Source: Gluconacetobacter diazotrophicus PA1 5 | Lineage (GTDB): Bacteria; Pseudomonadota; Alphaproteobacteria; Acetobacterales; Acetobacteraceae | Assembly: GCF_000021325.1 (NCBI RefSeq) | Contig: NC_011365.1 | Coordinates: 992,001-1,056,000 of the forward strand | Length of the DNA stretch: 64,000 nucleotides | Reading direction: 5' to 3' | Part shown: positions 1-64,000 of the stretch, one piece after another | Layout of the letters: every line of letters starts with the position of its first letter | How positions within the stretch are numbered: the stretch's first letter is position 1 | Program-made: the position numbers and the translations under genes | The notes under the pieces: model-generated | What the model was told of the DNA's origin: nothing | Seen by the model: only the letters and a program-made list of their open reading frames with translations | Database searches by the model: none

Positions 1-39
1 CGACGGTCCCGGCCGTGTGCTTGCCCCCTGCACGTTCGT

Positions 40-867
40 TCAACGCCCCGCGAGGCGATAGGCCCGGGCGGCCGTCCCGCCTTCGATCGCGGCGCGTGCC
101 TCGCCTCCGACCGAGGCCAGAAGCGCGTCGCTTGCGTCACGCCACGCGTCATAGCCGCCTGCCATCTCGACCACGGGCCAGTCGCTTCCCCACATCACCC
201 GTCGCGGCCCGAAGCACGCCAGGACATGGTCGATCACGGGACGCAGGGTTTCGACGCTCCAGTCATCGCCCGCCTCCGTCACCAGTCCGGACAGCTTGCA
301 ATTCATGGCGGGATGGTCGGACAGGTCGCGGATATGGTCTTTCCACTGCGCAAGGTCACCGTTGCGCAGCGGCGGCTTTCCGGCATGGTCCAGGACCATC
401 GTCAGGCCCGGATGCCGTTCGGCCAGCACGCGCATGGCATTCATGTGGCGCGCCGTCACCAGCAGGTCGAGCACAAGCCCGGCCTCGGTCATCGCATGCA
501 GGGCCGGCTGGACCGCGTCCCCGAGAATCCAGTCCGTATCGCCGATATCCTGCAGCATCGGACGCAGGCCGACGATCAGCGGCATCGCGGCCAGACGCGC
601 CACCGTCGCGGGGGCGTGCACGTCATCAAGCGGCGCCCAGCCGACGACGCCCCGCACCAGGCCCGGATGGGCCCGCGCCTGGTCGAGCATGAAGCCCGTA
701 TCGATCTCGCTCGCCGCCGCCTGCACCAGGATGATGCCGTCGGCGGCATCGCGCCCCGGACGCGGCATGTCGAGGTCGAAATCGCGGTCGATCATCGAAT
801 GGGGCGGCAGCCAGCCATAGATGCCCGACGCCCGGTGCCAGACGTGACGATGCGCGTCGATCTTCAT
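40..867 (-). CDS. Amidohydrolase-2 family lactonase, probable L-fucono-1,5-lactonase
   Basis: This 275-residue protein belongs to the amidohydrolase-2 (TIM-barrel metal hydrolase) family. The N-terminal metal motif H6-x-H8 follows the start directly (MKIDAHRHVW), and a late WGSDWP supplies the usual metal-binding Asp. I chose the ATG at 867 because it overlaps the stop of the upstream fucU gene as ATGA and puts HxH where the family has it. The family includes L-rhamnono/L-fuconolactonases and pyrone-dicarboxylate lactonases. The neighbours supply every other step of non-phosphorylative L-fucose oxidation, so hydrolysis of L-fuconolactone to L-fuconate is inferred from context. It is the last gene of the minus-strand operon that starts at 5027. 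Cytoplasmic; no signal peptide. Confidence 0.82.
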   Translation of the reverse strand: MKIDAHRHVWHRASGIYGWLPPHSMIDRDFDLDMPRPGRDAADGIILVQAAASEIDTGFMLDQARAHPGLVRGVVGWAPLDDVHAPATVARLAAMPLIVGLRPMLQDIGDTDWILGDAVQPALHAMTEAGLVLDLLVTARHMNAMRVLAERHPGLTMVLDHAGKPPLRNGDLAQWKDHIRDLSDHPAMNCKLSGLVTEAGDDWSVETLRPVIDHVLACFGPRRVMWGSDWPVVEMAGGYDAWRDASDALLASVGGEARAAIEGGTAARAYRLAGR

Positions 868-1301
868 CCCGGATGATCCGCGAAGATGACCCCCTTGGCG
901 AGGATCACGTTCCCATAGGGACGCCCTTCCCCGGTCTGGATCACGGCGAAGCAATGCGCGGTTTCTTCGTAAAATGCGTAACGCTCGATTCTGCGCGATG
1001 CCGCGTGGCCATGCGCGCGCAGCGTCGCGTCGATGTCCGCCACCGCTTCGGGCACGGCGTCCGGGTCGCCGACCTGCTGCATCGAGACGGCCGGATCATC
1101 GACGAAGCCATCCAGCGGCAACAGCTTCAATATGGCGTCCAGCACGGGCGGGACCGGGATCGCGGGCAGGCGGTTCAGCCTGCGGGCGATCCGCTCGGCC
1201 GGGAAGTTCGCATCGACGATCGCGACGCGGTCGCCATGTCCCATCGCCGCCAGCGCATACAGCACATCCGGCGTCAGCAGGGACGAAATACCGATCAGCA
1301 T
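864..1301 (-). CDS. fucU: L-fucose mutarotase (RbsD/FucU family)
   Basis: This 145-residue protein matches the RbsD/FucU fold family, which interconverts alpha and beta anomers of L-fucose or ribose. The diagnostic N-terminal stretch AAMGHGD...VDANFP is present, with the catalytic-type His at about 22 and Asp at about 30, and a YGNVILAKG stretch lies near the C-terminus. The ATG at 1301 has a strong GGAGG five bases upstream. The stop overlaps the lactonase start by four bases. Its place between a fucose dehydrogenase and a lactonase favours fucose rather than ribose: the dehydrogenase uses one anomer and the mutarotase keeps it supplied. Confidence 0.88.
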   Translation of the reverse strand: MLIGISSLLTPDVLYALAAMGHGDRVAIVDANFPAERIARRLNRLPAIPVPPVLDAILKLLPLDGFVDDPAVSMQQVGDPDAVPEAVADIDATLRAHGHAASRRIERYAFYEETAHCFAVIQTGEGRPYGNVILAKGVIFADHPG

Positions 1302-1327
1302 GCAGCCTCCTTTACCCGGCCCCGCGG

Positions 1328-2101
1328 TCAGAATGCGCGGTCGAGATGAATGTAGCCGCCATCCACGACGACCCATTGTCCCGTGGTGTGCGACGATACG
1401 GGTGAGAGCAGGAAGACCACGCTGTCCGCGATCTCGCGCGGCGTGGTCATGCGCCGCCCAAGCGGGATGCGCGCCTTGACCGCCCGGAGCTTTTCCTCCC
1501 GGTCGGCAAAACCGTCGAGCCAACTGTCATATTGCGGTGTCCAGACCTCGGACGGAATGACGGCGTTCACGCGGATCAGATCGGCGGCCAGCGTCACGGC
1601 CCATTCCCGGGTCAGCGAAAGCATCCCCCCTTTCGCCGCCGCGTAACCGCTTGTGCCGCCCTGCCCCGTCAGCGCGGTCTTGGACGCGATATTGACGACG
1701 CTGCCGCCCCCATCGCGCAGGCCGGGCAGCGCGTGATGCAGCATGGTATAGCAATGCACCAGGTTCGCGTTCAGCGACCGGCGGAAGGCATCCGGCCCCG
1801 CTTCGATGCCGATGGAATCATTGGTACCGGCATTGTTCACCAGTCCGTCGATCCTGCCATGCGTTTCCACGATGTGACGGACGGCACTCGCGCAGGCGCC
1901 GTCCTCGGTCAGGTCCGCCTGATGAAAGCTCGCGCGCGGCTGCCGCGCGCGCAGGCGCGCCATGAAGTGCGGATCGGGCGCGAATTTCCCCACGATCGCG
2001 GGCACCGCACCCTCTTCGGCAAGCACCTCCGAAATCGCGGCCCCGATCCCCGAGGCACCGCCCGTCACGATAACGACATGCCCGGTCAGGCGAAGATCCA
2101 T
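1328..2101 (-). CDS. SDR, probable L-fucose dehydrogenase
   Basis: This is a 257-residue classical short-chain dehydrogenase. The NAD(P)-binding motif TGGASGIG is at residues 13-20, NNAG at 89-92, the catalytic Ser at about 140 and Y153-x3-K157. The C-terminal WVVVDGGYIHLDRAF extends past the usual VDGG end, as in known L-fucose dehydrogenases. It would oxidise L-fucose to L-fucono-1,5-lactone. Sequence alone does not fix the substrate of an SDR; the assignment comes from its place between fucU and an L-fuconate dehydratase-type enzyme. Confidence 0.8.
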   Translation of the reverse strand: MDLRLTGHVVIVTGGASGIGAAISEVLAEEGAVPAIVGKFAPDPHFMARLRARQPRASFHQADLTEDGACASAVRHIVETHGRIDGLVNNAGTNDSIGIEAGPDAFRRSLNANLVHCYTMLHHALPGLRDGGGSVVNIASKTALTGQGGTSGYAAAKGGMLSLTREWAVTLAADLIRVNAVIPSEVWTPQYDSWLDGFADREEKLRAVKARIPLGRRMTTPREIADSVVFLLSPVSSHTTGQWVVVDGGYIHLDRAF

Positions 2102-2109
2102 GATGACAC

Positions 2110-3390
2110 CTACGGGGCCCGATGCAGGAAGGTGCGCAGCGTGTCGGCTTTCATGCGGACCGAAAAACCCGGTGCCAGCGGCGGCATGTACCGTGCGCCG
2201 CGCACCACGCAGGGATCGGTGAAATGTTCATGCAGATGATCGACATATTCAATTACACGGCCCGCCATGCTTCCGGAAATCGCGGCGTAGTCGATCATCG
2301 AAAAATGCTGGACATATTCGCACAATCCGACACCCCCCGCATGGGGGCAGACCGGCAGGCCGTATTTGTCGGCCATCAGCAGGATTGCCAGGATTTCGTT
2401 CATCCCCCCCACCCGGCACGAGTCGATCTGGACCACGTCGATGGCCTGGCGCATGATGAACTGCTTGAACATCACGCGATTCTGGCACATCTCGCCGGTA
2501 GCCACCGCGACGGGCGCGACGGCTTCGCGGATCGCGCGATGCGCCTCCACGTCGTCCGGTGACGTGGGTTCTTCGATAAACCACGGGTTGGCGAAGGACA
2601 GCGCACGAACCCATTCGATCGCCTGGTCCCGTTCCCAGACCTGGTTCGCGTCGATCATCAGCCGGCGGTCGGGACCGATTTCCTCACGCGCGATCCGTAC
2701 CCGGCGGACATCATCCGCCAGATTCTGCCCGACCTTGAGCTTGATGTGGGCGAATCCCGCCCGCACGGCATCGCGACAGAGGCCGCGCAGCTTGTCGTCG
2801 TCATAACCGAGCCAACCGGCCGATGTCGTGTAACAGGGATAACCATCGGCAAGCAGCGTCTCGATGCGCGCCCGCTTTCCGGCGGCACGATCGGTCAGGC
2901 GGTCCAGCGCCTCCTCGGGCGTGATGCAATCGGTCAGGTAGCGGAAGTCGATCGCGCGGACCAGTTCGGCGGGCGACATCTCCGCCACCAGTTGCCAGAC
3001 GGGTTTTCCCTCGGCCCGCGCCCACAGGTCCCACACCGCGTTCACCACCGCGCCGGTCGCCATATGGATCACGCCCTTGTCCGGGCCGACCCAGCGCAAC
3101 TGGCTGTCACCCGTCACATGGCGCCAGAACCGTCCCGGATTTTCCCTGATCCAGTCCAGGTCCAGGCCGACGACAAGCGGCGCCAGCGCGCTGATGGCTG
3201 CGCAGCACAGTTCGTTGCCCCGGCCTATGGTGAAGGTCAGCCCGTATCCCTCGATCTGCGGATCGTCCGTCTGGAGGGTCACATAGGCGGCGGAATAGTC
3301 CGGGTCCGGATTCATGGCGTCCGACCCGTCGAGCCGGGCGGATGTCGGAAAGCGGATATCGAACACGCGCAGGCCGGTGATCCGGGTCAT
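2110..3390 (-). CDS. L-fuconate dehydratase (enolase superfamily)
   Basis: This 426-residue protein is a mandelate-racemase-group member of the enolase superfamily and matches L-fuconate dehydratases in length and motifs. The acid/base pair K217-x-K219 (IKLKVG), metal ligands D247 (MIDANQ), E273/E274 (FIEEP) and E300 (ATGE), D323 (QID) and the general base H350 (CPHAGG) are all in place. It should convert L-fuconate to 2-keto-3-deoxy-L-fuconate with Mg2+. The ATG at 3390 overlaps the upstream hydrolase stop as ATGA. All catalytic residues are intact, so it should be active. Confidence 0.9.
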   Translation of the reverse strand: MTRITGLRVFDIRFPTSARLDGSDAMNPDPDYSAAYVTLQTDDPQIEGYGLTFTIGRGNELCCAAISALAPLVVGLDLDWIRENPGRFWRHVTGDSQLRWVGPDKGVIHMATGAVVNAVWDLWARAEGKPVWQLVAEMSPAELVRAIDFRYLTDCITPEEALDRLTDRAAGKRARIETLLADGYPCYTTSAGWLGYDDDKLRGLCRDAVRAGFAHIKLKVGQNLADDVRRVRIAREEIGPDRRLMIDANQVWERDQAIEWVRALSFANPWFIEEPTSPDDVEAHRAIREAVAPVAVATGEMCQNRVMFKQFIMRQAIDVVQIDSCRVGGMNEILAILLMADKYGLPVCPHAGGVGLCEYVQHFSMIDYAAISGSMAGRVIEYVDHLHEHFTDPCVVRGARYMPPLAPGFSVRMKADTLRTFLHRAP

Positions 3391-4232
3391 GCCGCCCCCC
3401 TGACATATTGCTGCTGGATGCCAAGTCCCTCGATGCCCAGGCGCACGGTCTGTCCCGGCCGGAGATAGACCGGCGGCCGCTGGCCGAGCCCGACGCCCGG
3501 GGGTGTTCCTGTCGAGATGATGTCGCCGGGCTGCAGGCTCATGAACCGGCTGCAATAGGACACGATCGTGTCCACGCCGAAGATCATGGTCCGCGTGTTG
3601 CCGTTCTGGTAGCGGTGGCCATCGACCTCCAGCCACATCGGCAGGGTTTGCGGGTCTTCGATGTCGTCCGTCGTGACCAGCCAGGGGCCGATCGGCCCGA
3701 AACCGTCATAGCCCTTGCCCTTGTCCCACGTTCCGCCCCGTTCCAGCTGCCATTCGCGTTCCGAGAGATCGTTGACCACGCAATAGCCGGCGATATGCGC
3801 GCGGGCCTCACGCTCCGCCATGGCGCGTCCGCCCTTGCCGATCACGACCCCAAGTTCGACCTCCCAGTCCGTCTTGGTCGAGCCGGGGGGAATGCAAAGA
3901 TCGTCGTACGGCCCGGCGATGGCGCTGGTCCATTTATTGAAGATAACGGGCTCTTCCGGAATGGGGCTGTCGGTTTCGGCCGCGTGATCCCTATAGTTCA
4001 GGCCGATGCAGATGAATTTTCCGACCGATCCGACACACGGACCGATACGCGCATCCACGGGCGCCAGCGGCAGGTGGCCGGGCACGAGCCGGGCCAGACG
4101 CGCCAGGGTATCCGGCAACAGCGCCGGCCCGGCGATGTCGGGCACGTGCGCCGACAGATCACGCACCCGCCCGTCTTCGTCAAGCAGGCCGGGACGCTCC
4201 GCCCCCTTCTCGCCAAATCTCAAAAGCTTCAT
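3387..4232 (-). CDS. Fumarylacetoacetate-hydrolase family protein, probable 2,4-diketo-3-deoxy-L-fuconate hydrolase
   Basis: This 281-residue protein has the acylpyruvase/FAH fold. A short N-terminal cap is followed by the catalytic domain from about residue 70 (GLNYRDHAAE), the metal-binding acidic cluster (TDWEVELGVVIG) and the conserved TGTPPGVG near the end. In the non-phosphorylative fucose route this family cleaves 2,4-diketo-3-deoxy-L-fuconate to pyruvate and L-lactate, which fits the next SDR gene. It overlaps the dehydratase start by four bases. A related dioate hydrolase activity cannot be excluded on sequence alone. Confidence 0.85.
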   Translation of the reverse strand: MKLLRFGEKGAERPGLLDEDGRVRDLSAHVPDIAGPALLPDTLARLARLVPGHLPLAPVDARIGPCVGSVGKFICIGLNYRDHAAETDSPIPEEPVIFNKWTSAIAGPYDDLCIPPGSTKTDWEVELGVVIGKGGRAMAEREARAHIAGYCVVNDLSEREWQLERGGTWDKGKGYDGFGPIGPWLVTTDDIEDPQTLPMWLEVDGHRYQNGNTRTMIFGVDTIVSYCSRFMSLQPGDIISTGTPPGVGLGQRPPVYLRPGQTVRLGIEGLGIQQQYVRGAA

Positions 4233-4274
4233 GATGGACGCCTGCCTTGTTGTTGTTCTTGCGTCTTCCGGGTG

Positions 4275-5027
4275 TCAGTTGATGAACCCGCCATCGATGA
4301 CCAGCGTGCTGCCGGTCACGAACGCGGCGGCGTCGGAGGCCAGATAGACCACGGCCTCCGCGATTTCATCGGCGGTGCCCAGGCGGCCCATGGGCTGGCG
4401 CGCGCGAAAGGCGCCCAGTGCCGCGTCCAGGTCGGTACCGCGCGCACGGGCCAGCGCCTCGGCCCGGGCGCGCAGCGACGGGGTTTCGACGGTACCGGGG
4501 CAGACGGCGTTACAGCGGACATTGTGACGCACATAGTCCGTCGCGATCGATTTCGTCAGGCCGATCACGGCCGCCTTCGAGGCACCATAGGCGCAGCGGT
4601 CCGCCACGCCCTTCAGGCTCGACGCGACCGAGGCCATGTTGACGATCGCGCCGCCGCCGGCCGCGATCATGCCGGGCAGGAAGGCGCGGATCATCCGGAA
4701 CATCGCCGTCACATTCAGGTCGAACGAGAACTGCCATTCCCGGTCCGTGCAGTCGAGCAGCGCGCCGTTCTGGACCGTGCCGGCACAATTGAACAGCACG
4801 TCGACGGAACCGACCTGGCGCGCCACGTCGTCGATCGCCGCCGGGTCCATGACATCGAGCCGCAACGCGCGCCCCCCAGGACCGAGATCGCCCCATGCCT
4901 CCATCACGCCGGGATCGATATCGGTTGCGATCACGCCCGCGCCCTCGCGAATGAAGGCCTCCACGGTCGCGCGACCGATGCCGTTGGCTGCCGCCGTGAT
5001 CAGAGCCCGTTTGCCCGCCAGTCGCAT
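4275..5027 (-). CDS. SDR, probable 2-keto-3-deoxy-L-fuconate dehydrogenase
   Basis: This is a 250-residue classical SDR with cofactor motif TAAANGIG at 11-18 (an Ala replaces the usual second Gly, as in 2-keto-3-deoxy-fuconate dehydrogenases and human BDH2), catalytic S133, Y147 and K151, and a VIDGGFIN C-terminus. It is expected to oxidise the C4 hydroxyl of 2-keto-3-deoxy-L-fuconate. It is the first gene of the minus-strand fucose operon, and its promoter faces the tandem operator at 5070-5105 and the divergent GntR gene. Confidence 0.82.
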   Translation of the reverse strand: MRLAGKRALITAAANGIGRATVEAFIREGAGVIATDIDPGVMEAWGDLGPGGRALRLDVMDPAAIDDVARQVGSVDVLFNCAGTVQNGALLDCTDREWQFSFDLNVTAMFRMIRAFLPGMIAAGGGAIVNMASVASSLKGVADRCAYGASKAAVIGLTKSIATDYVRHNVRCNAVCPGTVETPSLRARAEALARARGTDLDAALGAFRARQPMGRLGTADEIAEAVVYLASDAAAFVTGSTLVIDGGFIN

Positions 5028-5069
5028 GACGATCCCGCCTTGTTATTGCTTTGGTGAATCTCCTATTAA

Positions 5070-5105
5070 ATTGGTCCGGCCAATGTCAAGATTGGTCAGA
5101 CCAAT
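5070..5105. promoter_or_regulatory. Tandem palindromic operator for a GntR/FCD regulator
   Basis: Two copies of an ATTGG-N5-CCAAT palindrome lie in the 136-bp gap between the divergent fucose operon and the GntR gene: ATTGGTCCGGCCAAT at 5070-5084 and ATTGGTCAGACCAAT at 5091-5105. The second is a perfect inverted repeat apart from its central base, and its TGGTC-N-GACCA core is the typical FadR-subfamily operator shape. The centres are 21 bp apart, two helical turns, which suits cooperative binding on one DNA face. The regulator of both operons is inferred to be the adjacent gene at 5164. Confidence 0.75.
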
Positions 5106-5163
5106 TTGCGACCCGCGCGATCACGCTTCAGCGAGGCCGGCGCGAGACGAGGACAGACGATAC

Positions 5164-5898
5164 ATGGCCGAAAGCGGCGCCAATCGCCGGCTCTACCAGC
5201 CGATTGCCCAGGCGATCCTGAAACTGATCGAGGCGGGCGACGTCCCGCCCGGACGGATGCTGCCGCCCGAGCGCGAACTGTCCGTCCGGTTCGGCGTCAG
5301 TCGCTCCACCGTGCGCGAGGCGATCATCGCGCTGGAGGTGATGGGCATTGTCGAGGTCCGGGTCGGCGCGGGCGTGATGGTGCTGGCGCCGGCGACGGCG
5401 CGTTCCAGCCTGGCGCGGACACGACTGCTGGAGCCCGATCCGGAACTGCCGGTGCCGATCGACCTGGAAACCGAGGTCCCGCCCTTCGACCTGCTGCAGG
5501 CGCGGCTGCTGATCGAACCGGAAACGGCGGCGCTGGCAGCGCAGAACGCGGGCCCGCGCGAGCGCGCGATGATCGAAGCGGCGTTCCGGCAGAATATCGC
5601 GGACAACGCCCGTGGGTCACGAACCCATCCGGGCGACCGCCTGTTTCACATCCGCATCGCGCAGGCCAGCGGCAACAGCGCCTATGAACTGACGATCATG
5701 CTGCTGCTGGGCCATCGCTATGGCGACCTGTTCCGCCGTCTCCAGCAGCTTTATACCCCCCAGGACATGCCCGGCCGTTCCGAACACGAACATGCGGCGA
5801 TACTGGAGGCGATCCTGGCGGCCGACCCGCCGCGCGCGCGCGAGGCGATGCGCCGGCACATCCAGGCGGTGATCGGGATATTCTCGCGCGACACCTGA
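5164..5898 (+). CDS. GntR-family (FadR/FCD subgroup) regulator of the fucose operon
   Basis: This 244-residue regulator has an N-terminal winged helix-turn-helix from about residue 10 to 75, including the family signatures LPPERELSVRFGVSRSTVREA and the wing VRVGAGVMV. An all-helical FCD ligand domain fills the rest, with the metal-site His pattern (FHIRIA, SEHEHAAILEAI, MRRHI). I chose the ATG at 5164 because it begins just before the family motif; the open frame extends far upstream without homology. It is divergent from the fucose genes and is inferred to repress them until a pathway intermediate binds. Confidence 0.85.
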   Translation: MAESGANRRLYQPIAQAILKLIEAGDVPPGRMLPPERELSVRFGVSRSTVREAIIALEVMGIVEVRVGAGVMVLAPATARSSLARTRLLEPDPELPVPIDLETEVPPFDLLQARLLIEPETAALAAQNAGPRERAMIEAAFRQNIADNARGSRTHPGDRLFHIRIAQASGNSAYELTIMLLLGHRYGDLFRRLQQLYTPQDMPGRSEHEHAAILEAILAADPPRAREAMRRHIQAVIGIFSRDT

Positions 5899-5949
5899 CT
5901 GCCGATCCTGTAGGGCGTCAGGCGACCGATCGGCCATTCGCCACCAGCA

Positions 5950-6408
5950 TCATATCGACAACGGAAGCCCGGCCTCGGCCTTCACCTCCTCCATGACCGT
6001 GTAGGTATGGGTCTGCCGGACGCCCGGCAGGCGTGTCAGCGTCTTTCCAAGGAAATTGCGATACGCGCCCATGTCCCGGACGCGGGCCTTGATCAGGTAA
6101 TCGAACCCGCCGGCGACCATATAGCATTCACGGACCTGCGGGATCGACTTGATCGCCTTTGCGAATTCATCGAACAGGCCCGGGTCGGTGCGGTCCAGCG
6201 TGACCTGGATGAAGACCAGCAGACCCAGTTGCAGCGCCTCGGGGTCAAGGCGCGCCATATATCCCTGTATGATCCCGGCCTGTTCCAGCTTGCGCACCCT
6301 CTCCAGGGTCGCCGCCGGGCTGAGATGGATCAGGCGGGCGAGCTCGACGTTCGTGATGCGCCCGTCCTTCTGCAAATAGCCGAGAATCCTGCGATCCGCG
6401 TCGTCCAA
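5950..6408 (-). CDS. Lrp/AsnC-family regulator, probable proline-responsive activator of putA
   Basis: This 152-residue protein has the Lrp layout: an AsnC-type HTH in the first 60 residues (DDADRRILGYLQ..., LIHLSPAATLERVRKL) and a C-terminal RAM ligand/oligomer domain ending with THTYTVMEEVK. It starts at a TTG (6408) with AAGGGGTGG just upstream; no ATG fits. It is divergent from putA, the arrangement of PutR-type activators that sense proline. Because the PutA next door lacks its own DNA-binding domain, a separate regulator is expected here. Confidence 0.82.
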   Translation of the reverse strand: MDDADRRILGYLQKDGRITNVELARLIHLSPAATLERVRKLEQAGIIQGYMARLDPEALQLGLLVFIQVTLDRTDPGLFDEFAKAIKSIPQVRECYMVAGGFDYLIKARVRDMGAYRNFLGKTLTRLPGVRQTHTYTVMEEVKAEAGLPLSI

Positions 6409-6548
6409 GCGCCACCCCTTCCCCGAATATAATATGGCCGATCAGAGGTTCACCGTCCAAAATTCGGTAATATTTCTTATATTCGATACCTCGTTCGGTC
6501 ACAACAGCGATACAGCGACGTTCAGGTTTCCGTTCGGACAGTGCCGCC
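6409..6548. promoter_or_regulatory. Divergent putR-like/putA promoter region
   Basis: This 140-bp intergenic region is markedly AT-richer than its surroundings, with stretches such as GAATATAATATGG (about 6424-6436) and GGTAATATTTCTTATATTCG (about 6466-6485). These imperfect AT-rich inverted repeats are the kind of site Lrp-family proteins bind. I cannot assign exact -10/-35 boxes. Confidence 0.5.
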
Positions 6549-9500
6549 ATGATCCAGCCTTTTGCGACCCTCGATGCCGCCGTGCCTGCGCGATCCGCGC
6601 TGCGGCAGGCCATAACCGACCAGACGCGGGCACCCGAACCCGCATGCGTCGCGGCGCTGGCGCAGGCCGCCACCCTTCCCGCCTCGCTGTCGGCCGAGGT
6701 GCGGGACACCGCGACCCGGCTTGTCGGGGCACTGCGTCGTTCGGGTACGACGGGGCTGGTGCAAGGCCTGATCCGCGAATACGACCTGTCCACGCAGGAG
6801 GGCGTCGCCCTGATGTGCCTGGCCGAAGCCCTGCTTCGCATCCCTGACGATGCCACGCGCGACGCGCTGATCCGCGACAAGATCGGGCGCGGGCAGTGGC
6901 GCGGCCATGTAGGCAACGACGCCTCGCTCTTCGTCAATGCCGCCACATGGGGGCTGGTTTTTTCCGGCACGGTGCTGTCGCCGCACCAGACGGGCGGGCT
7001 GGCCGGAAGCCTGTCGAAGCTGGTCGCGCGCTGTGGCGAACCCGTGATCCGCCGGGGCGTGGACATGGCCATGCGCCTGATGGGCGCGCAATTCGTCACC
7101 GGCCAGACCATCGAGACCGCGCTGGGGAACAGCCGCCGGCTCAACGCGCGGGGCTTCCGCTATTCCTATGACATGCTCGGGGAAGCCGCGACCACCGCCG
7201 CCGACGCCGCGCGCTATTATCGCGAGTACGAGCACGCCATCCATGCCATAGGCGGCGCGGCCCAGCGGCAGGGCGTCTATCGGGGACCGGGCATTTCGGT
7301 AAAGTTATCGGCCCTGCATCCCCGCTATTCCCGGTTGCAGCGCCAGCGCGCCATGACCGAACTGCTGCCGCGCCTGACGGCGCTGGCGCGGCTGGCCTGC
7401 TGCTATGACATCGGCTTCAATATCGATGCCGAAGAGGCGGACCGGCTGGAACTCTCGCTCGACCTGCTGGAGGCCCTGTGCTTCGACGACACGCTGGCGC
7501 CGTGGCAGGGTCTCGGCTTCGTCGTCCAGGCCTATCAGAAGCGCGCCCCCCTTGTTTTGGACTGGGTGATCGACCTGGCGCGGCGCAGCCGGCGTCGCCT
7601 GATGATCCGGCTGGTGAAAGGCGCCTATTGGGACAGCGAGATCAAACGCGCACAGGTCGACGGCCTGACCGACTTTCCGGTCTTCACCACCAAGATCCAT
7701 ACCGACATCTGCTATATCGCCTGCGCAAGGACGCTGCTGGCGGCACCGGACGCGGTCTTTCCCCAGTTCGCCACCCATAACGCGCAGACGCTCGCCACCA
7801 TCCACGCGCTGGCCGGGCCGGACTTCACCGATGAACGCTACGAGTTCCAGTGCCTGCACGGCATGGGCGAGGCCCTGTACACGGAAGTGGTGGGGCCGGA
7901 AAAACTGAACCGGCCGGTACGCGTCTATGCCCCCGTCGGCACGCATGAAACCCTGCTGGCCTATCTCGTCCGCCGCCTGCTGGAAAACGGCGCGAATTCA
8001 TCCTTCGTGAATCAAATCCAGGACAACGGCATCTCGATCGCCCAACTGACGGCGGACCCGGTCACGCGGCTGGACCCGACGGCACGCAACGCCGCGATCC
8101 GCCTGCCCGCGGATCTGTATGCGCCGGAGCGGCAAAATTCGCGCGGCCTGGACCTGACCGACGAAAACACGCTCCGCGCCCTTGCCGCCGTCCTGCCCCG
8201 TTCCGGCATTCATGACGACACCGATGGCCAGCCCGTCGTGAATCCCGCCGACCACCGCGACATCGTCGGCCGGATCGCCTTCACGACGCCGGAACAGGTG
8301 GATGCCGCCATCGGCCGCGCCGAAGACGCAGGCTGGTCCGGGACGCCGCCATCCGTTCGCGCCGCCATCCTGGCGCGCGCCGCCGACGCGCTGGAGGCCG
8401 ACATGCCGCGCCTTCTCGGCCTCATCGTGCGCGAAGCCGGCAGGTCGCTGCCGAACGCCGTGGCGGAAGTCCGCGAGGCCGTCGATTTCCTGCGCTATTA
8501 CGGCGCGCAGGTTGCCGGTTCCTTCAGGAACGAGACCCATCGGCCTCTTGGCCCCGTGGCGTGCATCAGCCCGTGGAACTTTCCCCTGGCCATTTTCGTG
8601 GGCCAGGTTTCCGCCGCTCTGGCCGCCGGCAACACCGTCCTGGCCAAACCCGCGGAGGAAACGCCGCTGATCGCGCGCGCGGCCGTTCGCATCCTGCACG
8701 CGGCCGGCGTTCCGCCGGACGCCCTGCACCTGCTGCCCGGGGCCGGCGATGTCGGTGCGCGACTGGTGGGTGATCGCAGGGTGCGCGGCGTCGTGTTCAC
8801 CGGGTCCACGGACGTGGCGCGCCTGATCCAGCGCCAGCTTGCCGCGCGCCTGAACCCGGACGGCACGCCGGTTCCCCTGATCGCGGAAACCGGCGGTCAG
8901 AATGCGCTGGTGGTCGACAGTTCGGCCCTGCCCGAACAGGTGGTCGCCGATGTCCTGTCCTCGGCCTTCGACAGCGCCGGACAACGCTGCAGCGCGCTGC
9001 GCGTCCTCTGCCTCCAGGACGACGGCGCCGAGCGTATCCTGACCATGCTGCGGGGCGCCATGGACGAACTCTCGGTGGGCAACCCGGACCGCCTGGCGAC
9101 GGATATCGGGCCGGTCATTTCAGCGGAGGCCCAGGCGCGCATCACCGCGCATATCGACACCCTGCGCGCACGGGGATACCGCATCCATCAGGCGCCCCTG
9201 CCGCCGGACTGCACGCACGGCACCTTCGTCGCGCCGACGATCATCGAGATCCCGGACATCGCCGTGCTGGACCGCGAAATCTTCGGGCCGGTCCTGCATG
9301 TCGTCCGGTTCGCGCGCAAGGACATGGCGCGCGTGCTGCGTGACATCAACGCCACCGGCTACGCCCTGACCTTCGGCGTCCATTCCCGCATCGACGACAC
9401 CATCGCCGCACTCACGTCCCGCGCGCAGGCCGGCAACATATACGTCAACCGCAACCTCGTGGGGGCCGTCGTCGGCGTGCAGCCGTTCGGCGGACACGGC

Positions 9501-10115
9501 CTGTCCGGAATCGGCCCGAAAGCGGGGGGACCGCTTTACCTGCGCCGCCTGCTGTCGCGCTGTCCAGTCCTGGACGGCGCCTTCGCACGACCCGTGCCCG
9601 AACCGGCGCGACTCTGCCGAAACTGGCTGCATTCCGCCCCTCCGGCCGGGGACGGACCGGGCTGCCCCGCGACCCCGCTCGGCACAACCATCACGCTGCC
9701 CGGCCCCGTGGGCGAGGAAAATATCTACAGCCTGACACCGCGCGGCACCGTCCTGTGCGCCGGCCCGACCCCGCAGGCGGTGGCGCGGCAGGCCGAAGCG
9801 GCACTCGCCACCGGCAATCGCGCGGTCGTGCCGGCGGCGCTGCTGGCCGTCCTGCCGCCGCTGCCGGCCGGTCTTTCGTCCCGGATCGGCGCATTCCGGG
9901 ACCCGGATATCATCGATGTTGCACTCTGCGATGGGACCGAGGGCGATCGCACCGCCCTGGGGATGAACCTGGCCGGGCGCACCGGACCGATCGTCGGACT
10001 GCACACGCCCGGGCCGGACGGCGGCTATGCGCTGGAATGGCTGGTGCTGGAGCGGTCATGCAGCACGAACACAACAGCGGCGGGCGGCAATGCCGCGCTA
10101 ATGGCCGCGGGGTAG
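6549..10115 (+). CDS. putA: Bifunctional proline dehydrogenase / L-glutamate gamma-semialdehyde dehydrogenase
   Basis: This 1188-residue protein oxidises proline to glutamate in two steps with substrate channelling and feeds electrons to quinone at the inner membrane. A helical N-terminal arm is followed by the FAD-dependent proline dehydrogenase barrel (about 130-480; motifs SVKLSALHPRY, VKGAYWDSEIK, FATHNAQT, QCLHGMGE). The aldehyde dehydrogenase half runs from about 560 to 1000, with PWNFPLAIF and the catalytic nucleophile C814 in GQRCSALR. A C-terminal arm of about 170 residues closes the protein. It lacks the ribbon-helix-helix repressor domain of E. coli PutA, so it is enzymatic only. 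Start at the ATG at 6549. Confidence 0.95.
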   Translation: MIQPFATLDAAVPARSALRQAITDQTRAPEPACVAALAQAATLPASLSAEVRDTATRLVGALRRSGTTGLVQGLIREYDLSTQEGVALMCLAEALLRIPDDATRDALIRDKIGRGQWRGHVGNDASLFVNAATWGLVFSGTVLSPHQTGGLAGSLSKLVARCGEPVIRRGVDMAMRLMGAQFVTGQTIETALGNSRRLNARGFRYSYDMLGEAATTAADAARYYREYEHAIHAIGGAAQRQGVYRGPGISVKLSALHPRYSRLQRQRAMTELLPRLTALARLACCYDIGFNIDAEEADRLELSLDLLEALCFDDTLAPWQGLGFVVQAYQKRAPLVLDWVIDLARRSRRRLMIRLVKGAYWDSEIKRAQVDGLTDFPVFTTKIHTDICYIACARTLLAAPDAVFPQFATHNAQTLATIHALAGPDFTDERYEFQCLHGMGEALYTEVVGPEKLNRPVRVYAPVGTHETLLAYLVRRLLENGANSSFVNQIQDNGISIAQLTADPVTRLDPTARNAAIRLPADLYAPERQNSRGLDLTDENTLRALAAVLPRSGIHDDTDGQPVVNPADHRDIVGRIAFTTPEQVDAAIGRAEDAGWSGTPPSVRAAILARAADALEADMPRLLGLIVREAGRSLPNAVAEVREAVDFLRYYGAQVAGSFRNETHRPLGPVACISPWNFPLAIFVGQVSAALAAGNTVLAKPAEETPLIARAAVRILHAAGVPPDALHLLPGAGDVGARLVGDRRVRGVVFTGSTDVARLIQRQLAARLNPDGTPVPLIAETGGQNALVVDSSALPEQVVADVLSSAFDSAGQRCSALRVLCLQDDGAERILTMLRGAMDELSVGNPDRLATDIGPVISAEAQARITAHIDTLRARGYRIHQAPLPPDCTHGTFVAPTIIEIPDIAVLDREIFGPVLHVVRFARKDMARVLRDINATGYALTFGVHSRIDDTIAALTSRAQAGNIYVNRNLVGAVVGVQPFGGHGLSGIGPKAGGPLYLRRLLSRCPVLDGAFARPVPEPARLCRNWLHSAPPAGDGPGCPATPLGTTITLPGPVGEENIYSLTPRGTVLCAGPTPQAVARQAEAALATGNRAVVPAALLAVLPPLPAGLSSRIGAFRDPDIIDVALCDGTEGDRTALGMNLAGRTGPIVGLHTPGPDGGYALEWLVLERSCSTNTTAAGGNAALMAAG

Positions 10116-10282
10116 GGTACGCAATCTTGCGAAATCTGACAGCAGGCCAGGATGTCGCATCCACAATACACGGCCTACGAGGCCGCCGCCCCTTCCTTCA
10201 ACCTGGTTCGTGGGCCGCTGGACGACCTTGTCGATGGCGAGCATTAATCTTGATTTCCATAAAATTATCAAATACCAGCGGA

Positions 10283-11167
10283 TTATCCTGCGAAGACCTG
10301 CGAAATCCAGTCAATGAACACGCGCACGCGCGGCGCGACCTGCCGGTGACGCGGATAAAGCAGCGAAACCGGCGTTCGCGACGGGGGATGATCGGGCAGG
10401 ACCACCACCAGCGTCCCCTGCCCCAGATCCTGTACGACGTGATAGCGCGGTACCTGGACCAGCCCGAGACCCAGCCGCGCGGCCGCGACGAGACTCTCGG
10501 CCCCGTTCACCGCCACCGGGCTGAGCAGCGTAATCGTGCGCAGGCTGTCACCGACCATGAATTCCAGCGGCAAAAGGGTCCCGGTCGCCGACGAGCGGAA
10601 CCCGACCATGCGATGCCCGTCCAACGCATCGACATCCCCCGGCATGCCGAACCGCGCGAGGTAGGATGGCGCCGCGCAGGTGACTTCTTCCAGCATCGCC
10701 ACCCGCCGCGCCACCATGTCGCTGTCCTGAAGGTCGCCCACGCGCAGCACGCAATCGATCCCCTCCCGGATCAGGTCCACCAGTCGGTCGCCCTCGCTGA
10801 GGGTCAGTTCGATGTCGGGATAGGCGGCCATGAAGTCCGGCAGGCGCGGCAGCACGAAATGACGCGCCAGCGTGCCGTGCACGTCGACCCGCAGCATGCC
10901 GCGCGGCCTGGCGCCGCCGAACGCGGCCTCGGCATCCTCCAGGTCGGCAATCAGGGCGAGGCAGCGGCGATGATAGGCCGCGCCGTCCAGGGTCGGGCTG
11001 ACATGGCGCGTCGTGCGTTGCAGCAACCGGACACCCAGCCGAGCCTCCAGCCGCTTGACCGCGTCCGTCACCGTCGAACGCGGCAGGCCCAGGTCGCTGG
11101 CCGCCAGCGTGAAGCTGCGGCGCTCCACCACCCGCGTGAACACCCGCATGGCGTCGAATCGATCCAT
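10283..11167 (-). CDS. LysR-family transcriptional regulator
   Basis: This 294-residue LysR regulator has the HTH in residues 1-60 (MRVFTRVVERRSFTLAASDL, LEARLGVRLLQRTTRHV) and the two-lobed effector domain from about 90. It belongs to the large CrgA/DmlR-like subgroup whose genes often sit beside an oxidoreductase. It is divergent from the SDR at 11270 with 102 bp between the starts, so it very probably controls that gene and itself. The inducer is unknown. Confidence 0.87.
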   Translation of the reverse strand: MDRFDAMRVFTRVVERRSFTLAASDLGLPRSTVTDAVKRLEARLGVRLLQRTTRHVSPTLDGAAYHRRCLALIADLEDAEAAFGGARPRGMLRVDVHGTLARHFVLPRLPDFMAAYPDIELTLSEGDRLVDLIREGIDCVLRVGDLQDSDMVARRVAMLEEVTCAAPSYLARFGMPGDVDALDGHRMVGFRSSATGTLLPLEFMVGDSLRTITLLSPVAVNGAESLVAAARLGLGLVQVPRYHVVQDLGQGTLVVVLPDHPPSRTPVSLLYPRHRQVAPRVRVFIDWISQVFAG

Positions 11168-11269
11168 CGGCTTTGTTCGTATCTTTCGGATTGTGATGCC
11201 GGATCATGGCCGATTATCCGGTTAGGGAAAAGGTTCATGGTCGCTCCATCCGCAACAGGAGAGCGAAAA

Positions 11270-12010
11270 ATGACCCAGGCCCCCTGCAAGGTCGCAATCG
11301 TCACCGGAGCCTCGCGCGGCATCGGTGCCGCCATCGCCGCGCGTCTGGCGCGGGACGGATTCACCGTCGTCATCAATTATGCGGGCAGCGCCGCCCCGGC
11401 CGAAGCCCTGGCGCGCAAGATCGGAGACCAGGGCGGACGGGCGATCGCCGCCCGGGCCGATGTCAGCGACCCCCAGGCCGTGCGCGGCATGTTCGATGCG
11501 GCGGAGGCCGCGTTCGGCGGCGTGGACGTGCTGGTCAACAACGCCGGGATCATGACCCTGTCGCCCATCGCCGATACCGAGGACGCCGTTTTCGACCGTC
11601 AGGTCGCCGTCAATGTGAAGGGCACGTTCAACACGCTGCGCGAGGCCGCCCGGCGCCTGCGTGACGGGGGGCGGATCATCAATCTGTCGTCCAGCGTCGT
11701 CGGCCTGCTGCAACCGGGTTACGGCGTCTATGCCGCCACCAAGGCCGCCGTCGAGGCCATGACCAGCGTCCTGGCCAAGGAGTTGCGGGGCCGCGCCATC
11801 ACGGTCAACGCGGTGGCACCCGGCCCCACGGCAACCGACCTGTTCCTGGACGGAAAATCGCCCGAACTGGTCGAGCGCCTGGCCACGATGGCGCCGCTGG
11901 AACGGCTGGGCCAGCCCGACGACATCGCGGCCAGCGTCGCCTTCCTAGCCGGCCCGGACGGCGCCTGGATCAACGGCCAGACGCTGCGCGCCAATGGCGG
12001 CATCATCTGA
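11270..12010 (+). CDS. SDR-family oxidoreductase
   Basis: This is a 246-residue classical SDR with cofactor motif TGASRGIG near residues 12-19, NNAG, catalytic Ser in NLSSSVVG and Y-A-A-T-K. The Tyr-x3-Lys is intact, and it ends ANGGII. It starts at the ATG at 11270 with GGAGAG about 10 bases upstream. It pairs with the divergent LysR gene, an arrangement typical of stress- or xenobiotic-induced 3-oxoacyl-ACP-reductase-like SDRs. The substrate cannot be told from sequence. Confidence 0.85.
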   Translation: MTQAPCKVAIVTGASRGIGAAIAARLARDGFTVVINYAGSAAPAEALARKIGDQGGRAIAARADVSDPQAVRGMFDAAEAAFGGVDVLVNNAGIMTLSPIADTEDAVFDRQVAVNVKGTFNTLREAARRLRDGGRIINLSSSVVGLLQPGYGVYAATKAAVEAMTSVLAKELRGRAITVNAVAPGPTATDLFLDGKSPELVERLATMAPLERLGQPDDIAASVAFLAGPDGAWINGQTLRANGGII

Positions 12011-12045
12011 AGGGCTGTCCCACGCGTTTGCGTGGGACCTGCCCG

Positions 12046-12180
12046 TTACTGGATCGTAAAACCCCCGTCGATGACGAGATTCGCACCATCGACGGCCGTC
12101 CGGCTGACGTTCCCATGCAGGGCAGGGTAATCGGCCTCTCGCTCGACGAGCTTCGCCGCATTCCCAATGTTGTCGCGATC
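12046..12180 (-). pseudogene. C-terminal remnant of an SDR
   Basis: Only about the last 42 residues of a short-chain dehydrogenase can be read here on the minus strand, ending GANLVIDGGFTIQ, the classic SDR C-terminus. The upstream sequence lacks the Rossmann motif or the Tyr-x3-Lys, so the gene is decayed or truncated. It is convergent with the SDR ending at 12010. Confidence 0.5.
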
Positions 12181-12534
12181 GCCAGCGAAAGCACGAAGAT
12201 CGTCACAGAACGATCCTGAGCCTGGACTGACAGGCGGTAAATCTCCTTCGACACCGACGGCAAACGGAACCGGATCTTCAGGCCCGCGCTTCCGGGAATA
12301 CCGCCTCGTCACAAGGATCGAAGCCATGTCCGCAAATGGTCTCTCCCGCACCTCCGCCAACATCCTCGGCACGATGAAACTCCTGGCGTCGCAGGCCGAG
12401 GATCTTGTGCCTGCTCCAGCGCCACGCGCGGCAATATCGACGTGACGTTGTCCGTCGCCTGATCGCGTCTCCCTCACCGTCCCCTCATGGGCCGGTGAGA
12501 CGCTTGCGTTCTCCCTCGTGCAGGAATTCCTTCC
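12181..12534. other. Intergenic, no recognisable gene
   Basis: I see open frames in both directions here but no conserved motif, ribosome binding site or family resemblance. It probably holds decayed sequence upstream of the SDR remnant and the promoter of the MAPEG gene at 12535. Confidence 0.4.
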
Positions 12535-12921
12535 ATGACATCCGAACTCTGGGCCCTGCTGTGGTCGACCATCCTCTGCCTTGTGCTGCCCGTGCTGTAC
12601 AGTCCGCTCTATTCCCGCCAGGTCGGTCAGGCGGCCATGATCGGCAATCGCGAAAATATCCTCGAGCCGACGGGGGCGGCGGGCCGGGGCCTGCGCGCGC
12701 ATCGCAACCTGGTCGAAAACCTGCTTCCGTTCGCCATCGTCGTGCTGATCGCGCGCGCCGCCGGCATTTCCAACGGCATGACGGTACTGGGCGCGTGGCT
12801 GTTCCTGGGCGCACGCGTCGTACATACCACGAGCTATATCGCGGGCATCCCGGGTATCCGGACGCTGGCGTGGATCGTGGGCGCGGTCGGTACCGTGCTG
12901 ATCATCGTGCAGATTTTCTGA
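12535..12921 (+). CDS. MAPEG-family membrane protein
   Basis: This 128-residue protein has four hydrophobic segments (about 5-24, 62-78, 82-100, 107-127) and the MAPEG signature region RAHRNLVENLLPF...ARVVHTTSYIAG. The family includes glutathione-dependent membrane transferases, but bacterial short forms like this are mostly uncharacterised. It starts at the ATG at 12535 with AGGAA upstream. It stands alone between a decayed region and the lhr gene. Confidence 0.82.
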   Translation: MTSELWALLWSTILCLVLPVLYSPLYSRQVGQAAMIGNRENILEPTGAAGRGLRAHRNLVENLLPFAIVVLIARAAGISNGMTVLGAWLFLGARVVHTTSYIAGIPGIRTLAWIVGAVGTVLIIVQIF

Positions 12922-13031
12922 TCCTATCCTGGGCCGGTCTTTCGGCACCAGGCATCCGGTGCGATACTCGGGGTCAGTCGCCTCGATCCCGTCAGCGGCG
13001 GCACCATGGGCAGAAAGAACCGACCTGCGGA

Positions 13032-16000
13032 ATGACGCCTCCCGCAAGACCCTCCACCACGAACCCGCTTGCGCGGTTCACCCCCGCGACCCGCGCGTGG
13101 TTCAAGGCCGCGTTCGCTTCTCCGACCCCGGCACAGGCGGCAGCCTGGACGGCCATCGGCGCCGGCGAAAATGCGCTGGTGATCGCGCCGACGGGGTCGG
13201 GCAAGACGCTGGCCGCGTTCCTGCACGCGATCGACCGGCTGTTCCGCGAACGCGAGGCCGAAGCCGTCGCCGGGACGGCAGCGGAATCCACGACGCCCGG
13301 GCCAGGGGCGGCGACACGCGTTCTCTACATCTCGCCGATCAAGGCGCTGGGCGCCGACGTGCAGCGCAACCTGCGTATCCCGCTCCATGGCGTGGGGGCG
13401 GAGCGAAAGCGGCGCGGTGACTTGGCGGTCGAGATCACCGTGGGCATGCGCACCGGCGATACGCCCTCCGCCGAACGGGCGGGACTGCTGCGCCGTCCGC
13501 CCGACATCCTCATCACCACGCCCGAATCGCTCTATCTGATGCTGACGTCGAAGGCGCGCGAGACGTTGCGGGGCGTTCATGCCGTGATCGTCGACGAAGT
13601 CCACGCCGTGGCCGGCACCAAGCGCGGCGCGCACCTGGCGCTGAGCCTGGAGCGCCTGGATGCGCTGCTGCCGACGCGAGCCCAGCGCATCGGGCTGTCG
13701 GCGACCGTACGCCCGGCCGATCGGGTGGCGCTGTTTTTGGGCGGCGCGCGGCCGGTCACGATCGTCAATCCGCCCTCCAGCCGCCGGCTCGACCTGAAGA
13801 TCGTCGTGCCGGTCGCGGACATGAGCGACCTTGCGGCATCCGGCGGCCAGCCCGGCGATGGAGAACGGAGCACGCGCGCGGGCTCCATCTGGCCGCATGT
13901 CGAGGCCAGCATCCTCGACAGGATCCTGCCCCGGCGCGCGACGATCGTCTTCACCAATTCACGCGGCCTCGCCGAGAAACTCACGGCCAGGCTCAACGAA
14001 CTCTACGCCGAGCGGTTCGCGCAGGACATGCCGGACCCCGAGCCGACCGCCCACTACGCATCGGTCTCCGGAAGCACCGAAAAGCGATCGACAGGCGCGC
14101 CGCCCCTGCTCGCGCGGTCCCACCACGGCTCGGTCTCGAAGGAACAGCGGCGCGAGATCGAAAGCGCCCTCAAATCCGGCGAACTCCGCTGCGTCGTCGC
14201 GACGTCCAGCCTGGAACTGGGCATCGACATGGGGCTGGTCGACCTGGTGATCCAGGTCGCGGCCCCTCCTTCCGTGGCCAGCGGCCTGCAACGGGTGGGC
14301 CGCGCCGGCCATCAGGTGGGCGGTGCCTCGTCCGGGCTGGTCTATCCGCGCACGCGGCGCGATCTGGTCGATGCCACCGTCACCGTCGAATCCATGCTCG
14401 CCGGCCGTATCGAGACCCTCGATCCGCCGCGCAACCCGCTCGACGTGCTGGCACAGCAGACGGTGGCGGCGGTCGCCGTCTCGCCCCTCGCCGTCGAGGA
14501 CTGGTACGCGACGGTCCGCCGTGCAGCGCCGTTCCGGACGCTGCCGCGCGCCGCGTTCGATGCGACGCTCGACATGTTGGCCGGGCGCTATCCCTCGGAC
14601 GATTTCGCCGCGTTCCGCCCGCGCCTGGTCTGGCACCGCGAGACCGGATTGCTGACGCCGCGCCCCGGCGCCCTGCAGCTTGCCGTCACCAGCGGCGGCA
14701 CCATCCCCGACCGGGGACTCTTCACCGTCGTCCTGCCCGAAGGCGAGGAACGGGCCGGATCGCGCCGCGTCGGGGAACTGGACGAGGAGATGGTCTACGA
14801 ATCCCGGGTGAACGACATCATCACGCTGGGCACGACGTCCTGGCGCATCGAACAGATCACCAACGACCAGGTCATCGTGACCCCTGCGCCGGGCCGTTCC
14901 GCCCGGCTGCCGTTCTGGCACGGCGACGGCGTGCGGCGGCCCGCCGAACTGGGCGCGGCGATCGGCGCCTTCCTGGCCGCGCTCGACACCGGTCCGCGCG
15001 AAGAGGCCGGGGACGGCGCGCCCCTCCCCGGACCGGAGACGCGGCTGCGGGCGGCCGGGCTCGATCCGAACGCGATCACCAACATACTGGCCCTGATCGA
15101 CACGCAACGTACCGCGACCGGCGTGCTGCCGACGGACCGGACCCTGGTCGTCGAACGCTGCCGTGACGAGACCGGCGACTGGCGGGTCATCCTGCATTCG
15201 CCCTACGGGCGCCGCGTACATGACCCCTGGGCGCTGGCAATCGCGGCGCGGGTCCAGTGCCGGTTCGGAATCGACCCTTCGGTGGTGGCCAGCGATGACG
15301 GCATCGTCGCCCGCCTGCCCGATACGGCCGGGCGGCTGCCGGGCGCGGAACTGTTCCTGTTCGACCCGGACAAACTGCGGGGCATCGTGACGGAGGCCGT
15401 GGGCGGTTCGGCCCTGTTCGCGGCCCGCTTTCGGGAATGTGCCGCCCGCGCGCTGCTTCTGCCGCGCCGCACGCCCGGCCGCCGATCCCCGCTGTGGCAA
15501 CAGCGGCTGCGCGCCGGCCAGTTGCTGGAAATCGTCCGCGATCACCCGGATTTTCCGATCCTGATCGAAACCGCCCGCGAATGCCTGCAGGACGTCTACG
15601 ACCTTGCGGCACTCGACGGCCTGGCACGCCGCCTGGCGGACGGTGCGGTCCGGATCGTCGAAGTGACGACCGAAATCCCGTCGCCCTTCGCGGCGGACCT
15701 GCTGTTCGGCTACGTCGGGGAATTCATGTATGCGACGGACGCGCCGATTGCCGAGCGGCGCGCCTCCGTCCTGTCCCTGGACAGCGGGCTGCTCGCCGAT
15801 CTTCTCGGCGAGGTCGATCTCGGGACGCTTCTCGATCCCATCATCATCGACCAGGTCGAAAGCGAGTTGCAGCGGCTGGCCCCGGCCCGGCGGGCGAAGG
15901 GAAAGGAGGGCGTGGCCGACCTGGTGCGCGAACTCGGCCCGCTATCGACGCAGGAGATCGCGCGGCGCCTCGCGGACGGCGACGCCGAATCCTGCCTCGC

Positions 16001-17827
16001 AGCCCTCGTAGCCGAGCGCCGCGTCATCCCGGTGGCCATGGCGGGCCAACCGTGCTGGGCCGCAATCGAGGATGCCGGGCGGCTGCGCGATGCGCTCGGC
16101 ATGACATTCCCGCCCGCCCTGCCCGGCATTTTCCTGCAACCGGTCCCCGACCCGCTCCGCGACCTGTTCGCGCGATATGCGCGCACCCATGGGCCTTTCA
16201 CGACGAACGCGGTGGCCGCCCGGTTCGGTCTGGGCGTTACGGTCGCCGATACGGCACTGGAGGGGCTGCGCGAACAGGGCAAGCTGCTCAAGGGCAATTT
16301 CGGCGTCGAGCGCCGGCTGGAAGCGTGGGATGAATCCACCGGGGTCGATCCCGTCCCCTCCAACCCCCTGGCGCGTCACGAATGGGTGGCCGACGACGTG
16401 TTCCGGCGCCTGCGGCTGCGCTCGCTCCAGGCGGCGCGCGAGGCGACCCGCCCGGCTTGCAGGGAGGCCTATGTCCACCTGCTGCTGGAACGCCATGGCC
16501 TTGTGGCCGAATCCGTCGGCCAGCCCGCGCTGCATTCCCCGCCCATGACCGGGGGAATGTTCACGGGCATTGACGGCCTCGCGCGCGCCATCGAACAACT
16601 GGCCGGCGTGCCCTTGCCCGCCTCGTTATGGGAAAGCCAGATCCTGGGGGCGCGGGTGCATCACTACATTTCGGCCATGCTGGACGAACTGATCGCCCTG
16701 GGCGCGGTCCTGTGGTGCGGCCATGGCAGGCTGGGCGGGGAAGACGGTCTGGTTTCCCTGCATCCCCGGGATTTCGCCGCCGAGACCCTGCCGCCTCCAC
16801 CGGATGCCGATGACATGGCGGCCCTGTCGCCGCTTCAGCGATCCATCCTCGACGTTCTCGCCGATGCGGGGCCTATTTCGCACGCCAGCTTGCGACGCTG
16901 GCAACCGTCCGGCTGACGGAGGAACCGGCCGGAACCTGGGACGGAGACCCCATGGTGTCGGCATCGGACCTCGATACGGCGCTCTGGGACCTCGCCTGGG
17001 CCGGATACGTCACCAGCGACAGTTGGGCGCCGCTACGTGCGCGGGCGGGCGCACGCGCGGCCCACCGCCCCCGTCCGGTTTCCCTGTCGCGGCGGCGCAG
17101 GGGCCTGCGCGGCTTCCCGTCGTTCGCGCAACCGGGAACCGGCGCGCGGGGCGATCCGACCCTGGCAGGCCGCTGGTCCCTGCTGCCCCGCGAACCGGCC
17201 AGCGATACGGCCCGGGCGCTGGCATTGGTCGAGGGGCTTCTCGACCGCTACGGCATCGTCACGCGCGGCGCGGCCGTCGCCGAAGACGTGCCGGGCGGTT
17301 TCCCGGCGCTCCAGCCGATCTTCCGCAGCATGGAGGATGCCGGGCAGATCCTGCGCGGCCGCTTCGTCGAAGGACTGGGGGCTTCCCAGTTCGCGGAGCG
17401 CGCGACCGTGGACCGGCTGCGCGAACTCGCGGGCCGTCGCACCACCGATCCCACGCCGGTGGCCCTGTCGGCGGCCGACCCGGCCAACCCCTTCGGCACG
17501 ATCCTGCCCTGGCCGTCGCACCCGTCCGCAATGCGCCCGACACGGCGCGGCGGCGCGTTCGTCGTGATCGCCGGCGGGCACCTCGTGCTCTATCTGACGC
17601 AGGGCGGACGTACCCTGCTGACCTACATCGATGCCGATGATCCCGCCCATGCCGGCATGCTCGGTGCCAGCCTGGCGTCGCTCGCCGCCACGCTGAGGCG
17701 TGAGAAACACCTCATGTTCACGCTTGAAACGGTCAACGAGCGTCCCGTGAGAACGACGAGCCTGGACACGGCCCTGCGCGCCTGCGGCTTCTCGCTTGTA
17801 CCGAAAGGCCTGAGCTGGCATCAATAA
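13032..17827 (+). pseudogene. lhr: Lhr-type ATP-dependent helicase, interrupted by a one-base frameshift
   Basis: Two adjacent frames together encode a full-length Lhr (large helicase-related) protein of about 1590 residues. The first frame (13032-16916) has Walker A APTGSGKT at residues 52-59, the DEVH box (IVDEVHAVAGTKRG), motif VI (QRVGRAGHQ) and the long Lhr-specific C-terminal region. It goes out of frame at a GGGG run (16868-16871) and stops at 16914-16916. The rest of the C-terminal domain continues in the next frame: reading one more G there restores ADAGAYFARQL and joins smoothly to ALWDLAWAGYVT and the end at 17827. Everything else is intact, so this is either a recent mutation or a base-calling error. 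Confidence 0.88.
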
Positions 17828-17858
17828 CCCGGCAGACATCCCATTCTTCCACAGGATG

Positions 17859-18659
17859 TCAAACCATGGTGCCCACCGAACCGCCATCCACGCGAAGGAC
17901 CGCCCCTGTCGTGAACTCGGCCTGCGCCGATGTCAGATATACGATTGCCGCCGCCACTTCCTCTGCCCGGCCACGGCGTTTGATGACCATCATCGGACGT
18001 TCGTCCTCCAGAAACGTCCGGACGGCATCATCGAAGGACACGTTGTCACGGGCCGAACGCTTTTCCATCATCGCATCCGTCATAGGCGTGGCGATGAAGG
18101 CCGGGGACACTGTATTGACGGTAATTCCGTCCTGGCCATAGGTATTCGAAAGACCCTTGGCGAGGCTGAGAATCGCCGCCTTGGACGCACAATAGGGCAG
18201 TTCGTCCACATACGGCTGCACCGCGTCTTCGGAGGCCACGAAAACGACACGCCCCCACCCTGCCTTCCGCATCGCAGGTACGAAGGCGTGCGCCACGCGG
18301 ACGGCACTTAGAAAATTGACGTCCAGGACCAGGTTCCAGTCCTTTTCGGTCAATTCGTGGAAGAGCCCGGTCGGACCGGTTATTCCCGCCGCCGATATGA
18401 CGATGTCCGGATTGCCCATCTCCGCCGTCACCTGGGCATGAAGCCCCTGCACCTGGCGCGCATCCGTCAGATCGGCCGGAAATCCGCGAACTTGTCCGAA
18501 TCGCGAGAGTTCCGCGACCGCGTCCTGCAGGGGCCCCGCCTCCTTGTCACTCAACGCCACCCGCGCGCCCTCGCGCAACAGAAGCCGGGCGGTGGCAAAG
18601 CCGATTCCGGAATCCCCGCCGGTAATCAAAGCCAGGCGATCACGAATTTCCAGATCCAT
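17859..18659 (-). CDS. SDR-family oxidoreductase
   Basis: This is a 266-residue classical SDR with TGGDSGIG near residues 13-20, SAAG in the NNAG position, VASED around the catalytic Ser, Y-C-A-S-K and a VDGGSVGTMV C-terminus. The ATG at 18659 is preceded by GGAGGATATCCC, a strong ribosome site, so I prefer it to the longer frame from 18692. Substrate unknown. It is convergent with lhr. Confidence 0.86.
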   Translation of the reverse strand: MDLEIRDRLALITGGDSGIGFATARLLLREGARVALSDKEAGPLQDAVAELSRFGQVRGFPADLTDARQVQGLHAQVTAEMGNPDIVISAAGITGPTGLFHELTEKDWNLVLDVNFLSAVRVAHAFVPAMRKAGWGRVVFVASEDAVQPYVDELPYCASKAAILSLAKGLSNTYGQDGITVNTVSPAFIATPMTDAMMEKRSARDNVSFDDAVRTFLEDERPMMVIKRRGRAEEVAAAIVYLTSAQAEFTTGAVLRVDGGSVGTMV

Positions 18660-18764
18660 GGGATATCCTCCATTCGTAGAAACCACTGACAAAATAACGA
18701 AACTGGATGGAACGGTTCCTCTTCCTGCGCGCCGGACCGGTCACCGTCCGGCGGGAAGAGCTTC

Positions 18765-19010
18765 CTAACGCGTCCCTGTCAGGGCGAGCCGCCGCGCGGG
18801 TGCGCGCCGCGTTTCCCGGGTTTCGGGCATAGCGAACAGGAACAGGAGAAACACGGCAATTCCACTTCCTGCCAGGGCCAGGAATGCCGCATTGAAGCCA
18901 TAGGCGGACGTCAATAGGCCCCCGACAAAGTTCGAAAGCAGGGCCCCCATGGTACCGACCGCCAGCCCCACGCCGATCAGGGAGACTGAGGCATCACGCC
19001 GATCAGGTCG
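18765..19010 (-). pseudogene. C-terminal remnant of a major-facilitator transporter
   Basis: About 80 residues can be read, holding two hydrophobic helices (SLIGVGLAVGTMGALLSNFV and FLALAGSGIAVFLLFLFAM) and a tail with PETRETRR, the usual end of an MFS sugar or acid transporter. An in-frame TAG at 19011-19013 and the absence of the first ten helices show that it is truncated. Confidence 0.6.
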
Positions 19011-19092
19011 CTATCCTTCGGCTCCCCACGGGCGGCAGTCGCATGCACGGCCTCAGCCTGCCCGCCGCTGATGCGGAACGGTTACCGCACGA

Positions 19093-19875
19093 TTACTGGG
19101 CGAGATATCCACCATCCACCGGCAGGACGGCACCCGTGATGAAGGATGCCTCGTCCGATGCCAGGAACAGGATCGCGCTGGCGACTTCTTCTGGCTTTCC
19201 CATGCGGCCCAGCGGGTGCATGGCGACCACTTTCGCGATGCCCTCCTTGCCCAGCTTGGCCACGGCGGGCGTGTCGATCGTACCCGGGGCCACGGCGTTG
19301 ACGCGCACGCCCTTGTCGGCAAGGTCGATGGCGAGGTGCTTGGTCAACCCGGACGCCACGAATTTCGCCGGGCCGTACACAGCCTGGCCTTTCTGTCCCG
19401 CAAAGGCGGAAATCGACGACAGGCAGACGATGGCCCCCTTTCCCGCCTTTACCATTTCGGCCGCGGCATATTTGCAGCTGAGGAACATGCCGCGTCCGTC
19501 GACAGCCATCGTGTGGTCCCACAGATCGACGGTGGCGGACGCGAGGTCGGCCTCCGGGATGATACCGGCATTGGCGATCAGGATATCGATCCGGCCGAAA
19601 TGCGCGACGGCTTCATCCATCAGAGCCTGCATGTCGGCCTCGCGGCTGACGTCGCCGGGCACGCCTGTCACCTGAATACCGCGCCCCGCGATCTCGGCCA
19701 CCAGGGCTTCCAGCTTTTCCCTGTCGAGGTCGGCCAGGACCAGTTTCGCGCCCTCGGCCGCGAAACGTTCCGCCGTCGCGCGGCCCATGCCGTTGGCTGC
19801 ACCGGTGATCACGGCAACCTTGTCCTGGATGCGCCCAGATGGCGAATTGTCCGGGCGTGCTCCCTGTACGGGCAT
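19093..19875 (-). CDS. SDR-family oxidoreductase
   Basis: This is a 260-residue classical SDR with TGAANGMG in the cofactor site, ANAG, LSSISAF around the catalytic Ser, Y-G-P-A-K and VDGGYLAQ at the end. Start at the ATG at 19875 with CAGGAGAC eight bases upstream; a longer start exists at 19905 but has no ribosome site. It resembles glucose-1-dehydrogenase-type SDRs. The substrate is not predictable. Confidence 0.86.
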   Translation of the reverse strand: MPVQGARPDNSPSGRIQDKVAVITGAANGMGRATAERFAAEGAKLVLADLDREKLEALVAEIAGRGIQVTGVPGDVSREADMQALMDEAVAHFGRIDILIANAGIIPEADLASATVDLWDHTMAVDGRGMFLSCKYAAAEMVKAGKGAIVCLSSISAFAGQKGQAVYGPAKFVASGLTKHLAIDLADKGVRVNAVAPGTIDTPAVAKLGKEGIAKVVAMHPLGRMGKPEEVASAILFLASDEASFITGAVLPVDGGYLAQ

Positions 19876-20199
19876 TTTCGTCTCCTGCGATGGGGTGGAT
19901 ACCACCCAACGGGCGAAGGCCGGTCAGGTTGACCTTCTTTTTCAGGTCGCTCCCCGGCGGGCGGGCGTATGCGTCTCCTTCCCACCTGGCGCATGGCGGC
20001 GTTGCCGTATCGGCCGGAACGAATGTCCGCGGCCTGCGTATGCAAAAGAGTGCCAACCAATGGGCCGCCGCCGGACATGTGCCTGCGGAGAGATCTTGCC
20101 CGCATCGTCCCCCGACAGAATTCCGGGGGCAGATGCCGCTTGTCCGGGCGGCGACGTCATGTCGTCCCGTGGCGGTTTCGCAGCACGAAAGGAGTGCCG
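19876..20199. other. Intergenic region, no gene seen
   Basis: This 324-bp gap separates the divergent SDR genes at 19093 and 20200. Reading all frames I find no conserved motif. It should hold both promoters, but I cannot place boxes. Confidence 0.4.
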
Positions 20200-21218
20200 A
20201 TGACTGACGACAGCAACAACCGGAACCATGATTCGTCGCGCCGCCGGCTGATCCAAGCCGCCGGCGTTGCGGCCGTGGCGGGCGCGTCGGGCTTCGGTCA
20301 GCGTGCAGCCGCAGCCGACGCACCGACTGCGGCCGCCGTCCCGCTTGCCGATCCCCGGGGACTGTTTCCACACGCCCCGTTCAAGGCGCAACCGCAGCCG
20401 TGGCCCGGCCTGGCATCGAAGATGGACCCGCGTCCCGACCATGGGAGCACAGCTACCGGGGCAGCGGACGCCTTGCCGGACGGAAAGCCCTGATTACCGG
20501 AGGAGATTCCGGCCTGGGCCGCGCCGCCGCGATCGCCTATGCGCGGGAAGGCGCCGACGTCGCCATCAATTACCTGCCGCAGGAGGAAAGTGATGCACGG
20601 GACGTCCAGGCGCTGGTGCAGCAGGCGGGACGCAAGTTCGTGGGGCTGCCGGGCGATATCCGGAACGAGGCATTCTGCCAGGACCTCATCGCCCGCGCCG
20701 CGACGGAACTGGGCGGCCTGGACATCTTCGTGAATTACGCGGGACGGCAGCACACGCATGACGATATCCTTGAAGTCAGCACCGAGGATTTCGATTGGAC
20801 GCTCCGAACCAATCTCTATGCGCTCTTCTGGCTGGCCAAGGCGGCGATCCCGCGCATGAAGCCCGGATCAGCCATCATCTTCACCGCCTCGACGAATGCC
20901 TACAATCCATCGAGCAACATTCTTGATTATTCGATCACGAAGGCAGGAATCGCCAACTTCGCGAAAGGATTGGCGAAGCAGCTTGTCAGGCGCGGCATCA
21001 GGGTCAACGCCATCGCACCCGGCCCATTCTGGACCCCGCTGCAGGTCAGTGGTGGCCAGACGATAGAAAATGTCGAGAAATTCGGCACCGACGTGCCGAT
21101 GGGCCGCCCGGGACAGCCGGCCGAAATCGCGCCCGTCTATGTACAACTGGCCTCCGCCGAAGCCAGCTACATGACGGGCCAGGTCGTCGGCGTGAATGGA
21201 GGGGTCGGACTGCCGTAA
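20200..21218 (+). pseudogene. Tat-exported SDR, interrupted by a one-base frameshift
   Basis: The start at ATG 20200 (ribosome site GAAAGGAG) opens a protein with a twin-arginine signal (SSRRRLIQAAG, hydrophobic AAVAGASGF, then RAAAADAP). After about 80 residues the frame is lost at a GGG run (20443-20445). The next frame carries EHSYRGSGRLAGRKALITGGDSGLG, the SDR cofactor site, then Y-S-I-T-K and GVNGGVGLP at 21218. Adding one G gives DHGEHSYRGSG, an unbroken protein of about 339 residues. It resembles the general-stress (GSP39/YhdF) SDR subgroup, here with export to the periplasm. NYAG replaces NNAG. Confidence 0.82.
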
Positions 21219-21257
21219 TGGCGGCCGCGCCGATCATCTGTTTCGAGAGGATATTCA

Positions 21258-22772
21258 GTGACGCAAGACAGTCCATATCGCCGTGACGCGCCGTGGCACG
21301 ACGTCGCGGCCCTTGAAGATCTCGATCCCGCCATCGCGCGCCGTGTGGAGGTCGAGGGTCACCCGGTGCTTCTGCTTCGGCGGGAGAACGGGCAGGTGCG
21401 TGCTCTTGCCGCGGAATGCCCGCATAAGGGCGCGCCGCTGGAAAAGAGTGTCGTATGCGGCGACCGGCTGGTCTGCCCATGGCACAAGGCGATCTTTTCG
21501 GTCGAGGATGGGCGGCTGCTCGAGCCCCTTGCCCTTGATCCTCTGGCATCCTACCCGACCGAGATCCGCGACGGGCGCGTCCTTGTCTCCCTCGGCGCAC
21601 GCCCGCTATCGTCCGGGACCGAGGGGCCGGCGCAGAGCGTCCTGATCGTGGGGGCCGGAGCCGCCGGTGTCGCCGCCGCTGTCTCGCTGCGCGAATTCGG
21701 CTTTGCCGGCTCGGTGACCATGGTCGATAGTCAGGATGCGGCGCCTTACGATCGCACGGCGCTGACCAAGGCCGTACTGGCCGGCAAGGCCGACGGTGAC
21801 ATGCCCCCATTACTGCGTCCGGACGGCTTCTGGACCGATCACGGCATCGATCGCGTCGTGGGCCTGGTCGTGGCACTGGATGCGCCGTCGCGCGCCATCA
21901 CGCTGGCGGACGGGCGGGTTCTGGCGGCCGATCATGTGCTGCTTGCCCCCGGCTCCACTCCCCGCCCCCTGGACGTACCCGGTGCCGATCTGCCGGGCGT
22001 ATTCACGCTTCGGCAGACAGTCGATGCACAGCGAATGCTCGCGGCCTGTCCTCCGAACGGACGGGTCGTGATCAGCGGGGGAAATTTCATCGGCATGGAG
22101 GCCGCCGCATCGCTGACATCCCGGGGCATGCAGGTAACGATCATCGCACCGGACGATATCCCGTTCGCGAAAATGTTCGGCCGCGAGGTCGGCGCGCGGC
22201 TGCGGCGCCTGCATGAGGAAAACGGCGTGGTCTACAGCGGTGGACGACGCATCGTCGGAATGGAGGGAGACCAGCGTGTCGAGAGGGTCTCTCTCGACGA
22301 CGGTACCAGTCTGGAAGACGAAATCGTCCTGGTGGGTGTCGGCGTGCAACCCGCTACCGGTTTCGCGGCGGCACTGGCGGCCCCGGATGGCGGCATCGAT
22401 GTCGACGACCGCATGCAGGCCCTTCCCGGCATCTCCGTCGCCGGGGACTGTGCACGCATCACGCATGGCGACAGCCGCGTCCGGATCGAGCACTGGCGCT
22501 CGGCACAGGTGCAGGGCCGTCAGGCCGCGCGGACGATCACGGGTCGATCCGGGCCTTCGCGTTTTCTTCCCTGGTTCTGGACCCAGCAATTCGGAAGCAA
22601 GATCGAATATGCGGGCTATCATGAACCATTCGACGACGTGACCATCGAAGGCGATCTGGACGCGCTTCATTTCGTTGCGCGTCTGGCCCGGAACGGCCGC
22701 TGCGTCGGCCTGGTCACGGCGGGACGTCCGGACGTGACGGCGCACGCCGTGCTGTCCGGCAGGCTGGAGTAA
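21258..22772 (+). CDS. Rieske-FAD pyridine nucleotide-disulfide oxidoreductase (AIF-like)
   Basis: This 504-residue protein fuses an N-terminal Rieske [2Fe-2S] domain (about 10-110; C-P-H-K-G...C-P-W-H) with an AIF/ferredoxin-reductase-like FAD/NAD(P) domain (VGAGAAGVAAA near residue 132, a second GGNFIGMEAA nucleotide site, FAD-binding SVAGDCA) and a C-terminal dimerisation domain. Start is GTG at 21258 with GAGAGGAT upstream. Family members pass electrons from NAD(P)H to a partner and have been linked to stress or dioxygenase chains; the partner here is unknown. It lies 39 bp after the Tat-SDR in the same direction, suggesting co-transcription. Confidence 0.85.
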   Translation: MTQDSPYRRDAPWHDVAALEDLDPAIARRVEVEGHPVLLLRRENGQVRALAAECPHKGAPLEKSVVCGDRLVCPWHKAIFSVEDGRLLEPLALDPLASYPTEIRDGRVLVSLGARPLSSGTEGPAQSVLIVGAGAAGVAAAVSLREFGFAGSVTMVDSQDAAPYDRTALTKAVLAGKADGDMPPLLRPDGFWTDHGIDRVVGLVVALDAPSRAITLADGRVLAADHVLLAPGSTPRPLDVPGADLPGVFTLRQTVDAQRMLAACPPNGRVVISGGNFIGMEAAASLTSRGMQVTIIAPDDIPFAKMFGREVGARLRRLHEENGVVYSGGRRIVGMEGDQRVERVSLDDGTSLEDEIVLVGVGVQPATGFAAALAAPDGGIDVDDRMQALPGISVAGDCARITHGDSRVRIEHWRSAQVQGRQAARTITGRSGPSRFLPWFWTQQFGSKIEYAGYHEPFDDVTIEGDLDALHFVARLARNGRCVGLVTAGRPDVTAHAVLSGRLE

Positions 22773-22835
22773 GGGCGCCACCAGTACGCGCCCGCCAAGA
22801 ACATTCACAGGAATAGACAATAGCAGGAGGTTGGC

Positions 22836-23207
22836 ATGACCAACGACAAAACATCCATCGCGACCAGCGCCATCAGCAAAGTTTCCGACGTCGTGACGGG
22901 GGCGGCCGGCGACCATTCGGGTCTGTCCAGTCTCCTTGGCGCATATCTCGTTTCAACCGGGAAGGACGGCTTGATGACGCGTGCCAGAAACGTCGGCGTC
23001 GAAGCGGAAGTCAAGGAATGGTTGATGGAACGCCTGCCGCAGGAAACGTCCGAGGAGACCGTTACGGCTCTGGTGCCCGAGGATATCCTCGACACCTTTG
23101 CCTCGCAGACCGGCCTGACGAAATCGGCCACGGTTCAGGCGTTGCAGGAACAGTTGCCGCAGGCAACACACAAGCTGCGCGCGCACGAAGATTTCGTCAG
23201 GGCCTGA
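22836..23207 (+). CDS. DUF937/YidB-like small protein
   Basis: This 123-residue protein has no signal peptide or hydrophobic helix. It shows low-complexity helical repeats, a LLGAYL segment and a C-terminal stretch (LTKSATVQALQEQLPQ) like the YidB/DUF937 family, whose function is unknown. AGGAGGTTGGC precedes the ATG, an excellent ribosome site, so it is very likely expressed. It follows the Rieske-FAD gene by 63 bp. Confidence 0.65.
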   Translation: MTNDKTSIATSAISKVSDVVTGAAGDHSGLSSLLGAYLVSTGKDGLMTRARNVGVEAEVKEWLMERLPQETSEETVTALVPEDILDTFASQTGLTKSATVQALQEQLPQATHKLRAHEDFVRA

Positions 23208-23471
23208 CCGGAAAGGCACCGACAGTCATCAAGGCCGCTCCGCCACCATGTCCGGAGCACCGCCCTGTCGGGCCTTCCACAATCATCATACCGGTGCCAG
23301 TCCACAGCAGATCGCGTGAACTGCGTAGCTGTCGCAGCAGGAATTGAAGGTATCGGACGGATTTTTCTGATCAATAATAAGAATTTGCCAATAAACGCCC
23401 ATCCAGGTTGCATGCAACCTTTCGCCATCACGACGTTACGAATTCATGTCTCAGACGAAGGGAACCCGGCC

Positions 23472-24035
23472 ATGACCATTGATACGAAGAATGCTTTCCT
23501 CTCCGACGTGAAGACCCTGCGCGAACGGGCGCAGAAGTCTCTCGATGACGGAGCCGTAATGCCGTCCTACAAGGGGGACGTAAAGAAGACGATCGAGCTT
23601 CTTCAGGCGGTCGTCGCCACCGAACTTGTCTGTGTCCTGCGCTACACCATGCATTCCATTTCGGTCGAGGGCCTGACCAGCGAGAGCGTGGGCCGCGAGT
23701 TTGCCGAACACGCAGCGTCCGAGCGCAAGCACATGCTGGCGGCGGCTCAGCGGATTGACCAGCTTGGCGGGGTCCCGAACTTCAATCCGGAAGGACTGGC
23801 CACACGCTCGGCGACGGAATACGGCAACGGTGGGAATCTCGTCGAGATGGTCAAGCAGGACCTGATCGCCGAGCGCGTCGTGATCGAGCATTATCAGGAG
23901 CTTATCCGCTATTTCGGCGATGACGATCCGACCACCCGCATCATGCTCGAAGGATTCCTGGCGGACGAGGAAGACCATGCCACCGACCTCCACGACCTGC
24001 TGGTGGCCCATGAAGGTGTTCCGTTCCTCTCCTGA
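23472..24035 (+). CDS. Ferritin-like (bacterioferritin/Dps-type) protein
   Basis: This 187-residue four-helix protein has ferroxidase-like ligands in order: E in VATELVCVLRY, E-x6-H in the EFAEHAASERKHM helix, E in IAERVVIEHY and E-x2-H in ADEEDHATDL. The family oxidises and stores iron or protects DNA under oxidative stress. The ATG at 23472 has GAAGGGAA upstream. The 264-bp AT-richer gap before it suggests its own promoter. Its neighbourhood (Rieske-FAD, stress SDR, DUF937) looks like a stress-response group. Confidence 0.85.
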   Translation: MTIDTKNAFLSDVKTLRERAQKSLDDGAVMPSYKGDVKKTIELLQAVVATELVCVLRYTMHSISVEGLTSESVGREFAEHAASERKHMLAAAQRIDQLGGVPNFNPEGLATRSATEYGNGGNLVEMVKQDLIAERVVIEHYQELIRYFGDDDPTTRIMLEGFLADEEDHATDLHDLLVAHEGVPFLS

Positions 24036-24065
24036 CCGGCCCTGATCGGTTTCATCCTCCGGGCC

Positions 24066-24269
24066 TCAGACTCGGTGCTGGCCGACGATCTTCGACTTCA
24101 GGGTGTCTTCGATCAGTCGGGCTACCGTGGCGTCGGAATAGGTGTAGCCGAAACCGACGCGCTCGCCCGCCTGGACATGCACGATGATGATCGCCGCTTC
24201 CGGTCCGTCCGTCGGAAGGGTAAAGGCTTGCGCCGTGACGCCGTCGATCTGGAAGTCCGGACGACTCAC
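24066..24269 (-). pseudogene. N-terminal fragment of an enolase-superfamily (mandelate racemase-like) gene
   Basis: The 67 residues from ATG 24269 match the N-terminal capping domain of mandelate racemase/muconate-lactonising-type enzymes (FTLPTDGPEA, VGFGYTYSDA, LIEDTLKSKIVG). The catalytic barrel is missing, so the gene is cut off at about 24070. Its ATG overlaps the stop of the upstream TPP-enzyme remnant as ATGA, so both were once an operon. Confidence 0.6.
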
Positions 24270-24421
24270 GGCTTCCGGGACGGCAGGATCGAAGCCAGCA
24301 TTTCCTTGGCCGAACCGAGAATGACGCTTGTACGCTCGGGCTCGGCAGGAAGCGAGGACAGGAATTCCCTGGCCTGCTGCAACGTGATGTGCGGCGGCAG
24401 GGGCGGCACGTTGGGATCGGT
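24266..24421 (-). pseudogene. C-terminal fragment of a thiamine-pyrophosphate enzyme
   Basis: About 50 residues (DPNVPPLPPHI...ARE...ILPSRKP) match the extreme C-terminus of acetolactate-synthase/pyruvate-oxidase-like TPP enzymes. The upstream part is replaced at about 24422-24430 by a transposase remnant on the other strand. Confidence 0.55.
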
Positions 24422-24426
24422 GCGCG

Positions 24427-24531
24427 CTTCACGTGGCCCAGAACCTGTCAGGCAGACGATCTTCCATCGATGGTCGCACCACGCGCCATCCCGGCTACGC
24501 AATCAGCCAGCGCATCCGCAAGCGGGTTGAG
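24427..24531 (+). pseudogene. Fragment of an IS5/IS1182-type transposase
   Basis: In the frame starting at 24433 the stretch VAQNLSGRRSSIDGRTTRHP then GYAISQRIRKRVE is the conserved near-C-terminal block of IS5/IS1182-type transposases. It joins directly to the TPP-enzyme tail on one side and to an aldehyde dehydrogenase fragment on the other, marking an old element that recombined and was mostly deleted. Confidence 0.65.
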
Positions 24532-24600
24532 GATCGATCTCATGAAATCGGATGTCGAGCGTCCTGCACACGTGGCCGATCTCAAGTCTCTTTCGATGAG
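24532..24600 (+). pseudogene. Part of an aldehyde/xanthine dehydrogenase FAD subunit, left of the IS256 insertion
   Basis: The frame reads IDLMKSDVERPAHVADLKSL, the DLMKLDVERP block found in PaoB-type FAD-binding subunits. It runs into the IS256 left end at 24601. The same frame resumes at 28406 with SQGGLHLGALATNADTAAHP once the insertion and one 9-bp duplicate are removed. Confidence 0.7.
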
Positions 24601-24686
24601 GGCTGTGTCCCGAGGTGTGGTGTAGGTGACCTTGCCCCCTGAAATGCCCTCGCATTGAAGTAAGGTCTGTCCACTGGAGACAGACG

Positions 24687-24953
24687 ATGAAGAAAGCGCG
24701 ATTTACGCAGGACCAGATTATCGGGGTCCTGAAAGAGCATCAGGCGGGCGCTACGGCTGCGGATCTGTGCCGCAAGCACGGGATCAGTGACGCGACCTTC
24801 TACACCTGGCGGTCGAAATACGGCGGGATGGAGGTGTCGGAAGCGCGGCGCCTCAAGGCTCTTGAAGAAGAGAACGCGAAGCTGAAGCGGCTTCTGGCGG
24901 AGAGCGTGATGGACGTCTCGACGCTGAAGGAACTACTGGCAAAAAACTCGTGA
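24687..24953 (+). CDS. IS3-family transposase OrfA
   Basis: This 88-residue DNA-binding subunit has the helix-turn-helix [10 protein letters not shown]...[17 protein letters not shown] and a C-terminal leucine-rich coiled coil ([15 protein letters not shown]). It ends with AAA AAC TCG TGA. The AAAAAAC heptamer at 24941-24947 is in the correct phase for -1 frameshifting into OrfB, which would give the OrfAB transposase. Confidence 0.93.
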
Positions 24954-25804
24954 CGCCCGGTTTGCGGCGGGAAGCCGTGACCTGGGCGATCCGGGAGAAA
25001 GAGTATTCGCAGCGACGGGCCTGCCGGCTGATCGGCATGGACCCGAAGACCTGGCGCTATGCGTCACGCCGCCCGGATGATGCCGCAGCGCGCGGGCGGC
25101 TGCGCGAACTGGCTGGGGAGCGACGGCGATTTGGCTACCGGCGACTGCATATCCTGCTCGGCCGGGAAGGAATGACGATGAACCACAAGAAGCTGTTCCG
25201 GCTGTATCGCGAAGAGGGGCTGTCGGTCCGCAAGCGTGGCGGCCGGAAACGGGCGCTGGGCACGCGCTCGCCGATGATGCTGCCCGACGGGCCGAACCAG
25301 CGCTGGAGCCTGGATTTCGTCTCGGATGCATTGAACAACGGACGGCGCTTCCGGGTGCTGACGGTGGTCGACGACTACACGCGCGAATGTCTGGCGCTGG
25401 TGGCGGACACCTCGTTATCAGGCGAACGCCTCGGTCGTGAACTCGACCGGATCGGCGAGCATCGCGGCTGGCCGCTGATGATCGTTAGCGACAATGGCAC
25501 CGAGATGACATCGAACGCGATCCTGGCCTGGCAGCAGAAGCGATCGGTGCTGTGGCACTATATCGCACCGGGCAAGCCGCAGCAGAACGGGTTCGTCGAG
25601 AGCTTCAACGGCCGGTTCCGCGACGAATGCCTCAATGAGCATCTGTTCCGTAACATCGCCCACGCTCGGACGGTCATCGAGGACTGGCGGGCCGACTACA
25701 ACGCCGTCAGGCCTCACACCAGCCTCAATGGCATGACGCCAGAGGCTTTCGCTCAACACGCCACCAAGGCATACAACAATACACAGACCCTAACTCAAAA
25801 CTGA
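24950..25804 (+). CDS. IS3-family transposase OrfB (DDE integrase domain)
   Basis: This 284-residue protein has the HTH_21 region ([12 protein letters not shown]) and an rve integrase core with the DDE residues in SLDFVSD, VSDNGTE and [10 protein letters not shown]. It overlaps OrfA by GTGA and is probably made mostly as an OrfAB fusion through the slippery site at 24941. No internal stop, so it should be active. Confidence 0.94.
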
Positions 25805-25974
25805 GGGCACGTTCGGGGCAGGGTCATAGGAGCACCGTTCCTCGAAGGGTTCGAGGTTATCAGGCGGCCACGGCGGGCAGGCTGATTGTGGGATTATGGC
25901 TGATGGCGGCCAGTCCTTCCAGCGTCATGTAACGTCGGCAGACCGCCCACTCGTCGTTCTGTTCGAGCATCAGC

Positions 25975-27203
25975 TGTAGAAGTTTGCACTTAATCTGACG
26001 GACGGCTTGAAGTGGCCGGCGTGGATGCTACGCGTTCATGTGGTGTTCGACGTGGCGCCCGATATCTTTTTCGCGGGCGTGGTGGGCTGCGTCAAGGAAG
26101 GTTTGCATCGGGGTTTTGCCGAAGCAGTATCGTCCCTGGTGGGTGCGATTGCGGTTGAAGTCATCCATCCATTCGTCGAGGTCTGCCTGGAGTTCGTGGA
26201 TGCTGTCGTAGATCTTGCGGCGAAAAGTGACACGATAGAACTCGTCGAGCATGGTCTTGTGGAAGCGCTCGACGATGCCGTTGGTCTGCGGGCTGCGCGC
26301 CTTGGTGCGGGTATGGTCGATGTTCTCCACCGCCAGATAGAGTTCGTATTCATGGCGGTCATGAGAGCCGCAGAATTCGGTGCCCCGGTCGGTCAGCACG
26401 CGCTGGAGCGGGAGATCGTGCAGCTCGAAGAAGGGGATGACGCGGTCGTTGAGCAGGTCGGCAGCGGTAACCGGGGTCTTGCGGTCATAGAGCTTGGCGA
26501 AGCCGACCTTGCTGTAGGTATCGACGAAGGTCTGCTGGTAGACGCGACCGACGCCCTTCAGGGTGCCGACATAGAAGGTATCCTGGGCGCCGCAATAGCC
26601 GGGACATTCGGTCTCGAACTCGCCCCAGGCCTCCTTGTCGGCCTTGGCCTTCTCCAGGGCCGCAAGCTGGCTTTCGGTGAGGATCAGCCGTTCCTGGGCC
26701 ATCTTGGCTTCGAGCGCCTTGAGGCGGAGCTTCATGGTAGCGAGGTCGTGGCGCAGCCAGATGCTGCGCACCCCGAAAGGAGAGACGGTGACGCCGCGCT
26801 TGAGCAGTTCGTTGGCCACGCGGGCCTGGCCCCAGGCCGGTTGTTCGATGGCGATCGCGACCACTGCTTCCTCAACCGCCGGCTCGACGCGGTTTTTCAG
26901 CAAGGGTTTGCGGCGGGAGAGTTCCTGGAGCGCGATTTCGCCGCCTTTGTCGTAGAGCTCCTTGAAGCGGTAGAAGCTGTCGCGCGAATACCCCATCATC
27001 TTGCAGGCCTGGGAGACGTTGCCCAGTTGCTTCGATAGTTCCAGCAGGCCAACTTTGGCGCGGATGATCTTCTGGTCACGGGTCATGAGGATATCCTCCG
27101 ATGGCTGCGGCGGGGGCTGCGTCGCCCGGCCACTCCGCCCCCGCCGCAGCCCTGGTTGAGCTTCAGCAGACACCATCCGTCAGATTTAGTCGAGACTTCT
27201 ACA
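25975..27203 (-). mobile_element. IS481-family insertion sequence inside the IS256 transposase gene
   Basis: This 1229-bp element begins TGTAGAAGTTTGCACTTAAT and, read inward from its other end, TGTAGAAGTCTCGACTAAAT; both continue CTGACGGA. A 7-bp duplication CATCAGC flanks it (25968-25974 and 27204-27210). It splits the host transposase after the GALM codons. Confidence 0.92.
26028..27086 (-). CDS. IS481-family transposase
   Basis: This 352-residue transposase has an N-terminal HTH ([18 protein letters not shown]), a second helix-turn-helix block ([14 protein letters not shown]) and an rve/DDE domain with [15 protein letters not shown] and [13 protein letters not shown]. The ATG at 27086 has GGAGGATATCCTC upstream. 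Intact, so the element may be active. Confidence 0.93.
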
Positions 27204-28396
27204 CATCAGCGCGCCGACGAGGCGGATAATGGCGGCATCGTTGGGGAAAATGCCGATGACGTCGCAGCGACGCTTGATCTCCCTGTTCACCCGCTCGATC
27301 GGGTTCGTCGACGAGATTTGCGTCCAATGCTCCCGAGGAAAGCCCATGTAGGCAAGCACGTCCACTTCCGTCCGCTTCATGAATTCGGCCAGCTTCGGAA
27401 AGCCTTCGCGCAGCTTGTCGGTGACGTGCCGCCATTGGCGTGACGCATCCTCGGCGGTTTCCTGCGTGAAGATCGTGCGCAACAGGGCCGAGATGGCAGG
27501 ACGCTGCTTCGCATGGGCATGGGCGAGCGCATTGCGCAGCCAGTGCACCCGGCAGCGTTGCAGGGTCGCATTGAACACGCGACCGGCCGCGGCCCGCAGT
27601 CCGGCATGCGCGTCGGCCACCACCAACTTCACGCCGCGCAGGCCGCGATCGGCCAGGGAGCGCAGGAAATCCGTCCAGAACGCTTCCGCTTCGGACGGTC
27701 CCGTCGCCACGCCGAGCACCTCACGACGGCCGTCCGTATTTACGCCCACGGCGATTATCACGGCAATCGAGACAATCCGGCCACCCTGGCGCAGTTTCAG
27801 ATAGGTGGCGTCGATCCAGAGATACGGCCATTCGCCCTCGATCGGCCGAGACAGGAAGCTGTTGACCCGTTCGTCGATCTCGCCCACCAGACGACTGACC
27901 TGGCTTTTGGAGATGCCCCCGGCGCCCATCGCGCGGACGAGATCATCGACCGATCGCGTGGAAATACCCTGGACGTAGGCTTCCTGGATGACCGCCAGCA
28001 GTGCCTTTTCCGCCGTTTTCCGCGGCTCCAGGAAGGTCGGGAAATAGCTGCCCTTGCGTAGCTTCGGGATCGCAAGCTCCACCGTGCCCGCCCGGGTGTC
28101 CCAGTTCCGAGCGCGGTAGCCGTTGCGTTGGGTCGAGCGGGAGGCCGAACGCGCGCCAAGCGGCGCACCGGTCCCGGCCTCAACCTCCATCTCCATCATC
28201 CGATCGGCAGCGAACGCCAGCATCTCACGAACAAAATCGCCATCCGACGCTTGCTCCACAAGCTCCAGCAGCGCCATCTTCTCGTCGGTCATCGTCAGGT
28301 CCTTCAGGTTCAGTTCGCACCCGAACCCTATCAAAGACCGGCGATGGCCGCCTCAGCAGCCAGACTCGCTCCTATACCACACCTCGGGACACAGCC

Positions 28397-28830
28397 TTCG
28401 ATGAGCCAGGGGGGCCTGCACCTTGGTGCCCTTGCCACCAATGCCGATACCGCGGCCCATCCCCTCATGGCTAGGTTGTCCCCCCTTCTGACCTCCGCCA
28501 TTCTCGCCGGTGCCAGCCCGCAGATCGGGAACGTGGCGACCAACGGCGGCAACCTGAACCAACGGACACGCTGCCATTATTATACCTACCTCAAGATTCG
28601 CGACCGGCTCTCCTTCGCTTTCGCAATCGTCTCGGTCGCCGTCGGTCTGCAGATCGAGGACGGTATGATCCAGCGCGGCTGCATCGCGCTTGGCGGCGTG
28701 GGGACGAGGCCCTGGTGCGTCCCGGATGCCGGGACGTTGCTGTCAGTCCGCTGGGGGTCAAGGGCGTGGGTGAAATCGGCATGTGCGGCACAGGCGCCGG
28801 CGAGGGGCCCCGTTTCCGCCACAGTTGGTC
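28397..28830 (+). pseudogene. Remnants of aldehyde/xanthine dehydrogenase FAD and molybdenum subunits, right of the IS256 insertion
   Basis: From 28406 the frame reads LHLGALATNADTAAHP...GASPQIGNVATNGGNLNQRTRC, the FAD-binding core of PaoB/CoxM-type subunits. A jump after HYYTYL leads to its C-terminal block (IRDRLSFAFAIVSVAVGL, CIALGGVGTRPW), so the middle is deleted. After about 28725 another frame shows SPLGVKGVGEIGMCG, the end of a PaoC/CoxL-type molybdopterin subunit. Together they mark a collapsed paoBC-like locus. Confidence 0.72.
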
Positions 28831-28846
28831 GTAGGAGGAGCGGTTC

Positions 28847-29611
28847 ATGTCCATTCGCGTCGGCGTCGCTGGCTGGTCGATCCCACCCGCGCTTGCCGGG
28901 CAGTTTCCATCGGTCGGCACACACCTTGAACGCTATGGCGCGCGCTTTTCTGCTGTCGAGATCAACAGCAGTTTCTACAGACCGCACCGGCGCACGACCT
29001 ATCAGCGCTGGGCGGCGAGCGTCCCGCCCGAGTTCCGCTTCTCCGTCAAACTGCCCAGGACGATCACGCATGAGCGCCGCCTGATCGATTGTCGGTCGCT
29101 CATCGAACGCTTTGCCGAGGAAACGGGTGGCTTGGGCGACAAGCGTGGTCCCATCCTGGTTCAGCTTCCTCCGAGTTTCGCCTATCCCGGCGATGCCGCC
29201 GAACAATTCATCAATGATCTGAAGGGTATGATCACTGGATCTGTCGTTCTGGAACCGAGACATGCCAGTTGGTTCCAGCCCGAGGTCGACCACATGTTAC
29301 GCAGGCAGCAGGTATCACGGGTCGCGGCGGACCCGGCCAAGCCATTGCGTGCGGCGCAACCCGGAGGCTGGGGCGGCCTCGCCTATTTTCGCCTGCACGG
29401 CTCCCCCCGCATCTACGAGTCACCTTATGGGAAAGACGCCATCGAAGCCCACGCGAAAGTCGTTGCTTCACTCGCCGAACGCGGCGCCGATATCTGGACG
29501 ATCTACGACAACACCACATTTGGCGCCGCCACGCAGAACGCGTTTCAGCTTGCAGACGCTCTCGTTAATACAAACTCGGAAATGGCTCGTTCAGTGACCG
29601 ATAGAAGCTGA
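28847..29611 (+). CDS. DUF72 (YecE-like) TIM-barrel protein
   Basis: This 254-residue protein matches the DUF72/YecE family: VGVAGWS at the start, YGARFSAVEINSSFYRPHR, FRFSVKLPRTITHE, LVQLPPSF and YFRLHGSP. The biochemical role is unknown. AGGAG precedes the ATG at 28847. It lies at the edge of the IS-scrambled region but appears whole. Confidence 0.87.
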   Translation: MSIRVGVAGWSIPPALAGQFPSVGTHLERYGARFSAVEINSSFYRPHRRTTYQRWAASVPPEFRFSVKLPRTITHERRLIDCRSLIERFAEETGGLGDKRGPILVQLPPSFAYPGDAAEQFINDLKGMITGSVVLEPRHASWFQPEVDHMLRRQQVSRVAADPAKPLRAAQPGGWGGLAYFRLHGSPRIYESPYGKDAIEAHAKVVASLAERGADIWTIYDNTTFGAATQNAFQLADALVNTNSEMARSVTDRS

Positions 29612-29978
29612 TGGTTCAACGGCAGGGAGCCGTCTGTTTCGTTGGCTCCCGTGACGTCATCGCAGACAGTATCCATCCACCGCCAGCAGTTCGGGATGGA
29701 ACGCGGGGCTGTCCACGCTTGAACTCCTCTCAGCCAAACCAGGAGCCGGCCATGTCCGTGGAACCGTCACCCTTTTCATGAACATCGGACGGCATTTCCG
29801 CGTGCTCAGCCGAGGATCAAAGCGATTCTCGACAGGGATAATGATTTTAATTCAGCTCATTAACAAATGGCACAGCCACATTCATCTCGATATCGAACGA
29901 AATGTCTTGCCTCCTGCGTACCAGTCTGCATAGTTGACTGGACAACCGGTCAGGTTGCAGACAGCTTGCGAAGGCCCC
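29612..29978. other. Intergenic region upstream of the nucleoside operon
   Basis: There is no supported gene. A GGGAGCC...GGCTCCC inverted repeat (29625-29631 and 29644-29650) could end the DUF72 transcript but lacks a T-run. The part near 29840-29890 is AT-rich and probably holds the GntR promoter. A nine-codon frame after AGGAGCCGGCC near 29752 is too short to call. Confidence 0.4.
29921..29941. promoter_or_regulatory. Putative operator of the GntR/UTRA regulator
   Basis: A perfect inverted repeat CCAGTC-N9-GACTGG lies 38 bp before the regulator ATG, followed at once by a second, overlapping TGAC...GTCA dyad. Autoregulation of the nucleoside operon from here is an inference from position and symmetry. 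Confidence 0.45.
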
Positions 29979-30809
29979 ATGGTTCCATCTCCGCTATATC
30001 AACAGATCGCCGAACGTCTCCGTCAGGAAATCGACGCGAGCAAGCCCGGCACAAAACTGGCGAGCGAACCGGCCTTGGCGAACGCCTGGGGCGTCAGCCG
30101 CTTTACCGTCTCCCGCGCGGTCGAGGCACTCGTTGACGAAGGGCTCGTCGTTCGGCGCCAGGGGGCAGGCACCTTCGTGGCGGATCGGCCTCTGCGTAGG
30201 ACCCCGGGCATGCTTTTAAGCTTTACCGAGGCCGTGAAAGCCGCGGGGCGGGTCGCGACGCACCGTCTATGCGCCTTCGAGAAATGGCCCGGGAACGGCG
30301 TGCCGCCCTTCGAAAGCGATGGCCCGGTCACGGTCATGGACCGCCTGCGCTACGTCGACGGCGTGCCTATTGCCCGCCACCATTCGGTGGTGCCCGAGGA
30401 ACTGGTGACCGCAACCGGTCTGACCAGACAGATCGCGGCGCGCGAGGATTTTTCGTTCTACAGGTTTCTGGCGACGCATGGTTACCCGGTAGCAAGCGCC
30501 TCCGAACGGCTGAGCGGTCGCCTGGCCACGCCCGACGAACAGGTGTTGCTCGGCCTGAACGATCCCGCCGTTCTGATCGTCGTGCATCGCCAGTCCTTCG
30601 ACGCTTCCGGCCGACTGCTCGATATGGTCGAGGCGGTCTATGACGCTCGCCATTATTATTACGAATCACGATTGATCAGGAATGCCACGGCGGATAGGGA
30701 GCCTGTCAATGACAAGACGGATGCGTCATCCACAGTTGACGGCGGTCCTGGTCTCGATTTCGGTCGCGGGCGCCTTGCCGGCCGCAAGCTGTCCGGCAAG
30801 AAGCGCTGA
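29979..30809 (+). CDS. GntR-family regulator with UTRA ligand domain (HutC subgroup)
   Basis: This 276-residue regulator has a winged HTH in residues 1-70 (SPLYQQIAERLRQEI, SEPALANAWGVSRFTVSRAV, RRQGAGTFVA) and a UTRA domain to about 235 (DGVPIARHHSVVPEEL, LIVVHRQSFDASGRLLDMVEAVYDARHY). I prefer ATG 29979, because it precedes the motif, over the TTG at 29934. Its last 40 residues have no family match and overlap the next gene by 101 bases, which is unusual. It probably senses the nucleoside or a breakdown product. Confidence 0.83.
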   Translation: MVPSPLYQQIAERLRQEIDASKPGTKLASEPALANAWGVSRFTVSRAVEALVDEGLVVRRQGAGTFVADRPLRRTPGMLLSFTEAVKAAGRVATHRLCAFEKWPGNGVPPFESDGPVTVMDRLRYVDGVPIARHHSVVPEELVTATGLTRQIAAREDFSFYRFLATHGYPVASASERLSGRLATPDEQVLLGLNDPAVLIVVHRQSFDASGRLLDMVEAVYDARHYYYESRLIRNATADREPVNDKTDASSTVDGGPGLDFGRGRLAGRKLSGKKR

Positions 30810-31767
30810 AGCCCCGCATGCCGTCCTGGTCGTCGGCCAGGGCGGCCTGGGCGACCAGTCCTATAACGATCTGGGTACCGCAGGCTTTCTGCAGGGTGTT
30901 CGTGACATCGGTGTCACGGGGCGCATCGTGGAAACCGCCTCGGTCGTATCCGAGGGCGCCGATATCCTGCGTCAGGCCGCGGCGGCGGGATTCGGACTGA
31001 TTGTCGACCTGGAATACGCCCACGGTGCGGTCATCGCCGAAGTCGCGCCGCAATTCGCGCGCTGCCGTTTCGTGACATTGAACCAGGTTGTGCATGGACC
31101 CAACATCACATCGATCCTGTTTCAGGAACAGGAGGGATCATACCTGGCCGGGGTCCTGGCGGCAGCATCCCTGCGCGACCGTGCGCTGCCGGGCCTGGAT
31201 CGCCATGCCGGCCTGGGCGTGATCGGCGGCGTACGGTCGGCGGGGATCGATAAGTTCATCGTCGGCTTCATCCAGGGCGCACGATCCATAGACCCGAAAA
31301 TCACGATTCACGTCGCTTATGCCAATTCTTTTGGAGATCCGGCCCTCGGCTTCGAAATGGCGCGTGCCATGTATCGCGGTGGCGTCGGTATCATCTATGC
31401 CGTCGCCGGCACGACAGGGATAGGCGCCATACGGGCGGCGCGGGACATGAACCGCTACGCCATCGGCGTCGACCAGGACGAGGACGGTCTTGCGCCGGGG
31501 CATGTCCTGACCAGCATGGTCAAACATACAGACCTGGCCGTACGAAATGTCGTGCGGTCATGGCATGACGGAACGCTGCCCGACGACGGCGTGATCCGCA
31601 TGGGCCTGGCCAGCGGAGGCATCGGCTTGAGCGACATGCGTTTCACGCGTGCAATCCTGCCTCCGGATGTCCTGTCCGACGTCGCACGGGCACGGAGCGA
31701 TATCCTGAACGATCATGTTCATGTCTGGGACGTAACCGCCCAGGGTTATCCGGATTTCTATCAATGA
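30709..31767 (+). CDS. BMP/PnrA-type periplasmic nucleoside-binding protein
   Basis: This 352-residue protein has a signal peptide (residues 1 to about 33, with hydrophobic LTAVLVSISVAGALPAA and a weak lipobox ending at Cys) and a Bmp-family fold: GQGGLGDQSYNDL at the N-lobe, QEQEGSYLAGVLA, GVIGGV...IDKFIVGFIQGA and IGVDQDEDG. The DQSYND and VDQDEDG signatures are those of purine nucleoside receptors (PnrA, YufN, BmpA). GGGAG lies eight bases before ATG 30709. It feeds the ABC transporter encoded next. Confidence 0.9.
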   Translation: MTRRMRHPQLTAVLVSISVAGALPAASCPARSAEAPHAVLVVGQGGLGDQSYNDLGTAGFLQGVRDIGVTGRIVETASVVSEGADILRQAAAAGFGLIVDLEYAHGAVIAEVAPQFARCRFVTLNQVVHGPNITSILFQEQEGSYLAGVLAAASLRDRALPGLDRHAGLGVIGGVRSAGIDKFIVGFIQGARSIDPKITIHVAYANSFGDPALGFEMARAMYRGGVGIIYAVAGTTGIGAIRAARDMNRYAIGVDQDEDGLAPGHVLTSMVKHTDLAVRNVVRSWHDGTLPDDGVIRMGLASGGIGLSDMRFTRAILPPDVLSDVARARSDILNDHVHVWDVTAQGYPDFYQ

Positions 31768-33236
31768 ACGCGTTGCCGCCCATTCGTATCGAGACGCGCG
31801 GCCTGACCCGTCTGTTCGGCACGTTCGTCGCCAACGACGACATTTCGATTCAGATCCATCGGGGGTCGATTCACGCCTTCCTGGGGGGCAATGGCGCGGG
31901 AAAGACGACCCTGATGCGCATGCTGCAGGGACTGTGCCAGCCCACCGGTGGCGACATCCTGATCGATGGCCAACGGGTTGTCCTGTCCTCACCGCAGGTT
32001 GCGTTCCGCCATGGAATCGGCATGGTCCACCAGGAGTTCAATCTTGTTTCCGGCCTGACGCTTCTGGAAAACCTCGTTCTCGGCGCGGAGCCGGTCGGCC
32101 GGTCCGGTGTGGTCGACTGGAAGGCAGCGCGTTGCGCGGCCGAGGAACTGGCACGCACGATTGGCGTCGCGGTCGACTGGGACGCGACCGTGTCGGCGAC
32201 ACCGCTTCATGTTCTGCAGGTTATCGAGATTCTCCGTATCCTGTATCGCGGCGCGGACATCCTGATTCTGGACGAACCCAGCGCGGTTCTGGCGCATGAA
32301 CAGGTCGCCTCGCTTCTGGGGATTCTGCGTCGCTTGCGCGATAACGGGCGCACGATCCTGTTCATCAGTCATCGTCTGAACGAAGTCCTCGATATTGCCG
32401 ACAGGATTACGGTTCTTCGGGAAGGGCGCCATCAGTCCACGATCGAGCGCATCAGCGCCGACCGTAACCTTCTGATGCGCGAAGTCACAGGAGAGGATAT
32501 CGTCTTTACAGCCCCCGCGGAGCAGGTCGCGGGCGAGGTGTGCCTGACGGCGCGCGGCGTATGCGTCACCGACGATAGCGGCGTCGTTCGTACCAGGGAT
32601 ATTTCCCTCGATATCCGGGCTGGCGAGATACTGGCGATAACCGGTGCGCCCGGCCGGGGGCAGATTGAGCTTCTCGAGGTTCTGGCCGGCCTGCGCCGCG
32701 CGGCGGCCGGCACGATATCCATCGACGGGCGGAACATCACCGCCTGCTCCGTGACGGCGCGCCGGCGTGCCGGCATCCGATATCTCAGCGCCGATCGCGC
32801 CACGGAAAGTCTGTGCCGGGATATGTCCATTCGCGACAACGCCATCGCGGGCCGCCATCGCGTCCGACCCTTCAGTCGGCTGCGGATTCTGGATCATGCC
32901 GCCATTCGCGCGCATACCGCGGCATTGCTGGACCGCTTTTCGGTCCGGCGGCCGGCCGACGACCTGCCGGTCGGCGTCCTGTCGGGCGGCAACCAGCAAC
33001 GCGTCGCCCTGGCGCGCGAACTGGACGGTGCGTCCCGCATCTTGCTGGTCGCGCAGCCGACCCGCGGCGTCGATCTGGCCGGAATTGCCTTCATTCACGG
33101 CGTATTGCGCGATTTCGTCGAATCCGGGGGCGCCGTCGTCATGGTTTCGGAGGACCGGGACGAAGTCGAGGCGCTGGCTTCGCGCGTTCTTCAACTGCGC
33201 GAGGACGGGCGGTTGCTGCCCGTGCATGCGGCATGA
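31764..33236 (+). CDS. Nucleoside ABC transporter ATP-binding protein (two ABC domains)
   Basis: This 490-residue protein has two ABC cassettes like YufO/RbsA. The first has Walker A GGNGAGKTTL (near residue 37) and ILDEPSAVL, but its signature is degenerate. The second has a degenerate Walker A (GAPGRGQIELL, no Lys) but a good signature LSGGNQQRVALARE. One working site of each kind per dimer half is typical of this family. It overlaps the receptor stop as ATGA. Confidence 0.92.
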   Translation: MNALPPIRIETRGLTRLFGTFVANDDISIQIHRGSIHAFLGGNGAGKTTLMRMLQGLCQPTGGDILIDGQRVVLSSPQVAFRHGIGMVHQEFNLVSGLTLLENLVLGAEPVGRSGVVDWKAARCAAEELARTIGVAVDWDATVSATPLHVLQVIEILRILYRGADILILDEPSAVLAHEQVASLLGILRRLRDNGRTILFISHRLNEVLDIADRITVLREGRHQSTIERISADRNLLMREVTGEDIVFTAPAEQVAGEVCLTARGVCVTDDSGVVRTRDISLDIRAGEILAITGAPGRGQIELLEVLAGLRRAAAGTISIDGRNITACSVTARRRAGIRYLSADRATESLCRDMSIRDNAIAGRHRVRPFSRLRILDHAAIRAHTAALLDRFSVRRPADDLPVGVLSGGNQQRVALARELDGASRILLVAQPTRGVDLAGIAFIHGVLRDFVESGGAVVMVSEDRDEVEALASRVLQLREDGRLLPVHAA

Positions 33237-34267
33237 ACGGAGCGCTTCGTCTCTACTGGCTGACATCGTCGCTGCTGGCGCTGATGTTCGCCACCGCGAT
33301 CATCACGCTCAGCGGCTTCAACCCGATGCATGTCCTGTCCGTGATCGTGCAGGCCGCATTCGGAAGCGCGGCCGCCCTGGCCGAAACCTGTTCGGCCGCG
33401 GCACCTTTGATCCTGACGGCGGTCGCGGCCGCGCTGTCCTTCCGCAGCGGCATCTTCAATGTCGGGATAGAAGGGTGTTTCGTGCTGGGTGGCCTGACGT
33501 CAGCGGTCACGGCGACGTATCTGCCAATCCTGCCGTCCCCTTTCCTTGTCACGATGACGCTGCTGGCGGGCATGGGTGCCGGGGCGGCCTGGATGGTTCT
33601 TCCGGCGGTCCTGTATGCCTGCCTCGGCGTGGATGAGATCGTCACCACTCTGATGCTCAATTTCGTGGCGCAGGCGGTGGCCGACGGCCTCGTGCAACAA
33701 TTCTTCCTTGCCCCGGGTTCGGCGAATTCCGCAACGGCCATGGTTCCCGTGGCATCGCGTGTTCCCCATCTGCTGGCATCCGGTACCCTGGACGGCAGCT
33801 TTTTCGTTGGTCTCCTCGTCATCGTCTCGTACGGACTCTGGGCGCGCTACACGGTATCGGGGTTCGAGACGCGGATCATGGGACGCAATCGGCGTTTCGC
33901 TGCTGCCGTCGGCCTGCCGCGCACCCGTCTCCTGATCGGGACCATGGTCGTCTCGGGCGCCGTCGGCGGCCTGGGAGGCGGGCTGCACGTCCTGGGCAAT
34001 CTGCATCGTTTCGTCGCGGGTTTCTCCTCCAATTACGGCTTCATGGGGCTGGCCGTGGCGATTCTGGGCGCGAATCATGCCTTCCCTATGGCCGTGGCGG
34101 CCATGGCACTGGGGGCGCTGAACGTGGCGGGCATCGGGGTCCAGCTTCTGGCCGGCCTGCCCGAAGAGGTCGTGGACCTGATCGTCGGAAGCGTCATCAT
34201 TTTCTCGTCCGCGCGCCTGACGTTCGGACGTCCCGACATGTCGTCCCTGGCAAGGGGGGCGGAATGA
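33233..34267 (+). CDS. Nucleoside ABC transporter permease 1
   Basis: This 344-residue inner-membrane permease of the BPD_transp_2 family has about eight to nine hydrophobic helices. The conserved FRSGIFNVGIEG and the GVDEIVTTLMLNFVA loop are those of YufP-type nucleoside permeases. It starts with ATG 33233 overlapping the ATPase stop. It pairs with the next permease to form the channel. Confidence 0.91.
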   Translation: MNGALRLYWLTSSLLALMFATAIITLSGFNPMHVLSVIVQAAFGSAAALAETCSAAAPLILTAVAAALSFRSGIFNVGIEGCFVLGGLTSAVTATYLPILPSPFLVTMTLLAGMGAGAAWMVLPAVLYACLGVDEIVTTLMLNFVAQAVADGLVQQFFLAPGSANSATAMVPVASRVPHLLASGTLDGSFFVGLLVIVSYGLWARYTVSGFETRIMGRNRRFAAAVGLPRTRLLIGTMVVSGAVGGLGGGLHVLGNLHRFVAGFSSNYGFMGLAVAILGANHAFPMAVAAMALGALNVAGIGVQLLAGLPEEVVDLIVGSVIIFSSARLTFGRPDMSSLARGAE

Positions 34268-35151
34268 GCCTGACGTTCCTTCATGACGCGCTTGCCGCGA
34301 CGACGCCGATCCTCCTTGCCGCCCTTGGCGGAGCGATCAACCGCCAGGGCGGCACGGTGAACGTCGGACTGGACTCGTTCATCCTGGCCGGCGCCCTTGC
34401 CGGAGAAGTCGCGTCGGCGGTGACGGGTTCATCCTTGGGCGGGGTGGCAGGTGCCGCGATCGCCGGCGGGGGGACCGCAGCCCTGATGGCGGCTGTCATC
34501 CGCTTTGCCCGCACAGACCAGATCGTGACGGGCCTGGGCTTCGACATGAGCGCGCAGGCCGTATGCCGCCTGGTCGTCAAGCTCGCCTTCGGCGTTACGG
34601 GACTGCTGTCCCTTCCTGCGGCGCGACGCCTTCCAGTCGTTGCGATACCGGAACTTGGAACGCTCGATGCGCTGACGCTGCTGTCCTGGAGCCTTGTCCC
34701 GGCCTGCGCCTGGTTTCTCCGTCATCATCGGCTGGGACTTCGTCTGCGCGCGGCGGGCGAGTCACCGGGTGCGGCGACAGCCCTGGGTTTCGACCCAAAA
34801 CGTCTGCAGGCCGCCGCCACGATCGCAGCGGGCGTGTTGGCCGGCCTGGCCGGAGCGGACCTTTCTCTTGGGATCGTCGGCGCGTTCAGCACGAATATTT
34901 CAAACGGACGCGGCTTCATGGCGCTGGCGGCTTTCTATATCGGCCGGGCGCGTCCCTTCTCCACGGCGGCGGCGTGCCTGATGCTGGGCCTGCTGACCGA
35001 GGCCGCCATCCATGCACAGGCCGACGGATTGCCGACAGCGCTGGCGCAGGCCGCGCCCTATCTGGCCGTGATCTGCGTGCTGGGCGCCCAGGCCGTCGCC
35101 AACCGTCATCAGCCCAACCTCCAGCGCATGCTGAAAGGACTGAAAACATGA
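34264..35151 (+). CDS. Nucleoside ABC transporter permease 2
   Basis: This 295-residue BPD_transp_2 permease resembles YufQ. It has the matching signature INRQGGTVNVGLDSFILAGA and multiple hydrophobic helices, with a cytoplasmic RLRAAGESPGAATALGF coupling loop. It overlaps its partner by four bases and the next gene by four, so the transporter and enzymes are translationally linked. Confidence 0.91.
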   Translation: MSLTFLHDALAATTPILLAALGGAINRQGGTVNVGLDSFILAGALAGEVASAVTGSSLGGVAGAAIAGGGTAALMAAVIRFARTDQIVTGLGFDMSAQAVCRLVVKLAFGVTGLLSLPAARRLPVVAIPELGTLDALTLLSWSLVPACAWFLRHHRLGLRLRAAGESPGAATALGFDPKRLQAAATIAAGVLAGLAGADLSLGIVGAFSTNISNGRGFMALAAFYIGRARPFSTAAACLMLGLLTEAAIHAQADGLPTALAQAAPYLAVICVLGAQAVANRHQPNLQRMLKGLKT

Positions 35152-35711
35152 CTTCGCGACGCAAGATCGCGCTGCTTCTGGTCGACGTGATCAACTCGTT
35201 TTTCGATCCGGGTGAACCCAATTACTATCCGGGCGCCGAAGACGTCCTGCCTGTCATTGCGACCATGCTGCGCGCGGCGCGGCAGCATGGGCATCTCGTC
35301 ATCCATGCCGCCGAACGGCACCGGACGTTCCACGATGATTTCGAGTGGAAGAAACTGCCGATTCACCATCTGGAAGGCGACCCGAGCACCGATTTCGTCA
35401 CCGGGTTCGAGCCTGCCGGACCGGCCGAGGCCGTCATCTACAAGCGTCGGTACAGCGCCTTCTTCGCCACGGATCTGGCCCTGTTCCTGCATGAGCAGAA
35501 TGTAACCCATCTCATCATCGTCGGCGTCAAGACGAATTGCTGCATCCGCGCCACCGTGCAGGATGCCTTCGCCCATGGCTTCACCCCCATCGTTCCGCGT
35601 GAGGCGACCAGTTCCAATCGCCCCCACCTGGCCGAAGCATCGCTGGAAGACATCGCGCGGTATTTCGGCGAGGTCGTGTCGGCAACCGAAGCCGAGAAGA
35701 TGCTGGGATGA
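35148..35711 (+). CDS. Isochorismatase-family cysteine hydrolase
   Basis: This 187-residue protein has the family catalytic triad: D13 (LLVDVINSFFD), K99 (YKRRYSAF) and C132 (VGVKTNCCIRAT), with a cis-peptide-type GVKTN loop. Relatives hydrolyse amides such as ureidoacrylate, N-carbamoylsarcosine or nicotinamide. The DxH...H metal site of nicotinamidases is not obvious, so a carbamoyl or ureido compound is more likely. Sitting in a nucleoside operon, it may act on a product of base breakdown. Substrate unknown. Confidence 0.85.
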   Translation: MTSRRKIALLLVDVINSFFDPGEPNYYPGAEDVLPVIATMLRAARQHGHLVIHAAERHRTFHDDFEWKKLPIHHLEGDPSTDFVTGFEPAGPAEAVIYKRRYSAFFATDLALFLHEQNVTHLIIVGVKTNCCIRATVQDAFAHGFTPIVPREATSSNRPHLAEASLEDIARYFGEVVSATEAEKMLG

Positions 35712-36586
35712 GCCGCGTCGCCGTCCTCGGCTATGCTAGCATGGATTATGTCATCGTGCTGGGTGGCGCGATCACGCCTGGCCGTACCAGCCTGATCCGC
35801 GCGCGTCCGACCGACGGATGGCCGCGTGTCGGCGGGGCCCCGGCCTTCGTATCCCGCGCGATGAACCGGGGTGGCATCGCCCACCCCGCGATCATCAGCC
35901 AGGTCGGTGACGACGCGCTGGGATCAGCCTATCGCACCGCCCTGCAGGCCGACGGCGCAGACGTGCGCTGTCTCGATGTCGTTGCCGGAGCCCGGACGCC
36001 GGTTACCGCGATGATCTATGACGCGACCGGCGAATGTGCCTGCCTTTACGAGCCGCTGCGCAATCCCGACGGCACGGAGCCGGCACACCTGTCCGGGCGA
36101 CAGATCGCGCTGCTGGAACAGGCGGAGTGCGTGTGCCTGAGCGTTGCCCCTGCCGGGATGATCCGCCAGGCGCTGCGCCATGCCAGACCGGACGCGATGC
36201 TGGCCTGGATCGCGAAGAACGATGCCGATGCCTTTCCCTGCGACCTGGCGGCGGAAATCGCAGGCCGCGCCGACATCATTTTCAGCAGCCTGGCCGAAGC
36301 CGACATGGTGGCGAAGGCCGGACGCGATGCCCCCGCCCGACCGGGACAGATCCTGATCGAGACCCGGGGGCGAGACGGTGCCTGCATCCGCAGTAACGGC
36401 GTGAGCAGGCACCGGATGACGAATCCCGTGACGGTTATCGACCCGTCAGGGGCCGGCGACACGCTGGCAGGCAGCATGCTGGCCGCCCTGATACGCGACA
36501 ACGCCGATCCGGATACTGCGCTGGGCGCCGGCATGGAGGCCGCGCGAGCCATGCTGTCCGAACGGCAAAACGACAAGAGAGCCTAA
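35708..36586 (+). CDS. Ribokinase/PfkB-family carbohydrate kinase
   Basis: This 292-residue kinase has the PfkB fold. The N-terminal glycine pair is in a VGGAPAF stretch, and the C-terminal anion hole and catalytic base D251 sit in DPSGAGDTLAG. The second PfkB signature is intact. Possible substrates are ribose, a nucleoside or a sugar-phosphate released by the phosphorylase encoded next. It overlaps the hydrolase gene by ATGA. Confidence 0.87.
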   Translation: MSRVAVLGYASMDYVIVLGGAITPGRTSLIRARPTDGWPRVGGAPAFVSRAMNRGGIAHPAIISQVGDDALGSAYRTALQADGADVRCLDVVAGARTPVTAMIYDATGECACLYEPLRNPDGTEPAHLSGRQIALLEQAECVCLSVAPAGMIRQALRHARPDAMLAWIAKNDADAFPCDLAAEIAGRADIIFSSLAEADMVAKAGRDAPARPGQILIETRGRDGACIRSNGVSRHRMTNPVTVIDPSGAGDTLAGSMLAALIRDNADPDTALGAGMEAARAMLSERQNDKRA

Positions 36587-36591
36587 GGAAC

Positions 36592-37374
36592 ATGTCAGAA
36601 CGCGAAGATATAAAAACGGCCTGGTATATCGGCGCGACGTCCGCGGACGTCGGCAAGGTGGCGATCCTGGTCGGAGATCCGGCCCGCGTCGATAGAATCG
36701 CCCTTCTACTGGACGATGTGCATCGCGTGCCGATCAGCAGGGGATTGCAGACCATCACCGGCACCCACGCCGGCCGGCGGGTCACGGTAACCGCCTTCGG
36801 AATGGGGGCGCCGATCGCCGTGGTGGTCATGGAGGAACTGCGCGCTCTGGGGGTCGGGCTTTTTCTGCGCATCGGCACCGCGATGGCGGCCGGACCGGTT
36901 TCCCTGGGTGATTTCGTGGTTGCGGAAGGTGCCCTGCGCCGCGAAGGAACTTCGGCCAGCTATGCCCCGGCGGGGTATCCGGCATTGGCCGACCGTTCCC
37001 TGAACGAGGTGATTCTCGATCGCCTGAAGTCCGGAAAACACCCCTATTATTCAGGGGTCTTCGCAAGCTATGACGGTTTCTACTCGGAGATGTTCACCCT
37101 GCCCGGCGCGCGCCAGCGGGTCCGTCCGGAACTGCTGGCCGATATCGGGAACTACGGCCTGATCGCAGCCGACATGGAGACGTCCGCCCTTCTGGTCGCG
37201 GGACGCATGCTGGATGCGCGTGTTTCGAGCCTGTGCATGGCCACTGTTGACCCCGTAACCCAAGCCAAGCTGGACGCAGCCGCCACGACCGCCACCGAAC
37301 ACGAACTGTTCCAGATCGCGCTCGACAGTGTTTCGAACGCCTCCTTTCACGAGGAAGAGGAGACAGACTCATGA
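36592..37374 (+). CDS. Nucleoside phosphorylase (PNP/UDP family 1)
   Basis: This 260-residue hexameric-type phosphorylase has GDPARVDRI (phosphate site), AFGMGAPIAVVVMEEL and RIGTAMAAG. The substrate region with ADMETSALLVAGRM carries the M-E pair that binds ribose. It would split a nucleoside into base and (deoxy)ribose-1-phosphate. Uridine and purine nucleosides are both possible; the DMETSAL motif is closer to uridine-type enzymes. Confidence 0.88.
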   Translation: MSEREDIKTAWYIGATSADVGKVAILVGDPARVDRIALLLDDVHRVPISRGLQTITGTHAGRRVTVTAFGMGAPIAVVVMEELRALGVGLFLRIGTAMAAGPVSLGDFVVAEGALRREGTSASYAPAGYPALADRSLNEVILDRLKSGKHPYYSGVFASYDGFYSEMFTLPGARQRVRPELLADIGNYGLIAADMETSALLVAGRMLDARVSSLCMATVDPVTQAKLDAAATTATEHELFQIALDSVSNASFHEEEETDS

Positions 37375-38138
37375 CCGATATCATCAACGAATATTTCGAT
37401 GTTCTTGCCTCGCGTCTCGAATTCGTCAAGACGACGCAGCACGATGCCATTCGGCGCGCGGCGCGGCTCTGTGCCGACAGCATCGCGGACGACAAGCTGG
37501 TCTTCACCTTCGGAACCGGCCATGGGGCGCTCCCCGCGATCGAGACGTTTCCACGGACAGGGACAATCGCCGGATTCCGGCCGATCGTCGAAAGCAGCAT
37601 GATCTCGTTCCATCGCGTGCTGGGCGACCAGGGGGCGCGGCAATACCGTTTCATTCACGCGGTCGAAGGCTATGGCAAGGCGATCCTGTCATCGCATCAA
37701 CTGCTTCCGGGTGACACGCTCATCCTGTTCTCGCACTCCGGTATCAACGCCGTGATCCTTGACATGGCGCTTGAGGCGCAGGCGCAGGGTATGGCGGTTA
37801 TCGCCGTTACCTCGCTCCCGCACTCCTCGACCACGCAATCGCGCCACTCGTCGGGAAAGCGGCTGTTCGAGGTCGCGGATGTGGTGATCGATACGGGGGT
37901 GCCCAAGGCCGACGCAAGCCTGCGCATCGCCGGACTGGATGCGCCGGTGGGTGCCAGTTCGACCAGCCTGACGATTGCCGTCGCGCATGCCATCGTCTCG
38001 GCTACCGCCGAGGAACTGGTCAAGCGTGGCATTCAGCCGTTCGTGATGGTCAATCCGAACACGGAACACAAGGCGAGCGCCACGCAGCAGAATGACCGGA
38101 ACTACGCCGAACTGTGGCGTCGCCTGCGCGGACGCTGA
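37371..38138 (+). CDS. SIS-domain sugar-phosphate-binding protein
   Basis: This 255-residue single SIS domain has FTFGTGHGALPA and ILFSHSGINAV, the phosphosugar-binding SxS-type loop, and a helical tail. It resembles the SIS proteins annotated as phosphoheptose-isomerase-like. A role as isomerase for a phosphorylated sugar after the phosphorylase is plausible but not proven. It overlaps the phosphorylase by four bases. Confidence 0.82.
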   Translation: MTDIINEYFDVLASRLEFVKTTQHDAIRRAARLCADSIADDKLVFTFGTGHGALPAIETFPRTGTIAGFRPIVESSMISFHRVLGDQGARQYRFIHAVEGYGKAILSSHQLLPGDTLILFSHSGINAVILDMALEAQAQGMAVIAVTSLPHSSTTQSRHSSGKRLFEVADVVIDTGVPKADASLRIAGLDAPVGASSTSLTIAVAHAIVSATAEELVKRGIQPFVMVNPNTEHKASATQQNDRNYAELWRRLRGR

Positions 38139-38152
38139 GAAAGGGTCGAGAC

Positions 38153-39604
38153 ATGACGCGACTGCTGTTCATCGATGGCACATGGGTCGACGCCGTTCGC
38201 GGAAAGCGGCGAACCATTCGCGATCCTGCAACCGGCAGCGATGTCGGCGTCACCGCGTTGGCGACGGCGGAAGATGTCACGCGCGCTGTTGTCGCGGCCT
38301 TGCGTGCCCAATCGGGATGGGGGGGCACAGAACCCGATCGGCGGGCACGGATTTTGCACCGCGCGGCGGACTTGATCACCGAGCGTGTCGACAGGATCGC
38401 GGAAATCCTGACCCGTGAGCAGGGCAAGCCCGTTGCCGACTCACGCAAGGAAATTCTGTTCGGTGTCGAGGTCCTGCACTACTATGCCGAGGAAGCACGG
38501 CGCCTGGGCGGAACAATTCGCCCATCAGTCCGTCCGGACCTGCGTAGCCTGGTCACGGATGCACCTGTGGGTGTCGTCGCTGCGATCGTACCGTGGAACT
38601 ATCCGGTAGATCTCTACGTCTGGAAGATTGCCCCCGCCCTGGCTGCGGGATGCGCCATGGTCGTCAAGCCACCACCGGAAACGCCGCTGGCGATCGCGGA
38701 AATCGTCCATTGCCTGTCCGATGCCGGATTGCCGCCGGGGGTGCTGAACGACATTCCAGGCGACGGGCCGGATGTCGGCGCAGCGCTGGCGGCCCATCCC
38801 GACATTCGGCTGATTTCGGCCACGGCATCCGTGCCCGCAGGCCAGTCCATCATGCGGCAAGCGGCCGGCAACCTCAAGCGGGTGGCCCTCGAACTCGGCG
38901 GTCAGTGTCCGCTTCTCGTTCTCGACGATGCCGATATCGAGGAAGCCGCGACTGCCGCAGTGCGACGCAGCTTCTCCAACATGGGACAGATCTGCATTGC
39001 GGTGAATCGCATTCTGGTCGCACGGCCGGTCCTGGACAGGTTCCGCGCCGCCATGGTCGAAGCGACGCAGGCCATTCGCCTCGGTCACGGCATGGCACCG
39101 GGCACCCTCTACGGACCGGTACTGGCCGAGCCGGTACGTGCGCGGGCCGCGCAGCACATCGAGGACGCACTGCATCGCGGTGGCCGGCTGCTCTGTGGCG
39201 GTACCATTCCCGAACAGGATGGTCTTGACGCTGGTTACTTCTTTCAGCCAGCGGTTCTCGACGGCGTTCCCGACGATGCGCTGGTCATGACCCAGGAGAC
39301 GTTCGGCCCCGTCGCCGCGATCCGTTCCTTCGACACGATCGCCGAAGCCATCGAGGTGGCGAACGCGCTTCCCTTCGGCCTGGCCGCTTACATCTACGGC
39401 CGCGACCTGGAACGCGCCTGGGCCGTCGCAGATCGAATCGAGGCTGGTGGCATCGGAATAAACGTAAACGATGTCAGCGAACTTCAGGCGCCATTCGGCG
39501 GCTGGAAGATGAGTGGCTTCGGAAGAGAACTGGGGCCGGAAGGCCTGGCAACGTATCGCGAAACGAAACATGTCCGCATGCGTGTCCGGCCGCTACCCCT
39601 GTGA
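38153..39604 (+). CDS. NAD(P)-dependent aldehyde dehydrogenase
   Basis: This 483-residue ALDH has PWNYPVDLYVWKIAPALAAG, the general base E247 (LELGGQCP) and the nucleophile C281 (GQICIAVNRI). The GQxCxAxxR block is intact, and the length is normal. GAGAAAGGGTCGAG precedes ATG 38153. As last gene of the nucleoside operon it could oxidise an aldehyde made from the sugar or base part. It resembles succinate-semialdehyde/glycolaldehyde-type dehydrogenases; the substrate is not fixed. Confidence 0.88.
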   Translation: MTRLLFIDGTWVDAVRGKRRTIRDPATGSDVGVTALATAEDVTRAVVAALRAQSGWGGTEPDRRARILHRAADLITERVDRIAEILTREQGKPVADSRKEILFGVEVLHYYAEEARRLGGTIRPSVRPDLRSLVTDAPVGVVAAIVPWNYPVDLYVWKIAPALAAGCAMVVKPPPETPLAIAEIVHCLSDAGLPPGVLNDIPGDGPDVGAALAAHPDIRLISATASVPAGQSIMRQAAGNLKRVALELGGQCPLLVLDDADIEEAATAAVRRSFSNMGQICIAVNRILVARPVLDRFRAAMVEATQAIRLGHGMAPGTLYGPVLAEPVRARAAQHIEDALHRGGRLLCGGTIPEQDGLDAGYFFQPAVLDGVPDDALVMTQETFGPVAAIRSFDTIAEAIEVANALPFGLAAYIYGRDLERAWAVADRIEAGGIGINVNDVSELQAPFGGWKMSGFGRELGPEGLATYRETKHVRMRVRPLPL

Positions 39605-39693
39605 CAAGTCGGGCGGAAAGCTCGCATTGCGTTGATATTGTTACGATATCGAATTAAATGCCCCATTGTGGCGTGAAGAAAAGGGACTTTGTC

Positions 39694-42054
39694 ATGTCGA
39701 GACGACTCGCCGTCATACTCCCTCTGTGCGTCCTTTATTCCGGGACACATGTCTGGGCGCAGGAAACGGCCAATACCAAGCCGTCAAACAATTCGCGTTC
39801 ATCCCGCGTAAAGACCGACCCCGCGCCGTCGTCCCGGTCGCCGGAACAGATTGTCGTCACGTCGAACGGCACCGACGCCACCAACGGCGTGACGGGCCCT
39901 GGTACGGGAGCCGGCCTGATTCGGCGCGAGACCGCGCCGCGTTCCCAAAGTTCGGTGTCGGCTGACTACATCCAGAAGCAGGCGCCTGGAACCAGTGCGC
40001 TGCAGCTTGTCAAACTGCTGCCAGGCGCCAATGTCGGCGGGTCCGACCCCATCGGATTGTCCGACCAGTCGACAATCTCGATCCGCGGGCTTGGCCAGGA
40101 CGAAATCGGCTATGTCATGGAAGGATATCCGCTGAACGACAGCGGCATTTATATCCAGGATGCATCCGAATGGGCGGATTCCGAAAATATTTCGAACATT
40201 TCTCTGGCGCAGGGGGCAGCGGGCCTGTCGGACCCCGTATATACGGCGGCCGGCGGCGTCATGACGGTAACCATCCGCGACCCATCGAAGAAATTCGGCA
40301 TACTGGCCGATGCAGCCTATGGTACGTTCAACACGAATCGCGATTTCATTCGTCTTGATACGGGTGAGCTTGGCAATAGCGGCGTGAAGGCTTTTTTCTC
40401 CTTCTCCGGTGCCAGCAGCAAGAATTCCCATGGACCCGGCCGGAACCATCGACGCCATGTGGATTTCAAACTGTTGAAGGAGTGGGGGACGGGCAATCGC
40501 GTCAGCTTGTTCGGCTCGTACAATAGCCGCGACGTGGCCTATTACGAGGAACCCACGATGTCGCAATGGAACGCGCTGGGCTACTCCGCCAATTATGCGG
40601 GAACGTTCACACCCGGAGCGACGAACTACTGGAAGTCCTTTATCGGCGGCTGGAACGACCTGATCATCAGCATGCCATCGAAATTCACCCTGCTGCGGAA
40701 ACTGACACTTGATGCTTCTCCCTATTTCTACTGGGGCAGCGGCTATTATCCCGGTGGCACGCTCGTAAACGAGTCCGGAAACTATCTTGGCACGACCTAT
40801 CTGCCCGGCAACCTGAATGTTCCGGGTGCCATCAACGGCCAGTTCAATGCACTGGGGCAATATCTGGAGCAGGAATACAGCTACGGGATCAATACGGCGC
40901 TTCATTACCACGTGGCGCATAACGACATCACGTTCGGGTACTGGTACAGCTATCAGACCAACGCCGTGCAGCAGCCCTTTGCCGCACTGGGCCCGACCGG
41001 CGAAGCCGCGAACGCCATGGGTGGCTACAGCGTCAAATATCCAGACGGGACCGAACTGCTGTCCGGCGACAATTACACCCAAACCCAGATCAACGGCCTG
41101 TATATCGGCGATCATATCTCCCTTCTGCAGGACCGTCTTCAGATCGGCGCGGGTTTCAAGGAAATGATGTTCGACCGCAAGGGACGGAATTACCTGCCGG
41201 GACCGCAGAGCACGGTCAGCGACAACACGTCCGCGCCTCTGCCGCAATTCTCGATCAGCTTTCGCCCGGCGCCAGAACACCAGATCTTCGCGTCGGCCAG
41301 CGGAAACTTCCGGCCGCCCTCGACCAGCAACCTGTATGATGCCTACAGCATTACGAGCGGCAAAGTCGTGAGCATCCCGAATACGGAGCTGAAAAACGAA
41401 TATTCGATCCAGGAGGAACTGGGATATCGCTACCAGGGTGCATTCATCGGATCCCTCACGTTCTACAATTACAATTTCACCAATCGCCAGATCGCGACGG
41501 TCGTGAATGAAAATGGCAGCCTGGTCTCGACCTACATGAACGCCGGCGGTCAGACATCACGCGGATTCGATGCGGAAATCGGCATGCACCCCTATCACCA
41601 TTTCAGTCCCTATGCGTCAGCTGAATACCTGCACGCGACGATCGACAATAACATGGTGACGGCCAACGGCACGCTGCCGACGGCGGGCAAGATCGCGGTG
41701 CGCAGTCCGGCATGGCAGGCCGCGGTGGGACTTTCCTACGATGACGGTACATTTTTCGCTAATGGCAGCATGAAATATACTGGCAGCCAATATGGGTCCT
41801 TCATGAACGACGAAAAAATGCCCGGATACATTACGGGCGATCTGGCATTGGGCGTGCGCGCGAAACACGTTTGGATTGCCAAAGCGCCTGAATTTCGTTT
41901 AAACTTCATCAATATCGGCGATACGCATTTTCTGTCGGGCGTTGCCTATCCCACGTTAAATGCGCGAACCTACGGCAAAATTACCGGATCTCCTGCCACG
42001 TATTTTGTCGGATCCGGATTTGCAATGATCGGGTCGGTGCAGATCGCCTATTGA
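39694..42054 (+). CDS. TonB-dependent outer-membrane receptor
   Basis: This 786-residue protein has a signal peptide (about 1-23, ending VWAQ), a low-complexity linker, a TonB box-like EQIVVTSNG, a plug domain (about 75-200: SVSADYIQKQAPGTSALQLV, SIRGLGQDEIGYVMEGYPLN) and a 22-strand beta-barrel rich in aromatic residues. It ends GSVQIAY without a terminal Phe, with Tyr instead. It follows the nucleoside operon by 89 bp in the same direction, so it may import the nucleoside-like substrate across the outer membrane. Confidence 0.9.
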   Translation: MSRRLAVILPLCVLYSGTHVWAQETANTKPSNNSRSSRVKTDPAPSSRSPEQIVVTSNGTDATNGVTGPGTGAGLIRRETAPRSQSSVSADYIQKQAPGTSALQLVKLLPGANVGGSDPIGLSDQSTISIRGLGQDEIGYVMEGYPLNDSGIYIQDASEWADSENISNISLAQGAAGLSDPVYTAAGGVMTVTIRDPSKKFGILADAAYGTFNTNRDFIRLDTGELGNSGVKAFFSFSGASSKNSHGPGRNHRRHVDFKLLKEWGTGNRVSLFGSYNSRDVAYYEEPTMSQWNALGYSANYAGTFTPGATNYWKSFIGGWNDLIISMPSKFTLLRKLTLDASPYFYWGSGYYPGGTLVNESGNYLGTTYLPGNLNVPGAINGQFNALGQYLEQEYSYGINTALHYHVAHNDITFGYWYSYQTNAVQQPFAALGPTGEAANAMGGYSVKYPDGTELLSGDNYTQTQINGLYIGDHISLLQDRLQIGAGFKEMMFDRKGRNYLPGPQSTVSDNTSAPLPQFSISFRPAPEHQIFASASGNFRPPSTSNLYDAYSITSGKVVSIPNTELKNEYSIQEELGYRYQGAFIGSLTFYNYNFTNRQIATVVNENGSLVSTYMNAGGQTSRGFDAEIGMHPYHHFSPYASAEYLHATIDNNMVTANGTLPTAGKIAVRSPAWQAAVGLSYDDGTFFANGSMKYTGSQYGSFMNDEKMPGYITGDLALGVRAKHVWIAKAPEFRLNFINIGDTHFLSGVAYPTLNARTYGKITGSPATYFVGSGFAMIGSVQIAY

Positions 42055-42060
42055 ACAGAA

Positions 42061-42154
42061 CCCCGCCCCCCTGAAATGCCCCCGATTTGAAGCGAGGTCT
42101 ACTTACTCCTCCGGACCCTGGCTCAGAACCGAGGGCACGTTCGGGACAGGGTCA
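42061..42154. repeat. Miniature relic of an IS407-group element
   Basis: A 94-bp stretch joins the two ends of an IS407-type element with no transposase between. Its left part (CCCCTGAAATGCCC, then GATTTGAAGCGAGGTCT) copies the left end at 24632 onward. Its right part (GAGGGCACGTTCGGGACAGG then GTCA) copies the right end at 25803-25826. It appears to be a deletion derivative (MITE-like) or a recombination scar. Confidence 0.75.
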
Positions 42155-42201
42155 AGATGGTCGAACCGGCATGTTTCCCGTGCCGCGTTTCGCGGCAATA
42201 A

Positions 42202-42227
42202 AAAATCCACCCGATTTGGTGGATTTT
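42202..42227. terminator. Bidirectional rho-independent terminator
   Basis: A perfect 10-bp stem AAAATCCACC-CGATTT-GGTGGATTTT lies between the convergent TonB receptor (ends 42054) and the aminotransferase (ends 42276). T-rich tracts follow it on both strands, so it can stop transcription from both sides. Confidence 0.8.
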
Positions 42228-42275
42228 CCATCTTTTATCAAATGGTTGATCAGGAAGACGCGGGATAGAAGCCCG

Positions 42276-43511
42276 TCATGACGCGGCCCCGGGCATGGCC
42301 TCGTAGGACGCGCGGGCGGCATCCACGCCGGCCCCGCGCGGCAGGGCGTGGCCCTCGGCGGCCAGCACGGCTTCCAGCGCGCCCAGGGTGATCAGTACCT
42401 TGTGCTTCATGGCATTGTATCCCATGGCGCCGATGCGCCAGATCCTGCCCGCCAGCGGGCCGAAGGCGGTGCCGATCTCGATCTCGAACTCCTCGCGCAT
42501 GCGGGTGCGGGCGCGCTCGCCATCCACGCCGTCGGGGATGAACACGCCGGTGACGTTGGCCATGCGGTACGCATCCTGGCCGTACAGCGTCAGGCCCATC
42601 GCCCGCAATCCGGCAGCCATGGCCGCACTCGCGGCGCGATGCCGGGCGAAGCGCGCCTCCAGCCCCTCTTCCACCATGATCCGCGCCGCCTCGCGCGCCG
42701 CATAGAGCATGGAAGTCGCTTCGGTATGGTGGTTCAGCCGTTTCTCCGACCAGTATTCCATGATCATGGCCAGGTCGAAATAGTTCGACCCGATCCGCGA
42801 CCGGCTGCCATCCTGGGCGTCGGCGCCCCTGATCCCGGCCTCGACATGCCGGCGGGCCATGATATGCGCCGCCGCCCGGTCCGAGATGGTGATGGGGGCC
42901 GAGCCCGGCGGACCGCCCATGCATTTCTGCAATCCGCCCGTCACCACGTCCACGCCCCAGGCGTCGGTCGCCACCGCCATGCCGCCCAGCGTCGCCGTGG
43001 CATCGACATAGGACAGCACGCCGTGCCGCCGGCAGATCGCCCCCACGCCGTCCAGCGGCTGGGCCATGGTGGTCGAGGTATCGCCGTGGATGGTGGCGAA
43101 GACCTGCGGCCGGTGTTCAATGATCGCGGCCTCGATCTGCTCCGGGGTCGCGACCTCGCCCCACGGGATGTCGATGGTGCGGATCTCGGCGCCGATGCGC
43201 TGCGCGATTTCCGACAGCAGCAGCCCGAACCGGCCCGCCCGCAGGATCAGCAGCCGCGCCCCCGGCTCGACCAGCGAGACCAGGGCGGCCTCGATCCCCG
43301 CCCGCGCCGTGCCGTCGACCAGGAAGGTCCAGCGGTTTTCGGTCATGAACACCTGGCGGTACAGCGCCATCGTCTGGTTCATGTACCCCGTCATCTCCGG
43401 GTCGAACTGGCCCAGCATGTCCGCCGCCATCGCGCGCAGCACGCGCGGATGCACATTCACCGGCCCCGGCCCCATCAGCAGCCGCTGCGGCGGATCGATC
43501 TGCCCGAACAT
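42276..43511 (-). CDS. pucG: PLP aminotransferase, probable (S)-ureidoglycine-glyoxylate aminotransferase (PucG-like)
   Basis: This 411-residue class V aminotransferase has a PLP lysine K196 (GGLQKCMGGPPG), D170 (SYVDATAT) and a DGTARAGIEAAL phosphate loop. Two residues known to specify ureidoglycine in PucG, a Gln in LGQFDP (Q35) and an Asn in LNHHTEAT (N260), are both present. Plain alanine-glyoxylate enzymes differ there. It would make oxalurate plus glycine from ureidoglycine and glyoxylate. The rest of a purine-ring pathway is not in this window. It follows the TonB receptor gene by 32 bp. Confidence 0.78.
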   Translation of the reverse strand: MFGQIDPPQRLLMGPGPVNVHPRVLRAMAADMLGQFDPEMTGYMNQTMALYRQVFMTENRWTFLVDGTARAGIEAALVSLVEPGARLLILRAGRFGLLLSEIAQRIGAEIRTIDIPWGEVATPEQIEAAIIEHRPQVFATIHGDTSTTMAQPLDGVGAICRRHGVLSYVDATATLGGMAVATDAWGVDVVTGGLQKCMGGPPGSAPITISDRAAAHIMARRHVEAGIRGADAQDGSRSRIGSNYFDLAMIMEYWSEKRLNHHTEATSMLYAAREAARIMVEEGLEARFARHRAASAAMAAGLRAMGLTLYGQDAYRMANVTGVFIPDGVDGERARTRMREEFEIEIGTAFGPLAGRIWRIGAMGYNAMKHKVLITLGALEAVLAAEGHALPRGAGVDAARASYEAMPGAAS

Positions 43512-43543
43512 ATTGTTATTCCCAATATATGTCAGAAAATTTC

Positions 43544-46072
43544 TCAGAGCGTGAAATTGACCCGCCCATAATAATATCCGCCCGTCATCGGAACCTGCGA
43601 CGAGAACGTATCATACGGATTCCCCCCAAGCTGATTCAGATAACCGGGAAGCTTGCGTGGGCGGATGTTGAAGATATTGTTGGCACCGACAGCCACATGC
43701 CAGCGCGGGCTTACACGATAGCCGATTTCCAGGTCGGTCAACCAACGCGGCGTATTCTTGAATTGCGCGAAACAGACGCTCGACTGTTCCAACTGTCCAC
43801 CGCCCGGGCATGTCGCGGCCGAAGGCGTCCAGTCCTGATATGTCATCATGCCCGTCGTCTCGCCGTACCGGGTCTGGCGCAGATTAACATCCCAGGCGCC
43901 GACGGTCCAGTAGGCGTTCAGGATGATCTTGCTGCGCGGGAAGCCAGTCGTCAGATAGCCGATATTCTGCGCATTCAGCAGCGGCGAACCTGTGCCGGAC
44001 AGGCCGTTATGCGTCAGCCGGGTACGGTTCAGATCCAACGCCATGGACAGGGCGACATTACCGTACTGGTGCATATGCACCATGTAATCGGCCTTGATGT
44101 CCAAGCCCTGCGTCCGGGTACTGGCACCATTCGTGAAATAATAGGTCTGAACGGAATTTTCCGACTGCTGTGTCAGGGCCGGCAGCGAGACCCCCATCTG
44201 TTCCAGCGCGGCGACGGCAACCGGACCCGTGACGTTGCCCCCCTGCACCACACGGTCGCGAATGTTGATCTGGTAGACATCCGTTTCGATATGAAAGCCA
44301 TCGACCGGTTCCAGAACGATGCCGCCGCTCGCGCTCGTGGACCGTTCCGGCTTCAGGGGCGAAGCACCCGTTGCCGCCGCCTCTGGCGACGAGACCGGCA
44401 ACAGCCCGAGAACGGATGTCGGCCCGACATTGATCGCACTGTAATGCTGCTCGGCCATTGTGGGCGCACGAAAGCCGTTGCTGATGGTCGCCCGCACCCC
44501 GATCCGGCGCGTGAAGTCATAGCGCGTCGAAACCTTGCCGTTTTCGGTGTCGCCGACGTCGGTATAATGTTCGAACCGTCCGGCGAAATCGAGGTCCCAT
44601 TTCCGCGTGGGATGGAAATCGCCATCCAGGTACGCTGCCCAGATATCACGATTCCACTTCCCGGCATCCTGCGGCGTCAGTCCCGCCAATGCCGACGTAC
44701 CGCCATATTCATAAGATGCCGGCTCGCCCGCAGTCACGGTGTACTGTTCCATCCGGCTTTCGCCACCGAATGCCAGTGTCATCGGAACGACGTTGGCGAT
44801 TCTGAAATTCCTTCTGAAGTCGAGGTTGTTCGTCCACTGTGCGAGGCGGAAATTCTCGTTGCGGACGGTGGTCGGTGTGTAGCCTGTCGCGGCATACATA
44901 TTAGGATTGGTGGTATTCTTCGTGCTGATCTTGTCCAGGTCTTCCCCCCAGGTCGTACTCAGGTCCCAGTCGAAGCCGAACAGACGTCCGCCTTTCAAAC
45001 CAAGCGTGGCAGCATAGTCGTCCTCGTCGATCGTCTCCAACGGCGAATAACCAGAGGGGAACAGTTCCGGATTGCTGGCGCTGGTACCGGATGGCAGACG
45101 ATAGTTCTCGTATGCCTCGGCATGGCGGTGCCCATACGTGATCTGGCCGTATAGTTGTATGTCTTCTGTAATCGGCTTGCCGAAATCGATGCCGAGATTC
45201 TCGCGGGTTTCCTCCGGCGTGCTCATGATCTTGTTGGAATCGCCGGGAACGTTCATAGATCCCGTATACAGCTCATTCTGCACGCCGGGCGGGGTGTAAC
45301 CAGCGAGGCGATTATCGAGCGTTTTTGTTACGAAATGGTCGGTATGATAGACTTGGGCGGCAATATGCATATAGCCGTCGCGACCCAGCTTGAACCCGCC
45401 ATCGGCATTGAGCTGATACTGCCAGCCATCACCATTATAGGCGTTCGCACCGGTCTGGGAACTGATGTCGAGACCATGATCCTGCTTCTTGGTGATGATA
45501 TTCACCACGCCGGCAATCGCATCGGACCCGTACATCGCGGCGGCGCCGTCTTCCAGCACCTCGATATGGTCGATCATGTTGGACGGAATCATGTTGAGAT
45601 CGACCGGCGTCGAACCGAAGTTCGGTCCCGCATCGGCATTGATGTTGGCGGTCGTGTGGCGGCGCTTGCCATCGACCAGAACCAGGACCTCATTCGGATT
45701 CAGCCCCCGCATGCGGATGGAGGCCGTCAGCGCCCCCGCATCGTTGCCCATTGTACTGACATTGATCGACGGATAGGTTCTGGTCAGAGCATCCGACAGA
45801 TTCAGCATACCCGAACGACGCAGCGTCGCAGCGGAAAGAACCGTGACGGGGCTTGTGCTTTGACGGGCGTGGCGGTTGCTCGCATGCGTACCGGTCACGA
45901 TCACGTTTTCCTCGCTGGCGGCCGCACGGGTGGGCGAGGCCTTGGCCTTCTTCGCATGCGCGGATTTCTTTGAATCCTGGGCGCTTCCGTCGGCTGTCGC
46001 CGCGACGGACACCCCGGTCCAGAGGCCGAAGGACAGAATCGTGGAATAAAGAGCAAGCTTGCGGATATTCAT
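43544..46072 (-). CDS. TonB-dependent outer-membrane receptor
   Basis: This 842-residue protein has a signal peptide (1 to about 25, MNIRKLALYSTILSFGLWTG), a Lys/Ala-rich linker, the TonB-box region ENVIVTGTH, a plug (about 65-200: SPVTVLSAATLRRSG, IRMRGLNPNEVLVLVDGKRR, EVLEDGAAAMYGSDAIAGVV) and a barrel ending GRVNFTL. The plug is of the large carbohydrate/peptide uptake type, not a classical siderophore form. GGAG lies just before ATG 46072. It is probably co-transcribed with the M20 gene and the aminotransferase. Confidence 0.91.
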   Translation of the reverse strand: MNIRKLALYSTILSFGLWTGVSVAATADGSAQDSKKSAHAKKAKASPTRAAASEENVIVTGTHASNRHARQSTSPVTVLSAATLRRSGMLNLSDALTRTYPSINVSTMGNDAGALTASIRMRGLNPNEVLVLVDGKRRHTTANINADAGPNFGSTPVDLNMIPSNMIDHIEVLEDGAAAMYGSDAIAGVVNIITKKQDHGLDISSQTGANAYNGDGWQYQLNADGGFKLGRDGYMHIAAQVYHTDHFVTKTLDNRLAGYTPPGVQNELYTGSMNVPGDSNKIMSTPEETRENLGIDFGKPITEDIQLYGQITYGHRHAEAYENYRLPSGTSASNPELFPSGYSPLETIDEDDYAATLGLKGGRLFGFDWDLSTTWGEDLDKISTKNTTNPNMYAATGYTPTTVRNENFRLAQWTNNLDFRRNFRIANVVPMTLAFGGESRMEQYTVTAGEPASYEYGGTSALAGLTPQDAGKWNRDIWAAYLDGDFHPTRKWDLDFAGRFEHYTDVGDTENGKVSTRYDFTRRIGVRATISNGFRAPTMAEQHYSAINVGPTSVLGLLPVSSPEAAATGASPLKPERSTSASGGIVLEPVDGFHIETDVYQINIRDRVVQGGNVTGPVAVAALEQMGVSLPALTQQSENSVQTYYFTNGASTRTQGLDIKADYMVHMHQYGNVALSMALDLNRTRLTHNGLSGTGSPLLNAQNIGYLTTGFPRSKIILNAYWTVGAWDVNLRQTRYGETTGMMTYQDWTPSAATCPGGGQLEQSSVCFAQFKNTPRWLTDLEIGYRVSPRWHVAVGANNIFNIRPRKLPGYLNQLGGNPYDTFSSQVPMTGGYYYGRVNFTL

Positions 46073-46147
46073 GTCGACTCCATCGGTCCATCCCGCTCCG
46101 GGGGACCCGCGTTGCAGGCGGTTAAGGGTATTTTCGGATCGTTTTCG

Positions 46148-47419
46148 TTATGATTGTGTGCCGGGGCGACCCAGCAGCCGCCACAGGGCGATCGCCACGA
46201 CTTTCGTCGCCCGGCGCATGTCTTCCAGCACCACATGTTCGTCTGCCCGATGGCCGTTGGCGTCCTGGAGGCGACGCGGCCCCGCCCCGTACAGGACGGT
46301 CGGGCATCCGGCATTGCTGTACAGGCGGGCGTCCGTGAACAGGGGCATGCCCTCTGCCGGAATCCGCTCGCCGATCACGGTTTCGGCCGCATCCTGAAGC
46401 GCCGCGACCAGAGGGGCCTGCCGGCTTTCGGGCACCAGCGGAAGCGCCAGAAGATGGCGGCGTACGGCGCAGGTCACTCCCTCTACCGTCACGGCCCGGA
46501 CGATGATGTCGCGCAGTTCCCGCTCCACCTCATCCGCATCCTCGTCCGGCATGATCCGCCGCTCCATCCGGAACGTCGCCTGTTCCGGCACGACGTTCGC
46601 GGCCACGCCGCCGTTGATGGTACCGATGACCAGCGTCGGCGCACCGATACCGGGAATTATGGACGGCCGGGCAGCCAGTGCGTCACGATGGGCGTATAGC
46701 GCCACCATCACGCCACAGGCCGCCTGGATGGCGTCACAGCCGGTGTCGGGCCATGCGGAGTGCGCCGATTTTCCCGTGAACGTCACATCGAGTTGCAGGC
46801 TGCCCTTATGCGCGATCATCACCCCGTAGGTGAACCCGGCGCTGATGACATAATCCGGGCGGGTCAGCCCCTGTTCCAGCAGCCGACCAGGTCCCGCGCT
46901 GCCCCCGGTTTCCTCGTCGTAGGTGAAATGCAGTTCCACCTGCCCTTGCAGGCCCTCGGCATGGGCGTTCAGGGCCCGGAGGGCAAAGGCGAAGGTCGCG
47001 AAATCGGATTTCGAGACTGCCGCCCCCCGTCCGTACAGGCGACCCTCTTCGATCACACCGGCATAGGGATCGTGCGTCCATCCGCCTCCCGGCGGCACCA
47101 CGTCACCATGGGCGTTCAGGGCGACGACCGGGCCGTCCCCGTTTCCGAAGTGCTGCCTGATAATCAGGTTCGTGGCGCTGCGCAGGCCGCTCCGCTCCAG
47201 GACATCCGGGGGCACCACGTCCCGTTCCACTACAAACCCCAGCGTCTCCAGGCGTTCAGTGGCAAAACGGCCGTGCGGCGCGCAATCCCCTGGCGGATTG
47301 TCCGACGGCACGCGCACCAGGTCGCGCAGGAATGCCACCTGCAGCGTATCGAAATCGCGGTCGACGGTTCGTTCGATCCCGTCGCTCGGAATTTTTTCAT
47401 CACTCAGGGTCGCAGACAT
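46148..47419 (-). CDS. M20-family (ArgE/DapE-like) metal-dependent amidohydrolase with a non-canonical metal site
   Basis: This 423-residue protein has the M20 two-domain layout: catalytic H104-G-D106 (NAHGDVVPPG), E169/E170 (TYDEETGG), a lid/dimer domain (about 205-330, starting AHKGSLQLDVTFTGKSAHS) and a C-terminal GHRADEHV. The usual metal-bridging Asp (normally GRGxxDMKGG) is replaced by Val (GRGAAVSKSDF, V135). Substrate class: N-acyl- or N-carbamoyl-amino acids. I chose ATG 47419; an in-frame ATG lies at 47446. It follows an operator-like palindrome. Confidence 0.82.
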   Translation of the reverse strand: MSATLSDEKIPSDGIERTVDRDFDTLQVAFLRDLVRVPSDNPPGDCAPHGRFATERLETLGFVVERDVVPPDVLERSGLRSATNLIIRQHFGNGDGPVVALNAHGDVVPPGGGWTHDPYAGVIEEGRLYGRGAAVSKSDFATFAFALRALNAHAEGLQGQVELHFTYDEETGGSAGPGRLLEQGLTRPDYVISAGFTYGVMIAHKGSLQLDVTFTGKSAHSAWPDTGCDAIQAACGVMVALYAHRDALAARPSIIPGIGAPTLVIGTINGGVAANVVPEQATFRMERRIMPDEDADEVERELRDIIVRAVTVEGVTCAVRRHLLALPLVPESRQAPLVAALQDAAETVIGERIPAEGMPLFTDARLYSNAGCPTVLYGAGPRRLQDANGHRADEHVVLEDMRRATKVVAIALWRLLGRPGTQS

Positions 47420-47462
47420 CGGCCGCCCTTTCGCTCGGATACGCATCACGGTCTTCGTTCTA

Positions 47463-47477
47463 TATGCGATTTGTATA
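47463..47477. promoter_or_regulatory. Palindromic operator TATGC-GATTT-GTATA
   Basis: An inverted repeat TATRC-N5-GTATA lies 44 bp before the M20 start, in an AT-rich patch (TATATGCGATTTGTATACC). A near-identical copy is at 56664-56678 in the divergent promoter. The GTATAC-centred shape is like FCD-type GntR operators, so the regulator at 60498 is the likely binder. Confidence 0.6.
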
Positions 47478-47576
47478 CCGTTCGAATTCAATCGTAAAGC
47501 GAAACAATGGGCGTTCGGCTTTTTATGAATCCTTTCCTGTGACGGTCCTGCGGTCAGGTGCCCGACGGGCGCCGTT

Positions 47577-48295
<719 letters not shown>

Positions 48296-48299
<4 letters not shown>

Positions 48300-51178
48300 G
48301 CGCTGCCTCCATGAAAGCGCCGGGGGGAGAAGACGTCGAGGTCCGCGCGCTGCCTGATGCCAAGGACCATGTCGGCGACGCTGCGCCCCATGGCGGGCGC
48401 CAGCGTGACGCCGTTGGCCGTGACGGCATTGTAGAATCCGGGCACGCCCGGGCTTTCGCCGAGGATCGGCGCCCCGTCGATATCGATGTTCATGGCCGCC
48501 CAGCTCCGCACCACGTGCACGCTGCCCAGCGCCGGCACCAGCCTGCGCGCGACCCACAAATTGCCTTCCAGACTGTCTCGCAACGGGCGCGGATGACCAT
48601 GCACGGGATCCAGTCCGGCGCTCCATCCTCCGCCAATCAGCAACGTACCATTGGCGGCCTGCTTGAGCGTCAGGTGACGGCTGGCGTGGGCCAGCAACGA
48701 ACCGACCAGCGGAGCCACCGGTTCGGTCACCACCATCTGCAGCGGTGCACCGAAGACCGGCAGGCGATGGCCGACCAGGCCCGCGACCTCGCCAGCATAG
48801 GCACCGGCCGCGTTCACCACCGCGCCCGTCGACCAGGCGTGACCGTCCGCGACAACGCGGAATCCGTTCGTCTCGCGCGTGATCGCCGCGACGGGCGATA
48901 ATGGCCGGATGGTGACGCCCGCCTCCCTCGCCCGCGCCATCACCGCCAGCGACGCCGCCATCGGATTGATCTTGCCTTCCTCGGAGCAATAGGCGCCCCC
49001 GGGGAACCCCGTACCCAGTGCCGGCTCGATCGCGCGCAGTTCATGGCTGTCGACCATGCGCGAGGCCACACCCAGCGACTGCTCGACGGCGACTTTCGCC
49101 CGCAGCCGCGTCATGTCGGCCTCGTTTTCGGCCACGGCCAGACCGCCACATACCTTGATTTCCAGGTCCCGGTCGAAAAACGGCACCATGGATTGCCACA
49201 TGCCGATTGCTTCCCGCTGCAGGGCCAACGTCCGCGCCGGCAGGGACGGCCCGTCCACTCCGGCGCTGTCGTCGAAGGCCATGAGCTGGGCATGCAGGCT
49301 GCCGGCATTGCCGCCCGACGCCAGGGCACCGGGGCGTCCGCGCTCCAGCACCACGACGCGACGCCCGGCCTGCGCGAGGAACAGCGCGGCGAACAGGCCC
49401 ACGATCCCCGCGCCGATCACCACCACGTCCGCCACCTGCGCGTTGCCCAACACCGGGGCCGCGACGCCCCCTTCCGGCAGCGCGGAAGGGATTTCCACGC
49501 GCCGGTGTCCCCGCCATTCGGGCTTTTCCACCGCCAGCGCGGCCAGCGGGATCGGGCGCAGCGGCATCTGCGGCGCGGTGAAATCCATCTCGCCGGCCGG
49601 GGCGGGCAGCAGCGCGGCGAGCACGGGCTGGCAGAACCGTCCCTGGCATCGACCCATTCCGGCCCGTGTCGCCCGCTTCAGCGTCGCGATGTCCTGCGCC
49701 CCGTCCCGCGCGCATTGTGCGCGGATCCTGGCCGCCGACAGGGCCTCGCAACGGCACAGGACGGTGTCGTCCGTCGGTTCCGGCAGGTCCGCGACCGGGG
49801 CGTAGAGACGCCACAGCAGGCCCTGGAAATGCTCGCCGCGCCGGAAAAGCCGCCGCGCCGCACGGCTCTCCGCCGCAGGCGCCTTCTTTCCGAACAGGGC
49901 CAGAAGACGCCCGGCGCACAGCGCGCCCTGCGCCTGCGCCAGCGCCGCGCCGCCGAACCGCCCGGCCTCGCCGATGATCGAGACGTCGGCCTGATCGGTC
50001 ATTCCGTCCGGCCGCCGCCCCGCCTCGGGATGCGGTACCGGCCAGCCGGAGACGGAATGGGCACAGCCAAGCAGGCGGGCCAGTTCGTTGGCCGGCACAA
50101 ACCCGTCCCCCAGGCACACCGCGTCCGCCTCCAGTTGGTGCTCACGCCCGTCCGGTCCGGCGATGATCGCGACCTGCGCCCGCTCCGCCCCTTCGATGCG
50201 GACCAGGCGACTGGCCCAGAGCACGGGCACGCTGGCGGCCTTCAGCCGGGACAGGTGCCGTCCGCCGGCCGCAGCCAGCGACGGGGAAGCGACGCTCAGG
50301 CGCACGGCCAGCGCGGGGCGTGTCCAGGGGGGAGGCGCGGCCTCGACCAGCGCCACGACCGATGCCCCCCGCCCGGTCAGTTCGGCGGCCAGTTGCACGT
50401 TCAGCGGCCCGTTCCCGGCGATCACGATCCGGCCCGGCAAGGGCGTGTCATAGGCCCGGAGCATGGTCTGCGCCGCGCCGGTGGTCATCACGCCGGGCAG
50501 GGTCCATCCGGGACGCGGGCGCGGCGCCTCCTGCGCCCCGGTCGCGATGACGACATGGCGCGGCCGGATGTACTCGGCCCGCCCGTGTCGCAGGATACCG
50601 ACACGCAGTTCCGCCCCCTCGCGAAAAGCCCCCCAGACCAGCGTGTCGGTCCAGATCCGCGCGCCACTGTCCTTCAGCGCCGCGATGGCCTCGCTGCCTT
50701 TCAGCGCCTGCCTGTCGGAGGGTCGGCCGCCGACCGCGTTCTGCTTGAAATATTGCCCACCGGGTTCATGCCGTTCGTCCACCACCAGCACGTCCAGTCC
50801 GCCGGCCGCCATCAGACGGCCCGCCACGATCCCCGCCGGCCCGGCCCCGACGACCAGCACGTCGCACCGTTCCTCGCCGATCGCATCGGGCTGCATGCCC
50901 AGCGACATGGCGTCCGCCGCATCCGGCACGGCCCTTGCGCGCCGCACGTCCATGCCTGCCTTCACCGTCGTCATGCAGCCGCGCTGGGACAAACGCCCGT
51001 CGATTTCCAGCAGGCAGTCGTGACAGGCACCGATCCCACACAGCGGGCCGCGTCCCGTGCCGTCAGGCGCCGTACGATGGGCGACGACGCCATGCATCAC
51101 CAGCGCGGCCGTCACGCTCTGTCCCGGCCGGGCCGCCAGATCCTGCCCTTCGAACCGGAAAGCGATCCCGCCTTCCAT
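48296..51178 (-). CDS. Three-part fused HcnABC-like amino/imino-acid dehydrogenase
   Basis: This single 960-residue protein joins the three subunits that are normally separate. A plant-type [2Fe-2S] domain lies at 1-95 (C47-x4-C52-x2-C55...C68). A HcnB-like FAD/NAD-binding half spans 100-460 (GAGPAG at 111-116, PGGQYF). A BFD [2Fe-2S] domain spans about 470-525 (C475-R-C477 and GRCQGRFC). A glycine/D-amino-acid-oxidase FAD domain spans 580-960 (VVIGAGIVGLFAA, ANGTLLIGGGW). Relatives oxidise D-hydroxyproline, opines or other N-alkyl/imino acids and pass electrons to the membrane. Start ATG 51178 shares a base with the permease stop. Confidence 0.9.
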
Positions 51179-51909
51179 CACCGCGCGTCCCGGCTTGCAG
51201 CAGCCATGTCCGGCAGGTCGGCGCCCCCCGCCGACGACAGGCGACGATAGGGCCGTTCGGCATGCCGTTCGATACGGCGTTGCAGGAAATCCCACGCCGT
51301 CGTCATGAAAAGATAATACAGGGCCGCGACCGAAAAGAGTTCCAGCACCATGAACTGGTCCTGCACCAGGATCTGGCTGCGCTGCATCAGCTCTTCCATG
51401 GAAATGACCGACGTGACGCTGGTCGTCTTCAGAAGGCCGTTCACGGAATTGCCCAGCGGCGGGATGATCAGGCGGAACGCCTGCGGAAAGGCGATACGGC
51501 TGGAAATCTGCCATTCATCCATGCCAAGCGCACGCGCGGCCGCGATCTGGCCCGGCGGCACGGCATTCAGCCCGGCCCGGATGATTTCGGCCAGGTAGGC
51601 CGCTTCGTTAAGGCTGAGGCCGATTACCGCGCAGGCCGTCACGCTCAGGCGAATATCCAGTTTCGGCAGGCCCGCATAGATCACGACAAGCTGCACCAGA
51701 AGCGGCGTGCCACGAAACAGCCAGACATAGAAGCGCGCCGGCACCGACAGCACCCGATGACGCGACCGCTTCATGACCGCCAGCGCCAGCCCCAGCAGAC
51801 AGCCGAACACCATCGCCGCGAAGGTCATCCACAACGTGACCAGCGCGCCGCGAAAGATGTACGGGCTTGTAAGGTAAGTGAAGAAACCGTGCCAGTTCCA
51901 GACCTGCAT
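51178..51909 (-). CDS. Polar amino-acid ABC transporter permease
   Basis: This 243-residue HisM/GlnP-type permease has five hydrophobic helices, the FRGTPLLVQL helix typical of polar amino-acid permeases and the EAA loop (ARALGMDEWQISSRIAFPQA). It sits between the binding-protein gene and the fused dehydrogenase. As it has no second permease partner nearby in this half of the operon, it probably works as a homodimer. Confidence 0.9.
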   Translation of the reverse strand: MQVWNWHGFFTYLTSPYIFRGALVTLWMTFAAMVFGCLLGLALAVMKRSRHRVLSVPARFYVWLFRGTPLLVQLVVIYAGLPKLDIRLSVTACAVIGLSLNEAAYLAEIIRAGLNAVPPGQIAAARALGMDEWQISSRIAFPQAFRLIIPPLGNSVNGLLKTTSVTSVISMEELMQRSQILVQDQFMVLELFSVAALYYLFMTTAWDFLQRRIERHAERPYRRLSSAGGADLPDMAAASRDAR

Positions 51910-51926
51910 GTCGGATGCCCTGTCGT

Positions 51927-52772
51927 TCAGTAGCGGTCGGAGAGACAGCCGGGACCGGACGCCTCGATCCTGCCGGGAATCGGGGAAACACCATACGGCG
52001 CCATGATCCGTTCGAGCGTACCATCGGCCTGCATCGCGTTCAGGACGCCGGCGACCCGGTCCGCCAGGGCGGCGTCGCGCAACGCCAGCGCCACGGGCGT
52101 GGGATAGAGGCCATGCAGGTCCCTGCGGACGCCGCCCTGCGCCACCCCCCGCTGCGCCACGGCATCGATCGAGAAGACGGCGAACACCTGGTGCGCGCGC
52201 AGCGCCGCGAAGGCGATGCCCACATTCTGGAACGTCTTGATATCCAGACCCGGTTTCCCCGCCTGCCGCAAAGCGCGGTCGATCTCGCGGGCGTGGCGTT
52301 CCTCGATCCCCCCCATCTCGACGCCGAGCGACCGGCCCGCCAGGTCGTCGACGGTACGCACGACCACAGGCGCGTCATCCGCCACGCTCAGGCTGATGGC
52401 CTGGATCTCGTATGGTACCATGTCCATCAACGCCGCCCGCTGGCGGGTATAGAACATGCCGGTATCGATCACGTCCCACCGCTTTTCCAGCAGCCCCAGC
52501 GTCAGTTGCGCGAAGGATGTGGAAAGAAAGGCAGGCTCCAGACAGAGCCTGCGCGCGATTTCCTGTCCCAGCACGATCCGCATGCCCGACAGATTGCCGT
52601 CCACGCTCATATATTGCAGCGGCGGAAGGGTCGGGTTCGTCGCCATCGTCAGACGTGCCGGCGCGACAAGTCCGGGCACCACCGGGCATGGCGCCGCGTG
52701 GCAGGGGGCGACCGCCACCAGCAACGGAAACGCCATCCAGGCACGGACACGGATCTGTCGCGGCACCTTCAT
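51927..52772 (-). CDS. Polar amino-acid ABC transporter substrate-binding protein
   Basis: This 281-residue SBP_bac_3 protein has a signal peptide (about 1-27, WMAFPLLVAVAPCHA). Its binding-protein start reads ATNPTLPPLQYMSVDGNLSG, and the second lobe (SLGVEMGGIEERHAREID) follows. Its ATG overlaps the lyase stop by ATGA. It delivers an amino-acid-like ligand to the permease at 51178. Confidence 0.88.
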   Translation of the reverse strand: MKVPRQIRVRAWMAFPLLVAVAPCHAAPCPVVPGLVAPARLTMATNPTLPPLQYMSVDGNLSGMRIVLGQEIARRLCLEPAFLSTSFAQLTLGLLEKRWDVIDTGMFYTRQRAALMDMVPYEIQAISLSVADDAPVVVRTVDDLAGRSLGVEMGGIEERHAREIDRALRQAGKPGLDIKTFQNVGIAFAALRAHQVFAVFSIDAVAQRGVAQGGVRRDLHGLYPTPVALALRDAALADRVAGVLNAMQADGTLERIMAPYGVSPIPGRIEASGPGCLSDRY

Positions 52773-53656
52773 GCCTCGACGAAACGCAGGTCGAGGTCGC
52801 GTACGATCTCGAGCGCCTGCGCATCCTGCGCGGCCGGCAGGGGCAGGCGCGGCGGACGCGGCGCCCCCACGTCGAATCCCATATGCTTCAGCAGCGCCTT
52901 CGATCCCGCCACATACCCGCCGCCGCCCACGAAGCGGATCAGCGGCACATGGCGCCGGTAGATCTCGCGCGCCGCGCCGATATCGCGGAAGCCGTCGCAC
53001 AGGGCGAAGATCTGGCTCATGGCGTGGGGCGCCACGTTCGATGCCACGGCGACCCATCCGACGGCGCCTTCGAGAAAACTTTCGAACCCCATGATGCCAC
53101 CGAATACGGTCATCCGGTCCCCGCACAGGCGGATGATGTCCCGCACGCGCGTGACATCCATCGTCGATTCCTTGATCAGGCGGCAATTGTCGATGGTGCC
53201 CAGCCGCGCCACCAGTTCGGGCAACAGGTCCACATTGGCGGTCGCAGGATTGTTGTAGAGCATGATCGGCAGGCCGATCGCATCCGAAACGCGACGATAA
53301 TGGACGAACAGTTCGTCATCGGTCGGCGTCGAATAGAACGGCGGGATGATCATCACGCCGTCCGCCCCCAGCGATTCGGCCTCCCGGCTGTAGCGGATGA
53401 CGTCATCCGTATTCTCGGCGCCCGTTCCAATGAAGACCGGAACCCGCCCCGCGGCCTGGCCGATCACCGTCTCGGCGACCAGTGTCCGTTCATCGTCGGT
53501 CAGCGACAGGAATTCGCCCGTCGAGCCCAGGGGGATCAGTCCGCGAATGCCCTGCGCGATCTGCCAGTCGGTAAAGCGCCGCAGCGCCGGTACGTCGACG
53601 CGGCCACGCCCGTCGAAGGGCGTGATCATGACGGTATAGGTTCCTCGAAATTCCAC
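52769..53656 (-). CDS. DHDPS/NAL-family lyase or deaminase
   Basis: This 295-residue (beta/alpha)8-barrel Schiff-base enzyme has GSTGEF at 44-49, Y134 (LYNNP) and the Schiff-base lysine K162 (LIKEST). The family includes dihydrodipicolinate synthase, N-acetylneuraminate lyase and pyrroline-4-hydroxy-2-carboxylate deaminase. The neighbouring HcnABC-like dehydrogenase favours a deaminase acting on the pyrroline/imine product, as in D-hydroxyproline breakdown, but the other hydroxyproline genes are not here. Start GTG 53656 with AGGAAAGG upstream. Confidence 0.83.
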   Translation of the reverse strand: MEFRGTYTVMITPFDGRGRVDVPALRRFTDWQIAQGIRGLIPLGSTGEFLSLTDDERTLVAETVIGQAAGRVPVFIGTGAENTDDVIRYSREAESLGADGVMIIPPFYSTPTDDELFVHYRRVSDAIGLPIMLYNNPATANVDLLPELVARLGTIDNCRLIKESTMDVTRVRDIIRLCGDRMTVFGGIMGFESFLEGAVGWVAVASNVAPHAMSQIFALCDGFRDIGAAREIYRRHVPLIRFVGGGGYVAGSKALLKHMGFDVGAPRPPRLPLPAAQDAQALEIVRDLDLRFVEA

Positions 53657-53690
53657 GATATTTCCTTTCCTGCCCTGCCAGAACCACACC

Positions 53691-54413
53691 CTAGCGATGG
53701 GCGTTCATGAAGGCCGCGATCGACGGCTCGGCCGCCGGCTGTTCCCCGGCGCCAACGGCGCGGACCCGCCCGTCTTCCAGCAGCACGATGCGGTCGGACA
53801 GCGCGGCCACGGAGTCCATGCCGTGCGAGACCTGGACGATCGTCATCCCCGCCCTTGCCAGGTCCCGCAGCAGGGCCGTCACCTCGGACACCAGACGGGG
53901 ATCGAGGGCCGATGTCGGCTCGTCCAGCAGCAGCAGGTGCGGCCGGGTCATCAGCGCGCGCGCTATCGCCACGCGTTGCTTCTGCCCGCCCGACAGGCGC
54001 GACGGCAGAACGTCGGCCTTGTCCGCCAGGCCCAGCATGCGCAACTGGTTCCGTGCCGTCTCCTCGGCCTCGGCACGGGGGCGCCCGGCCACGACGGTCG
54101 GCGCCAGCGTCAGGTTGCGCAGGACCGACATATGGTCGAACAGGCCGAACTGCTGGAAGACGATCGCCGCACGGGCGCGCAACGCACGGGGGGCGGACGG
54201 GGCGGTCATGTCGATCGCGGCGCCGTCCAGCGTCAGCAGCCCGCTGACGACGGGCTGCAGCCCGATCAGCGCCCGCAGCAATGTGCTCTTCCCCGAACCG
54301 GACGGGCCGATCAGGCTGACGATTTCCCCCCGCCCGACCTGCAGCCCGACATCGCGAAGAATGGCGTGCGTGCCATGGCGAACGGTCACGCCGCGCAGGT
54401 CAAGATAGGGCAA
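53691..54413 (-). CDS. Polar amino-acid ABC transporter ATP-binding protein
   Basis: This 240-residue GlnQ-type ATPase has Walker A GPSGSGKSTLLR, LSGGQKQRVAIARAL, LLLLDEPTSALDPR and VSHGMDSV; Gly replaces Glu in the usual SHEM switch motif. It starts with TTG 54413, supported by GGAGAAACGCC. It overlaps the permease end by 14 bases. It works with the two permeases at 54400 and 55050. Confidence 0.9.
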   Translation of the reverse strand: MPYLDLRGVTVRHGTHAILRDVGLQVGRGEIVSLIGPSGSGKSTLLRALIGLQPVVSGLLTLDGAAIDMTAPSAPRALRARAAIVFQQFGLFDHMSVLRNLTLAPTVVAGRPRAEAEETARNQLRMLGLADKADVLPSRLSGGQKQRVAIARALMTRPHLLLLDEPTSALDPRLVSEVTALLRDLARAGMTIVQVSHGMDSVAALSDRIVLLEDGRVRAVGAGEQPAAEPSIAAFMNAHR

Positions 54414-55053
54414 GGCGTTTCTCCAGCATGCGGCTGAGGCGGGTCAGCGGATAGGACAGGGCGAAATACAGGCCGAGCACGGCCAGGAAGACCTGTATCG
54501 TCGGCAGCCCGCGATTCGACAGGATGACCCCCGCCTGGTTCAGTTCCAGCACCCCGACCTGCGAGGCCAGGGCCGTATCCTTGATGAAGAGCACCAGGTA
54601 GCCGACGGCCGGCGGGACGATCACCGGCAGCGCCTGCGGCACGATCACGTGGCGCCACCGCGCCAGCAGCGGCAGGTTCAGCGTGACGGCGGCCTCGACC
54701 TGATCGGTCGGAACGGACCGGAGCCCACCATGGACGATCTCCGCAATATATCCGGTGGCGATCATCCCGATGGCCCAGATCGCCACCGTCCGTTCCGAAA
54801 CGTCCAGCCCAGCCACGCCGGTCAGGAAGAACACGATATAAAGGGTCACGATGAACGGGACGCGCCGGACCACCTGCACATATCCCGCAGCCAGGAAGCG
54901 CGCGGGCGCGAACACCGGCCCCCGCGCCATCCGCAGGCATGCCAGTGCGGTGCCGCCGGCCAGCCCGGCCAGCCCGCCCGCGACGGACAGCACCACCGTC
55001 ATCCAGAGGGCACGCGCCAGCAGCGCGACGTCGTAATGGGAAAACGCCATCAT
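54400..55053 (-). CDS. Polar amino-acid ABC transporter permease (second of pair)
   Basis: This 217-residue five-helix permease has RVPFIVTLYIVFF and the EAA loop (EAAVTLNLPLLARWRHVIVPQA). Two adjacent ATGs (55053, 55050) fit; the first overlaps the upstream permease stop. It pairs with the permease at 55050 as a GltJ/GltK-like heterodimer. Confidence 0.89.
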   Translation of the reverse strand: MMAFSHYDVALLARALWMTVVLSVAGGLAGLAGGTALACLRMARGPVFAPARFLAAGYVQVVRRVPFIVTLYIVFFLTGVAGLDVSERTVAIWAIGMIATGYIAEIVHGGLRSVPTDQVEAAVTLNLPLLARWRHVIVPQALPVIVPPAVGYLVLFIKDTALASQVGVLELNQAGVILSNRGLPTIQVFLAVLGLYFALSYPLTRLSRMLEKRLALS

Positions 55054-55709
55054 GCCGCGGCCTCGAACAGCCTGCGCCCCAGGGCGAACAGCCCCGTGAG
55101 GGCGACGGACAGCAGCGCATACAGCACCCCGGCCACCAGCATCACCTCCAGAATACGGAAGGTGGTCGACCCGACATCGTACGCGCGCCCCGTCAGATCT
55201 TCGACCCCGAAGATGGACGCCATCGAACTGCCTAGGATCATGATCTGGAAATGATTGGCCAGCGCCGGCGCCATCGTCTGCAGCGCATGGGGAAAGATGA
55301 CGCGCATATAGGCCTGCCGCCGGGTCAGCCCCAGCGAAGCCGCCGCATCGTGATAAAGCGGGGGCACCCGGCCCAGCCCCGTCGTCACGATATCCGCCAG
55401 GTAGGCCGCCGCGTTCAGCGCCATGCCGATGAAGACCGACGCGAATGGAGACACCATGACCCCCAGCAGCGGCAGGCAGTAGAAGATCGCGAAGATCTGC
55501 GAAAGCTGCGGCGTGTTGGTCATGATCGTGCTGTAGATCGTGCTGAACCGCTGCCCCGCCTTCGGCCCCTCGGCGCGCAGGACCGCAAGGCCACCCGCCA
55601 GCAGAAGGCCGGCACCAAAGGACGCGACGGACAGAAGAACCGTCGTCGCGGCGCCCCCCAGCAGGAACGGCAGGCGTTGCAGGACCGGCTGGAAATGCAG
55701 CGCCGTCAT
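55050..55709 (-). CDS. Polar amino-acid ABC transporter permease (first of pair)
   Basis: This 219-residue five-helix permease has TNTPQLSQIFAIFY (the family's RGTP-type loop) and the EAA segment (DAAASLGLTRRQAYMRVIFPHA). The ATG at 55709 overlaps the binding-protein stop by ATGA. It forms the channel with the permease at 54400. Confidence 0.9.
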   Translation of the reverse strand: MTALHFQPVLQRLPFLLGGAATTVLLSVASFGAGLLLAGGLAVLRAEGPKAGQRFSTIYSTIMTNTPQLSQIFAIFYCLPLLGVMVSPFASVFIGMALNAAAYLADIVTTGLGRVPPLYHDAAASLGLTRRQAYMRVIFPHALQTMAPALANHFQIMILGSSMASIFGVEDLTGRAYDVGSTTFRILEVMLVAGVLYALLSVALTGLFALGRRLFEAAA

Positions 55710-56551
55710 GGACGTCCCTCCGCCGGGGTGGCCATGGACACGCCGAACCAGCGACGATAGGCGGCCTGGATTGTTCCATCCCGCTTCAGGTCGGCCAGCG
55801 TCCCGTCGACCACGCGCAGAAGATCGGTGTCGGACTGGGCGACGCCCACGCAATCCTCGCCCGCGGCGGGGGCGAAGCCGCGCTGGATCGTCCATCCGGC
55901 CTGGGGTTCGGCCGCCAGAAACCGGCCGACATATTCGATGACGTCCACCATGGCGTCACCCCGCCCCTGGGCCAGGGCGCGCACGGCATCCGGATAGCTG
56001 CCCAGCAGAAGGATCGGTGCCTTCGGCGCATGCGTCCGCAGGAACGGCACCGCCGTGGAACCCCGGACCTCGACCATCCGCACCCGTCCGGACGCCAGGT
56101 CGTCCAGCCCCCCCACCCTGGATACCGCCGGGGCGATGATGGCGAATTCCTCGGCATAGAGCGGCGCCGAGAACGCAATGGCGGCCGCGCGTTCAGGCGT
56201 GCGGGTCAGCCCACCTAGCACCACGTCCACCTTGCCCGCCATCAGGTAGGGAATGCGCCCGCTCGACGATACCGGAACCAAACGGGGCGACACCCCCAGC
56301 CGCGCCGCCAGCGCGGTTCCGACATCCACGTCGAATCCCTCGATCACGTTGCGCGAATCATATGCCGCCAGCGGCGGAAGCGCCGGGTTGACACCGATAT
56401 TCAGATGACCGCTGGCGCGGATATCGGCCAGCGCCCGCGCCTGGGCGCCCTGGCCGATGCACAGCGGCAAGAGCGACAGGACGCAGCCGGCCAGAATCCC
56501 GCCCACTTTCCGCGCGCCGGAACGCACCCCGGCAGCCTTTGGCCGCGACAT
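55706..56551 (-). CDS. Polar amino-acid ABC transporter substrate-binding protein
   Basis: This 281-residue SBP_bac_3 protein has a signal peptide (hydrophobic GGILAGCVLSLLPLCIG, cut near QARA), the lobe-1 start GHLNIGVNPALPPLAAYDSR, FDVDVGTALAARLG and VDVVLGGLTRTPERAA. I took ATG 56551 as a sensible signal start; the frame is also open from ATGs at 56587 and 56623, so the real N-terminus could be longer. It is the first gene of the nine-gene operon. Confidence 0.85.
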   Translation of the reverse strand: MSRPKAAGVRSGARKVGGILAGCVLSLLPLCIGQGAQARALADIRASGHLNIGVNPALPPLAAYDSRNVIEGFDVDVGTALAARLGVSPRLVPVSSSGRIPYLMAGKVDVVLGGLTRTPERAAAIAFSAPLYAEEFAIIAPAVSRVGGLDDLASGRVRMVEVRGSTAVPFLRTHAPKAPILLLGSYPDAVRALAQGRGDAMVDVIEYVGRFLAAEPQAGWTIQRGFAPAAGEDCVGVAQSDTDLLRVVDGTLADLKRDGTIQAAYRRWFGVSMATPAEGRP

Positions 56552-56663
56552 GCGGAAAACGCGCCCCGGTCGGCCGACACTGCGCATTTTCAGACAGGCT
56601 CTCAAGACTCCGGCTTCCTCCATATTGGATGTTGCGATCCAGGCATCACTGTTCTAAAGAACA

Positions 56664-56678
56664 TATACGCTTTGTATA
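56664..56678. promoter_or_regulatory. Palindromic operator TATAC-GCTTT-GTATA
   Basis: A perfect inverted repeat with 5-bp arms and spacer lies in the AT-rich divergent gap between the nine-gene operon and the split dehydrogenase operon. It matches 13 of 15 bases of the site at 47463-47477. Its position lets one regulator control both directions. Confidence 0.65.
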
Positions 56679-56708
56679 CGATTAAAACACCGTTCAAGGA
56701 AGAGTTTC

Positions 56709-56990
56709 TTGCCCGAACCGATTCCTCCCGGGAACGAAAACCGTTCCGTCCCTTTTCTCTTCGAAGGACGCGCCATGCAGGCGCCAGAGGGCGAACCCCT
56801 GGCCGCCGTCCTGCGGCGGGCGGGAATCGTGGCACTGGGTGTTTCCCCCCGCGACGGCACGCCGCGCGGCGCCTTCTGCTTCATGGGCAGTTGCCAGGAA
56901 TGCCGCGTCCTGATCGACGGCACCCTTGCCTATGCCTGCCGTGCCACGGTGCGGCGGGACATGAAGGTCACAGCCTATGTCGCCTCCTGA
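56709..56990 (+). CDS. HcnA-like [2Fe-2S] small subunit
   Basis: This 93-residue ferredoxin-like subunit has FC-x4-C-x2-C (FCFMGSCQEC) and a fourth Cys in LAYAC, the same spacing as residues 47-68 of the fused protein at 48296. It starts with TTG 56709, after CAAGGAAGAG. It is the first gene of a split three-gene dehydrogenase and carries electrons from the FAD subunits. Confidence 0.85.
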   Translation: MPEPIPPGNENRSVPFLFEGRAMQAPEGEPLAAVLRRAGIVALGVSPRDGTPRGAFCFMGSCQECRVLIDGTLAYACRATVRRDMKVTAYVAS

Positions 56991-58401
56991 CCGCGGCGCG
57001 CTGGTCGTGGTCGGCGGGGGCGTCGCCGGCGCCACCGCCGCCCTGACCATCAGCCGTCACGGCCTGCCGGTCACCCTGGTCGACGAGCAGCCGCAGGCGG
57101 GCGGACAGATCTTTCGCGCACCGACGCCTTATGCACGGCGGCATGTGCCGCCAAACCATGAATTCGCCGGCGGCGACCGTCTGCGCGCCCTGCTGGCAGG
57201 GTCTCGCGTCGAGACGCGCCCCGCTACCCGGGTCTGGGGCGTATCGCCCCGGATGGATCTGGATGTCCTGGGCCCCGACGGCATCGACCAGATCGCCACC
57301 CGGGCCCTGGTCGTGGCGAACGGCGCGACGGAACGCGTCCTGCCCTTCCCCGGCTGGACCGATCCGCGCGTCATCGGATTGGCGGGGGCCAGCATCCTGT
57401 TGCGCAACGCCGGAACCCTGCCCGGCCGGCGTGTCGTGGTCGCGGGCGCCGGCCCCCTGCTCTTTTCCGTCGCCCATCAGGTGATGGAGCTGGGCGGCGA
57501 CGTGGTGGCCGTGGTCGATGCCGGGCGATCCGGCGACTGGCTCCGGCTGGGGACCGCCCTGATGCGGGACCCGGCGCGGCTGCGCCTGGCCGTGCAATGG
57601 ATGACGCGCCTGCGCCTGGCCGGCATCCCGATCCATCACAGGGCCCACATTGCCGCCGTCCATGCCGCCACGGACGGACTGTCCGTCGCGGTCGCGAAAG
57701 CCGGACGGCCGGGAGTGGCCTTCCGGTACGACGATGTGGATGCGGTCGCCTGTGGCCATGGCCTGAAACCCGCCACCTTGCTGACCCGCACGCTGGGCGC
57801 GCGCCACCGTTTCGACGGCGTGGGCGGTTATTGGGAGCCGGAGACGGATTTCTCCGGCCGCACCAGCCGGGCCGGGCTTTATGCGACCGGGGACGCCGCG
57901 GGCATCCGGGGCGCTGCCGTCGCCCGGCTGCGGGGCCTGATCACCGGCCATGCCGTCGCCCTGGACCAGGGGGCCATCACCGCCCGGGATTTCGCACGCC
58001 TGACGCGGCATCCCCGCATGCTGCTGCGCCGGCTGGACCATGTATCGCGGACCATGCTGCCCCTGCTCAACGCCTCCGCGCCGCTGTTCCGCGCCATTCC
58101 AGACGACGCCATCGTCTGTCGCTGCGAACGGGTGCGGGCAGCGACACTCCGCGAGGCCACGGCTACGGGCGCGCGCGACCTCAACCAGGTCAAGGCCTGG
58201 ACCCGCTGCGGCATGGGGCCATGCCAGGGCCGCATGTGCGAAGACGGCGCCCGGGGCGTACTCGCCGCATCCTGCGACCTGTCGCCCGAAGAGGCCGGCA
58301 GTTTCACGCCGCGCACGCCCTTCTTCCCCCTGCCCCTCGCGGCGCTGACCGGGACGTTCGCCTACTCGGACATCCCGCTGCCGAAGGCGGCCCCGCTATG
58401 A
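56977..58401 (+). CDS. HcnB-like FAD/NAD(P) subunit with BFD [2Fe-2S] domain
   Basis: This 474-residue protein has VVGGGVAGATAA at the N-terminus, QAGGQIFRAP, a second nucleotide motif VVAGAGPLLFSVA and GLYATGDAAG. The C-terminal BFD-like cluster has CRC and MGPCQGRMC. It corresponds to residues 100-525 of the fused protein. It overlaps the small-subunit gene by 14 bases and the next gene by four. Confidence 0.88.
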   Translation: MSPPDRGALVVVGGGVAGATAALTISRHGLPVTLVDEQPQAGGQIFRAPTPYARRHVPPNHEFAGGDRLRALLAGSRVETRPATRVWGVSPRMDLDVLGPDGIDQIATRALVVANGATERVLPFPGWTDPRVIGLAGASILLRNAGTLPGRRVVVAGAGPLLFSVAHQVMELGGDVVAVVDAGRSGDWLRLGTALMRDPARLRLAVQWMTRLRLAGIPIHHRAHIAAVHAATDGLSVAVAKAGRPGVAFRYDDVDAVACGHGLKPATLLTRTLGARHRFDGVGGYWEPETDFSGRTSRAGLYATGDAAGIRGAAVARLRGLITGHAVALDQGAITARDFARLTRHPRMLLRRLDHVSRTMLPLLNASAPLFRAIPDDAIVCRCERVRAATLREATATGARDLNQVKAWTRCGMGPCQGRMCEDGARGVLAASCDLSPEEAGSFTPRTPFFPLPLAALTGTFAYSDIPLPKAAPL

Positions 58402-59549
58402 CCGTGAAACCGGCATGGCCCGACGCGCCCATGGATATCGCCGTCATCGGCGGCGGCGTCATGGGGGCGACCACCGCACTGTTCCTGGCACGCGGTGGCA
58501 TGCGCATCGCGCTTCTGGACCGACAGGACCTGTTTCGGGCGGCATCCGGCGTCAATGCCGGCACGCTGACACTGCATATGACGCGTGCGCAGTTGATCCC
58601 CCACGCCATGCGCGGCCGCGAAATGTGGCTGACCAGCAGGGAGTGGCTGGGGGCGGATGTCGGCGCCCTTGCCACGCCCGGCCTGTCCCTGGCCTTCACG
58701 GAAGCCGAGGAAGCCCTGTTACGCGAGCGCGCCAGAATCCGCCAGCAGGCGGGTGCGCCCATCGAAATCGTCCCGCCTGCGCGCGCCGTCGCGATCGAAC
58801 CCGGCCTCAACCCCTCGGTTCGCGCCGCCGCCTATTGCGAACTGGACGGACACATTCCCGCCTACCGCGTCGGCAAGGCCTATGCGCAGGCCCTGGGCCG
58901 AGCCGGCGTGCACCTGTTCGAGCAGTGTGCGGTGGAGGCGATCCACCCTTCCGGCAACGGATACGACATCCATTGCGCGGAACAGGCGCGCCCCCTGGCG
59001 GCCCGGCGCATCGTGCTGGCCGGCGGCGTATGGCTGGAAAAGATGCTGGGCTGGTTCGGCCACACCATTCCCATCCGCTGCCTGATCAACCAGCTCGTCG
59101 TGACGGAAACGATGCCGCAGGTCATGGGCAGCGTCGTCAGCATCGCCAACGGCCTTCTGTCGCTCAAGCAGTTCGCCAACGGCAGCGTCCTGATCGGCGG
59201 GGGCTGGCAGGGCGAAGGCAATATCCATGAAGGTGGCACCCGCGTCATTCCCGAAAACCTGCGCGGCAATGTGCGCCTGGCGCAGCACGTCATCCCGCGC
59301 CTGTCCCAGGCGCAGATCCTTCGGGTATGGCTCGGCCTCGAATCCGAAACGCCGGACGCCATGCCGTTGATCGGCGCCCTGACCCCACGCGACGACGCGT
59401 TCGTGATCGGGTGCGCCCATTCCGGTTTCACCAGCGGCCCGTATATGGGCCGCCTGCTGGCGGAACGCATCCTGGGCGGCACACCGGACCTGAGCGCATT
59501 CGACCCTCACCGCTTTTCCCCGTCCAGCATTCCGGAATCCTCGTCATGA
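58398..59549 (+). CDS. HcnC-like FAD-dependent amino/imino-acid oxidoreductase subunit
   Basis: This 383-residue DAO-family subunit has IAVIGGGVMGATTALFLARGG at residues 14-34, SGVNAGTLTLH, FANGSVLIGGGW and IGCAHSGFTSGP. It equals residues 580-960 of the fused protein in family. Together the three genes (56709-59549) should form a membrane-linked dehydrogenase for a secondary amine or D-amino acid. Confidence 0.88.
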   Translation: MTVKPAWPDAPMDIAVIGGGVMGATTALFLARGGMRIALLDRQDLFRAASGVNAGTLTLHMTRAQLIPHAMRGREMWLTSREWLGADVGALATPGLSLAFTEAEEALLRERARIRQQAGAPIEIVPPARAVAIEPGLNPSVRAAAYCELDGHIPAYRVGKAYAQALGRAGVHLFEQCAVEAIHPSGNGYDIHCAEQARPLAARRIVLAGGVWLEKMLGWFGHTIPIRCLINQLVVTETMPQVMGSVVSIANGLLSLKQFANGSVLIGGGWQGEGNIHEGGTRVIPENLRGNVRLAQHVIPRLSQAQILRVWLGLESETPDAMPLIGALTPRDDAFVIGCAHSGFTSGPYMGRLLAERILGGTPDLSAFDPHRFSPSSIPESSS

Positions 59550-60493
59550 TCCCTGCTTCCGCCACCCCCTTCCGGGGCGTCTATGCCGCGACGCTGCTTC
59601 CCCTGCACGAAGACGGGATGATCGACGCACCCGGCCTGGCCCGCCACATGAAGGACTGTACGTCCTCCCCGGACATCGTGGGTATCCTCTGCAATGGCCA
59701 TGCCGGCGAGAACCACCTGCTGAACCGCGAGGAGAAACGGCTGGTCGTCGAAACCGCCCGGCACGCGATCGGCATGGAGAAGATCATCGTCTCGGGCGTG
59801 CTGTCGGAAGACATCCAGGACGCCTGCCTGCAGGCCCGCGACGCGGTCGATGCCGGGGCGGATGCCCTTCTGGTCTTTCCCCCCTTCTCCTGGGCAGTAT
59901 CGCAGGATGCCGAGGCCATCGTCGCCCATCACCGTGCCATCTGCGAGGCAGTGGATGCGCCGGTCATGCTATACCAGTCGTCGATCGGCACCGGCGGCAT
60001 GGCCTATTCCCTTCCGATCCTGGAACGGCTGCTGCAGCTTCCCCGAATCGTGGCGATCAAGGAGGGAAGCTGGGAGACCAACGCCTATGACCGTCATCGT
60101 CGGCTGGCGGCGCGCGTCGCCCCCCACGTCGAGGTCATGGCCTCGGGCGACGAGCATCTGCTGCCCTGCTTCGCGATTGGAACCACCGGCAGCCTCGTCA
60201 GCCTCGCGGCCATCCTGCCCCGCAGCATCGGCCGGCTGTGGAACGCCGTCCAGGCCCAGGACCTGGACACCGCCCGCCGGGTCCATGCCGCCATCCAGCC
60301 CCTGGCGAACCTGATCTACGGCCGCGCCCCGTCCGGCCGCGCCACGCTGCGCCTGAAAGCCTGCCTGGTCATGCAGAAGACATGGTCGTCCTGCCGGACC
60401 AGGAAGGCATCCGAAGTTCTTTCACCGGAGGAATGGCGGGAATTGTCACAGGCTCTAGAATACGCGCTGGTAATGGAACAGGAACGTGACTGA
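59546..60493 (+). CDS. DHDPS-family lyase or deaminase with GHAGE variant
   Basis: This 315-residue barrel enzyme has Y143 (MLYQSS) and the Schiff-base lysine K172 (AIKEGSWETN). The usual GTTGE becomes GHAGE (51-55), losing the Thr that binds the carboxylate or relays protons in DHDPS. So it is unlikely to be true DHDPS. It is the second such enzyme in the region, next to a second dehydrogenase. ATG 59546 overlaps the dehydrogenase stop. Confidence 0.82.
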   Translation: MIPASATPFRGVYAATLLPLHEDGMIDAPGLARHMKDCTSSPDIVGILCNGHAGENHLLNREEKRLVVETARHAIGMEKIIVSGVLSEDIQDACLQARDAVDAGADALLVFPPFSWAVSQDAEAIVAHHRAICEAVDAPVMLYQSSIGTGGMAYSLPILERLLQLPRIVAIKEGSWETNAYDRHRRLAARVAPHVEVMASGDEHLLPCFAIGTTGSLVSLAAILPRSIGRLWNAVQAQDLDTARRVHAAIQPLANLIYGRAPSGRATLRLKACLVMQKTWSSCRTRKASEVLSPEEWRELSQALEYALVMEQERD

Positions 60494-60497
60494 CACC

Positions 60498-61139
60498 ATG
60501 ACGGCCGAACGTGAACTCAATCTTGCCGAACACGCCTACGGGCAGATTCGGCGCATGATCCTGGAACGGGAACTGCCCGGGGGCATGTCGGTCGTCGAAG
60601 GCCGCCTGGCGGACCATCTGGAAATTTCGCGCACTCCGGTTCGCGAAGCCGTGATGCGCCTGGCCGCCGAGGGGCTGCTGACCAAACAGGGGTCGCGGTC
60701 ATTCGCGGTCCGCCGCGTTTCGGCGGCCGAATTCTTTCAATGCATGCATATCCGCGAGGTCCTGGAAGGCGAAGCGATCCAACTGGCATTCGGCAAGATC
60801 GATCGCAGCCGTGTCACCGAACTGCGCGAGAAGGTGATCGCGCTGGGCCAGTCCCCCGAACAGACTGCCGCCCAGTGGCAGCTGGACGACCAGATCCATC
60901 TGATGTTCGCCCGGGCATCAGGCAATATCGTTCTGACCAAGACCATAAACGAACTGCGAACGCTGACGCGACTGTGTGAGGTCACTTATCCGCTCGGGCG
61001 CGTGCCGGCTTCGACCGTCGAACATCTGGCCATTCTGGACAGGCTGCTCGATGGCGATGCCGAGGCCACGAAGACCGCCATGCTGACCCACCTGCGCAAC
61101 GTTGCGACAGACTGCATGGACATCCTTCGCGGCGGCTAG
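60498..61139 (+). CDS. GntR-family (FCD) transcriptional regulator
   Basis: This 213-residue regulator has a winged HTH (about 8-70: AYGQIRRMILERELPGG, LADHLEISRTPVREAVMRL) and an FCD helical domain with metal-site-like H residues (MHIREVLEGEAI, DDQIHLMFARASGN, TVEHLAILDRLL). The start is ATG 60498 or GTG 60486; neither has ideal ribosome-site spacing. It is the only regulator in the 42-62.6 kb region and so is inferred to bind the palindromes at 47463 and 56664. Confidence 0.85.
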   Translation: MTAERELNLAEHAYGQIRRMILERELPGGMSVVEGRLADHLEISRTPVREAVMRLAAEGLLTKQGSRSFAVRRVSAAEFFQCMHIREVLEGEAIQLAFGKIDRSRVTELREKVIALGQSPEQTAAQWQLDDQIHLMFARASGNIVLTKTINELRTLTRLCEVTYPLGRVPASTVEHLAILDRLLDGDAEATKTAMLTHLRNVATDCMDILRGG

Positions 61140-61177
61140 CGCTCTGCCCCGACCTTTCCCACGCCAGGAATCTTCCA

Positions 61178-62572
61178 ATGACCTTCGACATCGTCATCCG
61201 CAACGGCACCATCGTGACCGCCAGCGACGTGTTTACCGCCGATATCGGCATTACCGGCGAAACGATCGACACGATCGGGCACGGTCTGACCGGCCACCAT
61301 GTCGTGGACGCCACCGGGCTGCTGGTCATGCCGGGCGGCATCGACGGTCATTGCCATATCGAGCAGGAAGAGGCCGACGGCACGGTGCATGAGGACGATT
61401 TCGCTTCGGCAAGCGCGTCCGCACTGCTGGGCGGCACGACGACGGTGGTGTGTTTCGCGTCCCATGTGCCCGGACGCAACATCGTCACACAGTTCGAGGA
61501 TTATCTCCGGCGGGGGCAGAATTCGCGCATCGATTTCGCCGTCCACCAGATCGTCACGCGTACCGACGCGGATACGATCGAAAAGGGTATTCCCGAAATC
61601 GCCCGCCGGGGCGTGGCGGGGCTGAAGGTCTTCATGACCTACGACGATTTCCATCTGACGGACGGACAGTTCCTACGCGTTCTCGACGCGGCGAAGGCCA
61701 GCGGCCTCGTGGTTTCGGTCCATTGCGAAAATTACGACGCGATCCGCCACATGATCGAAGCCCATCTCGCCGCCGGACGAACCGACGCCCACGCCCACGC
61801 CACCTCCCGCCCCCCCTGCCTGGAACGCGAGGCCACCTATCGCGCCATGACCCTGGCCGAACTCGTCGACCACGACATCCAGATCTTCCATGTTTCATGC
61901 CCGGAAGTCGCCGAGGAAATCGCGCGCGCCCGTCACCGCGGCGTCAAGGTCTCCGCGGAAACCTGCCCGCATTATCTTTCCCTCACGGAAGCCGATCTGA
62001 AGCGGAACGGATTCGAGGGCGCAAAATATATCTGCAGCCCCCCTCTGCGCACCCAGGCCGACCAGGACGGCATGTGGTCGTATCTGCGCGATGGAGTGAT
62101 CGGCATCGTATCGTCCGATCATTGCGGCTACAGCTTGGAAGGAACGTCCGGCAAAGCACGCCATGGCCGCGACGCGGATTTTTCACTGATCCCCAACGGG
62201 ATGCCCGGGCTGGGAACCAGAATGGCCGTCCTGTTCGATGCCGGTGTAAACAGCCAGAAGATCGGCCTGACGGATTTCGTCCGCCTGACGGCCACCGCAC
62301 CGGCCCAGCGATATGGCCTTTATCCCCGCAAGGGCACGATCGCCCCGGGCAGCGACGCGGACCTGGTCCTCTGGGACCGGACACAGCAGGTCAGGATCAC
62401 CAATGACCTGTTCCAAAGCAGGATCGACTACACACCATTCGAGGGACGCCTCGTCACCGGTTGGCCCGCCATGGTGCTTGCACGCGGCAGGATAGCCGTC
62501 GAGAACGGCCAGGTACTCCGCAAACCCACGATGGGCCGTTTCCTTAAAGCCCGTTCGGGACCGCAGGATTGA
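61178..62572 (+). CDS. D-hydantoinase/dihydropyrimidinase
   Basis: This 464-residue amidohydrolase has the binuclear metal site: H58-x-H60 (DGHCH), carboxylated K150 (GLKVFMTY), H182 (VHCEN), H238 (FHVSC) and the Asp in SSDH. The length and FMTYDDFHL region are those of dihydropyrimidinases/D-hydantoinases. It would open a hydantoin or dihydropyrimidine ring to an N-carbamoyl amino acid, which an amidase such as the M20 enzyme could then release. It lies 38 bp after the GntR gene. Confidence 0.9.
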   Translation: MTFDIVIRNGTIVTASDVFTADIGITGETIDTIGHGLTGHHVVDATGLLVMPGGIDGHCHIEQEEADGTVHEDDFASASASALLGGTTTVVCFASHVPGRNIVTQFEDYLRRGQNSRIDFAVHQIVTRTDADTIEKGIPEIARRGVAGLKVFMTYDDFHLTDGQFLRVLDAAKASGLVVSVHCENYDAIRHMIEAHLAAGRTDAHAHATSRPPCLEREATYRAMTLAELVDHDIQIFHVSCPEVAEEIARARHRGVKVSAETCPHYLSLTEADLKRNGFEGAKYICSPPLRTQADQDGMWSYLRDGVIGIVSSDHCGYSLEGTSGKARHGRDADFSLIPNGMPGLGTRMAVLFDAGVNSQKIGLTDFVRLTATAPAQRYGLYPRKGTIAPGSDADLVLWDRTQQVRITNDLFQSRIDYTPFEGRLVTGWPAMVLARGRIAVENGQVLRKPTMGRFLKARSGPQD

Positions 62573-62728
62573 ACATGCCTGCCGCCCCTGCCCCAATGTG
62601 CCCTGGGTTCCGAATTAAGGTTACGGCTTGCTCCCGAAGGTCGAACCGCCGAATGGTAGAGTTTCCGACCTGAGTCACGGCAACGGTCTGAATGCGTCGG
62701 GAATGTGCAGCGAGATCGGCGTCTTATA

Positions 62729-63900
62729 CCAACTCCTGTTTGTTAAAACCCATGTGCCCATTGTCGTAGCCCGAGGGACATGATGCGCCAGGGCTGGTCG
62801 ACGAGCTGGTTCCAGGCGTGGCAGCAGATATCGACGATGTCGTCGTAGGTGCGGAAGATCCGGTTCGACAGCCAGGTATTGCGCATGAACTGCCAGACGT
62901 TTTCCACCGGATTGAGTTCGGGCGAGCGTGGCGGGAGCGGCAGGATGGTGATGTTGGCGGGGATATCGAGTTTCGGGCTGGTATGCCACGCTGCCTGATC
63001 GACGATGAGGATAGCGTGAGCGCCCGGCGCTACGGCCTGCGAGATCTCGTCGAGATGCCGGTTCATGGCGTGGAGGTTGCACCAGGGCAGGACGAGGGCC
63101 GCTCCCTTGCCTAGCGCCGGACAGATCGCTCCGAAGATCCAGGCCGAACGTGTGCGCTGATCGGCAGGCGCGCGTGGACGGGTGCCGCGTCTGGCCCAGC
63201 GGCGCGTCAGCTTCGTTTTCTGGCCGACCCTCGCCTCGTCGCCCCACCAGAGTTCGATGGCCTTGCCGGGATGCCGGGCCCGGATCCCGGCCATGACGTC
63301 GGGGAAGCTTTTTTAAAAACGTCCTGGGCCTCGGGATCCTGGGCATGGTGCCGGGGGCGTCCCGTCAGAAGGCGGAAGTCGAGGCCCCGGATAACGGCGC
63401 TCAGCCGGCTGCGCGAAAGAGAGACGCCGAATTCCTCATAAAGCCATTGCCCCAGATCAGCCTGCCGCCAGCGCACCACCCCATGCACGGCAGCGATCGG
63501 GCCGTCCTCGATCCGGCGCATCAGCGCTTCCAACATGGCTGGTGTCAGGCGGGGAACGACACCGCCCCCATGATGATCCCGCACGCCATCCGGGCCCTCG
63601 GCGTTGAAACGCACCACCCAGTCCCGCACAATCTGCCGATCCGTCCCAGCCAGTCGTGCCGCGTCTCCGCGTGACGCACCATCGTAGATCGCCGCCAGCG
63701 CCAGAAGCCGACGCGCCTGGCCCGCATGCCTCGTTGTCCGCGCCAGAGCACGCAGTCCCGCCGCATCATAATCCTCACGCAACGCTAACGCCCCGCCCAT
63801 TCGGATGCCTCCCGCCCGGTTCGGCATCCTGTGAATCACAGCTCGTTCCAGAACGATACCGTCAGGCAATCACATATGAGTCAGGGCCGACCGGAGTTGG
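62729..63900 (-). mobile_element. IS630-family insertion sequence
   Basis: This 1172-bp element has ends CCAACTCCTG and its near-complement CGGAGTTGG, flanked by TA duplicates (62727-62728 and 63901-63902), the hallmark of IS630/Tc1-mariner transposition. It holds one transposase in two frames. Confidence 0.92.
62743..63800 (-). CDS. IS630-family transposase in two frames joined at an A6 slippery run
   Basis: The N-terminal frame starts at ATG 63800 (MGGALALREDYDA), with a helix-turn-helix (DAARLAGTDRQIVRDWVVRF) and a winged-helix segment. The C-terminal frame holds the DDE domain: WWGDEARVG, LIVDQAAWHT and SPELNPVENVWQF. They join at GTTTTTAAAAAAGC, read on the minus strand (A6 at 63309-63314): a -1 slip there gives V-F-K-K-S-F-P-D-V-M and a protein of about 350 residues. 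Such frameshifting is usual in this family, so it should be functional. ORF1 alone runs on to 63207. Confidence 0.85.
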
Positions 63901-64000
63901 TATTATTGCCGATCTCGTTGTAGTCTCTGCGTCAAAATTTTCCGCCTCGCTGCATGACAAGAGAACGATGCCATCCGCAGCTCAGACACGGTCACTAACG

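Follow-up and report, generated by a model that had tools for sequence, protein, structure and literature searches.

A probable one-chain alpha-beta-gamma flavin/iron-sulfur amino-acid dehydrogenase in a conserved gene cluster of Gluconacetobacter diazotrophicus

OdhABC has been described as a dehydrogenase, not an oxidase, containing FAD, FMN and [2Fe-2S] (PMC4575208). In P. putida and B. japonicum the enzyme is assembled from three polypeptides as alpha4beta4gamma4, with subunits at approximately 1:1:1; the gamma subunit carries the motif C-x4-C-x2-C-x11-12-C and holds the one [2Fe-2S] cluster reported per alpha-beta-gamma unit, the alpha subunit has FAD and a C-x-C...C-x4-C pattern, and the beta subunit is a DAO protein with Arg-x-Trp (PMC4575208). 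According to the same source, the opine "oxidases" went without detailed characterization because they are hard to purify. In the archaeal L-proline dehydrogenase PDH1 the N-terminal ~120 residues of alpha correspond to gamma (PMC4575208), so a fusion of gamma and alpha is already known, with beta a separate chain. The D-hydroxyproline dehydrogenases (LhpBEF; SCO6289-6291) are built from the same three parts, encoded by three genes accompanied by genes for an epimerase, a GntR regulator and a DHDPS-family protein (PMC6608401). SoxA (TIGR01372, 1vrq/2gag) carries a GCV_T domain (PMC9045290).

A relative of these enzymes is encoded as one polypeptide in a window of Gluconacetobacter diazotrophicus PA1 5, the window being the whole stretch of 64,000 nucleotides that was analyzed. 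Its parts are as follows.

48296..51178, minus strand: fused gamma-alpha-beta flavin/iron-sulfur dehydrogenase, 960 aa (single open frame, Pfam)
50936..51166, minus strand: gamma part, Fer2_4 [2Fe-2S] domain, aa 5-81, C47/C52/C55/C68 (Pfam, whole-protein E-value 1.5e-19; alignment)
50051..50863, minus strand: alpha part, Pyr_redox_2 FAD domain, aa 106-376, GxGxxG at 111-116 (Pfam, 1.5e-26; alignment)
49607..49759, minus strand: BFD-like domain, Fer2_BFD, aa 474-524, C475/C477/C511/C516 (Pfam, 3e-8; alignment)
49433..49528, minus strand: alpha-beta linker, aa 551-582, EKPEWxGH (alignment)
48368..49429, minus strand: beta part, DAO catalytic domain, aa 584-937, GxGxxG at 589-594, R891-x-W893 (Pfam, 2.6e-64; alignment)

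As read in the window, the frame runs from an ATG at 51178 to a stop ending at 48296 with no internal stop codon; its ATG shares bases with the stop of the upstream permease gene (TGATG), and its stop with the next ATG (ATGA). A preliminary description had proposed that [2Fe-2S], FAD/NAD, BFD and DAO domains lie in this one frame with every cluster cysteine kept, and HMM annotation with Pfam and alignment uphold both points. The cysteines follow the patterns C47-x4-C52-x2-C55-x12-C68 and C475-x-C477...C511-x4-C516. All eight are unvaried across the 37 aligned fusions, as are the two FAD motifs and the Arg-x-Trp that goes with FMN (G589/G591/G594 and R891/W893 in the beta part). Of the 41 fused loci, 36 entered this alignment beside the window fusion; L026, L027, L033, L035, L055 and more distant same-family fusions were left out. 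No frameshift or stop separates the domains, and the same long frame occurs in Gluconacetobacter asukensis at 90% identity, in a second genome of the genus at 84% and in many other genera at 38-67%, which argues against a chance frame and a sequencing artefact. Purifying selection acts on every segment, with dN/dS of ~0.19 against G. asukensis and 0.20 against Gluconobacter sphaericus, where synonymous sites are close to saturation. The linker's EW..H signature marks 57 of the 65 fused frames compared and is absent from all 8 two-gene and all 37 three-gene alpha frames; these counts treat near-identical species, and some loci that entered twice, as separate entries.

The fusion carries the signatures of the class, namely the gamma motif C-x4-C-x2-C-x11-12-C, GxGxxG and C-x-C...C-x4-C in alpha, and DAO, GxGxxG and Arg-x-Trp in beta, but it is one chain of 960 residues where the class has three separate polypeptides, or two in PDH1. 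We therefore class it as a fused form within the Odh/Lhp/Hcn/PDH1 class, not as a standard member. The spacing between the alpha cysteine pairs is 33 residues, as against 15-20 in the OdhABC paper (PMC4575208); in the split alpha encoded elsewhere in the window it is 32, or 27 when measured to an additional cysteine. A BFD-like cluster may be present, the cysteine motif being its sole pointer; as the opine dehydrogenase relative is reported with one cluster per unit, these cysteines may instead bind none. The AlphaFold model (pLDDT 88.8, pTM 0.91) matches both chains of the L-proline dehydrogenase 1y56 from P. horikoshii strongly in Foldseek (TMt 0.80 for chain A and 0.86 for chain B), although the top match by E-value is SoxA (1vrq_A); phmmer gave E-values of 6.1e-13 to 7fgp_A and 4.9e-23 to 1y56_B. 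In PDH1 chain A lacks the gamma cysteine motif in the alignment and beta is separate, whereas the fusion keeps the gamma cysteines and has beta attached. The likeness to SoxA covers the N-terminal half, with its FAD domain and SO_alpha_A3 region: the fusion scores 102.4 bits against TIGR01372 (cut-off 1164) and has DAO in the place of GCV_T, which is absent among the 16 Pfam families listed. For the fusion, none of the 25 NCBIfam models listed reached its own cut-off. The earlier assignment to an HcnABC type is to be read in two parts: in sequence and fold the protein resembles D-hydroxyproline, opine and L-proline dehydrogenases, and the likeness to HcnABC would be one of domain content.

The class and the gamma-alpha fusion are already known; what sets the present chain apart is that beta lies in it too. 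The impression that no full fusion had been described agrees with the open-access papers listed: among them neither a gamma-alpha-beta fusion nor biochemistry for any fused member was found. The suggestion that fusion fixes a 1:1:1 stoichiometry follows from the architecture, but the split opine enzyme is itself reported at ~1:1:1 (PMC4575208), so the gain is more likely to lie in assembly. The electron path would also be fixed within a single molecule. Since multi-subunit members are awkward to purify, a natural single chain should be easier to handle when cofactors are to be counted, a structure solved or an electrochemical sensor built.

The impression of an unusual architecture does not survive a wider search. 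All three parts lay in a single frame at 41 of 44 loci in the named-genome scan. Within the order, 54 of 299 genomes have a match of nearly full length; across the phylum such matches are scarcer. The one-chain form is an old and widespread family rather than a local accident, and is common in Alphaproteobacteria; annotated copies carry the label "FAD-dependent oxidoreductase". Judged by their names, acetic-acid and marine bacteria are numerous among the carriers, and the fusion also lies on Agrobacterium and Rhizobium replicons. A second genome of this species lacks the fusion operon, which suggests dispensability.

The following genes surround the fusion.

43544..46072, minus strand: TonB-dependent receptor, a neighbor of the cluster that is retained in loci of Gluconacetobacter, Gluconobacter and Asaia
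46148..47419, minus strand: M20 ArgE/DapE-type deacylase (gene call; profile scan on 46148-47491)
47577..48299, minus strand: amino-acid ABC transporter ATPase, downstream of the fusion (gene call; family from sequence and annotated homologues beside fusions)
51178..51909, minus strand: amino-acid ABC permease, overlapping the fusion start (gene call; family from sequence and annotated homologues)
51927..52772, minus strand: SBP_bac_3 solute-binding protein, SBP1 (gene call; Pfam on 51927-52766)
52769..53689, minus strand: DHDPS-family lyase DapA1 (Pfam, alignment)

Homologues of the window's genes recur near the fusion: across 44 loci, DapA1 at 39, the ATPase at 39, the permease at 34, a GntR regulator at 33 and SBP1 at 32, with the ATPase, permease and GntR groups mixing members of both modules. 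The conserved cluster consists of a polar amino-acid ABC importer, the lyase and GntR, joined by M20, PTE, hydantoinase or DUF3830 partners; hydA and DUF3830 adjoin the fusion in three annotated plasmid loci, from Azospirillum, Aureimonas and Agrobacterium vitis, giving DUF3830 a metabolic context. This is a conserved, uncharacterized nutrient-degradation cluster. The hydrolase partner differs between clades, so the fusion may not act in one fixed pathway. DapA1 lacks an Arg found at the equivalent position in the genome's other DHDPS homologue (115676).

The second module of the window contains the same parts as three genes.

53691..56527, minus strand: second ABC importer (ATPase, two permeases, SBP2) (gene calls; order as in annotated split clusters)
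56709..56990, plus strand: split gamma subunit, Fer2_4 (gene call, Pfam)
56977..58401, plus strand: split alpha subunit, Pyr_redox_2 and BFD (gene call, Pfam)
58398..59549, plus strand: split beta subunit, DAO with R-x-W (Pfam, motif reading)
59546..60493, plus strand: DHDPS-family lyase DapA2 (gene call; Pfam on 59573-60493)
60486..61139, plus strand: GntR/FCD regulator (Pfam)
61178..62572, plus strand: dihydropyrimidinase/D-hydantoinase, hydA (TIGR02033, 488.9 bits, cut-off 393.25)

Gene calls and Pfam thus agree with the divergent three-gene operon (56709-59549) of the preliminary description. Its placing of this set next to the fusion holds in that a related set is nearby, but 5.5 kb separates the two, a stretch that holds ABC-transporter and lyase genes. 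Its view that one regulator serves both versions is not supported: in other taxa, within about 10 kb on each side, fusion clusters have one or two GntR genes and no split set, and split clusters likewise carry a GntR. Between 56400 and 56900 the promoter scan found no promoter-like site, and one terminator-like site was seen against 0.6 expected. The two modules do tend to occur together: of the 60 genomes that have a fusion-type match, 27 also have the split beta, as do 5 of 239 others, a figure inflated by close relatives; by genus the counts are 8 of 20 and 2 of 45. A more distant split relative in Sulfitobacter (44%) has a DHDPS neighbor and, within the stretch read, neither hydA nor an amino-acid importer, which counts against a fixed partnership. 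The preliminary description suggested two substrates or stereoisomers of one compound; with a separate importer and a separate DHDPS-like lyase in each module (DapA1 and DapA2 are 22% identical), two different but related substrates would fit, and the stereoisomers would be a further possibility.

The fusion itself, its motifs, predicted fold, conservation and conserved gene order are observed directly, and the protein is probably a cytoplasmic one-chain alpha-beta-gamma flavin/iron-sulfur amino-acid dehydrogenase, a version of the HcnABC/D-hydroxyproline/opine/L-proline dehydrogenase class (HcnABC by domain content) with a putative amino or imino acid substrate. Its family suggests the cofactors, the direction of electron flow and the acceptor: the C-terminal DAO domain, with FAD, would draw two electrons from the C-N bond of the imported compound and pass them through FMN at the beta/alpha interface, the Arg-x-Trp site, to the alpha FAD and the [2Fe-2S] cluster or clusters, and thence to a respiratory carrier such as a quinone, not to O2. 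The neighboring genes suggest the sequence of steps around it, in which the ABC importer would take up an amide, ureide or lactone form of the amino acid, the M20 protein, hydantoinase or, elsewhere, PTE-family hydrolase would free the amino acid first, and DapA1, the Schiff-base lyase encoded next to the fusion cluster's importer, would then cleave or dehydrate the imino or 2-oxo acid product. As a tentative extension, less likely than the enzyme assignment, the fusion could be the core of an undescribed, catabolic pathway, widespread in Alphaproteobacteria, that degrades an amino acid derived from a cyclic ureide, lactam or lactone and comprises import, ring or amide opening (hydantoinase, M20 or PTE, with DUF3830), one-chain oxidation and DapA1 Schiff-base cleavage, with the split module handling a sister compound in parallel and the linker, EKPEWxGH in most fusions, as a structural invention of the one-chain form. 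The recurring neighbors would then point to an uncharacterized pathway common to acetic-acid, marine and plant-associated bacteria. L-proline as the sole purpose is disfavored because the window also encodes a PutA-type protein (6549-10115).

It is possible, though unlikely, that the enzyme instead acts on opines or other secondary amines, splitting an N-carboxyalkyl amino acid into an amino acid and a 2-oxo acid that passes to DapA1. OdhABC and OoxAB belong to the same class, the cluster contains a polar amino-acid importer and Agrobacterium and Rhizobium replicons carry the fusion, but the three annotated fusion clusters contain no obvious opine genes, many of the genomes concerned bear names of acetic-acid or marine bacteria, and the hydantoinase is left without explanation.

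Less probable still is a D-hydroxyproline dehydrogenase in the L-hydroxyproline pathway of epimerase, dehydrogenase and Pyr4H2C deaminase (DHDPS family). The HypR regulon of S. coelicolor does combine GntR, alpha/beta/gamma and a DHDPS-like lyase (PMC6608401), recalling the DHDPS-like and GntR-group neighbors at 39 and 33 of the 44 fusion loci, but hydantoinase, M20, PTE and DUF3830 have no role in the pathway as far as that source sets it out. In the window's genome no proline racemase/hydroxyproline epimerase exceeds the Pfam cut-off, the best PF05544 match scoring 23.7 bits (positions 55-123 of 325; cut-off 27), and there is none among the scanned neighbor representatives, which take in a minority of the unclustered neighbors. 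DapA1 and DapA2 are also distant, at 25% and 22% identity, from the S. meliloti gene that we take to be HypD (an unannotated record). The sub-threshold epimerase match and the divergence of DapA1 and DapA2 from the presumed HypD disfavor the canonical route.

A local origin, in which stop-codon loss in the adjacent split operon produced the fusion as one of two recent copies, would suit the adjoining of both sets in Acetobacteraceae loci and in Marinibacterium (L051), but is scarcely credible. The alpha and beta trees, proposed earlier as a check on the split subunits, separate the two enzymes, and there and in the concatenated tree the window's split enzyme lies far outside the fusion group, in a different deep group, while the nearest relatives of the window fusion are fusions of other genera. 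These trees speak against a local origin: as judged from them, the neighboring split enzyme is not the source of the fusion. Hardly conceivable at all is a one-chain HCN synthase, for although HcnABC presumably has the same domain content in separate subunits, a cluster of importer and lyase does not suggest cyanide from glycine.

The trees bring the fusions together in what is essentially a single group, close to two-gene relatives in which gamma and alpha are fused and beta is separate. The alpha and beta trees were built without window-piece copies, L002, L010, L012, L052, L057, L061, L065-L071, L073 and Gluconobacter near-copies, and the concatenated tree (67 rows) additionally without L035, L055 and further near-copies, with a hand-picked 5 of 8 two-gene and 12 three-gene sets, those with an adjacent beta. 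Supports of key branches are moderate (SH-aLRT 80-94). A strict single origin is unsupported as such, as a long-branched Vibrio row (L058) falls outside the fusion group in the concatenated tree, L089 does so in the beta tree, and the alpha tree places two-gene forms among the fusions; constraining all fusions to one clade was not rejected (p-AU 0.374, from 44 rows under a simpler model). The two-gene relatives, with beta still apart, suggest an order in which the subunits were fused.

The preliminary description had placed all three subunits of an HcnABC-type dehydrogenase in one 960-residue chain beside a split paralogue, and both the chain, a single stop-free frame in which Pfam recovers the gamma (Fer2_4), alpha (Pyr_redox_2 and a BFD-like domain) and beta (DAO) parts, and the nearby split set are confirmed:

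48296-51178, minus strand: fusion gene, ATG start, 960 aa
Residues 5-81 of the fusion: Fer2_4 (Pfam)
Residues 106-376 of the fusion: Pyr_redox_2 (Pfam)
Residues 474-524 of the fusion: Fer2_BFD (Pfam)
Residues 584-937 of the fusion: DAO (Pfam)
56709-59549, plus strand: split set, the same parts spread over three genes

The fusion ATG shares one base with the stop of the upstream permease gene (TGATG) and the fusion stop overlaps the ATG of the next gene (ATGA), so that the gene looks like part of a translationally coupled operon. Among the best 25 of the 102 NCBIfam models matching the fusion, none reached its cut-off. A shorter single-chain redox fusion, of 504 aa, lies at window 21258-22772; in it a Rieske [2Fe-2S] domain precedes a pyridine nucleotide-disulphide reductase domain.

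The further claim that the cluster cysteines are kept also holds. Across 37 aligned fusions (the window's and 36 of the 41 fused loci of the named-genome scan) all eight are invariant, four in gamma (47, 52, 55, 68) and four in the BFD-like domain (475, 477, 511, 516), as are both GxGxxG motifs and R891-x-W893, and the last BFD cysteine stands 70-77 residues from the beta GxGxxG in 37/37. Against the fusion of G. asukensis, overall dN/dS is 0.19 (gamma 0.16, alpha 0.22, beta 0.12, and 0.13 for the 32 codons of the linker). This alpha-beta linker carries an EKPEWxGH element; EW..H occurs in 57 of 65 fused frames, compared with 0/8 alpha frames from two-gene loci (gamma and alpha fused, beta separate) and 0/37 from three-gene loci. 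Seven of the eight fused frames without it, all of the window's family, retain no more than a PEF/PEW- or GEF/EEF-like remnant; the remaining exception, locus L089, lacks the linker element. The fusion is real, conserved, under purifying selection and probably functional.

The AlphaFold model, built with the 37-sequence alignment, has a pLDDT of 88.8 and a pTM of 0.91. The first four Foldseek matches in the PDB are, in order, SoxA 1vrq_A, 1y56_A (TMt 0.80), SoxA 2gag_A and 1y56_B (TMt 0.86); 1y56 is the L-proline dehydrogenase of P. horikoshii, and 1y56_B is also the top match by sequence search. PMC4575208 describes the enzyme class, its cofactors and its motifs, and PMC9045290 the domain layout of SoxA. 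The chain is a fused form within a known enzyme class rather than a novel type of system; none of the open-access papers listed in the literature searches described the triple fusion, which does not prove that no description exists. Its interest is twofold: it offers a tractable model in a single chain, and it marks a pathway not yet characterised.

The midpoint-rooted alpha tree of 88 rows has a branch (SH-aLRT 94) that parts all 30 three-gene rows from the fusions and the two-gene rows, the two-gene rows being interspersed with the fusions. Rooted on glycine oxidase 4ysh, the beta tree of 94 rows groups 50/51 fusions (support 93) and places the window's split beta in a separate, distant group. 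Concatenation (67 rows) sets three-gene rows apart at 100 and groups two-gene rows at 96 and 49/50 fusions at 84, a long-branched Vibrio row falling outside; a single clade of all fusions is not rejected (p-AU 0.374, 44-row set). The archaeal L-proline dehydrogenase alpha subunit has a gamma-like N-terminus, according to PMC4575208. Our reading, short of proof, is that the gamma-alpha fusion, also seen in archaeal PDH1, came first and that beta was joined to it later.

Among sixty genomes near the window's, 50 had a match at E<=0.001, mostly via subunits or single domains. Besides the own genome, near-full-length matches of 40-90% identity were in G003, G011, G030, G017, G032, G024, G016 and G014; that of G026 is two pieces within one 1097-aa frame, and those of G022 and G012 are truncated. 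The named-genome scan yielded 44 loci, 41 with all three parts in one frame and three partial (L052, L057, L061), in carriers among which are Gluconacetobacter, Gluconobacter, Asaia, Komagataeibacter, Devosia, Thalassospira, Lichenibacterium, Jannaschia, Kaistia, Granulosicoccus, Vibrio and a Halieaceae MAG. Within the order, 60/299 genomes matched at E<=1e-60, and by our count 54 of these did so over nearly the full length at a single site; five of the 54 have one stop within the match, that of G030 being terminal. The class gave 28/385 (E<=1e-50) and the phylum 10/398, with two and three near full length, respectively, besides the own. On plasmids, matches came from 592 records; among the matches listed, 14/40 were single-piece over 98-100% of the query, and single-piece matches among those listed came from Rhizobium, Aureimonas, Agrobacterium vitis, Azospirillum and Variovorax. 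Annotated copies are named 'FAD-dependent oxidoreductase'.

Neighbouring genes were found with a simple codon-usage gene caller and clustered. Homologues beside the fusion include the DHDPS-family lyase DapA1 (39/44 loci), the solute-binding protein SBP1 (32), ABC ATPases (39), permeases (34) and GntR (33), the last three being groups that mix fusion and split modules; loci counted as lacking a homologue include some on short contigs as well as L036, on which the caller was unsuccessful. The common order in Rhodobacterales-type loci, with families assigned from one representative each, is M20, SBP1, permease, ATPase, PTE-family protein, DapA1, fusion, DUF3830, and in Azospirillum, Aureimonas and A. 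vitis the cluster holds GntR genes, SBP, permease, DapA, fusion, ATPase, the hydantoinase gene hydA and DUF3830. In Thalassospira (L034 15673-17564) the fusion cluster borders on genes for an M55 D-aminopeptidase and an S58 peptidase; beyond them lie what we take by eye to be Opp-type transporter genes, and these peptidases hint at D-amino-acid peptides. In the window, an aminotransferase class V gene (42276-43511) stands between two TonB-dependent receptor genes (39694-42054 and 43544-46072), the second of which is kept next to the fusion cluster in several relatives.

In Pantoea, Acidisoma and Paraburkholderia the split module forms a cluster of its own, with SBP2, two permeases and an ATPase opposite gamma, alpha, beta and DapA2, together with GntR and hydA; a more distant split relative in Sulfitobacter keeps a DHDPS gene and, in the stretch covered, lacks hydA and the split-module-type importer. 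Fusion and split modules are thus each independently linked to a DHDPS-family lyase, often also to a hydantoinase, and this shared linkage is the strongest indication that the compounds they act on are chemically alike. Split beta occurs in 27/60 genomes of the order with a fusion-type match vs 5/239 others (by genus 8/20 vs 2/45, p = 0.0007). On Rhizobium plasmids the two modules lie ~10 kb apart in R. rhododendri vs 1.5 Mb in R. lusitanum. An additional and distinct alpha/beta/gamma set of three genes lies ~7 kb downstream of the fusion in Gluconobacter potus (L024 19742-22646).

As to substrate, DapA1 and DapA2 have no arginine at a position where the other DHDPS homologue of the genome carries one, and their identity to the presumed HypD (25% and 22%) is no closer than to other aligned family members. 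No hydroxyproline epimerase exceeded its Pfam cut-off in the window's genome; a Streptomyces hydroxyproline regulon is treated in PMC6608401. One further gene bears on proline:

6549-10115: PutA-type proline dehydrogenase/aldehyde dehydrogenase, 1188 aa

By its family, this protein would already serve L-proline. The fusion probably acts on an amino or imino acid set free from an amide, a ureide or a lactone.

One of the five split-only exceptions is the same-species genome G125, whose assembly lacks ~5.9 kb (window 47553-53453 compared with L076, G125:C3:2801500-2807700), a strain or assembly difference that takes in the ATPase, the fusion, the permease, SBP1 and most of DapA1. In its place lies a presumably IS21-like gene pair, and a further transposase gene interrupts a permease gene of the G125 split module, where split beta is present; the transposase families were recognised by eye. 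Just beyond hydA, the window carries an insertion sequence of ~1.18 kb with 14-bp inverted ends (62726-63903), whose start (62718-63000) recurs in nearly identical form at least 15 more times in the genome. Elsewhere, a large Lhr-type helicase (1294 aa) that has winged-helix domains is encoded at window 13032-16916.
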